A DNA stretch of 41,621 nucleotides, taken from positions 1 through 41,621 of the forward strand of contig JAFUUL010000100.1 in assembly GCA_017483805.1 (NCBI GenBank), in the 5' to 3' direction. Under the pieces are notes generated by a model. The model made no database searches and was not told the DNA's origin. It was given only the letters and a program-made list of their open reading frames with translations. Below, one piece after another: positions 1-41,621 of the stretch. The stretch is from Prevotella sp. (GTDB lineage: Bacteria; Bacteroidota; Bacteroidia; Bacteroidales; Bacteroidaceae). The translations under genes were made by a program, and so were the position numbers. Numbering within the stretch: the stretch's first letter is position 1; the number at the start of each line of letters is the position of its first letter.

Positions 1-18
1 CTCCAGGTCTTTCATCAT
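1..18 (-). CDS. 5' end of a leftward gene cut by the window edge
   Basis: Only six codons are visible (Met-Met-Lys-Asp-Leu-Glu, starting at 18 or 15). The support is the complete Bacteroidetes promoter just upstream on the same strand (-7 box at 41-48, -33 box at 69-72), which would give a leader of about 15-20 bases. No function can be given from six residues. Confidence 0.4.
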
Positions 19-40
19 AACAATGAATCTTAATCCGTGG

Positions 41-72
41 CAAAGTTAATAAATAACTGAATAACAACCAAA
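41..72 (-). promoter_or_regulatory. Leftward Bacteroidetes promoter
   Basis: Read on the minus strand there is a TTTG at 72-69, a 20-base spacer, and TAACTTTG at 48-41. This matches the Bacteroidetes primary sigma factor consensus (TTTG, 19-21 bases, TAnnTTTG). It faces the gene leaving the window on the left. Confidence 0.7.
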
Positions 73-84
73 TACAAAGACTAT

Positions 85-107
85 TTTCTAATGGCGGTCA
101 TTAGAAA
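85..107. promoter_or_regulatory. Perfect palindrome, possible operator
   Basis: Two 9-base arms (TTTCTAATG and CATTAGAAA) are perfectly complementary around a 5-base centre. The element sits about 12 bases upstream of the -33 box of the leftward promoter, an activator-like position. It could also act on the rightward gene at 242, for which no clear -7 box is visible. The rest of 1-241 shows nothing else recognisable. Confidence 0.45.
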
Positions 108-241
108 TGGCTAAAATTCAGTCTAACGACCGATTTGGGTTAAATGTTGTTAATGAATTGCAATAACGGCGTAGGGTGGGGTGTTAAATGTTTAAACGCG
201 TGGCGCCGATGTGCGTCAAAACGTGGAGATAAACTAAAAGC

Positions 242-3049
242 ATGAGAACGATGAGAACGATTTGCGCACTGCTGCTGACGGTGCTGGCTGTGGCCGGCAT
301 GAGGGCAGGGGGGATAGAGGATATACGCCGGACGCTGGAGCAGGCATCGGTGGCCAGGGTGCAGGAGAAGGTGTATGTGCATACCGACAACGAGTGCTAC
401 TTCGTGGGCGACACGCTGTGGTACAAGGCATACGTGGTGCGGGCCGACAACTTGCAGCCCACCGACATGAGCCGCATCCTCTACGTGGAACTGCTATCGC
501 CCGACGGCCTGCTGGTGGAGCGCCAGCAGGTGGTGGTGAGCGGCAATGGCTATACCTGCGGACAGTTCGAACTGCGCGACTCGCTCTACTCGGGCTACTA
601 CGAACTGCGGGCCTACACCCGCTGGATGCTCAACTTCAACGTGCGCGAGCATCGCTACTCGACGCACGACACGTGGCACTTCTACAACAAGCAGATGGCG
701 GCCGACTACTTCCGATTGTGGGACGGGCTGTATTCGCGCGTGCTACCTATATATAGTAAGCCTGAAGAGGCAGGCAACTACGACGCCCGCCGTATGTACC
801 AGCGTCCGAAGACACGACTGCCGCAGAAGAAGAAGGATGACCTCATCGTGACTTTCTATCCCGAGGGCGGCCATCTGGTGCAGGGCGTGGAGAACCGCGT
901 GGCCTTCGACGTGGTGGATCAGCATGGCGAGGCCATCAACATCCGTGGTACCGTGGACGCGGGCACCCAGACGCTCGACATCAAGACCGACTATATGGGG
1001 CGCGGCTCCTTTGTGGTGACGCCCACCGACAAGCGGCTGAAGGCCCACTTCACCTTCCGCGGCAAGAACTACACTGCCGACCTGCCGAAGGCCGAGGCGC
1101 AGGGCATGGCCATCCGACTGGACGGCGACCGCCTGAGCATCAGTGCCACGGGCCTGCCGCAGGACAAGGAGTATGGCGTCTCCGTGCTCAGCGGCGGCAC
1201 GCTGCGGTGGTTCTCCAACTTATCACTCATCACTCATCACTTATCGCTCCCCCTCGATTCTCTCCCCACCGGCGTGAACGACCTGACCATCTTCGACAGC
1301 GACGGCCGCATCTGGGCCGACCGCCTGTTCTTTGTCAATCACCATGAGTACGAGCAGGCACAGATCACCTCAGGGATTTCGCCCACCCACACCTATGCGC
1401 CCTACGAGCGTGTGGAGGTGCCCGTGCAACTGCCGGGCGTGAGCCAGCCGACCGTCTTCTCGCTGTCCATCCACGACCGCAATACCGACGAGCCCAGTTA
1501 CGACAACGGCAACCTGATGACCTCGATGCTGCTCTCCAGCGAACTGCGCGGCTTCATAGCCTATCCGGCCTACTACTTTGAGAAGGATGACGAGACGCAT
1601 CGCCGCCACCTGGACCTGCTGATGATGGTGCAGGGCTGGCGCAAATATAAGTGGCAGGAACTGACGGACACTGCCCGCCAGATGCGCTATCAGCCGGAGA
1701 CCACGCTGACCGTGGAGGGGGCCGTCTACAAGACCCTGGGCATCAACGACGTGGAGCCCGACGAGGTGGGCAGTTGGCAGGATGGGGTAGGGATGCTGGC
1801 CCGTAAGGCGAACCTGGACGAAGAGACCACCGACCCCTTTGCCGACGAGCCTGCTGACGACGGTTTGGCAGAGGTGGGCGCCGCCACGACGTCTTCCGCC
1901 GATTATGCTGAGACCATCGAGTATGGCGACATAGGCAGTGCCAATGACCACGTGGGCGTGAACCACGGCAACCTGCGGCGCGAGGTGCTGGTGGAAGCCG
2001 AGATATCCGTCGGCGGCCAGTTTGCAGGCTCCATCCAGAAGACGGACCACGGACGGTTCCTCTTCCAGATTCCCCCCTTCTACGGAACGGGCTATCTGAA
2101 CATGAAGGCCTATAAGGAGAACGACTCCATCCGGAAGAACATGGCCTCGCGCAAGGACATGAAGATACTGGATGAGGATGCCTGGCCCGACTTCTACGTG
2201 AAGCGTGACCTGTTCTACCCGGCCCTTTGCCGCGACTACGACTACTACGAGAAGCACCAGCCCGACTACGATGCCGAGATGCTCATCGACACCCTCTCTG
2301 ACCTGTCGATGGAGAACGACGTGCACGAACTGGGCAACGTCACCGTGAAAGGCCGTCGGCGCGGGCGTCGGGCCATCGACTGGCGCCGGCCTGCCTATGT
2401 GCTGGATGCCTACGACCTGTACAACGAGATGACCGACCGCGGCCTGTCGTTCGGCAAACTGGACATGCGCCAGTTTCCCGTGCAGGTGTGCCGTCTGCTC
2501 TATGGCAACATGAACCGCTACAACTCGTTCCGCGTGGATGGCCGCATAGACGGAGCCACCTATTATCGCAACTACTCGCCGCTGATGGGCGACAGCGAGG
2601 CTGAGGCCGCCGGCCTCTTCCGCGCCAACCGCACGTCGCAGTCGGTCTACAGGAACCTGAAGTTGAAGCGCCTGCAGGACATCCGCGTGTTCAGCGACTA
2701 TGAGCCGCGCACCGAGGACTCCACCATGTTTGAGAGCCGCTATCTGGCCGATGCCACCGTGGAACTGGTGACCATCCCCAATGATGGCGTCCAGCCGTCG
2801 TTCCGCGACCGCCACATCGTGCTGCATGGCATCAACGCGCCGGAGCAGTTCTATCAGCCCGACTATAGCACCCGCGCAGCCGACGCACAGCCCGCCGACT
2901 ACCGCCGCACGCTCTACTGGAACCCCAACGCCGTGACCGACGAGAACGGCCTTTTCGTGGCGGAGTTCTACAACAACGGCAAGGAGACGCGCATAAAAAT
3001 GACCGCCGCCGGTGTGACCGGCGACGGTAGGCTTCTCTATTCCAAGTAA
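242..3049 (+). CDS. Large exported MG2-like (macroglobulin-type) surface protein
   Basis: The 935-residue protein starts with a signal peptide (MRTMRTICALLLTVLAVAGM); an in-frame ATG three codons downstream is an alternative start. Residues about 41-130 (KVYVHTDNECYFVGDTLWYKA...) match the MG2-type beta domain seen in many Bacteroidetes proteins related to alpha-2-macroglobulin. Near residue 470 there is the motif MMVQGWRKYKW, and near 690 a short segment (ELGNVTVKGRRRGRR) resembling the region before a TonB-receptor plug; both are common in this family of uncharacterised outer-membrane-associated proteins. The end (LYWNPNAVTDENGLFVAEFYNN) is again macroglobulin-like. A four-copy 7-base repeat lies in the coding sequence around residue 327. 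The gene converges on the PL11 gene with no spacer. The family is recognised but its role is not known. Confidence 0.85.
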   Translation: MRTMRTICALLLTVLAVAGMRAGGIEDIRRTLEQASVARVQEKVYVHTDNECYFVGDTLWYKAYVVRADNLQPTDMSRILYVELLSPDGLLVERQQVVVSGNGYTCGQFELRDSLYSGYYELRAYTRWMLNFNVREHRYSTHDTWHFYNKQMAADYFRLWDGLYSRVLPIYSKPEEAGNYDARRMYQRPKTRLPQKKKDDLIVTFYPEGGHLVQGVENRVAFDVVDQHGEAINIRGTVDAGTQTLDIKTDYMGRGSFVVTPTDKRLKAHFTFRGKNYTADLPKAEAQGMAIRLDGDRLSISATGLPQDKEYGVSVLSGGTLRWFSNLSLITHHLSLPLDSLPTGVNDLTIFDSDGRIWADRLFFVNHHEYEQAQITSGISPTHTYAPYERVEVPVQLPGVSQPTVFSLSIHDRNTDEPSYDNGNLMTSMLLSSELRGFIAYPAYYFEKDDETHRRHLDLLMMVQGWRKYKWQELTDTARQMRYQPETTLTVEGAVYKTLGINDVEPDEVGSWQDGVGMLARKANLDEETTDPFADEPADDGLAEVGAATTSSADYAETIEYGDIGSANDHVGVNHGNLRREVLVEAEISVGGQFAGSIQKTDHGRFLFQIPPFYGTGYLNMKAYKENDSIRKNMASRKDMKILDEDAWPDFYVKRDLFYPALCRDYDYYEKHQPDYDAEMLIDTLSDLSMENDVHELGNVTVKGRRRGRRAIDWRRPAYVLDAYDLYNEMTDRGLSFGKLDMRQFPVQVCRLLYGNMNRYNSFRVDGRIDGATYYRNYSPLMGDSEAEAAGLFRANRTSQSVYRNLKLKRLQDIRVFSDYEPRTEDSTMFESRYLADATVELVTIPNDGVQPSFRDRHIVLHGINAPEQFYQPDYSTRAADAQPADYRRTLYWNPNAVTDENGLFVAEFYNNGKETRIKMTAAGVTGDGRLLYSK
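1221..1248 (+). repeat. Four tandem copies of a 7-base unit inside a coding region
   Basis: The units are TATCACT, CATCACT, CATCACT and TATCGCT, encoding part of NLSLITHHLSLP. The unit length is not a multiple of three, so gain or loss of one copy would shift the reading frame. The stretch is more AT-rich than the surrounding GC-rich gene. Confidence 0.8.
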
Positions 3050-5479
3050 TTACGGTTTCACCTTATAGACCTTGGCGCCTCGGTGGATGATGTAGATTTC
3101 GCCGGGCTTCATCTCGCTGCGCTGGCGGCCCTGCAGGTCGAAGACCTGCTCCTCGGTTTGTTGCGACTCGGTCGCAACAGACTGAACTGACCTGATGCCG
3201 GTGTCGACGGTGCCCACGTGGATGGTCAGGGGCTTGATGACTGCTGAGCCGTCGAGTGCGGTCATCCTGATTTCTATCCGATAGTCGCCCTCCTCGCTCA
3301 GTGATCCCGTCAGGGTGAAGGTCTTGGTTGTATTGTTGATCGTACGCGTCAGACCAGTGGGAACCACCAGGGCCTTCCTGGTGCCGTCGGGCAAGTAACT
3401 GGCCGATACGGTGGCTGTTTTGGCATGACGCCATTTCAGGGTCCATGCAATCGTCTCGTTCGGGGCAACCGTCAGTTCCTGCTCATTCAGGAACTGGGGA
3501 GCCATGGCGTCGGGCAGGTAGTAGCCCAGATGGGGCGGCTGGTTGTAGGCCACGTTCTGCCAGGCGATGCCCATGCGGTAGGTGTGGTCGTGCATCAGGG
3601 TGGGCACGCGATAGTTGGTGACCGTGTTGGTGGTGTAGATGGCTATCTGGTTGTCGTTGTGCAGGATAATCTCTTCGCGCCAGTCGCCCAGGATGTCGGC
3701 CTGCAGGTTAGGCGTATTTTTCGTAGAGTTGCACGTCGAGGAAGGGCCACCCTGATTGTACAGGTCTTTGCCGTTGATATAAATGCGTGAGGTGCCGTTG
3801 CCGTTCCACTTGTCTATCTTGTTGCCATCGAGCAGTTCCTCTTGCAGGTCGCCGTCCCAATAGACGCGGAAGTTAGTCGTGCCGTGGTTCGATGAGACGA
3901 CGTCTCCTGTCACGGCACTGCGGGCAGAGCCGTCGCTGCTTGACCAGAACAAGGAGCCACGTACGTTGGCATCAAATTGTCCGGCTATGCCGCGCCCATT
4001 ATCCTGTCCCTCAGGTCCCATGGCAAAGATCACCTCTCCAGTGGCTGCATCGTGCAAGTCCCAGGCTGATTTCAGTTTGTCCTCATGCACTTCGAAGACC
4101 TCGAGGCCGGGACGGTCAGGGCAGTGGTCGGCCAGATGGATGGCGTCACCATGTCCATAGCCAGTGCCGTAGAGTAGGGTACCGTCGTTGTCCAGGCCTG
4201 CTGATCCCCAGATGATTTCGTCACAACCGTCACCATCGACGTCGGCTATCGACAAATTGTGGTTGCCGTTGCCAAACATGGTGCCACTGTTGATGCCATC
4301 AGTGCCCGTTGGCTTCAGGCTGCTGAAAGACTTCGTAGTGCCTTTGCCGTCAGGATCATAGGTGGTGAGCGAATAACTTGTCTTCGTCTTATGTGATGAC
4401 AGCCAGCGCTGTTTCAACTCCTTTCCGTCGAAGTCGACGGCCCAGATGAAGGCATAGCCATAATAGCCTCGCGAGAAGATGCCGCTCGGGTTCTTGTCGG
4501 GGCCGTCGAGGTAGGCCACTGCAGCCAGATAGCGCTCGCCGCGATTGCCATAGGAGCCGCTGTCGTTCTTCCCGTCTACATCGCCCCAATTGACGGAGCC
4601 GTTGGCAGCACCGCCATAGGTCATGTTGCGGTTGGGGTTGTAGAAAGTGGTGTGTATGGCCTCGCCCGTTTCACCGCTGAACACCGTGAGCCACTCCTGT
4701 CCGCCGGTGATGCGGCCATCACTACTGCGATAGAGTGCCGTGCCGCTGACGGCCTTGATGGCATCTTGGGTAGCCACGCTGTTCACATAGTTGCCCTTGC
4801 TGTCTAATGAGCCAGGCCCTGTCTTGCATATCATCTCAGCCTTACCGTCGCCATCGAAGTCGTAGACCATGAACTGGGTGTAGTGAGCACCAGCACGGAT
4901 GTTTCGGCCCAGGTCAATGCGCCACAGTTTAGTGCCGTCCAGTTTATAGCAGTCGATGAACACATTGTCAGTGATGCCGCTTTGGGAGTTGTCCTTTGAA
5001 TTGCTGGGGTCCCATTTGACGAAGATCTCATATTGCCCGTCACCATCAACATCTCCCACTGAGCAGTCATTTGGCGAATAGGTGCCACCGTTGGCGCCTG
5101 TGGCCGGGCGGTCCAGCGTCAGTGTCTTATAGATGGTGGCCCAGGTGCTGACAGCCTCCGTCGTGTCGACGGCCACGCCGTCAATCTTGGTGACGATGCG
5201 GTAGGTGGCAGAGCGGGCTGCGCTGTCGTCCTGATAGTTGGTCTCATAGAGGTCTCTTTTAACGACGGTGCTGTTGCGGATGACGTCGAACGTCATTCTG
5301 TCCTCGTCGTCGGTACCCAGCATACGCCAACTGACGTAGTTGCCGGAGCCGGAACTGGCTGGTACGGCCACCACGCCGCGGGTCAGTTTCTCCATCTGGC
5401 TCGTGGGCGTGTTCTGGGCCTGTGCGGTGGCAGTGCCAGTCAGGGCAGCAGCCATGAGGAGTGTTAAAGTCTTGTTCAT
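3050..5479 (-). CDS. Secreted PL11 rhamnogalacturonan lyase with an extra C-terminal domain
   Basis: The 809-residue protein has a signal peptide (MNKTLTLLMAAALTGTATAQAQ). An N-terminal beta domain follows (about 35-120: RGVVAVP, YVSWRMLGTDD, TNYQD), then the PL11 propeller with repeated DVDGDG-type calcium loops (SVGDVDGDGQYE near 142, YDFDGDGKAEM near 208, IADVDGDGCDEIIWG near 410). The family hallmarks LGDWREEI (near 600) and YNQPPHLGYYLPD (near 650) are present. PL11 enzymes cut the rhamnose-galacturonic acid backbone of rhamnogalacturonan I by beta-elimination. Residues about 660-765 form an additional Ig/FN3-like domain absent from the neighbouring paralog. The tail (VFDLQGRQRSEMKPGEIYII...) looks like a sorting or anchoring signal. 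The gene lies 25 bases downstream of the other PL11 gene and is probably cotranscribed with it. Confidence 0.93.
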   Translation of the reverse strand: MNKTLTLLMAAALTGTATAQAQNTPTSQMEKLTRGVVAVPASSGSGNYVSWRMLGTDDEDRMTFDVIRNSTVVKRDLYETNYQDDSAARSATYRIVTKIDGVAVDTTEAVSTWATIYKTLTLDRPATGANGGTYSPNDCSVGDVDGDGQYEIFVKWDPSNSKDNSQSGITDNVFIDCYKLDGTKLWRIDLGRNIRAGAHYTQFMVYDFDGDGKAEMICKTGPGSLDSKGNYVNSVATQDAIKAVSGTALYRSSDGRITGGQEWLTVFSGETGEAIHTTFYNPNRNMTYGGAANGSVNWGDVDGKNDSGSYGNRGERYLAAVAYLDGPDKNPSGIFSRGYYGYAFIWAVDFDGKELKQRWLSSHKTKTSYSLTTYDPDGKGTTKSFSSLKPTGTDGINSGTMFGNGNHNLSIADVDGDGCDEIIWGSAGLDNDGTLLYGTGYGHGDAIHLADHCPDRPGLEVFEVHEDKLKSAWDLHDAATGEVIFAMGPEGQDNGRGIAGQFDANVRGSLFWSSSDGSARSAVTGDVVSSNHGTTNFRVYWDGDLQEELLDGNKIDKWNGNGTSRIYINGKDLYNQGGPSSTCNSTKNTPNLQADILGDWREEIILHNDNQIAIYTTNTVTNYRVPTLMHDHTYRMGIAWQNVAYNQPPHLGYYLPDAMAPQFLNEQELTVAPNETIAWTLKWRHAKTATVSASYLPDGTRKALVVPTGLTRTINNTTKTFTLTGSLSEEGDYRIEIRMTALDGSAVIKPLTIHVGTVDTGIRSVQSVATESQQTEEQVFDLQGRQRSEMKPGEIYIIHRGAKVYKVKP
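3101..3184 (-). repeat. 84-base near-identical direct repeat, copy 1 (PL11 tail)
   Basis: It matches 5568-5651 at 83 of 84 positions and encodes the tail segment SVATESQQTEEQVFDLQG and the next few residues. It contains two perfect inverted repeats: GCAGGTC/GACCTGC at 3133-3149 and GTTGCGAC/GTCGCAAC at 3160-3178. Confidence 0.85.
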
Positions 5480-5504
5480 GCAGTTAGTTGTTGTGGTGGA
5501 GTTG

Positions 5505-7841
5505 TTATTTGATGATTTTCTTGGTGACCGTGCTGCCGTCGGCAGTTCTCGTCCTGACGATGTTCAGGCCGGGCTTCATCTCGCTGCGCTGGCGGCCCTG
5601 CAGGTCGAAAACCTGCTCCTCGGTTTGTTGCGACTCGGTCGCAACAGACTGGATGCCAGTGATCTCAATCTTGCCGTTGATGTAGTCGGGCAGATAGTAG
5701 CCCAGGTGAGGAGGCTGGTTGTAGGCCGTGTTCTGCCAGGCCACGCCCATGCGGTACACGTGGTCGTGCATCAGTGTGGGCACGGCGTAGTCGGTCGGTG
5801 TCCAGGTAGTAAAAATCATCACCTCGGCAGAGTCTTTCTTGTTCCACATGATCAGTTCCTCGCGCCAGTCGCCCAGGAAGTCGGCCTGCAGGCAGGGCGT
5901 TGCCTTGGTGTAGTTGGCCGTCTGGGCGTTGTTGTAGGTGGAACTGTAGAACGAGATGACATTGCTGAAACTGCTCCCGTTCCATTTCGTAATGACAGGG
6001 CTGGCATAGCAGGACTGCGCCCAGACGTCATTGTCGTATTTATAACTGCCGTCAAGCAGTTGGTCTTGAACGGAGCCGTCCCAGTAGATGCGGAAGTTGA
6101 CCGAACTGTTCTTGATGCTGGTGGCCTTGCCCGTCAGTGCAGAGCGGGGCGTGCGTTCGTCGCTCGACCAGAATTCGTAGCCGTCCTTGCCTGTCAGGTC
6201 GGCAGCCATGCCTCGGCCGTTGTCGGCACCGGCGGATCCTCCGTGCCAGATAATTTCGCCTGTGCGTGCATCGTGCAAATCCCAGGAGCCATGAGCGGCT
6301 GTGAGTTTCTCCTCATGCACATCAAACACCTGCAAGCCCTCGCGGTCGGGAATCATCTTGCCCACGTGGATGGCGTCGCCGTGTCCATAGCCGGTGGCAT
6401 AGAGCAGCGTGCCGTCGTTGTTCAGTGCGCCGGCACCCCAGATGATCTCGTCGCAGCCGTCGCCGTCCACGTCGGCCACCGAGAGGTTGTGGTTGCCATT
6501 GCCGTAGAGCGTGTTGCTGCCCACGATGCCGCCGCTGGTGTCAGTACTCTTCACACCGCCTGTGTTGGCGGGGGCAACCTTGGCGGGAATGCGCTTTAGC
6601 GCATCGCCGTCGACATTGACTTCAAGACCGGCCTGGCCTTCAGCCCATTTCGAAGCGTAGACCAGCCACTGGGTAGCATTGGGCGAGCAGTGCAGCCACT
6701 CGGTGTGCAGGCGGGTGCCGTCGAAACTCACGGCCCAGACGTAGGCCTGCGTGTAGTAGCCTCGGCTGAAGATGCCGCAGGCGGGCTTGTCTGCACCGTT
6801 GACATAGGCCACGGCTGCCAGGAATCGTTCCGAGCGTCCGCCATAGTTGTCGCCCCAGAAACCGCTGGGGAAGGTGCTCACTTTGCCCAGTTCGTCACCG
6901 CGCTCCATGCTCACGCTGCTGCCAGTTCCAGCACGTCCGGGCAGATACCAAGTGGTGTGGATGGCCTTGCCTGTCTGTCCGTCGAACACCGTCAGGTATT
7001 CTGGCCCTTGCAGGATATGACCACCTGAGTTTCGGTAATCCTTTGAGTTGTCGTGGCCCTTGATTGTAGCATCGGTGGCAGCCTGGTTGACGTAGTTGCC
7101 TTGTCCGTCCTTCGAGCCGGTGGCTGTCTTGCACATCATCTCAGCCTTGCCGTCGAAGTCGAAGTCATAAACCATAAACTGGGTATAGTGTGCTCCGTCG
7201 CGGATGTTGGGACCGAGGTCGATGCGCCACAGGCGCTCACCGTCCAAGCGGTAGCAGTCGATGATGGTGTTGCCGGTATAGCCTAGGCTCCTCGAGTTGT
7301 CCTGGGCATGAGTGGACTCCCATTTGAGGAACAACTCATACTGGCCGTCACCATCTACATCGCCTACACTCATGTCGTTAGGATAGTAGGCATAGTTGGC
7401 AGTGGTAGGGCCGGATGAGGCATCAGAATTCGACCACTTGGCGGCGATGCCTCCCTTCGGACGGTCCAGTTTCAGTGAGAGGTATTTCTGGCTCCAGGCC
7501 ACAGCCGGCTCCGAGGTCTCCGTCACCTGACCGTTCACTTTCACCCTGACCTGATATTTCGCGGTAGCAGAGCCATTGGTGTTGGCATCCTGATAGTTAG
7601 TCTTCTTCAGGTCGGTGGCTATGGGCTCGCCGTCGCGCAGCAGGTCGAAGGTGGTGGCAGCCTTGTCGTCGGTGCCCAGCAGACGCCAACTGACGAAGTG
7701 AGCGTTGCCGAATGTGCTGGTCGGCACCACCACGAGTCCGCGGTCCAGTTTCTCCATCTGGCTGGCAGGCGTTATTTGTGCCTTGGCACCAAAGGTTACT
7801 GATGCCAGAAGCATCAATGCGTAGAGTCTTAGTTTGTTCAT
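5505..7841 (-). CDS. Secreted PL11 rhamnogalacturonan lyase
   Basis: The 778-residue protein has a signal peptide (MNKLRLYALMLLASVTFGAKA), an N-terminal beta domain (RGLVVVPTSTFG..FVSWRLLGTDD) and a PL11 propeller carrying SVGDVDGDGQYELFLKW, YDFDFDGKAEM and VADVDGDGCDEIIWG. LGDWREEL (near 657) and YNQPPHLGYYLPD (near 710) complete the family signature. Compared with the downstream paralog, the blade before the YGNGNHNLSVADVDGDG motif is longer and the FN3-like domain is missing. The length otherwise fits secreted Bacteroidetes PL11 lyases, which depolymerise rhamnogalacturonan I. The tail VFDLQGRQRSEMKPGLNIVRT resembles Prevotella C-terminal sorting tails. It is the first gene of a two-gene leftward unit, with its promoter -7 box at 7879-7886. 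Confidence 0.94.
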   Translation of the reverse strand: MNKLRLYALMLLASVTFGAKAQITPASQMEKLDRGLVVVPTSTFGNAHFVSWRLLGTDDKAATTFDLLRDGEPIATDLKKTNYQDANTNGSATAKYQVRVKVNGQVTETSEPAVAWSQKYLSLKLDRPKGGIAAKWSNSDASSGPTTANYAYYPNDMSVGDVDGDGQYELFLKWESTHAQDNSRSLGYTGNTIIDCYRLDGERLWRIDLGPNIRDGAHYTQFMVYDFDFDGKAEMMCKTATGSKDGQGNYVNQAATDATIKGHDNSKDYRNSGGHILQGPEYLTVFDGQTGKAIHTTWYLPGRAGTGSSVSMERGDELGKVSTFPSGFWGDNYGGRSERFLAAVAYVNGADKPACGIFSRGYYTQAYVWAVSFDGTRLHTEWLHCSPNATQWLVYASKWAEGQAGLEVNVDGDALKRIPAKVAPANTGGVKSTDTSGGIVGSNTLYGNGNHNLSVADVDGDGCDEIIWGAGALNNDGTLLYATGYGHGDAIHVGKMIPDREGLQVFDVHEEKLTAAHGSWDLHDARTGEIIWHGGSAGADNGRGMAADLTGKDGYEFWSSDERTPRSALTGKATSIKNSSVNFRIYWDGSVQDQLLDGSYKYDNDVWAQSCYASPVITKWNGSSFSNVISFYSSTYNNAQTANYTKATPCLQADFLGDWREELIMWNKKDSAEVMIFTTWTPTDYAVPTLMHDHVYRMGVAWQNTAYNQPPHLGYYLPDYINGKIEITGIQSVATESQQTEEQVFDLQGRQRSEMKPGLNIVRTRTADGSTVTKKIIK
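5568..5651 (-). repeat. 84-base near-identical direct repeat, copy 2 (PL11 tail)
   Basis: This is the partner of 3101-3184, with one mismatch over 84 bases. The mismatch (GAA-GACC versus GAA-AACC) spoils one of the two inverted repeats in this copy. The second inverted repeat is intact. Confidence 0.85.
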
Positions 7842-7878
7842 ACTTAAGTAGTTTCTTTTTGTTGATACGTATCGGCTG

Positions 7879-7886
7879 CAAAGTTA
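7879..7886 (-). promoter_or_regulatory. -7 box for the leftward PL11 pair
   Basis: The minus strand reads TAACTTTG followed by CAGCCG, a typical Bacteroidetes -7 box and start region, 38 bases before the ATG at 7841. No convincing -33 box was found. Confidence 0.65.
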
Positions 7887-7949
7887 CGCTTTTTTCTTAA
7901 AACCACCAAAATAATTGCCCCGAAATGGTGATATTCTAATAAATATTTG

Positions 7950-7957
7950 TATCTTTG
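7950..7957 (+). promoter_or_regulatory. -7 box for the 1543-residue PL11-like gene
   Basis: TATCTTTG followed by CAGCCG, 45 bases before the ATG at 8003. It is divergent from the box at 7879-7886, so the two PL11 transcription units share a 161-base intergenic region and could be co-regulated. Confidence 0.7.
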
Positions 7958-8002
7958 CAGCCGAATAACTGTCTACATAATTAAAAACTAACAATACGAC
8001 AA

Positions 8003-11000
8003 ATGAAAAAACTATTCTTGTTCTCAATGATGTTGGTCATGACGCTGACCGTTCAGGCACAGCGAGTGACCGATAAGTTGACGCGTGGCCTTGTGGCGAT
8101 TCCGCAGGGCGACAAGACGGGGCAGGACAACCGATATGGTATGTCTGGCTCCGGCATCTTCGTTTCGTGGCGCATACTGCCAACGGAGTATTTCGACACG
8201 AAGTACAACCTCTATCGTAACGGCACCAAGGTGAATGCCGAACCCCTCGCGGTGTCGAACTATGAAGACACGGGCGGCACGAAGACTGCCAAGTATCAGG
8301 TGATTCCCGTCATCCGCGGCGTGGAGCGCACCGACCTGAAGTCGGAGGAGGTGACTCCTTGGGAGCACCAGTACTGGGACATCACGGTGAAGAACGTCGT
8401 CAACCGTGCCGGCACCGACGTGACCAGCCAGTACACGCTGAATGACTGTTCAGTGGCCGACGTCGATGGTGACGGCGAGATGGAGTTCGTCGTGAAGCGT
8501 CGCAACGACAGCGGGCTGAACGTCAGCGGCAATAAGACCACCTTCAACCTGCACGAGTGCTACAAGATGGACGGCACCCGTCTGTGGTGGATCGACATGG
8601 GCCCCAACATGATGGCCGGTCCTGACGAGCAGTTCGACCTCATCCTCTACGACTGGGACGGCGACGGCAAGGCCGAGGCCCTGATGCGCGGTGCCGACAA
8701 CATGGTCATCCACACCGCATCGGGCAAGGAAATCAAGATTGGCAACATGGACTACTATGCACCGCGCGACGAATACACCAAAGAGGGCGCTGAGTATCTG
8801 CTCTACATGAATGGTGAGACGGGCGAACCATACGCCTGGGACGGCTCCGACAACTGGACGCCTATGGCCTATCCGCTGCCCCGCTATGAGACCGGCGAGA
8901 GCAACTATGCCACCGTATGGGGCAGCAGCGACACGGGCCATCGCGCCACGAAGCACTACTTCGGCGCACCTTATCTGGACGGCCGCAATCCCTCCATCTT
9001 CCTGGGGCGCGGCTGCTACACGCGCCACAAGTTCTGCGCCCTCGACGTGAATCCCACGACGCACGAACTCACCCAGCGCTGGCGCTGGAACTGCTACGAC
9101 TCGAAGTCGCCCTGGTTTGGCAACGGTTTCCACAACTTCGCCATTGCCGATGTCGACCTGGACGGCCGCGACGAGATAGTCTTCGGTTCGATGATCATCG
9201 ACGATACGGGCTACGGCCTCTCTACGACCGGCTTCGGTCATGGCGATGCCCAGCACTGCGGCGACCTGGACCCCTATCGCTGGGGACTGGAGCAGTTTGT
9301 CTGCTTGGAGAGCGCTGCTGTGCCTGGTATCTGCTATACAGATGCCACGGCTTCCGACATCCGCTATGTCAATGGTACCGGCGGCGACAATGGCCGCTGC
9401 ATGGCCGGCAACTTCCAGGGCACCTATCCCGGTGCCGTCGGCATCACGTTTGGCAGTGATGTGATCAGTCTCGTGGCCGATAAGGTCATCACGGGCGTGA
9501 ACATGGCCAACGACGACTACATGAATATGCGCATCTACTGGGATGGCGACCTGCTGGACGAGTTTATGGACTCGCCGGGCGTAGAGCGTTCGCCCTGCGT
9601 CTACAAATATGGCAACGAGGTGGGCACCAACCGCACCTATGCTAACGGACGCTGCTGGTTGGGCGGCGGTGCGCTGAACAACTCATCGAAGAATAACCCC
9701 TGCTTCCTGGGTGACATTCTGGGCGACTGGCGCGAGGAAATCGTCAACCGCATCGATGCCACGACGCTTCGCATCAACATCTCCAGTTATCCCTCGCCGT
9801 GGGGCATCACCTCGCTGTGGTACGACCACGAATACCGCAACGGCATGACCTGGCAGTCGGTGGGCTACAACCAGCCGCCTCACCCCAGTTTCTTCCTGGG
9901 CGAACTGGAGGGCATCACCAAGGAGCCCCCTGCTATTACGCTGGAGGGACGCACCGAGGTGACTGGTACTATCGGCACCACCGATGACCATCTGCTCATC
10001 TCTGGCTACGAAAACAAGACCATCGCCGTGACCGACGGTGCATCGCCTTATGTCCTGACTGTCAACACCCCGGCTTGGGTGAAGGGCAGCGGTGTGCAGC
10101 AGGCTGTGGCTGGCACGCCCAAGCAGCCCGCCCGCACCATAGAGACCTACACCACCACGCTCACCGGCGGTGCCTTCAGTGGTGTCACGCGCATCGTGAA
10201 GCAGGGCGAGGGTGTGCTGGTGTTGCCAAATGTGACCGAGAAGCATACGGGCACGACCGACATCTGGCAGGGCACGCTGCAGTTCGACGGCACCTTCGAG
10301 AGCAGTCCGCTGTGGCTGAACCGCCACACCACGCTCGTCTCCAATGGCGGCCAGTTCCTGGGCGGCATCAAGGCCGACTACAATGCTACCATCTATCCCG
10401 GTGGAGTAGGGACGGTGGGCAGCATTACTACCACCAAACTGGAAATGGGCTTCGGCTCGCGCATCGTCATCGACATCGATGGTTCTGCCAATGACAAGTT
10501 GAACGCCAACGAACTGACCATCGAATCGAAGACCACGACAGCATGGATCAACTATGGCCCCCGCTACAAGGCTCCCGTCATTCAGGTCAACAGCACTGGC
10601 ACAGTGCAGCCCGGCACTTATGTGATAGGCAATATCGGCACACTGACCGGCAACCTGTCGGAACTGCTGATTGAAGGCTTGGGCAACACCACAAAGACTT
10701 CGCTGGCCTATGAGGACGGTCAACTCAAACTGGTGGTCGAGACCATGCGTGCCGCTGCCACCGCCACGTGGAACGGCTCTGCCGGCAATTCCACCTGGGA
10801 GCAGGCTGTCACGGAGAACTTCCTGGTGGACAACCAGCCCACCTACTCGGCTGACGGCGACAACATCGTATTCGACGACAATGCTGCTTCGACGACGGTC
10901 ACCATCAAGGGTGCTGTCAGTCCCGCCACAGTCACCTTCGCCAACGACACGAAGGCTTACACACTGCAGCGCGACAGCATCGTGGGCGGTGCCACCATCA

Positions 11001-12634
11001 CTAAGAACGGCAAGGCCAATGTGACCATCAACAACTGGAACCGCACAGGGGCCACCACCGTCAACAATGGTATGCTCATTGTCTCGATGCTGGCCAACAA
11101 CTCTGGCCAGGACTTCGGTTCGCTGGGCAATGCCTCGCAGCAGATTACCGTCAACGACGGTGCCACACTGCGCACCAATGGCGTCATCGTCACCGACCAG
11201 CAACTGAACATCAGCGGCGAGGCTACCGTCGATGTGCCGGAAGGCAAGAGCGTCATCTTCAACAAGGGCATCCGCGGCACTGGCGCCACGCTCGTCAAGA
11301 CGGGTGCCGGCACGCTGGAGACGGGCACTGGTGCCACCACCATCAGCAAGGTGATCATCAAGGCTGGTCGCATGAACTCCAACTACTCGTCGTCCAATGC
11401 CGACCAGTTGCCCAAGACTGTGGAATTCCAGGGCGGAACACTCTGGGGTGCCAATATGGAGGATGGCAGTGGCGTGACAAACACCTCCAACTTTGTCGTT
11501 CCGGAGGGAAAGACGGGCACATTCTATGGCTCTTTCCGCGGCACCTATAGCGGCACCCTCACTGGTGGGGGAACCTTCAATGTCTACACCGGTGGCGTGC
11601 GCTGCTATTGGAATGGCAACTGGAGTGCATTCACTGGTACCGTGAAGTGCGGCAAGGAGAATCGCCAGAACAAGAAGTCGTATGATCCTGTTTTCGACTT
11701 CAACAACACCTATGGCTTGCCCAACGCTACGCTGGAGGCTCTGGCCGATGTGACGGTCAACAACGACGGCAAGGCCTTCCCCGTGGGCAAACTGACCGGT
11801 GCCGGTACCTTCAGTGGCTCGGGCCAGTGGCAGATCAACTACAATGGTACTACCAGTTACACGCTGTCGGCAACCGTCAATTCGCCTGTGCTGAAGCGCG
11901 GTACCGGCAAGATGACCTTGACTGTTGGTAAGATAAATAACACGCTGACCGTCGAGGCCGGCACAGTGACCTTCAACAATGCAGCCCTCAATACCTCGCT
12001 GCATGGTGCTTACACTACGACGGTGAGGACGGCAGGCCGACTGGTGGGTCAGGGACAACTCAATGCCCTGGCACTCAACTCGGGCGGCGAACTTGTGCCT
12101 TGCGGCTCTACCTTCAATGAGACCACGCCGGGCACCATCAAGAGTCTGAACAACATCAGTTCTTATGCTGGTTCTACGGTCAACTTCCTCATCAACTCAA
12201 CCAAGAACTCCACGCTGCAGGCTGCCAACCGCGTGACCATGCAGGGCACGCTGAAGGTGACCCTCCTGTCGGGCTTTGCGCCGAAGAATGGTGATGCGTT
12301 CACCCTCTGGACGGCTGCTTCCTATGCAGGTACCCCGCAGTACGACCTGCCGGAGTTGCCCGATGGTCTCTACTGGGACATCAGTGGGCTGGAAGGTGCG
12401 ACGGGCGTGCTCCGCGTGACCGACGATGCTTCTGTAGGCATCGGCCGCATTGCCGCCAGCGAGCAGGTGGCCTGCGAGGTCTATACGACCGGTGGCGTGC
12501 AGGTGGGCACCTTCAAGGCACAGCGTAGCGACATCCGCGCCGCAGTCGCCAAACTCGGCCTCAAGTCTGGTCTCTATATTGTCCGCATGGCTGCCGGCCG
12601 CAACTACGAGTCAGAGACGGTTGTGGTGAAGTAG
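8003..12634 (+). CDS. Giant secreted PL11-like lyase fused to a beta-strand repeat region
   Basis: The 1543-residue protein has a signal peptide (MKKLFLFSMMLVMTLTVQAQ). Residues about 22-635 are a complete PL11-type module: RGLVAIPQGD, FVSWRILPTEY, VADVDGDGEMEFV near 151, YDWDGDGKAEALMRG near 217, IADVDLDGRDEIVFGS near 383, LGDWREEI near 573 and YNQPPHPSFFLGE. Residues about 640-1460 are Gly/Thr/Asn-rich beta-strand repeats of the autotransporter-associated type (for example TRIVKQGEGVLVLPNVTEKH, ATLVKTGAGTLETGTGATTI), predicted to form an elongated beta-helix. The last 70 residues (CEVYTTGGVQVGTF...SGLYIVRMAAG) look like a T9SS-type sorting domain. Typical PL11 enzymes are about 600-800 residues, so this is about double. 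Rhamnogalacturonan cleavage at the cell surface is inferred; the repeats may project or bind the substrate. Confidence 0.9.
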   Translation: MKKLFLFSMMLVMTLTVQAQRVTDKLTRGLVAIPQGDKTGQDNRYGMSGSGIFVSWRILPTEYFDTKYNLYRNGTKVNAEPLAVSNYEDTGGTKTAKYQVIPVIRGVERTDLKSEEVTPWEHQYWDITVKNVVNRAGTDVTSQYTLNDCSVADVDGDGEMEFVVKRRNDSGLNVSGNKTTFNLHECYKMDGTRLWWIDMGPNMMAGPDEQFDLILYDWDGDGKAEALMRGADNMVIHTASGKEIKIGNMDYYAPRDEYTKEGAEYLLYMNGETGEPYAWDGSDNWTPMAYPLPRYETGESNYATVWGSSDTGHRATKHYFGAPYLDGRNPSIFLGRGCYTRHKFCALDVNPTTHELTQRWRWNCYDSKSPWFGNGFHNFAIADVDLDGRDEIVFGSMIIDDTGYGLSTTGFGHGDAQHCGDLDPYRWGLEQFVCLESAAVPGICYTDATASDIRYVNGTGGDNGRCMAGNFQGTYPGAVGITFGSDVISLVADKVITGVNMANDDYMNMRIYWDGDLLDEFMDSPGVERSPCVYKYGNEVGTNRTYANGRCWLGGGALNNSSKNNPCFLGDILGDWREEIVNRIDATTLRINISSYPSPWGITSLWYDHEYRNGMTWQSVGYNQPPHPSFFLGELEGITKEPPAITLEGRTEVTGTIGTTDDHLLISGYENKTIAVTDGASPYVLTVNTPAWVKGSGVQQAVAGTPKQPARTIETYTTTLTGGAFSGVTRIVKQGEGVLVLPNVTEKHTGTTDIWQGTLQFDGTFESSPLWLNRHTTLVSNGGQFLGGIKADYNATIYPGGVGTVGSITTTKLEMGFGSRIVIDIDGSANDKLNANELTIESKTTTAWINYGPRYKAPVIQVNSTGTVQPGTYVIGNIGTLTGNLSELLIEGLGNTTKTSLAYEDGQLKLVVETMRAAATATWNGSAGNSTWEQAVTENFLVDNQPTYSADGDNIVFDDNAASTTVTIKGAVSPATVTFANDTKAYTLQRDSIVGGATITKNGKANVTINNWNRTGATTVNNGMLIVSMLANNSGQDFGSLGNASQQITVNDGATLRTNGVIVTDQQLNISGEATVDVPEGKSVIFNKGIRGTGATLVKTGAGTLETGTGATTISKVIIKAGRMNSNYSSSNADQLPKTVEFQGGTLWGANMEDGSGVTNTSNFVVPEGKTGTFYGSFRGTYSGTLTGGGTFNVYTGGVRCYWNGNWSAFTGTVKCGKENRQNKKSYDPVFDFNNTYGLPNATLEALADVTVNNDGKAFPVGKLTGAGTFSGSGQWQINYNGTTSYTLSATVNSPVLKRGTGKMTLTVGKINNTLTVEAGTVTFNNAALNTSLHGAYTTTVRTAGRLVGQGQLNALALNSGGELVPCGSTFNETTPGTIKSLNNISSYAGSTVNFLINSTKNSTLQAANRVTMQGTLKVTLLSGFAPKNGDAFTLWTAASYAGTPQYDLPELPDGLYWDISGLEGATGVLRVTDDASVGIGRIAASEQVACEVYTTGGVQVGTFKAQRSDIRAAVAKLGLKSGLYIVRMAAGRNYESETVVVK

Positions 12635-12644
12635 TAGGTTCTAA

Positions 12645-12691
12645 ACAACGAAAGCGGTCTTCGGCATTCTGGCTGGAGACCGCTTTTGTTG
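12645..12691 (+). terminator. Rho-independent terminator after the PL11-like giant
   Basis: Arms AAAGCGGTCT (12651-12660) and AGACCGCTTT (12677-12686) pair perfectly. The flanking AACAAC and TTGTTG can extend the stem. There is a short T-rich end. The rest of 12635-12858 holds a small hairpin at 12699-12714 and the next promoter. Confidence 0.7.
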
Positions 12692-12778
12692 CACCGATGG
12701 AGATTCTAATCTCCAAAAAACGATGTAGTTTATCAAAAATCAAAGTCTTACGCGCATACATCTTTATTGAAAACTTCG

Positions 12779-12786
12779 TAACTTTG
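12779..12786 (+). promoter_or_regulatory. -7 box for the first CHB_HEX-like gene
   Basis: TAACTTTG followed by CACCCG, 72 bases before the ATG at 12859. No strong -33 box was seen at the expected distance. Confidence 0.6.
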
Positions 12787-12858
12787 CACCCGAATATTCT
12801 CTGGCTTGACTAACAAACAACAGGACATATCACTAATATCTAACTAAAATAGTATCTT

Positions 12859-15438
12859 ATGAAGAAAATCTTTACGCTTACAATGCTTGTGCTCTTCGCC
12901 TTTGCTTTAGGGGCAAATGCGCAGAGCCGGAAGACTTGGGACTTCACCAAGGGATTCAGCGGCACAACGATTGCCAACCTTGAGGCAGATGCCACAAACT
13001 GGACAGCCTCTGAGGGAAGCGGGCGCAAATGGGCTGAGTCAAAGGCTCGCACCGCTAATTCCGAGATTATCTGCAAAGTAAATGGGCAGGACTGGACTGT
13101 GCCTGAGACTGCTGGCTTGATTTTCGCTGCGAAATCTGCTGCACACCTTAATGTGGTTTATGATGCCGGCACCAATGATGATACTCATATCTGGCTCAAT
13201 GGTGCAAAAGCAGAAGATGCCGTGACGATTCCTGGTGTTCCTGCTGGCGAAAAACTGACAGTGGTGTTCAGTTCTCATGGTGGGAATGCAGAGCGTGGTT
13301 TTAAGGTGTCAACCGCTGGTGTGGCTGCTGCCGATGGAAAAACCACTTTCGGATCATCTGGTCAAATGACCGTGGAACTCTTTAATAACAATGCAGAAGC
13401 CGTAGACGTTAAGTTAACAGCCAATGTTGGTGGTATGCACTTCTACAAATTCATCATTGGCGAAGGTGATGTCGTTACCGTATCGAAGGTTGCTTACCTT
13501 TACAACGGCACCGAGGATAACATTCTGAGTATTCTCAAGGCAAATGAAGAACTTGAGGTCACCCCCATCAATGTGACCGCCGAAACAATCACAGCAGAAA
13601 GCCTGCAGCAGTATGTATTGACCATCATCTCGCCAAATCTTCCTGCTGATAATGCGGCTGTAACAGTTGTAAAGGAGACTTTGCCTTGGACACCGTTCCT
13701 TAATTTCAACGCCAGCCTCTATCCCGCTTGGGGTTACGGTGAGGCCGTTACCTTGGAGTTGCCTCTCGGTTTCGTGAAGAATGCCAAGAGCGCACTTCTG
13801 AAGGATGTCGAGGTTGAGGAATCAGACGGTACCAAATATATTACGCTATCAGAAACAGACAATAGTTTCAGCGGTATCAAGTTAGGTGATTATTTCGCTG
13901 GTGACGAGACTGCCCTCATGGACCTTGAAGGACAATATGCAGTGATTCATTCGCACAACACTTCGCACAATGGTTATGTCTACATACCTGGTGCACCTAC
14001 CTTAACTGGAGCGGCACAGCAAATCATCAGCAATGCTATTGCCATGCTGATTAATTCAAAGGCTGAAATCAGTGCAGCCACAGCACCCAAACTGGCCCTT
14101 CAGTATAAAGACCAAAACACAAATATTGTGATTACGGCCCCGAATCTGCCGAAGGCTGAGGTGTTCTACACGATTGATGGCTCTACTCCTACTGTTGAGA
14201 GCACCAAGTACACTGAGCCCATTAATGTCACCACCGAGACGACAGTCAAGGCAGTTGCTATTGCTGAAGGTTATACCCTCAGTTCTGTCAGTGAGATTGT
14301 GGCCGACATCAAGTCGCAGCCCAAGACGCCTATCATCAGTTATGAGCAGGGAGACGCCCAGACGACCATTAAGATTGCCTGTGAGTCTGCTGATGCTAAG
14401 ATTTGGTACAATTTCGAGGGGGTGGTTGACACTCTGAAGTCTACAGCCTACGCCGACACCATCCCTGTCATCATCACGATGCCTCAGAATGTTACTGCCT
14501 TTGCTGTGGCTGGTGGCGTGGTGTTCTCTGAGCCGGCAACCCAGCGTGTGTTGGTAAAGAATCCTCGCGTGGTGATTGATGTTGCCGGACACTATTCTGC
14601 ACCGCAATGGACTGCTGACAATAATCCTGCAGGTCTTGCTGTGGCTAATGGTAAGGGTATGTTCTCTTGGGGCGCATCTGCTAAAACTATGTATATTGGC
14701 GAAGGAACCAAAGGAAATGATCCTGAAACTGGTGATGAAATCATTATCTATGCTCCCGAGGACATCCGTGAGCCGGAGGTCGTCAACGAGCCTGGTGATA
14801 GTCCCCAATGGAAGTTGGTGTCGCAGGGCACTTGCATGATTTGGCAGAACACAGGCGCGCAGAAAACCAACTTCGGTGATGACAGCAATTACAACCCGAT
14901 GTATTCTACTGACGTAGACCCACTCTTCCCAATCACAAGTTACGACATCCAGTTCTACAAGTTCCAGGCTGGTGAGCCAGGCAACGGTTCTATTGAGTCT
15001 ATCAACAAGTATCAGGCTCCGCTCGACGTGGTGGTGTTGGCCAATATGGCTGGCGGCCCGCTGCTGGCACAGGTATCTGCTGACGGCACAACATGGACAA
15101 CCATCGGCGAGATAGAAAAGACTGGCAAAGCCCGTATGTGGAGCAAGTACACGCTGAGTTACAATGGCACTGACGAGGTCTATGTACGCATCACGGAAGA
15201 AGAGGCATCCGCTGGTCCGAAGGTTTTCGATATCTACATTGCCAACCAGGGCGAGCAGTCGCTGGCTCTGCTGGAGCAATTGAACGAAGAACTGACCGGC
15301 ATTGCCGACGTGAAGACTGCCACCCGGGCTGCTGCAGGCATCTACAGCATCAATGGCATCCGTCAGAATAGCCTGAAGGCTGGTCTGAACATCGTGGTCG
15401 AGGCCGACGGTAGCGTGAAGAAAATCATCAGGAAGTAA
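12859..15438 (+). CDS. Secreted multidomain protein with chitobiase C-terminal-like domain (paralog A)
   Basis: The 859-residue protein has a signal peptide (MKKIFTLTMLVLFAFALGANAQ). It begins with KTWDFTKGFSGTTIANLEADATNW, an opening common in Prevotella secreted proteins of pectin and surface loci, followed by a jelly-roll-like region up to about residue 210. Residues about 212-400 (KVAYLYNGTEDNILSIL..., ITAESLQQYVLTIISP) look like an alpha/beta domain resembling ThuA or class I amidotransferase folds without an obvious catalytic Cys. Residues about 415-560 contain chitobiase/hexosaminidase C-terminal-like repeats (VFYTIDGSTPTVESTKYTEPI). The tail (GIYSINGIRQNSLKAGLNIVV...KKIIRK) is a sorting-type end. 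It is paralogous to the next gene, which has its own promoter. Polysaccharide binding is a guess from context; no enzyme activity can be assigned. Confidence 0.85.
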   Translation: MKKIFTLTMLVLFAFALGANAQSRKTWDFTKGFSGTTIANLEADATNWTASEGSGRKWAESKARTANSEIICKVNGQDWTVPETAGLIFAAKSAAHLNVVYDAGTNDDTHIWLNGAKAEDAVTIPGVPAGEKLTVVFSSHGGNAERGFKVSTAGVAAADGKTTFGSSGQMTVELFNNNAEAVDVKLTANVGGMHFYKFIIGEGDVVTVSKVAYLYNGTEDNILSILKANEELEVTPINVTAETITAESLQQYVLTIISPNLPADNAAVTVVKETLPWTPFLNFNASLYPAWGYGEAVTLELPLGFVKNAKSALLKDVEVEESDGTKYITLSETDNSFSGIKLGDYFAGDETALMDLEGQYAVIHSHNTSHNGYVYIPGAPTLTGAAQQIISNAIAMLINSKAEISAATAPKLALQYKDQNTNIVITAPNLPKAEVFYTIDGSTPTVESTKYTEPINVTTETTVKAVAIAEGYTLSSVSEIVADIKSQPKTPIISYEQGDAQTTIKIACESADAKIWYNFEGVVDTLKSTAYADTIPVIITMPQNVTAFAVAGGVVFSEPATQRVLVKNPRVVIDVAGHYSAPQWTADNNPAGLAVANGKGMFSWGASAKTMYIGEGTKGNDPETGDEIIIYAPEDIREPEVVNEPGDSPQWKLVSQGTCMIWQNTGAQKTNFGDDSNYNPMYSTDVDPLFPITSYDIQFYKFQAGEPGNGSIESINKYQAPLDVVVLANMAGGPLLAQVSADGTTWTTIGEIEKTGKARMWSKYTLSYNGTDEVYVRITEEEASAGPKVFDIYIANQGEQSLALLEQLNEELTGIADVKTATRAAAGIYSINGIRQNSLKAGLNIVVEADGSVKKIIRK

Positions 15439-15454
15439 TCTTTCTAAATGTTAA

Positions 15455-15490
15455 AATACTGGATTCCCATTGGGGATCCAGTATTATTTT
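15455..15490 (+). terminator. Rho-independent terminator after paralog A
   Basis: AATACTGGAT (15455-15464) pairs with ATCCAGTATT (15476-15485), the stem extends inward through CCC/GGG, and an ATTTT run follows. The hairpin overlaps the -33/-7 spacer of the next promoter. Confidence 0.8.
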
Positions 15491-15499
15491 GTATATTTG
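15470..15499 (+). promoter_or_regulatory. Promoter of paralog B
   Basis: TTG at 15470-15472, a 19-base spacer and TATATTTG at 15492-15499 fit the Bacteroidetes consensus. The ATG follows at 15539. The -33 element lies inside the loop side of the upstream terminator. Confidence 0.6.
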
Positions 15500-15538
15500 T
15501 AACCAAACCATTATTTATCTAATTAAAAACTGCTATTT

Positions 15539-18220
15539 ATGAAAAAAACTTTTACGCTTATCTTGACGGCATTGTTCCTCCTCGCCGGAGCAGCCAATGC
15601 CCAGAACTATCGTAAGTGGGACTTCACCTCGTGGAGTGCCACGACGATTGCCAACCTGCAGGCCGATGCTGCAGCAAGTAGCACAGCAGGCTGGAGTGAT
15701 ATCGAAAAGGCTGCCGATGCAGGCGAAGGCAAAGTGGCCCCTGAAGCCACTGCCAACAACTGTTTCTGGTCAACCTCGACGGCCACCATCGACAGTAACG
15801 GTACGCTCATTGCCAACGGTGCCACCATCGCTGAGACCGAAGGACTCTATTTCGGATCCAGTTATGCCGGCAATCGCTCATTGGCCATTGCTGTTAATTA
15901 TCCCTCAACATCGTTAGGCACCTACGACGGACCACAGTACCTCTGGCTTGGAGGTGGTAACAAAAGTGCCGGCAGCCGTCTGCTCTGCTTCACCATCCCT
16001 AAGGTGAAAATTGGACAGAAGATGACGTTTGTGGTCGAGTCGCATAAGCCTACAGATAAACGCGGTATCTCGCTTTTCGTCAACGATGTGAACAACGAGG
16101 CCAACAAGATTGGCGAGTCCTTCACTCCAACGACCAAGGAAACCTATACGTGGGAAAACTGGACACTGCCCGAGGGCATTACTGACGAAGATGGCAACGG
16201 ACTGGTTGACATCCTGGTCTACAACACCAATGGTTGCCATATCTACAGCATTGAGATTGGCGACAACACCCAGAAGTCGAAGATTGCCTACCTCTATCAG
16301 GGTGCAGCCGACGCCACTCAGGCTGTGGCTGAGGGCATTGCCAACTATGAGGTTGAGGCTATCGACATCGCTGCTACCAAGAAGACGGCTACCGAACTGC
16401 AAGACTACGATGCCGTCATTATCGCCGCTAATGTCAACGATGCCGCCTATGCTGCCGAACTGAAGAACGCCCTGGGCTGGACGCCTATCGTCAACACCAG
16501 TGCTGCCCTCTACGACCTGTGGGGACTGGGCACTGCCGTCAAGTCGACAGAGAACATCATCTTTGCCAAGCAGAAGGGCCACTCCATCTTCGTCGGTGCT
16601 GCCCAGGAAGATCCTGATTCAGGTATCAATTACGTTGAGTTTGAGGGCGACGTCTATGGCATCCAGAACTTTGGCGACTATTTTGCCAAGGACGACACGC
16701 TGGGCATTGACGTCAGCGAAACCATGGTCACTGCCCATATCCACAATGCCGGTCATAATGCCTACATCTATATCCCCGCTGGCAATGCGCAACTGACTGC
16801 CAACGCCATCAAGGCTGCCACCAACTCTAAGTCGAAGGTGTCGGCTGCTCCGAAGCCCGTCATCACGCTGGAGTATAAGGATCAGAACACCAATGTGACC
16901 ATCACCAGCACGGTGCCTGCCGCTGAGATCTTCTACACCACCGACGGCTCCACTCCCACGGAGGCCAGCACAAAGTACACTGGCACCTTCAACCTCACTG
17001 CCGAGACAACTGTCAAGGCTGTGGCCAAGGGTGACGGCTATACGCTGAGCGATGTGGCCGAGAAGGTGGTCGACCTGAAGAGCCAGGTCGCCGCTCCTGC
17101 CATCAGCACCGAGCAGGCCGATGGTCAGACCATCGTCACCATCACCGGCGAAGGCGACATCTGGTACAACTACTCCAACTCTACCGACACGGTGAAGTCG
17201 ACCAAGTATACGGCTCCCCTCACGCTGAAGATTCCTCGCACGCTCTATGCCTTTGCTACTGCAGAGGGTAAGGTGAACTCAGAGGCTGCTTCTGTCGAGG
17301 TCACCATCAACAACTTCCAGCCGCGCATCGACGTGCAGGCCCACATGGATGCCAACAAGGACCAGTATTACGACAAAGGTACAGTGAAGAGTTCTGCCGT
17401 CTACTACTTTGATTGGGTTAATGACAAGGGTGCTTATTCATATTATAATACGGAGGAAGGTGTCACCACGACAACAGAAGAGGATGAACTTGGCGATGAA
17501 AAGACTGTCGTAACCTACTCTGTTCTGAATCCTGAGCAGACCGTCGATTTTGAAAACGGCTGGGCTATTCGTTCGAGAGGCCAACTCGTCATTTGGGAAA
17601 ATCAAAAAACAGGCGAGAACTATGGTAACAAGAATGGTTACAACTTCGAGACAGTTGACGACAACAATCCCTACTTCCCTGCCACCCAGTCTTATATCAC
17701 TCTGGCCGACAAGAACACAACTCCTTCGGATGCAACATTCCCTTACAACGCATACATAGTGACCACAAGCAAGTTTGCCGGTCCGTTCGATGTGGTAGCC
17801 AACATCGGTAGTGCCATCAAGCCTGAGAATGAGTGTAGGCATGAGGTTGTCTTCCAGGTCTCTGCCGATGGCAATACGTGGGACAGCAACTGGCAGGTTC
17901 TTGGCGACACCATCAAGTTTGCTGATCACCAGCGTCTGACATCCAATGTCACCCGCAGTTACGAGGGTACCGATGAGGTTTATGTCCGTGTCTATCTGGC
18001 CAACCTGAACTCTAAGGTTGCTTTCTACGACATCTACATCGCCAATGCCGGCGAGAAGTCGCAGGAACTGTCGACTGGTATCGTCGAGCAGAAGGTTCTG
18101 CCCGCTGCTCGTCAGGCTGCTATCTACAGTCTTGACGGCACGCGTCAGAATGGCATGCGCCGTGGTCTGAACATCGTGGTCAATAGTGACGGAACGGTGA
18201 AGAAGATCCTGGTGAAGTAA
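15539..18220 (+). CDS. Secreted multidomain protein with chitobiase C-terminal-like domain (paralog B)
   Basis: The 893-residue protein has a signal peptide (MKKTFTLILTALFLLAGAANAQ) and the opening RKWDFTSWSATTIANLQADAAAS. The order of parts matches the preceding gene: an N-terminal jelly-roll-like region to about 250, an alpha/beta ThuA/amidotransferase-like domain at about 255-430 (KIAYLYQGAADATQAVAEG, LQDYDAVIIAANV), chitobiase C-terminal-like repeats at about 440-600 (IFYTTDGSTPTEASTKYTGTF), a binding-like domain, and the tail AIYSLDGTRQNGMRRGLNIVVN...KKILVK. The N-terminal region is about 40 residues longer than in paralog A. It lies 100 bases after paralog A with its own promoter, so the pair arose by tandem duplication but is not simply one operon. 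Its function is not known; a carbohydrate-binding or surface role is inferred. Confidence 0.85.
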   Translation: MKKTFTLILTALFLLAGAANAQNYRKWDFTSWSATTIANLQADAAASSTAGWSDIEKAADAGEGKVAPEATANNCFWSTSTATIDSNGTLIANGATIAETEGLYFGSSYAGNRSLAIAVNYPSTSLGTYDGPQYLWLGGGNKSAGSRLLCFTIPKVKIGQKMTFVVESHKPTDKRGISLFVNDVNNEANKIGESFTPTTKETYTWENWTLPEGITDEDGNGLVDILVYNTNGCHIYSIEIGDNTQKSKIAYLYQGAADATQAVAEGIANYEVEAIDIAATKKTATELQDYDAVIIAANVNDAAYAAELKNALGWTPIVNTSAALYDLWGLGTAVKSTENIIFAKQKGHSIFVGAAQEDPDSGINYVEFEGDVYGIQNFGDYFAKDDTLGIDVSETMVTAHIHNAGHNAYIYIPAGNAQLTANAIKAATNSKSKVSAAPKPVITLEYKDQNTNVTITSTVPAAEIFYTTDGSTPTEASTKYTGTFNLTAETTVKAVAKGDGYTLSDVAEKVVDLKSQVAAPAISTEQADGQTIVTITGEGDIWYNYSNSTDTVKSTKYTAPLTLKIPRTLYAFATAEGKVNSEAASVEVTINNFQPRIDVQAHMDANKDQYYDKGTVKSSAVYYFDWVNDKGAYSYYNTEEGVTTTTEEDELGDEKTVVTYSVLNPEQTVDFENGWAIRSRGQLVIWENQKTGENYGNKNGYNFETVDDNNPYFPATQSYITLADKNTTPSDATFPYNAYIVTTSKFAGPFDVVANIGSAIKPENECRHEVVFQVSADGNTWDSNWQVLGDTIKFADHQRLTSNVTRSYEGTDEVYVRVYLANLNSKVAFYDIYIANAGEKSQELSTGIVEQKVLPAARQAAIYSLDGTRQNGMRRGLNIVVNSDGTVKKILVK

Positions 18221-18245
18221 CAGTCAGGACAATACATTAGATTAT

Positions 18246-18285
18246 AAGAATCCCCGCATCGTCAAGTTGATGTGCGGGGATTCTT
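18246..18285 (+). terminator. Rho-independent terminator after paralog B
   Basis: AAGAATCCCCGCA (18246-18258) pairs perfectly with TGCGGGGATTCTT (18273-18285). Stem and loop (CGTCAAGTTG) closely resemble the terminator at 20227-20262. It may serve both strands, since the next gene converges on it. Confidence 0.8.
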
Positions 18286-18364
18286 AAATATATGTTAATA
18301 AGGACGTCACAGAAAACATCGAAAAGCCGATTACTCAGATGCCGCTGTAACGCGGAATAGGGGT

Positions 18365-19306
18365 CTAGTTCTTATCCAACAATTGCTGAAGCTTGTCAGT
18401 GGGCATATTCATATTACTTGCAATGGTCTCAAGGTTAATGCCGTTCTGCAGCAATAGTTGTACAGTAGATTTCAGTTGCTCGTCCTTCTGTGAGAGTTGC
18501 TCGTCTTTTTGGGTTAGCAGGGCATTCTTCTCGGCTAATTGGCGGTCTTTCATCATGATGTCGGTATCGCGCTTTTCAATGACGGAGTAGTATTCGTCCT
18601 CCACATTCATGTCTTGACGAGTGTCGGCATCGCTTGCCGCCATTAGCAGGCGGTGCAGGATGGGCTGCAGGTCTTCGTCGCCTTGATAGAGGCTGTCGTC
18701 AAAGTTCAGAAAATGCTCGCAGTCGGGTGTAAGGAGCGTCTGGTCAAAGACACTCAAGACCTTATCCAGACGGTTGTTAATCTGTCCATGCAGACGAGGA
18801 ATCTGCACGATGATGCTGTCGTGTGTCAGACTGTCTATAAACGGGTTTGGCAATCCCTTGGTTACACGGTTTTCATTGTAGTCGAAAGCGTCATGGCGAA
18901 CATACAATACGGGCTCCTCTACATCGCCGACCTTATGCCCCAGAATATAGACGGCCACCATTGGCAGGGCATATCCCTCCCTGCTGTCGGCCATGATGTT
19001 CTCCTTGCGCTGATACTGTACACCAAGATACTGGCGGAACCGCAAGGTCTCAGTCTCAAGCCATGTCTTCTGCACTTTTATGAGTATGATCCGCTCGGTG
19101 CCATCGCTCTCACGCACAGTGGCTCCGAAGTCAATGCGAAACATTGAAAGGGTATCGCGCTGGCTATTACTGTACTCATGGGGGCGAACCTCCACCTTAA
19201 CAATGTCCATCTTCAGCAGGGCCGACAGGATGGTGCGGGCCACGCGCTCGTCCTCCATTAGGAATTTGAAGACGGAGTCGTAAATAGGATTGGCGATAGT
19301 CATCAT
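18365..19306 (-). CDS. Rpn/PDDEXK_2-type nuclease family protein, probably missing an active-site acid
   Basis: Starting at the ATG pair at 19306/19303 gives 313 residues. This start was chosen because a -7 box lies at 19329-19336, inside the longer open frame, and the product begins with the family opening MTIANPIYDSVFKFLMEDERVA. The family (PD-(D/E)XK nucleases related to Rpn, often labelled transposase in databases) usually shows D...(I/L)ExQ in its core. Here Asp59 (FRIDFGA) is present but the second position reads LIKVQK, with Lys77 (codon AAA) where Glu is usual. The C-terminus has a 7-residue repeat (QKDEQLS QKDEQLK) suggesting a coiled coil, then a small helical end. Rpn proteins promote recA-independent recombination in E. 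coli. Here the catalytic state is doubtful. Confidence 0.8.
   Translation of the reverse strand: MMTIANPIYDSVFKFLMEDERVARTILSALLKMDIVKVEVRPHEYSNSQRDTLSMFRIDFGATVRESDGTERIILIKVQKTWLETETLRFRQYLGVQYQRKENIMADSREGYALPMVAVYILGHKVGDVEEPVLYVRHDAFDYNENRVTKGLPNPFIDSLTHDSIIVQIPRLHGQINNRLDKVLSVFDQTLLTPDCEHFLNFDDSLYQGDEDLQPILHRLLMAASDADTRQDMNVEDEYYSVIEKRDTDIMMKDRQLAEKNALLTQKDEQLSQKDEQLKSTVQLLLQNGINLETIASNMNMPTDKLQQLLDKN
18475..18516 (-). repeat. Two tandem 21-base units in the Rpn-like gene
   Basis: The units at 18475-18495 and 18496-18516 both begin GTTGCTCGTC and encode heptads containing QKDEQL. They are in frame, so copy changes would lengthen or shorten the coiled coil by one heptad. Confidence 0.65.
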
Positions 19307-19307
19307 A

Positions 19308-19336
19308 ACTTCATTGTTTTCTCGCCTGCAAAGATA
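19308..19336 (-). promoter_or_regulatory. Promoter and leader of the Rpn-like gene (repeat copy 1)
   Basis: The minus strand reads TATCTTTG (19336-19329), then a leader that ends 2 bases before the ATG. The 29-base segment is identical to 20163-20191 in front of the small ORF/GNAT pair. Confidence 0.75.
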
Positions 19337-19370
19337 GCGACTTTTATCGATTTCTGCAAATAATTCAAGG

Positions 19371-19402
19371 AAAAAAATCAGGAGCATCGGTGATGATGCT
19401 CC
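19371..19402 (-). terminator. Rho-independent terminator after the GNAT gene
   Basis: On the minus strand GGAGCATC (19402-19395) pairs with GATGCTCC (19388-19381), followed after a short TGA by seven T (19377-19371). It resembles the terminator at 29217-29254 in stem and loop. Confidence 0.8.
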
Positions 19403-19418
19403 CAGATTTTACGGGTCT

Positions 19419-20003
19419 TTACGCTTTCAAGTCTGCAATCATAAATCTTGTTGTCAAAGGTTGGTCGTTTCCCAAACCATTGGCTTCCCGCTCGTATTCC
19501 TCTGTCTTGAATACAGGCCAGAAACTATTACGCATATAGAATTGCAAGACTTTCTCATGATTAACTGCATCAACAACCACGTATCTCGCTGCTATAAGAT
19601 TAGCGACATTTCTTAGCCACCATTTTATGCTGTCCATCAGTTCATCTCCAAGATGGTATTGCATGAATGAATCAAACACGGCAATCTGACCGATTAGCAC
19701 TGCTGGGTAGTGATCACGTTGTTTGGCATATGGTATTTTCCTGTTCAGTTTGTTTCTTGTGCTTTTAGGTATTAGGTCAATGGCAATGTCAGTACTAATC
19801 ACACAAAAGGCTGCTACTGCCTCCATTGTGTCTTTTTTGTAGAAACAATAAGATTTGCTCATTAACTCTTGAGCATTCAGAATCGCCTCATCTCGGAAGA
19901 ATTCTTGTATAGCAGGTTCGCGCTGACAATCGAATCCTTTCAGCGAATCGTGAAGTTTTTCTGTTAAAGGTGCAAACGCACAGTTTTCACTTAAGAACCC
20001 CAT
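19419..20003 (-). CDS. GNAT-family acetyltransferase, TacT/AtaT-like candidate toxin
   Basis: The 194-residue protein has GNAT features: a central strand LIGQIAVF (103-110) aligned with the acetyl-CoA-binding strand of GNAT toxins, a degenerate pyrophosphate loop MQYHLGDEL (114-122), and a C-terminal YVVVDAVNHEKVLQFYMRNSFWPV segment with the usual FY...F ending. GNAT toxins acetylate charged tRNAs and are normally encoded just after a small antitoxin. Here a 55-codon ORF ends 13 bases inside this gene, which fits that layout. The CoA loop does not match the Q/RxxGxG/A consensus well, so activity is uncertain. It could instead be an ordinary acetyltransferase. It shares its promoter with the small ORF. 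Confidence 0.8.
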   Translation of the reverse strand: MGFLSENCAFAPLTEKLHDSLKGFDCQREPAIQEFFRDEAILNAQELMSKSYCFYKKDTMEAVAAFCVISTDIAIDLIPKSTRNKLNRKIPYAKQRDHYPAVLIGQIAVFDSFMQYHLGDELMDSIKWWLRNVANLIAARYVVVDAVNHEKVLQFYMRNSFWPVFKTEEYEREANGLGNDQPLTTRFMIADLKA

Positions 20004-20158
20004 GCCTCTTTACCGGCCTTAGCCATCATTTTGTGAACACCTTCACCGATAGTCAGCCATTTGTCGTGGCTGCTGGAATGTTGCATTTCGGCTTGTATTT
20101 CCCGGAAATACTCTGCGTTTTTGCCGCTCAGGGTTGGAATTGCTCTACTCTTATACAT
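19991..20158 (-). CDS. 55-residue protein, candidate antitoxin of the GNAT gene
   Basis: The ORF begins at ATG 20158, five bases after the end of the 29-base promoter-leader repeat, and ends with TAA at 19991. It starts MYKSRAIPTLSGKNAEYFRE and ends MAKAGKEAWGS, and is charged and probably helical. It overlaps the start of the acetyltransferase by 13 bases in another frame, which suggests translational coupling. The position, size and overlap are those of an antitoxin. It is not an obvious ribbon-helix-helix (DUF1778) protein, and I do not recognise its family. Confidence 0.65.
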   Translation of the reverse strand: MYKSRAIPTLSGKNAEYFREIQAEMQHSSSHDKWLTIGEGVHKMMAKAGKEAWGS

Positions 20159-20162
20159 TGTG

Positions 20163-20191
20163 ACTTCATTGTTTTCTCGCCTGCAAAGATA
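20163..20191 (-). promoter_or_regulatory. Promoter and leader of the small ORF/GNAT pair (repeat copy 2)
   Basis: TATCTTTG on the minus strand at 20191-20184, followed by the same leader as the Rpn-like gene. The 29 bases are identical to 19308-19336. Confidence 0.75.
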
Positions 20192-20226
20192 ATGACTTTA
20201 TTTGAAACTGCCAAATAAATGGGATG

Positions 20227-20262
20227 AAAAATCCCCGCACCGTCGAGTTGGGGTGCGGGGAT
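20227..20262 (-). terminator. Rho-independent terminator after the left switch gene
   Basis: On the minus strand ATCCCCGCAC (20262-20253) pairs with GTGCGGGGAT (20240-20231) and is followed by TTTTT. It closely resembles the terminator at 18246-18285, including the loop. Confidence 0.8.
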
Positions 20263-20293
20263 CTGTTGTTATTGAGGGTTTACTCTCAATTCG

Positions 20294-20455
20294 CTTACTT
20301 CACCAAAACTTGAACTTCGTTCGAGTTTGTTGGCGTTCGGAAATAAGAGTGAACTCTCATTTCTCTCACTTAATCACAAACTTCTTGCCGTTCTGGATGT
20401 ACAGACCGGGCTTCGTGATCTTGTTCACCTTCATACCGCTGATGGTGTAGATGGC
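20294..20455 (-). repeat. Long inverted repeat, left copy (3' end of left switch gene plus 3' untranslated region)
   Basis: On the minus strand this is about 90% identical to 29022-29184 on the plus strand. It covers the last 30 or so codons (IYTISGMKVNKITKPGLYIQ...) and about 70 bases past the stop. The untranslated part can form two hairpins in both copies. Confidence 0.8.
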
Positions 20456-23305
20456 ACCGTCGGTAGTGGCAGGAGTTGCAGTCGTGATGGGAGAGATACC
20501 AGTTACGGTGTTCTCAATATCAGTCAAGGCTTCTTTGAGGTCGTTGTAAGCATTGAGGATGTTCTTTAGCGACTTGGACTCTGCAGTCTGAGAGTTCGAC
20601 AGGCTCTTGAGCAGTTCCTCACCAGCAACCACGCGATTAGCATGGTTCAGGAAGCGAGCCAGACGCGGATATTGACCAGCAGTAGCATCTTCGGCTGCGG
20701 CCAACGTGGTCTGTGCCTTAGAAATTAGTGCTGCCATATCATCCTTTACGGCTGTCAGATATGCGGCTGCGGGACCGACATAGAGAATTTCATTGTCGGC
20801 AAAGCCAAAGGTGTTGGCACCTGCATTTGCAATATTGCCTTCTGTGCTCATACCAACTTCCAATTCTTCCTCGACATCTGTAGTCTTAACATACACAACC
20901 GTATAACGGCTCATGCGATAGCCCGTATAAGTCGTGCAGTTGTTCTTGGGATAGTAGTGACTGTGAACACGTACGGAGTCTGCATCACCATTAAGGCCAA
21001 AGAACATCTTGCACTCAGAAGCGTCAAACAGGGTGTCAGCAACCAATTCGTCTGTTGCATCAATGAATGTGAGCATTTTTGCATCAGATCCGCCTGATTC
21101 GTTGAAAGCGTAGGCGCTAGTATTGAATACATAGACACCTGCATCCTTAACCTTAATTGTCTGTACGGCCTTGTTGTTAGGTGATGCAGTGTTTCCACGC
21201 CAAGCAGCGATGTAGGTTGTGTGTGCTGCACCACGGTCAGCACTGTTGCCCCATTTGAATGCACCGTTTGCATTGTCTGTTGTGAGTGTCCAGTTGGATG
21301 TGTTCGTGTCAAAGTTTGCGTTCAGAAGGTTCTGGGCGATAGGATTCTCCTTAGAGGCTGTTGAGTTCAAGTAATCAACTCTGAGGTTGGCTATCTCTGT
21401 GTTCTTTTCGTCAAACTGAGCCTGGTCGCTTCCATCGCTACCGTCAACAGTTCCCTCTATCAGAGCCTTTGCCTGACTGACTGCAGTCTGCAGTGCAGAA
21501 CGACGGCTGGCATCGCCTTTACCTTCGTATGAGGTCAACGTCTCTTCTGCCTCGGCAACAGTAGCCTGCAGAGTCGTGAACGACTTGTTCAGATTGCTAT
21601 ATGCATTACGAGCAGAATTCAGAGCACGTACATACGACAAAACCAAATCAGAAATCTTGCTTCCCATGGCCAGACTGTCGCGAATGTCTTGATCTTTCAA
21701 AACCTTGCCTTCTGCATCAATGATCTCAAGAGATGCTTGATACAAAACATCGATAGAGTCACGCTTTGTTTTCAACTCTTCACGTCCCCATGGGAAACCA
21801 TCTGCCTTTGTCTTTACCATGTCTTCCTCGTCGATGGCTTTAATACGTTTGGCCACTTCTGCTTGCTGGAGAATAATTGCTTCAACTTCAGCCTTGAACT
21901 TGACATCGTCTTCTGTTTCTCCTAATCTGTAAAGTTTTGCGTTGCCAACGCGGAATGAACCGCCCTTGTATTTGTCATATCCAGGATAGTAAACACCGGC
22001 TGTCAGTTTCTCACCTTCTGCCAGATCAAAGATGACAACATATGTGTGGAAATTGCGAGTGTCAAGAGGGGCTGCTTCAGTTGAATATTTGAATGTTACA
22101 TTTTCTGTGTCGCTGTCATCGATGCCTGCGAAAATCTTAACACCAGGTATGGAGTCAATATAACTGATATTATATTCACTAGTGTAAGGGAATCCGAATA
22201 CATCAGCAGCAAACATATATTTTCCAGCGGCTAACCCCTCTTTCTGTACATAGCAGGCACCACGACCTAATTGGTAAGATCCGCTTGATTGAATGCTATA
22301 AGTGTAATATTCTTTACTCGTGGCATGGCGGTGTCCCCAGCGGTTGCCACTACCAGAATATCCGCGGAACTGCCAGTCGTTTTGAGAGTTCCCTGCCTTG
22401 CCTTCATTCCAGTTAGGCATATTGATAATTGCGGAATTTACTAAGCCGGCAGCAAACAGGTCTGTACCATTTGCTTTGAGTAGATTGTTTAATCCTTCGT
22501 TATAGGTTGTGATATAAGACTCTATTTCAGAAATGTCATCCAGAGAACCTTCTGCTGCCGTCTCAACCAGCCCTTTGAGATATGGATAAACGCCATTTTT
22601 GAAGTCATCCGGATCCTTTGTAAAGTTTTCGTTTTCAACGATGGCATCTGCAAATTCGAACATACGCTTCAGTGCACGATCATCGTAAACTGCGTTTGCC
22701 TTGCGGATTTCGATATTTGTAATCATTGTACCTGCGGCTAACTTCTCCAAATGCATAACTATATATTGGCCAGCCTCTGCATAGGCAGAGAAACAAAGTG
22801 TAGTCCAGTCAGTTCCATAACTAAGGGCCTGGGCCACATTGGTTACGGGAGCATCTGCAGTACTTGCTGCCTTGGTAAAGATACCATCTCCGTTAAGGAA
22901 AAAGTCAACAGCATTATTTCCTGCGGCTTTGCCTCCCTCTATAATGCTAGTTGTCCCAATGCTCTCACCTTTAATCTGCAGACTTATGACATAGTAGCCT
23001 CCATCGTTGATTTGCCAACTGTTGCAAAGCGGTTGGCTTGCATCGACTCCAAGTGTCTGCAGAGCGGCCTCTCCGTTAGGACCTACGCCTTGTACCAAGT
23101 CCCATTCAGTTGCACTTACACCAGTCTCCTTGTCGGCGCCGTACCAACCATCGCGATTGCTGGCGAAGTTGCCGTTCTTCACCAAATCGTCACCTGCGAT
23201 TTTGAACCTTTGTGAAACTGTGTAAGCATAGTCGCCCGGCTGGAAAGCGAACGACGTTGCTACAGTCAGCAGCGCAAAGGCTACCATAAGTAATCTTTTC
23301 TTCAT
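20366..23305 (-). CDS. Large secreted protein, left member of an inverted paralog pair
   Basis: The 979-residue protein has the signal peptide MKKRLLMVAFALLTVATSFA, identical to that of the gene at 26265. Residues about 40-200 (DLVKNGNFASNRDGWYGADKE...) look like a carbohydrate-binding galactose-binding-type jelly roll. A second such module lies around 300-460 (KYMFAADVFGF..., GVYYPGYDKYKGGSFRVGNAKLYRLG). Helical segments around 465-640 (ALNSARNAYSNLNKSF, AEAEETLTSYEGKGD) follow, then a third jelly-roll-like module from about 655 (NLLNANFDTNTSNWTLTTDN). The tail GAIYTISGMKVNKITKPGLYIQ is a sorting-type end. Homology to the right-hand paralog runs through the N-terminal half and the tail, while the last third differs. 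A clear promoter lies at 23415-23446. Function is unknown; surface or extracellular glycan binding is inferred. Confidence 0.82.
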   Translation of the reverse strand: MKKRLLMVAFALLTVATSFAFQPGDYAYTVSQRFKIAGDDLVKNGNFASNRDGWYGADKETGVSATEWDLVQGVGPNGEAALQTLGVDASQPLCNSWQINDGGYYVISLQIKGESIGTTSIIEGGKAAGNNAVDFFLNGDGIFTKAASTADAPVTNVAQALSYGTDWTTLCFSAYAEAGQYIVMHLEKLAAGTMITNIEIRKANAVYDDRALKRMFEFADAIVENENFTKDPDDFKNGVYPYLKGLVETAAEGSLDDISEIESYITTYNEGLNNLLKANGTDLFAAGLVNSAIINMPNWNEGKAGNSQNDWQFRGYSGSGNRWGHRHATSKEYYTYSIQSSGSYQLGRGACYVQKEGLAAGKYMFAADVFGFPYTSEYNISYIDSIPGVKIFAGIDDSDTENVTFKYSTEAAPLDTRNFHTYVVIFDLAEGEKLTAGVYYPGYDKYKGGSFRVGNAKLYRLGETEDDVKFKAEVEAIILQQAEVAKRIKAIDEEDMVKTKADGFPWGREELKTKRDSIDVLYQASLEIIDAEGKVLKDQDIRDSLAMGSKISDLVLSYVRALNSARNAYSNLNKSFTTLQATVAEAEETLTSYEGKGDASRRSALQTAVSQAKALIEGTVDGSDGSDQAQFDEKNTEIANLRVDYLNSTASKENPIAQNLLNANFDTNTSNWTLTTDNANGAFKWGNSADRGAAHTTYIAAWRGNTASPNNKAVQTIKVKDAGVYVFNTSAYAFNESGGSDAKMLTFIDATDELVADTLFDASECKMFFGLNGDADSVRVHSHYYPKNNCTTYTGYRMSRYTVVYVKTTDVEEELEVGMSTEGNIANAGANTFGFADNEILYVGPAAAYLTAVKDDMAALISKAQTTLAAAEDATAGQYPRLARFLNHANRVVAGEELLKSLSNSQTAESKSLKNILNAYNDLKEALTDIENTVTGISPITTATPATTDGAIYTISGMKVNKITKPGLYIQNGKKFVIK

Positions 23306-23361
23306 AATTGTTTAAATTTAGTTATTAATAAAAAACATATGTTTTAATAAATCTTAATTTT

Positions 23362-23385
23362 GTTGCATAGTTGGCGGCCAACTAT
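23362..23385. repeat. Left 24-base inverted repeat, candidate recombinase site
   Basis: On the minus strand it matches 26180-26203 at 22 of 24 positions. It is centred on a palindrome with 11-base arms (GCATAGTTGGC and its complement, 23365-23387). The layout of outer arms GCATAGTT/AACTATGC around a 7-base centre GGCGGCC fits a tyrosine-recombinase core site. It lies between the left gene's promoter and its start codon. Confidence 0.7.
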
Positions 23386-23414
23386 GCGAATTAGTAGTCT
23401 CGTATACGTGGCTG

Positions 23415-23446
23415 CAAAGATAGTGTGATTTTGCGAAAGCACCCAA
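23415..23446 (-). promoter_or_regulatory. Promoter facing the left switch gene, inside the putative invertible segment
   Basis: On the minus strand TTG (23446-23444), a 21-base spacer and TATCTTTG (23422-23415), followed by CAGCC. The box lies 30 bases inside the left inverted repeat, so an inversion between the repeats would redirect it to the right gene. Confidence 0.7.
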
Positions 23447-23486
23447 GGTTTTCTGATATTTTTTCCATATTTTTTGATTTTTTTAG

Positions 23487-25070
23487 TTATTCGGCAATCA
23501 TCCAGTCAGAGATGCTGCGGCTGTCGAGACTGAAACTGACGCCAGCCTTGATGACGCGGCGGTCTTCAGTTTTGTAGGGCAGGGCATAATTCTTGGAGTT
23601 AATCTGATTGAGGGCATCACGCGCTGTGCCGTTGATTTTCAGTTCCAGCACATAGGTGGTATCTGGCATGTGTACAACGATGTCGGCCCTGCCGCCGGCA
23701 CATTTCACTTGGGTGCGCACATAGACATTGAGCATCGAGAAGATCAGGTAGAGCGTATATTCATAGAATCCCTCTTTCGTAGTGGCTTCCTCAAGTTTCT
23801 TTTTGAATCCCTCAACGTAAGGAATGCCAGCCAGATAGGCCTGCATCTCGCGCAGAGCCAGGTCGAGGTCGTGATTCTTGAGAGCGCGCCAGAACTTCAG
23901 GGCAAAGCCCGTCTGCGTGTCGGCAGACTTGAGGCCAGTGTAGGCGGGCAGCAGCCCCTGGGTATAGCCTATGCGGACCTCCTGGTTGGGTATGGCCAGT
24001 GTGTAGAGTTCTGTCTCCCGATCGTAGCCTTTGATGGTTAGGTAGCCGCTCTGATAGAGCAGCGGCAGCGCATCGGCCATGTTTTCCGTCGGCTGGTCGA
24101 AGGCCGAAGCGGGAACTTCCAGCCTGTCTACTGACATGATGTCGGTGTGATAGTGCCGCAACTGCTGGATGAGGAAGGTGGGCGTGCCGCTCTCGAACCA
24201 GTAGTTGACTATTTCCCTCTGGTGGAAAGCCCTCAGCAGGCTGAACGGATTATAGATTTCATCGGAGTTTTCCGTGAAGTGGTAGCCGTCGTAGCGGGTC
24301 TTTAGTTTCAGGTGCATCTCCTCGTAGGTCAGTCCGCAGACCTCTGCCAGCCGGGCAATGTCTGTTCCAAGCACCGTGGCGAGTTCCTGTTCGGTGATGC
24401 CGCAGATACCGGAAAAGGCAGAGTCCATCGTCACGTTGGTCAGGTTGTTGATGGTGGAGAAGATGCTGAGTTGCGAGAACTTTGTGATGCCCGTGATAAA
24501 GCAGAACTTAATATAGGGGTCGAGCATCTTCAAGCGCTGGTAGAACTCCTGCATTACCTCGCGCCTCGTCTTGAGGTCTTCCTCTTCGTGCAGGACGTCG
24601 AGCAGCGGGGAATCATATTCGTCGATGATGATGGCCACGGGCCGACCGGTCTTCTCGCAGGCCCGCTGTACGACGCCCGAGAAGCGCATGCCCGGCGTCT
24701 GCTCCGACTCGTCGCGGCCATAGAGCGTCTCGTAAGGCTTGATGATGCGCTCCAGTTCCACTCTCACCAGTTCTGGCGGCATGTGTTTGGCACCGCTCAG
24801 ATCGAGATGGATGACGGGATACTGGATCCAGTCCTGCTCCAGTGCCGCCATCTTCAATCCCTGGAAGAGCGCCTGCTCTCCCCTGAAATAGGAGGCCAGC
24901 GTACTGGCCAGCAGCGACTTGCCAAACCGCCGGGGGCGGCTCAGGAAAATGTACTTGGAATAGTGGGCCAACTTCCACACAAGATTGGTCTTGTCTACAT
25001 AGACATAGCCTTCGCGGATCACCTCCGAGAAGGTCTGGATGCCAACGGGGTACTTTCTTTCTTCTGCCAT
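23487..25070 (-). CDS. AAA-ATPase-like protein with C-terminal PD-(D/E)XK domain (PF09820 + PDDEXK_9)
   Basis: The 527-residue protein opens with KYPVGIQTFSEVIREGYVYVDKT, the standard start of the AAA-ATPase_like family very common in Bacteroidales. A Walker A-like motif SRPRRFGKSLL lies near residue 40 and Walker B VAIIIDEYDSPL near 145; FITGITKFSQLSIFSTINNL is a sensor-like segment. The C-terminal nuclease-like domain has GGRADIVVHMPDTTYVLELKIN (near 470-490) with Asp and ExK intact, so this copy looks complete. The members' role is poorly known; defence or mobile-element functions have been suggested by distribution. The gene lies between the two inverted repeats, 120 bases after the recombinase, with its own promoter. 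Confidence 0.9.
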   Translation of the reverse strand: MAEERKYPVGIQTFSEVIREGYVYVDKTNLVWKLAHYSKYIFLSRPRRFGKSLLASTLASYFRGEQALFQGLKMAALEQDWIQYPVIHLDLSGAKHMPPELVRVELERIIKPYETLYGRDESEQTPGMRFSGVVQRACEKTGRPVAIIIDEYDSPLLDVLHEEEDLKTRREVMQEFYQRLKMLDPYIKFCFITGITKFSQLSIFSTINNLTNVTMDSAFSGICGITEQELATVLGTDIARLAEVCGLTYEEMHLKLKTRYDGYHFTENSDEIYNPFSLLRAFHQREIVNYWFESGTPTFLIQQLRHYHTDIMSVDRLEVPASAFDQPTENMADALPLLYQSGYLTIKGYDRETELYTLAIPNQEVRIGYTQGLLPAYTGLKSADTQTGFALKFWRALKNHDLDLALREMQAYLAGIPYVEGFKKKLEEATTKEGFYEYTLYLIFSMLNVYVRTQVKCAGGRADIVVHMPDTTYVLELKINGTARDALNQINSKNYALPYKTEDRRVIKAGVSFSLDSRSISDWMIAE

Positions 25071-25090
25071 GGCTCATTGCTTTTTCGATG

Positions 25091-25098
25091 CAAAAATA
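25091..25098 (-). promoter_or_regulatory. -7 box for the AAA-ATPase-like gene
   Basis: The minus strand reads TATTTTTG followed by CATCG, 20 bases before the ATG at 25070. No -33 box is certain. Confidence 0.5.
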
Positions 25099-25190
25099 CA
25101 AAAAATATCATAATAACGGGATAAATGGCTCATAAAATCTTCATTATTTGCAAAGTTTAGGACTTTCAAGCCGCCAGATACCACATTTTA

Positions 25191-26123
25191 TTATTTTCGC
25201 GTGCGCGAGAAGTGCTGGTCGAAGAGTTTCATGTCGTGGCTCAGTTTCTGCATCGTGATCTTGGCATAGATCTGGGTGGTGGTGATGTTGGTGTGGCCCA
25301 GTATGCGGCTGACGCTCTCGATGGGCATCCCGGCATTGAGGGCCATGACGGCAAAGGTGTGGCGGGCACAGTGGAACGTGATGTGCTTGGTGATGCCGCA
25401 ATGCGCCATCAGCCGCGGCATCTGGGCAGCCAGGGTGCGGTAGTTGACGGGTGCGAAGACGGTGCTGCCGCTGCCCCGATAGCGGTTGACGATGTCGAGG
25501 GCTTCCGGCAGCAGTCGCGTCACGAAGACCGTGTGGGTCTTCTGTCGGTGCCCCTGTATCCACTGTTCACCGTCGATGGTGCTGATGTCGGCAGGGCGGA
25601 GGTTGCGTATGTCGATATAAGACATACCGGTCAGTGCGGCAAAGACGAAGAGGTCGCGGGTATAGCGCAGTGCAGGCTGCGACAACCGGCAGTCCATGAG
25701 CAGCCGCAGTTCCCGTTCCGTCAGGTATTCGCGGTCGCGGATGTTCTTGCTGACGTGGAAGTCGGCAAAGGGGCTGGCCGCGAGCAACTGGCGCTGGCAG
25801 GCCCGGTGGACGACACCCTTCAGCATCTGGGTGAGCATCCAGATGGTGCCGGGCCTCATCTGCCGCTCGGTGCTTAGGTAGAGCGCATAGTCGCGGATGA
25901 ACTGGCCGGTGAGTTCCGTGAGCGGAATGTCTTGACGGTGCAGGACGTCGGTGAGAAAACGGGCCAGGCTCTGCCGCGACTGTCGCTGGCGGGTGTAGGA
26001 ACTGGCGGCCCTGTCCTTGCCCACTCGGCGGGCAAGTCTTTCGAGGTCGCAATCGTAGGTCTGCAGCAGTGACGGCTGGTCAGGGCTGCACGACTCCTCT
26101 TCTGAAACATAGTCTGTGTTCAT
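25191..26123 (-). CDS. Tyrosine recombinase (site-specific integrase), candidate invertase
   Basis: The 310-residue protein has an N-terminal SAM-like core-binding domain (about 40-125, YTRQRQSRQSLARFLTDVL, then FIRDYALYLSTER) and a C-terminal catalytic domain. Visible catalytic residues are Lys in GHRQKTHTVFVT (near 195), His and Arg in HCARHTFA (near 251-254), His in LGHTNITTTQIYAKI (near 275) and the nucleophile Tyr in QIYAKI. Box I reads ALTGMSYIDIRNL, with Ser where most relatives have the first catalytic Arg, as in the Bacteroides IntDOT group. It ends 120 bases before the AAA-ATPase gene and starts 57 bases from the right inverted repeat. In Bacteroides such Tsr-type recombinases invert promoters of surface proteins; that role is inferred here. 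It could instead be a leftover mobile-element integrase. Confidence 0.9.
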   Translation of the reverse strand: MNTDYVSEEESCSPDQPSLLQTYDCDLERLARRVGKDRAASSYTRQRQSRQSLARFLTDVLHRQDIPLTELTGQFIRDYALYLSTERQMRPGTIWMLTQMLKGVVHRACQRQLLAASPFADFHVSKNIRDREYLTERELRLLMDCRLSQPALRYTRDLFVFAALTGMSYIDIRNLRPADISTIDGEQWIQGHRQKTHTVFVTRLLPEALDIVNRYRGSGSTVFAPVNYRTLAAQMPRLMAHCGITKHITFHCARHTFAVMALNAGMPIESVSRILGHTNITTTQIYAKITMQKLSHDMKLFDQHFSRTRK

Positions 26124-26179
26124 AGTCGGAAGTGATTCAGGTGTACTTTTTGAGTAACACCTCGTTAAGTCTGTTTGGT

Positions 26180-26203
26180 ATAGTTGGCCGCCAACACTGC
26201 AAC
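26180..26203. repeat. Right 24-base inverted repeat, candidate recombinase site
   Basis: It matches the left repeat (23362-23385 on the other strand) at 22 of 24 positions, with an identical 16-base core including GTTGGC-C-GCCAAC. It lies 61 bases before the right gene's ATG. No TAnnTTTG box is present between the recombinase and the right gene; the nearest, TCTGTTTG at 26170-26177, misses one key base and has only 17 bases to a TTTG. Confidence 0.7.
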
Positions 26204-26264
26204 GGCCCTATCTATATAGACTACTTAATCATTCAATTGTTTAATAACTAAAAAAAATTATTTT

Positions 26265-29111
26265 ATGAAGAAAAGATTACTCATGGTGGCTTTTGCGCTG
26301 CTGACGGTAGCAACGTCGTTCGCTTACGAGATCGGCGACTATGCTTACAACACGACGCAGAGGTTCAAGATTACAGGTGAAAACCTCGTGGCCAACGGCA
26401 ACTTTGCCAATCAGAAGGATGGCTGGTATGGTGCCGATCCAGAGACAGCGCCCAATGCCGAAGTATGGGATCTGGTGCAGGGCGCCGGTCCTAACGGTGA
26501 GACTGTGCTACAGGCTATCTCTGTGGCAGATGGTCAGCCCCTGTGCAACAAGTGGACGCTGTCAGACGGTGGCTACTACATTGTGTCGTTCGACATCAAG
26601 GCCCTCAATGCCGGTTTTACCTCCATTCTGACGGCTGATGTTACCCCGGGCTCCAATGTAGCAGACTTCTTCCTCAACAGTGATGGCAACTTCACGAAGG
26701 TGGCTTCTACTGAAGAGGCACCTGTAGTGAATGTCGCTGCTGTTGCCAACTTCCCCCAGGAGGAGTGGAAGACCGTGGTGTTCGGCTTCACCGCTGAGAC
26801 CGGTCAGCAACTGGTGATGCACTTCGAGAAACTGCCTGAGGGAACTCAGATCACCAACATCGAGGTTCACAAGGCTGCTGAGGTGTACGACATCCGTATC
26901 GCCCAGAGCCGCATTGCCTTTGTGAAGACCCTGATGGAGATGCCGGAGTTCAACACCGAGGCTGCTCAGGATGCCAAGGCAAACCTGGAAGGTATCATTG
27001 GAATGGTGGAAGAGGCCATCGCTTCAGGCGAAATGGATGATCCCGGCAATGCAGAATCCCTGATGCTGGGACTTGAGGATGAGGGTGTGCAGCCTTTCAT
27101 GAGCATCACTTCTCGTCGTATGAACGACAAGTTGACCGGTACCGAGGATGTGGCATCGCTGGCTACTGTCGGTCGTGGTGCCAACCGTCCTGCTACATAC
27201 GCTAACCTCGACTTGGCCGGCGGCAACTGGGGCCATACCGGCAGTGCCGACTATCTGATGTCGGCCATCCAGAATGGCTATGCCCATACTGCTACTTATA
27301 CGGCTTTCAACACCAACTTCCCGAAGGGCCGCTATCTCTTCACTGCTGAAATCCGTAATGCCAACACCGGTAAGACCTCTTGGCCTTGCGAGCCCACCTT
27401 CAACCTGAAAAATGCCTGCAAGGTGTTCGTTGGTAACGACTCTATTGAAACCGATACTATCTTCGGAGAGAACTATCAGCGCATTCTGCACATCGGCGAT
27501 ATTGCTGAGGACGGACAGTTCCGTGCAGGCGTCTACTGGCCTGGTACCAGCAGCGGCGGTGCTTTCTTCATCAAGAATGTTGAGGTCTATGCGCTGGGCG
27601 ACGGTCCCCAGATTGAGGCCAATATCGCCCATATCGAGTCTTGGGTGGCCTTCAAGGCCCAGTGGGATGCTGCCACCAGCAACCGCCACACCCTGCACCT
27701 GAAGATTGGCAATGCCAACCTGCCTTGGGAGCAAGACTCCGTGAAGGCTGCAAGAGATATGTGGGATCCCTACTATCTGGCTATCGTCAACAAGGGTTGG
27801 GTGGCCGAGGACGGCAGCGATGCTGGTGTGGCTACTACCGAGGAACTGACGGAGTGGACTATTCCTCAGGGATTCTATCCCACGGTTGCCGAGGGTGAGG
27901 ATTCTACCTTCTACAATCGCTACAGTCAGTATGCCGTTGTGCGCGGCTATGGTGATGCCAGCGCATGGATTGAGGCTGCCAACAAGCCCTTCACCGACCT
28001 GGGCAATGCCATCGAGGCTGCCAAGGGCACACGCAATAATGGTGCTTATCTGACAGGTGACCGCGATACCTATAGGGCTGCCATTCTGGCTGCTCTCAAC
28101 ACGCTGAAGACCGTCCGTGAGACTACTACCGACGCTACCCGCGAGGCTGACACTGAGACTCTGACACAGGCTCTCGCCACGCTGAATGCTGCTACCGAGG
28201 CCTTCCTGGCTACTGTGTCCGTTGTGCCGTTCGTCGACATCGATTTCTCTCAGGGTGTTACCGAGAATGTCAATCCGGAAGAAACTGAGCCACAAGAGTC
28301 GTATTTCTTCCAGGGTACGAAAGGCCGTATGTATACCAGTGCCTGGGGTGAAACCAATAACAGTGGTGCCTACTTCGTTCTTGGCTATGGTGAGGAATAT
28401 CTGGATGTCCTCCGCGTTGGCAATGGTAGTGCTACTGTTTATCTGAGCGAGGAAGAGCAGCCTGCTGAAGACGAGGCCATCCGCTTTACCTTCGACTTCT
28501 TCCATGGCAACCTTTCAGGTAAATTTGCTGGTGTGGAGTTAAGGAACGCTGCCGATGAGCGTGTAGCCGGTTTCTACTTGAACCGTTATAATGGTAGTCT
28601 GTCTTACAATGACTTCAACGATGTGCTGACCAATGGTGGCACGGGTATGAACGTCCTTCAGTATGCCACTGGCATTGGTTCTGGTTCTGCCTCTAATGCC
28701 GCTATTGCTGCCGAGAACAACCGTACGTCTTACGATCTGGTGGTCGACTATCTGAACAAGACCCTGAAGGGCACTATCGTCAATCCGCAGAGGGGAACCA
28801 ACGAGGGCGCAGAGATGCCGTTCCGTGCAGACATCACTGATCATAAGATTGTGAAGTTCGTGCTGCTGAGCAACTATAACAATCAGGATCGTCGCTGCTG
28901 GTTCGACAACCTGAAGATCTCGAAGTACAAGTTGCTGAGTGTCGAGGAAGACATCACCGAGCCTACTTGGGCAGAGGTCGTCGATGGCATCCAGAATGCC
29001 ACGGTTGCTACGCCCAACGCCGCCATCTACACCATCAGCGGTTTGAAGGTGAACAAGATCACCAAGCCCGGCCTGTACATCCAGAACGGCAAAAAGTTTG
29101 TGGTTAAGTGA
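26265..29111 (+). CDS. Large secreted protein, right member of an inverted paralog pair
   Basis: The 948-residue protein has the same signal peptide as the left gene (MKKRLLMVAFALLTVATSFA). The N-terminal module (NLVANGNFANQKDGWYGADPE, about 42-200) and the second module (KGRYLFTAEIRNA, GVYWPGTSSGGAFFIKNVEVYALG, about 300-450) are homologous to it. Helical repeats follow near 570-645 (TYRAAILAALNTLKTVRETT). The last third differs: from about 655 (FVDIDFSQGVTENVN...) it looks like a lectin/concanavalin-type sandwich (AIRFTFDFFHGNLSGKFAGVELRN) rather than the left gene's jelly roll. The tail IYTISGLKVNKITKPGLYIQ is shared. No good promoter precedes it in this orientation. Extracellular binding is inferred; no catalytic motif is seen. 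Confidence 0.82.
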   Translation: MKKRLLMVAFALLTVATSFAYEIGDYAYNTTQRFKITGENLVANGNFANQKDGWYGADPETAPNAEVWDLVQGAGPNGETVLQAISVADGQPLCNKWTLSDGGYYIVSFDIKALNAGFTSILTADVTPGSNVADFFLNSDGNFTKVASTEEAPVVNVAAVANFPQEEWKTVVFGFTAETGQQLVMHFEKLPEGTQITNIEVHKAAEVYDIRIAQSRIAFVKTLMEMPEFNTEAAQDAKANLEGIIGMVEEAIASGEMDDPGNAESLMLGLEDEGVQPFMSITSRRMNDKLTGTEDVASLATVGRGANRPATYANLDLAGGNWGHTGSADYLMSAIQNGYAHTATYTAFNTNFPKGRYLFTAEIRNANTGKTSWPCEPTFNLKNACKVFVGNDSIETDTIFGENYQRILHIGDIAEDGQFRAGVYWPGTSSGGAFFIKNVEVYALGDGPQIEANIAHIESWVAFKAQWDAATSNRHTLHLKIGNANLPWEQDSVKAARDMWDPYYLAIVNKGWVAEDGSDAGVATTEELTEWTIPQGFYPTVAEGEDSTFYNRYSQYAVVRGYGDASAWIEAANKPFTDLGNAIEAAKGTRNNGAYLTGDRDTYRAAILAALNTLKTVRETTTDATREADTETLTQALATLNAATEAFLATVSVVPFVDIDFSQGVTENVNPEETEPQESYFFQGTKGRMYTSAWGETNNSGAYFVLGYGEEYLDVLRVGNGSATVYLSEEEQPAEDEAIRFTFDFFHGNLSGKFAGVELRNAADERVAGFYLNRYNGSLSYNDFNDVLTNGGTGMNVLQYATGIGSGSASNAAIAAENNRTSYDLVVDYLNKTLKGTIVNPQRGTNEGAEMPFRADITDHKIVKFVLLSNYNNQDRRCWFDNLKISKYKLLSVEEDITEPTWAEVVDGIQNATVATPNAAIYTISGLKVNKITKPGLYIQNGKKFVVK

Positions 29112-29184
29112 GTGAAATGAGAGTTCGCTCTTATTTCCGAACGTGAACAAACTCGAACGAAGTTCAAGTTTGTGGTGAAGTAAG
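29022..29184 (+). repeat. Long inverted repeat, right copy (3' end of right switch gene plus 3' untranslated region)
   Basis: Partner of 20294-20455. After the stop it holds two hairpins: ATGAGAG-TTCG-CTCTTAT (29117-29134) and a 12-base stem with one mismatch around GAA (29147-29173). A second in-frame-like ending, FKFVVK-stop, is encoded at the far end, resembling a duplicated gene tail. Confidence 0.8.
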
Positions 29185-29216
29185 AGACCAACACAACGAG
29201 GTTAAATATCATTTTC

Positions 29217-29254
29217 AAAATCGGGAGCGTCATCACGGATGCTCCCGATTTTTG
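29217..29254 (+). terminator. Rho-independent terminator after the right switch gene
   Basis: AAAATCGGGAGC (29217-29228) pairs with GCTCCCGATTTT (29241-29252), and T-rich sequence follows. The 303-base gap 29112-29414 holds, in order, the structured repeat end, this terminator, the next promoter and a leader hairpin. Confidence 0.85.
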
Positions 29255-29303
29255 ATTATTTTCCTTTTTTTTTGCCATAATCATAGAATTTGTGCAAATT
29301 TTA

Positions 29304-29334
29304 TTTGTATTTAATAAAAAATGTGTTATCTTTG
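29304..29334 (+). promoter_or_regulatory. Promoter of the FAS1-SusCD operon
   Basis: TTTG at 29304-29307, a 19-base spacer and TATCTTTG at 29327-29334 give the best consensus Bacteroidetes promoter in the window. The start codon is 81 bases further on, leaving a leader of about 75 bases. Confidence 0.85.
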
Positions 29335-29344
29335 TACCCGAAAA

Positions 29345-29372
29345 TGCGGAGGTGGCATTGTGCCCTTCCGCA
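29345..29372 (+). promoter_or_regulatory. 5' leader hairpin of the FAS1-SusCD operon
   Basis: TGCGGAGG-T-GGCA pairs with TGCCCTTCCGCA around a TTG loop: 12 base pairs (one G-U) with one bulged T. It starts about 10 bases after the -7 box, so it would form the very 5' end of the transcript. It could stabilise the mRNA or bind a regulator. Confidence 0.55.
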
Positions 29373-29414
29373 AAGGCTGCTTAAAACAACTATTAAATAT
29401 AAAAAACAAACTCT

Positions 29415-32255
29415 ATGAAAAAGTTCCTTTTCTGTATCTCTCTCGTTTTGACGGGACTGATGACCTCTTGCGTAGATAAGTACGAAGAGGTGGATGCAGA
29501 CTCCAAACCCTCGTGGCTCGGCGGAAGCATCTATTCAGAACTGAAGAATCCTAACCAGGAGAGGCTTACGGGAACATTTACGAACTACCTGCGGTTGATC
29601 GACGACCTCGGCTATGACGAGGTGCTGAACCGCACGGGTTCGAAGACGGTGTTCCCTGCCAATGACGAAGCCTTCGAGCGATTCTTCAAAAGTAATGACT
29701 GGGGCGTCAGCAGTTATGAGCAGTTGTCGCTGGCTCAGAAGAAGTTGTTGCTCTACTCTTCAATGCTCGACAATGCCCTTCTGTTGGGTTTGCTGCCTAA
29801 TGTCAGCAACGGTACCAATACTCCCGACAAGGGCGAGGCTGTCAAGCATGCTACCAATGTGAGTGTGATAGACACCATCCAGCATATCGCCGATGCAGCA
29901 GGTATGCCACAGGGCAACCGCTACTGGGAGAAGTACTACGACCGCGGTATCGACTTGGTGACAGACGCCACCATCCCCATGATGGTCCACCTGACCCGCG
30001 AGTATATGCTGCACAACAACATCACCACCCTGGGCGACGAGAGTGACTTTGCCGTACTGACCGGCACACCTTTCACCGAGGGCACGGCTTATATCTTCAA
30101 CAACCAGGTTATCAATGGCGATGTCACCTGTCAGAATGGCTACATCCACCAGTTGGACAATGTGCTCGTTCCGCCGGGCAACATGGCCCAGGTGTTGCGC
30201 CGCCACAGCAAGATGACCTACTTCAGCCGCATTCTGGACCACTATGCAGCGCCTTACTATGATGCGACGACCACTCGCCAGTATAACGACTGGGCCAAGG
30301 CTAACAACCTGCCCCAGAAGGACAGCATCTTCCAGATGCGCTACATGAGCACCAACTCACAGGACGTCCAGTTGACGCGCGACCCGAACGGCACGGAGGT
30401 TTCTTCTACCTTCATACTGTCCTACGACCCAGGTTGGAACCAGTACTCTCCCATGCCGGGTACAAGTGCCATCAAGGACATCGGTGCCTTCTTCGTGCCT
30501 GATGACAATGCTGTGAAGGATTACTTCCTGCCCGGCGGTGGCGGCTCACACCTGATTGACATCTATGGCGGACTGCCCAACACCGAGGCCAACCTGATGG
30601 TGAACCTCGACTCGCTGCACTCCAAGAAGCCCGGCATTCTGGCTTCGTTCACCAAGAACCTGATGAAGACCAACTTCTCCACCACCGTTCCTTCGAAGTT
30701 TGACAACGTAACGAACGATGCCTCGGAGAACATGGGACTGAAACTGTCGCTGATCGACCGCAAGGACGACGGCAAGTACGACATTACCATTGCCAACAAC
30801 GGTGTCGTCTACCTGATCAACGAGATGATCGTTCCCGATGAGTATCGCTCGGTGATGGCTCCTGCCTCTGAGTATCCTGACATGAAGATCATGAATTGGC
30901 TGATTCAGGATCCGTACATCCGCAACACGATGAATCCTTCTTATACGGTCAAGTACGCTGACTTCTACTACTACCTGAAAGCCATGAGCGCCAACTATGC
31001 TTTCTTCATTCCCGAGGACAAGGCTTTCGACTTCTACTATGTTGATCCCGCTACGCTGGGTCACGTGGCCAGCGATGGCATCACGCCGCGTCCCGACGTG
31101 CTCCATATCTACTACGACTCGCTGGCCACACGTGAGCCTTACGTGAAGGCCACACGCTACTACTATGATCCGACGACTGGCGGGATTGACCTCGCTTCGG
31201 CACGCAACGTCAGCAGCCCGGTGGAAATCAATTCGCAATTGGAAGACATTCTGAACTATCACACGCTGGTGCTCGACAGCGGCGCAGTGATCGGCCAGAA
31301 CCATTACTACAAGACCAAGCATGGCGGCGAAGTCTATGTGGATGGCAGTTCTGAGGGCGGACGTGTTATCTCCGGCTCTCAGATTGAGAATCCAGACTTG
31401 CTGCCTGCTCCGCGCATCAAGAACATCTACGGCGAGAAGAACGGTCACGCCTATCGTATAGACCGTCTCATCCAGCCGCCTCACAAGAGTGTCTATGCCG
31501 TCCTGGATGAAAACAAGGATGTGTTCAGTGAGTTCCTCGATGTCTGCACCGGCTTCCAGGCTACCGAACTGTTGGCATGGGCCGGCATCTCCGATGATGA
31601 GAAGGTGGATGCCAACGGCAGAAAACTGGGCTTCTCCGAGCAGGATGCCTATATCGTCTTCACGCGTAATTATAAATTAGGTGCAACCAGCATCGCCAAT
31701 GCTTGTCTGGACTACAACGTGAAGATGTTCAACACCTATAACTATACACTCTTTGCTCCCGACAATACGGCCATGGCCAAGGCATACGCCGACGGTCTGC
31801 CTAAGTGGACGGACATCGTCGCACTGGGTGAGCCTTATCTGGAGATGGAGGAACACGAGGTTACACCTCAAGAGCAGGCTGACAAGGATGCGGCCAAGAA
31901 GATGATCACCCAGATTCGCGACTTCGTGCGCTATCATTTCGTGACCAACTCTGTTTATGCCGACAATACCATTGAGGGTGGTGACTACCAGTCGCTCAGT
32001 TCCGATGAAAGAGGTATTGCCAAGGAAATCGGAATCTCTGGCGGCAACGGCCAGTTGATTCTTTCGGACAGAGCCGGTCATACGGTGACTGTCAATGCCG
32101 ATGATAATAACCGTGTGGTCAACAAGATGGCGCGCGACTACTGGCTCAACGCTGCGAAGACCACGGCCACGGCCATCGAGACATCGTCGTTCTGTGCTGT
32201 CCATCAGATTTCAGAACCGCTCTATGGCAACAAATCCGGCAAATTCAACGAATAA
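29415..32255 (+). CDS. Surface lipoprotein with several FAS1 (fasciclin) domains
   Basis: The 946-residue protein has a lipoprotein signal (MKKFLFCISLVLTGLMTSC; lipobox LMTSC). FAS1 H1-type motifs are visible at about residue 77 (TVFPANDEAF), 528 (YAFFIPEDKAF) and 776 (YTLFAPDNTAM), and H2-type ends at about 245 (GYIHQLDNVLVPPGN) and 465 (GVVYLINEMIVPDEY), so there are three or four FAS1-like units. FAS1 domains mediate adhesion or ligand binding. As the first gene of the SusCD operon, 31 bases before SusC, it occupies the place of an outer-membrane accessory binding protein. Most such proteins in Bacteroidetes are annotated only as fasciclin domain-containing. The ligand is not known. Confidence 0.88.
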   Translation: MKKFLFCISLVLTGLMTSCVDKYEEVDADSKPSWLGGSIYSELKNPNQERLTGTFTNYLRLIDDLGYDEVLNRTGSKTVFPANDEAFERFFKSNDWGVSSYEQLSLAQKKLLLYSSMLDNALLLGLLPNVSNGTNTPDKGEAVKHATNVSVIDTIQHIADAAGMPQGNRYWEKYYDRGIDLVTDATIPMMVHLTREYMLHNNITTLGDESDFAVLTGTPFTEGTAYIFNNQVINGDVTCQNGYIHQLDNVLVPPGNMAQVLRRHSKMTYFSRILDHYAAPYYDATTTRQYNDWAKANNLPQKDSIFQMRYMSTNSQDVQLTRDPNGTEVSSTFILSYDPGWNQYSPMPGTSAIKDIGAFFVPDDNAVKDYFLPGGGGSHLIDIYGGLPNTEANLMVNLDSLHSKKPGILASFTKNLMKTNFSTTVPSKFDNVTNDASENMGLKLSLIDRKDDGKYDITIANNGVVYLINEMIVPDEYRSVMAPASEYPDMKIMNWLIQDPYIRNTMNPSYTVKYADFYYYLKAMSANYAFFIPEDKAFDFYYVDPATLGHVASDGITPRPDVLHIYYDSLATREPYVKATRYYYDPTTGGIDLASARNVSSPVEINSQLEDILNYHTLVLDSGAVIGQNHYYKTKHGGEVYVDGSSEGGRVISGSQIENPDLLPAPRIKNIYGEKNGHAYRIDRLIQPPHKSVYAVLDENKDVFSEFLDVCTGFQATELLAWAGISDDEKVDANGRKLGFSEQDAYIVFTRNYKLGATSIANACLDYNVKMFNTYNYTLFAPDNTAMAKAYADGLPKWTDIVALGEPYLEMEEHEVTPQEQADKDAAKKMITQIRDFVRYHFVTNSVYADNTIEGGDYQSLSSDERGIAKEIGISGGNGQLILSDRAGHTVTVNADDNNRVVNKMARDYWLNAAKTTATAIETSSFCAVHQISEPLYGNKSGKFNE

Positions 32256-32286
32256 CTAACAACAGCGAACTCAAAAGACTAAGACA

Positions 32287-35200
32287 ATGAATATTCAAAG
32301 AGTCATATTAACCGCCCTGCTCGGGCTCATCTGCCAGTTTGCAGCGGCTCAGGGAACGGTCTCGGGTACGTTGAGCGACAATGAGGGTCCCATCATGATG
32401 GGTACCGTCTGTGAGGTCGATGCCAACAATCGTATTGTGAACAATGCTACGACCGACTTCAACGGTAACTTCTCGATGAAGATCACCAATACGAAGAATA
32501 AACTCCGCTTCTCCTATGTAGGCGACAAGACACAGACCGTGGCTATCGGCGACAGAAAGGTGTTTAAGATCAAGTTGGAACCCGCCAACGCCCAGTTGAA
32601 AGAAGTAAAGGTCGTGGGCCGCAAAGGCAGTTCCGGCGGCCTGATGCTGCAGAAGAAGGAGATTGCCGTCTCTCAGCAGACCATGAACATGCAGGAGGTG
32701 GAAGGTCTGGCCTTCACCTCTGCCGACGAGGCCCTGCAGGGCCAGATTGCCGGTCTCGACATCGTGTCTAACTCTGGTAACCTCGGTGCAGGCACTCAGA
32801 TGCGTCTGCGTGGTGTCACCACGCTTTCGGCCAATGCCAACCCGCTGATTGTCGTCGATGACAAGATCTTCGACAACCCCGACGAGGACTTCGACTATGC
32901 CAATGCCGACGAGGAGCAGTATTCATCGCTGCTGTCGGTCAACGTGGAGGATATCGCCTCAATCACCGTGTTGAAGGACGCCGCCGCAACGGCTGTCTGG
33001 GGCTCCAAGGGTGCCAACGGTGTGATTATGATTACCACCAAGCGTGGTAGCCGTGGCAAACCCCGCGTCAACTTCTCCTATAAGTTCACCGGCACCTGGA
33101 TGCCCGATGGCTACAGCCTGCTGAACGGTGACGACTACACCATGCTGATGAAGGAGGAATTCTATAATCCCACGCAGCAGGCCGACCGCACCACCTCGAT
33201 GGCTGAGTTGAACTACGACAAGTCTGGCTATGCCGACTGGGAGAACTGGAACAACAACACCGACTGGGTGGACGCCGTGAAGCAGTTCGGCGGTATGCAC
33301 GACTTCAGCGTCAACCTGACGGGTGGCGGTCAGAAGGCTACCTTCCGTATCTCTGCCGGTTACAAGCACCAGACCGGTACCGTCATCGGACAGAAGTTCC
33401 AGCAGTTCACCACGCGTATGGCACTGGACTACAATGTGTCAGACCGCATTCGCTTCATCACGAACTTCGCCCTGACCTATACGAACAACGACAAGAACTA
33501 TGCAGAGAAGGTGAATGGCGTCAGCCATCCCAGCCTGCTCTCTATCGCCCAGAACCAGGCTCCTAACATGGCCATCTACCGTCAGGACGGCAACGGCAAT
33601 GACACCGACGAGTACTTCCTGATGAACCCGACGGCTCCCAACCGTAACACCACGCCTTACGACGGCTTCTATTCCAGTTACGACCTGTCGGCCCTCTATG
33701 GACTGGGTAACCCCGTGGCCATCGCCGATCAGGCATGGATCAAGGACCAGACCTATCGTCTGACGCCTGACTTCACCATCAAGTACGAGATTCTGGGCAC
33801 TGAGCCCGAGACGAGCCGACTGACCTTCAACGGTCGTGTAGACTTCGATATCTTTGCCGAGTCGAAGCCCACCTTCTGGTCGGCTGCCCTCACCAACCGT
33901 CTGTGGACGGACTCGGAGTATAACCTGACAACCAACTACGAGTTCAACCGCATGAAGATCGGCGGTCGTGCAGAGTTGGTCTTCACGCCTTACTTCAAGA
34001 ACCGTGACTGGTCGGCAACGATGTTGCTGCGCTACGAGATGAACACGCAGAACTCCAACAACCAGACCGTTGTGATGGGCCACCTGCCTAACGGCATCAC
34101 CTCATCGACCGTCGATGCCTCGCCCGGCACGCCCAGCAGCGGCAACGGACGCTCTAACTCGCAGAACGTGCTCTACAATGGTCACGTCAGTTACCTGGAC
34201 GGCCGCTACAGCCTCGGCTTCTCGCTCCGTGCTGATGGTGACTCGAAGTTCGGTCCGAAGCACAAGTGGGCTTACTTCCCCGGTGTGTCGTTGCGCTACA
34301 ACATCATCGACGAGCCGTTCATGAAGGGCATTAAGGATGTGGTTTCCATGATTGGCCTCCGTGCTTCGTGGGGTATTGTGGGTAAGGCACCGGATAAGGA
34401 CTACCTCTTCTATAATACCTATAACACTTCGGCCGGCCAGTACGGTAAGGGCTCTACCAATCTGGCAACATTTGCTACACTCGACGGTCTGAAACTCGAT
34501 GACCTGCGCTGGGAGAAGACCATGAGTTATAACCTCGGTTTCAACTTGGGCTTCTTCAACGACAAGTACGAGATTGACTTCGACTATTACTACAAGGACA
34601 CCAAGGACCTGCTGATGGCAAATGTCAATATCCCGTCGTTCACTGGTTTCGGCAGCCTGGCCTATTCTAACGTAGGACGCATGACTAACGAAGGTTGGGA
34701 GTTGAACTTCAATGCCAAGAAATTCATCAAGATTGGTAAGTTCTCTGCCGACTTCGGACTGAACATTGCCCAGAACTCCAACTTGCTGAAGGAGATGGAC
34801 GAGAGCGTGCTTACCTCTATCAACGGTACGACATGGGATGCCTCCAAGCGCGGCACCTATCCCGTCCGTGTGCAGTTGAACAACTCGCTCGGCTCTATCT
34901 ACGGTTTCCATTACAAGGGCGTCTATCAGTACACCTACGACTATCTGGAGAACTACCAGAAGGAGAACAACCTGAATCCTACTCAGTACGAAAACTGGAT
35001 CAACGACTTCCTGGCTGAGGGCCATACGGCTCCCGTGGCAGTCGGTGCCGACGGCAAGGTCATCATGGACAACAATACCGGCAAGCCCCAGCATCAGAAG
35101 TATGCCTACGGCACGGCCAGTGAGTATGACTTCCAGGGTGGTGATGCCATCTATGAGGATATCAACCACGACGGACAGATCAACGCACTCGACATTGTCT

Positions 35201-35706
35201 ACTTGGGCAACTCGCTGCCTAAGGTAAACGGTGGTTTCAACATCTCGCTCAACTATGGCCGCTGGTTTGTGAAGGGTCGCTTCAACTATCGTTTCGGCAA
35301 CAAGGTGGTGAACACCGCCCGCATGAGCCTGGAGAAGATGTACGACACCAACAACCAGAGCACCACGGTGAACTACCGCTGGCGCAAGGATGGCGATGTG
35401 ACGCCGATGCCGCGCGCTATGTATCAGTCGGGCTGGAACTGGCAGAACTCCGACCGCTATGTAGAGGACGGTGGTTTCGTCCGCTTCCAGAACCTGCAGG
35501 TGGGCTATCGCTTCGACAATAAGATGATCAAGAAGTGGGGCCTGAACCAACTTCAGGCTTATGCTTCGCTGAACAACCTCTACGTCTGGACCAAGTACAG
35601 CGGTATAGACCCCGAGGTGTCGCAGAAGGGCTACAACCCTGCTATCGACGATGCCAAGACACCGCGCTCCAAGCAGTTTACGTTCACACTTAATTTCGGA
35701 TTCTAA
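32287..35706 (+). CDS. SusC/RagA-like TonB-dependent outer-membrane transporter
   Basis: The 1139-residue protein has a signal peptide (MNIQRVILTALLGLICQFAAAQ). A carboxypeptidase-regulatory-like beta domain (about 23-95, GTVSGTLSDNEGPIMMGTV) is followed by the plug: LKEVKVVGRKG, ALQGQIAGLDIVSNSGNLGAG, MRLRGVTTLSANANPLIVVDD, ITVLKDAAATAVWGSKGANGVIMITTKRG (about 105-260). The remainder is the beta barrel, ending in the outer-membrane signature FTFTLNFGF. Length is normal for SusC proteins (about 1000-1150). It imports ligands delivered by the SusD partner 13 bases downstream, using TonB energy. The substrate cannot be told from the sequence; there is no neighbouring CAZyme. Confidence 0.97.
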   Translation: MNIQRVILTALLGLICQFAAAQGTVSGTLSDNEGPIMMGTVCEVDANNRIVNNATTDFNGNFSMKITNTKNKLRFSYVGDKTQTVAIGDRKVFKIKLEPANAQLKEVKVVGRKGSSGGLMLQKKEIAVSQQTMNMQEVEGLAFTSADEALQGQIAGLDIVSNSGNLGAGTQMRLRGVTTLSANANPLIVVDDKIFDNPDEDFDYANADEEQYSSLLSVNVEDIASITVLKDAAATAVWGSKGANGVIMITTKRGSRGKPRVNFSYKFTGTWMPDGYSLLNGDDYTMLMKEEFYNPTQQADRTTSMAELNYDKSGYADWENWNNNTDWVDAVKQFGGMHDFSVNLTGGGQKATFRISAGYKHQTGTVIGQKFQQFTTRMALDYNVSDRIRFITNFALTYTNNDKNYAEKVNGVSHPSLLSIAQNQAPNMAIYRQDGNGNDTDEYFLMNPTAPNRNTTPYDGFYSSYDLSALYGLGNPVAIADQAWIKDQTYRLTPDFTIKYEILGTEPETSRLTFNGRVDFDIFAESKPTFWSAALTNRLWTDSEYNLTTNYEFNRMKIGGRAELVFTPYFKNRDWSATMLLRYEMNTQNSNNQTVVMGHLPNGITSSTVDASPGTPSSGNGRSNSQNVLYNGHVSYLDGRYSLGFSLRADGDSKFGPKHKWAYFPGVSLRYNIIDEPFMKGIKDVVSMIGLRASWGIVGKAPDKDYLFYNTYNTSAGQYGKGSTNLATFATLDGLKLDDLRWEKTMSYNLGFNLGFFNDKYEIDFDYYYKDTKDLLMANVNIPSFTGFGSLAYSNVGRMTNEGWELNFNAKKFIKIGKFSADFGLNIAQNSNLLKEMDESVLTSINGTTWDASKRGTYPVRVQLNNSLGSIYGFHYKGVYQYTYDYLENYQKENNLNPTQYENWINDFLAEGHTAPVAVGADGKVIMDNNTGKPQHQKYAYGTASEYDFQGGDAIYEDINHDGQINALDIVYLGNSLPKVNGGFNISLNYGRWFVKGRFNYRFGNKVVNTARMSLEKMYDTNNQSTTVNYRWRKDGDVTPMPRAMYQSGWNWQNSDRYVEDGGFVRFQNLQVGYRFDNKMIKKWGLNQLQAYASLNNLYVWTKYSGIDPEVSQKGYNPAIDDAKTPRSKQFTFTLNFGF

Positions 35707-35719
35707 GCATTTCAAGATT

Positions 35720-37474
35720 ATGAAGAAATATATATTAATGTTCGTTTCCAGTTTGATGCTGGTGTCGTGTCTCGACACTATCATCCTGCCTGACGACAAA
35801 ACCGTAGATGAGGATTTCTGGAAGACCAAGGAGGATGTCTCGTCCATGGTCAATGCTGCCTATTCCGCCATGTCGTCGGATGACGTGATTGCCCGTCTGT
35901 TCGTGTGGGGCGACTACCGCACTGATGAACTCAATCGCACATCGTCTGCCGATATCAGCGCTACAACCACGGCTCTCGACGAAATCGCTGCTGTGAACAT
36001 GCAGACCACCAATATGTATGGCAGTTGGTCGGCTTTCTATAGTGTTATCAACCGCTGCAACATCGTGTTGGACCGTGCGGCTGACGTGATGGCTGTTGAC
36101 CCCAACTATACCGATGGTGACTATCAGGTGGACCGTTCGCAGATGCTGGCACTGCGTGCCCTCTGCTACTTCTACCTGGTGCGCAACTTCCGTGACGTGC
36201 CTTACATCACGGAGTCTTACATGAACAGCAGTCAGAACACGCAGGTGGCGCAGTCTGCTCCCGCTTACATTCTGGAGCGTTGTATTGCCGACCTGGAGGA
36301 GGCCTCCAAGGCTCCGCTGAATGCCTCTGGTTATAACAAGTCTGACTGGCGCCGCGTCGGCTGGATGACCAACGATGCCATCCACACGCTGCTGGCCGAC
36401 ATCTATCTGTGGCGTGCCTCTGTCACGCATAATGCTGCCGACTACGAACAGTGTATCAACTACTGCGACCAGGTGATCGAGTCCAAGCAGAAGCAGCACG
36501 TGCGTGGCCGTAATGAACTGACGGAGAAAGAGTATCCTCTGGCCGATGCCAGCGACATCTACAAGGCTCTGTTCGTCACACAGAACGCAGAGGAGAGCAT
36601 TTTTGAGATACAGTCGCGCAGCAATTCTGCCGTTTGCTCTTATTACTACAAGTATAAGAAAGAGAGTGGCACTGCTGGCGAGGGCTGGCTGAAGGCAACC
36701 ACGCTTTTCGCCAATACCCACGATAATTACACGGCCACTACTTTCCTGAGCGATGCTACACTCTACAGTTCTAAGGATATGCGTTACTATGGCGCTTGCT
36801 ACATCCCCAGCACGGGAGAAGAGTCTTACCATGTGCGCAAGATGATTTCTCAGACGCCCGTCCAAACCAAGGTGACCACGAAGACGCGTGAGTCTTACGA
36901 TTACGGAGGCTTGGATAGAAACCTCAATGTGTATCGCCTGACCGATGTGATGCTCATGAAGGCTGAGGCACTAGTTCAGCAAGTGGACACTGCTCTCTCT
37001 ACAACCGAGCAGCAGGATTTGCTCCGCGTGCCCTTCAATCTGATTCAGGCCGTCAATACGCGTGCCCTCCATCAGGAAAATCTGGCTGACTCCATGAAGT
37101 GGACAACCTATAGGACTCAGACCAAGGAACAGTTTGAGAGAATGGTCATGCAGGAGCGTCTGCGTGAGTTCTGCTTCGAGGGACGCCGCTGGTACGACCT
37201 GATGCGCTACAACTACCGTCACATCGACGGTGCTGACTACAGCCGCACCATGGGTGAACTGGTGGATGAAGGTGTTCAGATGCCGGCCAACTACACTGAG
37301 ATGCTGAAACTGATGACCCGTATGCGTGGCACGGAGGCCAGCGGTGTGCAGGCCAAGATGGCCAACGAGGCTTATCTCTATATGCCTGTGCCCAACAGCG
37401 ATATCATCGTCTGCCCGTTGCTGCGTCAGAACCCTGCGTATAAGGATACAAATGAATACGAGAAAAACTATTAA
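35720..37474 (+). CDS. SusD/RagB-like outer-membrane lipoprotein
   Basis: The start at 35720 was chosen because it begins a lipoprotein signal (MKKYILMFVSSLMLVSC); an open frame extends 23 codons further into susC but without a signal. The 584-residue product has the SusD helical core: EDFWKTKEDVSSMVNAAYSAM near 37, NRCNIVLDRA near 112, ALRALCYFYLVRNF near 145, the TPR-like DAIHTLLADIYLWRA near 220, and the C-terminal RLREFCFEGRRWYDLMRYNY and YLYMPVPNSDIIVCP. SusD proteins sit as a lid on the SusC barrel and bind the ligand. It is preceded by SusC (13-base gap) and followed by two FAS1-type genes. Confidence 0.96.
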   Translation: MKKYILMFVSSLMLVSCLDTIILPDDKTVDEDFWKTKEDVSSMVNAAYSAMSSDDVIARLFVWGDYRTDELNRTSSADISATTTALDEIAAVNMQTTNMYGSWSAFYSVINRCNIVLDRAADVMAVDPNYTDGDYQVDRSQMLALRALCYFYLVRNFRDVPYITESYMNSSQNTQVAQSAPAYILERCIADLEEASKAPLNASGYNKSDWRRVGWMTNDAIHTLLADIYLWRASVTHNAADYEQCINYCDQVIESKQKQHVRGRNELTEKEYPLADASDIYKALFVTQNAEESIFEIQSRSNSAVCSYYYKYKKESGTAGEGWLKATTLFANTHDNYTATTFLSDATLYSSKDMRYYGACYIPSTGEESYHVRKMISQTPVQTKVTTKTRESYDYGGLDRNLNVYRLTDVMLMKAEALVQQVDTALSTTEQQDLLRVPFNLIQAVNTRALHQENLADSMKWTTYRTQTKEQFERMVMQERLREFCFEGRRWYDLMRYNYRHIDGADYSRTMGELVDEGVQMPANYTEMLKLMTRMRGTEASGVQAKMANEAYLYMPVPNSDIIVCPLLRQNPAYKDTNEYEKNY

Positions 37475-37477
37475 AGC

Positions 37478-37485
37478 AAAGGAGG
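37478..37485 (+). promoter_or_regulatory. Strong Shine-Dalgarno site before the second FAS1 gene
   Basis: AAAGGAGG lies 7 bases before the ATG at 37493. Such purine-rich sites are rare in Bacteroidetes and are not seen before the other genes in this operon. Confidence 0.5.
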
Positions 37486-37492
37486 AAAGACA

Positions 37493-39679
37493 ATGAATAA
37501 GAATCTAAGAAAAATAGTAGGTAGAGTGGGGCTCATGGCTGTCATGGGTTTCATGGGGTTGGCTATGACTGGCTGTAACCCCGAGCCAGACGAGTCGGAC
37601 CTGTTTACGGCTACCGGTGAGACGGCTACTGACTATATCGCCCGTAAGTCGGAACTGTCATCGTTCATGTATATCTTGCAGCGCGTAGGTCTCGACCGCA
37701 ACCTGTCGTCATACGGTGAGTACACCTGCTTCATTCCTAACAATGACGCCGTTGAAACTTACATCCACGACTTGTATAATGATGCCGAGACGACCATTCC
37801 CCACAATGGTATGACAGAGGAGTCGCTGGAAGGACTGACCGACAGCCTGTGCAACGACATTGCCAAGTATCACCTTGTGAACGGCACGATGACCACCATC
37901 GACATGGGTGGCGGTAGCGGCTCCATCACCACGATGCTCCGCATTCCTGTCACCAGCGACGGCTCTACAGGTCAGATCGTCCTGAACAAGGTCGCTATGA
38001 TTGTTGAGGCCGACTCGGTGGTGACCAATGGTGTGGTGCATGTCCTCAACAATGTGATTCCCCGCAACACCCGCTTACTGCCAGAGGAACTGGATCGCCT
38101 GTCGGAATTCAGCATCTTCAACGAGGCCCTGAAGTTGACAGGTCTCTCAGAGATGATTCGGGATTCCAAGAAGAATGTTGAGTACACCATTTCTGACATC
38201 AAGGATGTGAACTCTGCCGGTAATACTACCGATGACCTTTACCATCCCGAGGATTGTAAGGTGATGTACACCGTCTTTGCCGAGCCAGACTCCGTCATGC
38301 ATCTGAAAGGCATCAATAGCGTAGAAGACCTGGCTGCATACGCCAATCGTGTCTATGGTGATGCCGCCAAATGGTACAACCAGTTGAGCGAAGTCGGTCT
38401 CTGGAATTACGATACCAACAGTTACGAAAAGACCGTCAGCACGGGTACTGACTACAAGAACCGCAACAATGCCCTGAATATGTTTGTGGCCTATCATATC
38501 CTCTATGCCGGTATGCCGGAGGATGAGTTGGTCTACGAGCGCAATTCCAAGTGGCAGAAGGCACAGACATGGAACTACACCAATGGTGCCTCTCCTTATG
38601 ACTACTATGAGACCATGCTGCCCAACACTCTTCTGAAGATTTGGCAGCCGCAGCCGTTGGCCGCTCGCAAGACGCTCTACATCAACCGCTATGTAGCATT
38701 CAATACGTTGACCGATGAACTTGGTACAATGGGTAGCGACGCTATGCATACTATTGAGCGTCAGGGCGTGAGGATCAACCGCACCTCTGATAAGGCTGAC
38801 GGCGCAGAGAACTGGAACATCCAGACCTTCAATGGCTATATCCACAGTCTGCAGGATATGCTGGTCTACGACGAGGATGTGCCAAAGGGCGTACTCCACG
38901 AGCGTATGCGCTTCGACTCGACCACCTTCCTGCCAGAGTTCATCAACAATGGTTTCCGTATGTCTAATTCCAGTGAGATTAGCGCTCTGAACGGTGGCGG
39001 CAGTGGTGCACGTATCGCCTTCCCGCTGAACTATTTCGACAACGTGGTGAGTTACACACCGGAGAACCGCTTCCGCTATAATGTGAAAGGTGCCTATAAT
39101 GCCTGGCAGGCTGATACCTTCCAGGGATGGGGTGACTACGACCTAGCCATCAAACTGCCACCCTTGCCTACTAATACCTATGAGTTCCGCATTTTCTATA
39201 CACCTATGGGACACGGCGGCATGATGCAGTTCTATCTGGGTAACTCTTCTTCTCAGCAGGCCATGATGGCACTTGACATTCCTCTTGATGTGCGTGTCAG
39301 TATTGAAGATCCGCGCATCGGTTGGACTATCTTCACTGATGAGGATGACCTGGGTGTAGCCACCGATGCCGCTATGCGCAACCGTGGTTATATGCGCGGT
39401 ATCTACAGTTATGCAGACCACGCTGAGAATGGTGACCTGAACACGAGTCCTGGTGTCGTAGACGACAAGCGCAATATGCGTTACACTACAACGGGTAACA
39501 ATAGCCTGCGCAAGATCATGGGCCGTGTGCAGTTCAAGCAGAGCGAAGAGCATTGGTTCCGCATCAAGAACGTGATTGCCAACGATGGCAATCTGGCCCG
39601 TAAGTGGCAGTTCGATTATATTGAGTTCGTTCCAGTCGATGTGGTTGACAACGACACCTATTCAGAGGACTGGTTCTAA
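37493..39679 (+). CDS. FAS1-domain lipoprotein with a C-terminal binding-like domain
   Basis: The 728-residue protein has a lipoprotein signal with a long N-region (MNKNLRKIVGRVGLMAVMGF..., lipobox LAMTGC). FAS1 motifs are seen at about residue 77 (YTCFIPNNDAV), with the matching end at about 180 (GVVHVLNNVIPRNT), and a second unit from about 205 (EFSIFNEALKLTGLSEM) through VMYTVFAEPD near 256 to a FNGYIHSLQDMLVYDEDV end near 450. Residues about 500-720 (YNAWQADTFQGWGDYDLAIKLPPLP, YEFRIFYTPMGHGGMMQFYLG, FDYIEFVPVDV) form a beta-rich domain that looks like a carbohydrate-binding jelly roll. It lies 18 bases after SusD and likely fills the role of SusE/SusF-like surface binding proteins. Ligand unknown. 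Confidence 0.87.
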   Translation: MNKNLRKIVGRVGLMAVMGFMGLAMTGCNPEPDESDLFTATGETATDYIARKSELSSFMYILQRVGLDRNLSSYGEYTCFIPNNDAVETYIHDLYNDAETTIPHNGMTEESLEGLTDSLCNDIAKYHLVNGTMTTIDMGGGSGSITTMLRIPVTSDGSTGQIVLNKVAMIVEADSVVTNGVVHVLNNVIPRNTRLLPEELDRLSEFSIFNEALKLTGLSEMIRDSKKNVEYTISDIKDVNSAGNTTDDLYHPEDCKVMYTVFAEPDSVMHLKGINSVEDLAAYANRVYGDAAKWYNQLSEVGLWNYDTNSYEKTVSTGTDYKNRNNALNMFVAYHILYAGMPEDELVYERNSKWQKAQTWNYTNGASPYDYYETMLPNTLLKIWQPQPLAARKTLYINRYVAFNTLTDELGTMGSDAMHTIERQGVRINRTSDKADGAENWNIQTFNGYIHSLQDMLVYDEDVPKGVLHERMRFDSTTFLPEFINNGFRMSNSSEISALNGGGSGARIAFPLNYFDNVVSYTPENRFRYNVKGAYNAWQADTFQGWGDYDLAIKLPPLPTNTYEFRIFYTPMGHGGMMQFYLGNSSSQQAMMALDIPLDVRVSIEDPRIGWTIFTDEDDLGVATDAAMRNRGYMRGIYSYADHAENGDLNTSPGVVDDKRNMRYTTTGNNSLRKIMGRVQFKQSEEHWFRIKNVIANDGNLARKWQFDYIEFVPVDVVDNDTYSEDWF

Positions 39680-39715
39680 TGCAACTGAATATTGATAAAA
39701 GAAAATAGAATAGTT

Positions 39716-41524
39716 ATGAAACGGAATAAATATATAGGTATTGCGATGATGGCGGCTGGCATGCTTGCCGCCACATCGTGCACCGATTTCAGCGATTATA
39801 ACGAGACACCTGTGGACCAGATGCCCTCTGGTGACTTGACGCTGTGGGAGAATATCTCGCAGAACAGTCAACTGTCCGACTTTGCCTCGCTGGTGCGTCA
39901 GAGCGGCTACGATGCCGAGTTGAACACACCGCGTTCACTGACGGTTTGGGCTCCTGTCAATGGTACTTTCAACGTGTCGGATTTTCAGGGCCTGAGCAAG
40001 GAGGACCTGCTGAACCAGTTTGTGAAAAACCACATTGCTGAGTATAGCCATGCAGCCACAGGTAAGGTGGAAGAGCGCGTGCACATGCTGAATGAGAAGT
40101 CCTTCGATTTCCTGGGTGACGGCAGTTATACCTTTGGCAAGATTGGCATCACATCAGCCAACCTGCCCAGTTCGAATGGCCTGATGCACCTGCTGGACGG
40201 CGCAGCCAAGTTCTATCCCAGCATCTATGAGTATCTCAAGGTGGGAGAGGACATCGACTCTCTGCGCAACCACTTTATGCACTACGAGGAGACCCGTCTC
40301 GACGAGAATGCTTCAGTGAAAGGTCCTTATGTGGATGGTATTCAGACCTACATCGACTCAGTGATGGTGACCACCAACACACTGACGCGCCAGTTGGGTG
40401 CCCTGATTGAGCGCGAGGACAGTTCTTATGCGATGCTGATGCCGACCAACAAGGCATTCCTGGATATGTACAACCGGGTGAAACCTTACTACAACTTCAT
40501 CACGACGACCAAGGTGAACGATGTGGCAGAATATGCCAGTGCTACTGACACGAAGACCAAGACGGTGACGGTGGATGCCGCTTACCTGACCGACTCGCTG
40601 GTGCGCCGCACGATAGTGAACCATCTGGTCTATAGCAACAACAACCATTACAACAAGTGGATTCTTGAGAAGGGAACGCCTGGTGCTACCGACTCGCTTC
40701 GCTCTACGCTGTCTGACCGCAACTCCAAGCGCGACAAGTTCGGCGATGCGTTGAACAAGTTCTCCAATCCTAAGGAGATCCTGCTGGATAGTCAGGTGGG
40801 CGAGCCTATTGAGATGAGTAATGGCTACGGCTACATGGTAGACAGCCTGGCATTCCATCCCTGGGAGTCCTATTGCCCGGAACTGGAGTTCTCTCCACGT
40901 TCATATCTGGCCAACCTCTTCCCCGCTTCGGCCCAGAGCATGAGCATGTCGGTTCCTGACTCTCTCTATGAGACGGTGTTTGGAAAAGATGCTGCCAAGA
41001 AGTCCACCTCATACCGCTATGCATGGATTCAGCCTGGTGGCGACCGTGCCAAGCCTGACTTCTTTATCGGTATGCCGGGTGTCATGTCGACCACCTATAA
41101 TTTCTATGTGGTGTTCATGCCTACGGCTCTGCGTGCCTTCGGTAACGAGCCGCGTCCCAACTGGCTCAACTTCGAGTTGAACTATTGCGATGCCAAGGGC
41201 AATACCCAGAAGTATTGTTTTAGCAGGGCCTATGCCGACAGTCTGAAGACGGGTGGCAAACTGCCCGCCGTTCCGACATCTGTCAACGCCAATACGGCCT
41301 TTACGAATAATCCTGAGAAGACTGATACTGTGTTTATCGGACGTTTCCAGTTCCCCGTCTGCTATGATGGCATCGGTAGCGACTACTATCCCAGTATCAG
41401 GGTCACATCTCCTATTAGTGTGTTTAACAGCACCCAACTTGCCACCTACAGCCGCGACGTGCGCATTGCAGCCTTCCTGCTGAGACCGGTGGAATTGGAC
41501 GAATATGAAGCAAAAAATAAATGA
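39716..41524 (+). CDS. FAS1-domain lipoprotein
   Basis: The start at 39716 gives a lipoprotein signal (MKRNKYIGIAMMAAGMLAATSC); an in-frame ATG eight codons upstream would give a poorer signal. The 602-residue product has FAS1 motifs at about residue 75 (LTVWAPVNGTF), with the unit ending at GLMHLLDGAAKF near 160, and at about 238 (YAMLMPTNKAF), ending with GYGYMVDSLAFHPW near 375. The C-terminal 200 residues (TYNFYVVFMPTAL, WLNFELNYCDAKGNTQKYCF, VRIAAFLLRPVEL) are beta-rich and parallel the C-terminal domain of the preceding protein, suggesting that the two are paralogs. The stop overlaps the next start (ATGA), so the operon continues. Confidence 0.87.
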   Translation: MKRNKYIGIAMMAAGMLAATSCTDFSDYNETPVDQMPSGDLTLWENISQNSQLSDFASLVRQSGYDAELNTPRSLTVWAPVNGTFNVSDFQGLSKEDLLNQFVKNHIAEYSHAATGKVEERVHMLNEKSFDFLGDGSYTFGKIGITSANLPSSNGLMHLLDGAAKFYPSIYEYLKVGEDIDSLRNHFMHYEETRLDENASVKGPYVDGIQTYIDSVMVTTNTLTRQLGALIEREDSSYAMLMPTNKAFLDMYNRVKPYYNFITTTKVNDVAEYASATDTKTKTVTVDAAYLTDSLVRRTIVNHLVYSNNNHYNKWILEKGTPGATDSLRSTLSDRNSKRDKFGDALNKFSNPKEILLDSQVGEPIEMSNGYGYMVDSLAFHPWESYCPELEFSPRSYLANLFPASAQSMSMSVPDSLYETVFGKDAAKKSTSYRYAWIQPGGDRAKPDFFIGMPGVMSTTYNFYVVFMPTALRAFGNEPRPNWLNFELNYCDAKGNTQKYCFSRAYADSLKTGGKLPAVPTSVNANTAFTNNPEKTDTVFIGRFQFPVCYDGIGSDYYPSIRVTSPISVFNSTQLATYSRDVRIAAFLLRPVELDEYEAKNK

Positions 41525-41621
41525 AAATGAAGAGCACCATATTTAATCTTTGGCAGACAGCCAGTCAGCGACTGCTGTTCTGCGTACTGGCATCCTGCTT
41601 CTGCGCCCTCCCCGCAGCGGC
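41521..41621 (+). CDS. Start of an exported protein, cut by the window edge
   Basis: An ATG at 41521 overlaps the previous stop (ATGA); a second ATG is at 41527. The visible 33 residues (KMKSTIFNLWQTASQRLLFC, then VLASCFCALPAA) look like an export signal. Overlap with the FAS1 gene places it in the same operon. The product cannot be identified; another SusC-like or FAS1 protein would be typical. Confidence 0.65.
   Translation, partial: MKMKSTIFNLWQTASQRLLFCVLASCFCALPAA

What the first reader, a model, noticed from the sequence alone, without database searches (positions are those of the whole stretch)
23362..26203. Candidate invertible segment: recombinase-driven promoter switch between two paralogous secreted proteins
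Two paralogs point away from each other and their 5' regions carry a 24-base inverted repeat (22/24 matching, identical 16-base core with a near-palindromic 7-base centre). Between the repeats lie a tyrosine recombinase, an AAA/PDDEXK gene and one clear promoter (TATCTTTG at 23415-23422), which currently drives the left gene. The right gene lacks a proper -7 box. Inversion at the repeats would hand this promoter to the right gene and silence the left one. Bacteroides Tsr recombinases flip surface-protein promoters, but a 2.8-kb element that carries its own recombinase and an AAA-nuclease cargo and toggles two alternative proteins is not a layout I recognise.
Basis: partly seen in the sequence, partly recalled or inferred. 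Interest (0 to 1): 0.88.

Follow-up and report, generated by a model that had tools for sequence, protein, structure and literature searches.

The report
DNA flip switch between surface genes
A bacterium related to Prevotella seems to carry a small stretch of DNA that encodes its own flipping enzyme and one outward promoter, so that flipping it would turn on one of two alternative secreted proteins and turn off the other; related species carry the same kind of switch, some facing the other way.

Summary
Two divergent secreted paralogues (PL 20366-23305 minus, PR 26265-29111 plus) flank a 2.8-kb segment with a tyrosine recombinase, an AAA/PDDEXK gene and one clear promoter, bounded by an inverted repeat (25/29; 0 of 400 shuffles as good). 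Each arm is itself a near-palindrome. The recombinase belongs to a clade of short enzymes; in 13 loci (12 elsewhere) one lies between two divergent paralogous genes. In all 13 a TAnnTTTG box faces one paralogue on the recombinase's 3' side; in 11 of 13 the other side has none. Four loci share the window's site; of 398 genomes only those four hold it as an inverted pair, and their recombinases form one clade. In two pairs of orthologous SusC-like operons the recombinase faces opposite ways. I read it as a self-contained A/B expression switch. Flipping in living cells could not be observed here. Invertible promoters and SusC/SusD inversion are known in Bacteroides; a two-paralogue selector with its own recombinase, on non-SusC secreted proteins, looks like a new variant. 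The AAA/PDDEXK gene is best read as a passenger.

The parts
23376..26189 (.). Inferred invertible segment, from the centre of the left site to the centre of the right site
   Evidence: the outer flanks of the two sites resemble each other while the inner flanks do not, in 4 of 4 loci by gapped score
23362..23390 (.). Left recombination site; near-palindrome, centre 23376
   Evidence: 25/29 inverted match to the right site; pattern pair found only at the 4 related recombinase loci among 398 genomes
26175..26203 (.). Right recombination site; near-palindrome, centre 26189
   Evidence: as for the left site
23415..23422 (-). -7 box TATCTTTG of the only clear outward promoter; now faces PL
   Evidence: the Bacteroidales -7 consensus TAnnTTTG is recalled
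25191..26123 (-). Tyrosine recombinase (310 aa), inferred cognate invertase
   Evidence: Pfam; H251, R254, H277 and Y286 invariant in 8 aligned members; clade
23487..25070 (-). AAA-ATPase_like / PDDEXK_9 protein (527 aa), probable passenger
   Evidence: not seen in the other 12 paired segments; relatives elsewhere in the genus
20366..23305 (-). Paralogue PL, secreted protein 979 aa, inferred ON in this assembly
   Evidence: 36% to PR over 554 columns, first 20 aa identical
26265..29111 (+). Paralogue PR, secreted protein 948 aa, inferred OFF in this assembly
   Evidence: relatives in other genomes
29415..41524 (+). Neighbouring fasciclin / SusC-like / SusD-like gene cluster; its first gene has a promoter-like box of its own, so it need not be under the switch
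   Evidence: a relative of its first gene lies near the pair in all 4 loci that share the site

Best explanation
The segment 23376-26189 is a self-contained site-specific inversion switch. The tyrosine recombinase inside it acts on two near-palindromic sites placed 70-75 nt upstream of two divergent secreted paralogues. The segment holds one outward promoter on the recombinase's 3' side. In the assembled orientation it drives PL; after inversion the same promoter would lie about 122 nt before PR (117 - 70 + 75) and PL would face the recombinase's 5' side, which has no recognised promoter. One of the two is then expressed at a time. Shown: parts, positions, sites that go with the recombinase clade, the same layout in 13 loci, and recombinases facing opposite ways in orthologous operons of different species. 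Inferred: catalysis by this enzyme, crossover in the palindrome centre, mutually exclusive expression, and that it is active in this strain.
For: Repeat beyond chance. Layout in 13 loci; none of the 72 later-listed loci L095-L166, whose recombinase frames are mostly about 400 aa, shows a divergent paralogue pair in the fetched flank. Site pair in 4 of 398 genomes, exactly those with this recombinase clade. 22 of 23 PR-family loci examined without a recombinase match in the held flank lack the core; all 23 have a TAnnTTTG box. TAnnTTTG on the recombinase 3' side in 13 of 13. Flank similarity stops at the site. The same operon is faced by opposite ends of the recombinase in G035 and G149, recombinases of one subclade, and in G103 and G341. 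Relative to the fasciclin gene the window's promoter points away, while those of G129, G170 and G354 point towards it.
Against: No reads, so no mixed orientations were seen. No TAnnTTTG was found in the 200 nt before the window's recombinase. PL and PR are only 36% alike, so they are not simple alleles. The four loci sharing operons X and Y have opposite states, but these split by recombinase subclade, so separate installation is possible there. The silent side is not clean in 2 of 13 loci (L067, L072). One-sided G103 breaks the polarity rule: its SusC-like gene has boxes on the recombinase's 5' side and no partner. Recombinases of G129 and G341 have an in-frame TAG. One site sits at a recombinase-less PR relative in G287. 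The window and G129 have the same state relative to PR-clade genes.
Confidence: 0.82

Rival explanations
1. The palindromes are operators or 5'-UTR hairpins shared by two duplicated promoters, and the recombinase and AAA gene are an unrelated insertion.
For: The site lies between promoter and start codon and folds as a 10-bp hairpin in the PL leader; one PR relative without a recombinase (G287) has a site, and two more have degenerate look-alikes, judged by eye.
Against: The core is missing at 22 of 23 recombinase-less PR-family loci examined; site pairs occur only with this recombinase clade; PR has no TAnnTTTG in its 420 nt upstream for an operator to act on; the same arrangement recurs with different repeats in SusC-like loci.
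Confidence: 0.08
2. A former inversion switch that is now locked: the recombinase is silent or dead and PL is simply on. This overlaps with the best explanation (same machine, no longer moving), so the odds are not exclusive.
For: No recombinase promoter was recognised; related loci show decay (TAG in G129 and G341, site or site remnants without recombinase in G287, G023 and G155).
Against: The window recombinase frame is intact and keeps the residues conserved in the clade; both sites keep an identical 16-base core.
Confidence: 0.2
3. An integrase-type mobile element that inserted between the paralogues, the repeats being its ends.
For: Tyrosine recombinases of the long sister clade look like integrases (recalled); an AAA/PDDEXK gene is carried inside.
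Against: The short clade lies between divergent paralogues in 13 loci, with flank similarity ending at the site in the four loci tested; PR relatives without the element show an ordinary promoter box rather than a split empty site.
Confidence: 0.04

Closest known systems
Bacteroides fragilis Tsr0667 SusC/SusD inversion (Nakayama-Imaohji 2009, citation only; described in passages of PMC4747536 and PMC11852207)
   Same: Recombinase (tyrosine type recalled) inverting DNA that sets which SusC/SusD genes are expressed
   Different: Tsr0667 is described as a global invertase with shufflon-type inversion at three clusters and nine other regions (PMC4747536 passage); here the site pair is local and a recombinase lies inside each segment
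Bacteroides fragilis Tsr15/Tsr19 inversion (Weinacht 2004, title only; Tsr19 in passages of PMC4747536)
   Same: Tyrosine recombinase next to an invertible promoter that affects surface molecules
   Different: Tsr19 also inverts a distant promoter and the states are described as ON/OFF; here the promoter is handed between two paralogues. The layout of Tsr15 was not read, so overlap cannot be excluded
Salmonella Hin / fljBA flagellar switch (recalled)
   Same: Recombinase gene and promoter inside the inverted segment
   Different: Serine recombinase; one operon on or off
Campylobacter fetus sap locus (recalled; named in a passage of PMC11852207 as inversion that varies surface layer genes)
   Same: One promoter between divergent paralogues, inverted to choose between them (recalled)
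   Different: RecA-dependent homologous recombination, no dedicated recombinase in the segment (recalled); S-layer proteins

Membership tests
Site-specific inversion switch (invertible promoter) | Inverted repeats bounding a promoter | tested here: met
   the promoter is a consensus match, not a mapped start
Site-specific inversion switch (invertible promoter) | Site-specific recombinase that goes with the repeats | tested here: met
   Intact tyrosine recombinase in the segment; site pairs track its clade
Site-specific inversion switch (invertible promoter) | The recombinase catalyses inversion at the repeats | not testable with these tools
   Needs an inversion assay
Site-specific inversion switch (invertible promoter) | Both orientations exist | tested here: inconclusive
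   Opposite orientation between orthologous loci of different species; not within one strain
Tsr0667-type global SusC/SusD shufflon | One recombinase serving many distant sites | tested here: not met
   The palindrome occurs at two places in the assembly at up to 3 mismatches
Tsr0667-type global SusC/SusD shufflon | Switched genes are SusC/SusD | tested here: not met
   PL and PR match no Pfam family at its cut-off. Nine sister loci have SusC-like pairs: TonB plug domain by Pfam in the two tested (L069, L072), the rest by similarity, N-terminus and size
Hin-type invertase switch | Serine recombinase | tested here: not met
   Phage_integrase family tyrosine recombinase
C. fetus sap-type selector | Single promoter between two divergent paralogues | tested here: met
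C. fetus sap-type selector | Inversion by RecA at long homologous arms | not testable with these tools
   An 87-nt stretch at the start codons (78 matching) exists besides the 29-nt site; which is used cannot be told from sequence

The most novel reading that the evidence does not exclude
A family of portable A/B selector cassettes (site - recombinase - optional cargo - outward promoter - site), each with its own co-evolved palindromic site, that keeps exactly one of two surface modules on and never both off. In the window the orientation rule may rest on one central base, so the same sites could allow excision as well, and the cargo place (AAA/PDDEXK here, AAA_14/DUF4143 defence-candidate plus VapE-like in G149) may couple surface switching to defence.
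Probability: 0.3. Interest if true: 0.75.

Novelty: new variant of a known kind. Interest (0 to 1): 0.57.

Why it matters
If true, it is a compact, testable binary switch in a genus that is abundant in guts and rumens and little studied genetically (recalled). The same genome carries a second locus of the kind on a SusC-like pair (C20) with its own recombinase and repeats, so enzyme-site specificity can be compared directly. It extends programmed inversion from SusC/SusD and capsules to another class of secreted protein, and it gives a rule of thumb (recombinase 3' side = promoter side, 13 of 13 paired loci, one one-sided exception) for reading ON and OFF states from genome sequence.

Tried and rejected
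Operator or leader-hairpin reading: weakened because 22 of 23 recombinase-less PR-family loci examined lack the core; no Rfam family reaches its threshold in 20000-30000. Those 23 are 23 of the 37 other genomes that one search lists besides G000 and G129; for the other 14 only the pattern search was used. AAA/PDDEXK as part of the mechanism: rejected, since it was not seen in the other 12 paired segments and its relatives are scattered in the genus; no PADLOC match. Reading the X/Y quartet (L069, L218 against L087, L094) as proof of inversion: withdrawn as decisive, because the two states split by recombinase subclade; the two pairs are used instead. My note still calls the quartet decisive; one search came later. 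First recombinase tree used a wrong frame for G129 and is replaced. One search printed some loci on the wrong strand; reprints them. Function of PL/PR: no family at cut-off, a weak FIVAR match (0.0011) for PL; the PDB profile search gave one weak match at the C-terminal tail (0.0005) and two weaker ones. The structure job was accepted but not finished after 13 collecting calls, so no fold was seen. Recombinase against plasmid records: 161 records, all under 60% identity; not followed. Literature: all 10 searches used; no title or abstract start listed there described a two-paralogue selector of this kind, but each list showed at most 20 papers and the key 2004 and 2009 papers are not held. Searches with a capped list did not show weaker matches, so counts of recombinase loci are lower bounds.
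Full report
OBSERVATION. The window is contig C185 of a 3.6-Mb, 199-contig assembly, 91.74% complete with 7.21% contamination. PL (979 aa, minus) and PR (948 aa, plus) diverge around a 2959-nt gap that holds an AAA/PDDEXK gene and a tyrosine recombinase. The inverted repeat is real (25 of 29) and beyond chance: score 21 against a best of 18 in 400 dinucleotide shuffles. Each arm is also nearly palindromic over 23 bases. In the left arm two perfect 11-base arms surround one central base, which is G on the plus strand on the left and C on the right.

RELATIVES OF THE RECOMBINASE. Searches of 200 and then 398 genomes of the genus and a capped scan of one genome per species in GTDB gave two kinds of relative. 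Many are longer, integrase-like proteins (frames often about 400 aa). A smaller set of about 300-350 aa forms a clade (100/100 in a tree of 20). In one search, 80 loci were mapped: 6 had a divergent paralogue pair around the recombinase, all among the first eight listed, and none of L095-L166 (72 loci, some cut by contig ends) did. Over, 13 distinct loci (the window and 12 others) have a recombinase of the short set between two divergent paralogues: four with non-SusC secreted proteins (window, G129 = L067, G170 = L068, G354 = L220) and nine with SusC-like genes (L069, L070, L072, L073, L074, L087, L094, L217, L218). SusC-like rests on Pfam for the two tested (L069, L072) and on similarity, N-terminus and size for the rest; 'SusD' for the next gene is by position and size. 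L072 is in the window's own genome (C20). Two further loci are one-sided (L071, L219) and one is cut by a contig end (L221).

PROMOTER POLARITY. In the 420 nt before each start codon, TAnnTTTG occurs on the side that the recombinase's 3' end faces in 13 of 13 paired loci. The other side has none in 11 of 13; the exceptions are L067 (two matches) and L072 (one on each side, inside the repeat). Of the one-sided loci, L219 fits and L071 does not: its SusC-like gene has boxes on the recombinase's 5' side. Because promoter and recombinase lie in one segment, this is a structural rule of the cassette and not 13 independent proofs of switching.

THE SITE. The four non-SusC loci share the core GTTG[GC]CCGCCAAC with its centre 67-94 nt from both start codons, at nearly the same distance on both sides of each locus: 70/75, 92/94, 67/67, 89/88. 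The wider pattern, which I drew from these eight sites, has 12 matches in 8 of 398 genomes, with none for the reversed control; only these four genomes have it as an inverted pair. Of the four single matches, three lie inside long reading frames and one (G287) lies upstream of a PR relative without a recombinase. The four recombinases form one clade (100/99). Gapped similarity of the two flanks is positive outside the site and negative inside it in 4 of 4 loci; by ungapped identity L067 shows no difference (15 and 15 of 60). SusC-like loci have other repeats near the start codon, such as ATACTTAAGTAT in several.

CONTROL LOCI. 23 PR-family loci were examined, of the 37 other genomes listed besides G000 and G129; none of the 23 has a recombinase match in the held flank, which is about 1.5 kb or less beyond the matched stretch in 14 of them. 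22 of 23 lack the core. All 23 have a TAnnTTTG box upstream, in 20 of 23 at 45-100 nt before the start codon. G287 keeps an intact site; G023 and G155 have degenerate look-alikes, judged by eye. These three fall in the same broad clade of 11 as the fasciclin-adjacent gene of G129 (96/96, fork drawn open), which fits decay after loss of the switch but does not prove it.

ORIENTATION. No reads were available. Across species, one operon faces the promoter side in G149 and the silent side in G035: SusC-like 79%, next gene 75%, then one at 40% and one at 76% in the same order, with two more genes between in G149. The recombinases are 65% alike and of one subclade; the partner operons on the other sides are not orthologous. 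G103 and G341 show the same contrast over five genes at 58-82% identity, but G103 has boxes on the 'wrong' side and G341's recombinase has a stop. The X/Y quartet also shows two states, X facing the promoter in L087 and L094, Y in L069 and L218; these follow the recombinase subclades, so they could reflect separate installation. For the non-SusC loci, the window's promoter points away from the fasciclin gene while the other three point towards it; relative to the PR-clade gene the window and G129 agree.

PARALOGUES AND CARGO. PL and PR share the first 20 residues, are 36% alike over 554 columns and 74% over the last 43 residues. Neither matches a Pfam or NCBIfam family at its cut-off; the conserved tail resembles a T9SS sorting signal (recalled, not tested). 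The AAA/PDDEXK gene has relatives at many other places in the genus. Three of the 13 segments carry extra frames of 80 aa or more: the window; L068 with a DUF6169 protein; and L073 with VapE-like and AAA_14/DUF4143 proteins, the latter matching PADLOC's PDC-S01 at 1.5e-98. The fasciclin gene right of PR has its own TATCTTTG, so that cluster need not follow the switch.

MECHANISM. Shown: the parts, their spacing, the site-clade link and the cross-species contrast. Inferred: the recombinase cuts within the palindrome centre and inverts 23376-26189; the promoter, now 117 nt before PL, would come to lie 122 nt before PR; one paralogue is on at a time. In the window only the central base breaks the symmetry of the left site, so orientation may depend on it and excision may be possible; this is inference. 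No TAnnTTTG was found in the 200 nt before the window's recombinase.

KNOWN SYSTEMS. I saw passages, not whole papers: PMC4747536, PMC12632263, PMC10939037 and PMC11852207 describe promoter inversion and SusC/SusD inversion in Bacteroides, including global invertases; PMC8493755 gave reference-list entries only and PMC3887049 passages on sap genes; of PMC4948785 I saw abstract and outline. Weinacht 2004 and Nakayama-Imaohji 2009 were seen as citations only. Hin and the C. fetus sap mechanism are recalled. Ten searches listed no paper whose title or abstract start described this selector; that is a weak negative. I place it as a new variant of a known kind.

Noticed in passing
L072 (own genome, C20) 1139-9057: A second short-recombinase locus in the same genome lies between two SusC-like proteins 99.5% identical over 1091 aa; the -7 box lies inside the repeat on both sides.
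   Followed up: partly
L073 5689-9294 (G149): The segment carries VapE-like and AAA_14/DUF4143 genes; the latter matches PADLOC candidate PDC-S01 at 1.5e-98.
   Followed up: partly
window 20306-20489 and 28988-29171: The 3' ends of PL and PR share a 184-nt inverted repeat (88%) reaching past the stop codons; homologous recombination there could invert both genes together.
   Followed up: no
L067 10909-11775 (G129): The recombinase has an in-frame TAG at about codon 191 of 289; this switch may be locked.
   Followed up: no
L239 about 9734 (G287): An intact single site lies between an ordinary promoter box and a PR relative, with no recombinase match in the 19.5 kb held; possible relic of a lost switch.
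   Followed up: partly
window 18365-19387: A gene whose relative (71%) sits between a PR-like gene and the fasciclin gene in G129; no Pfam, NCBIfam or PADLOC match at the limits used, so its nature is open.
   Followed up: no
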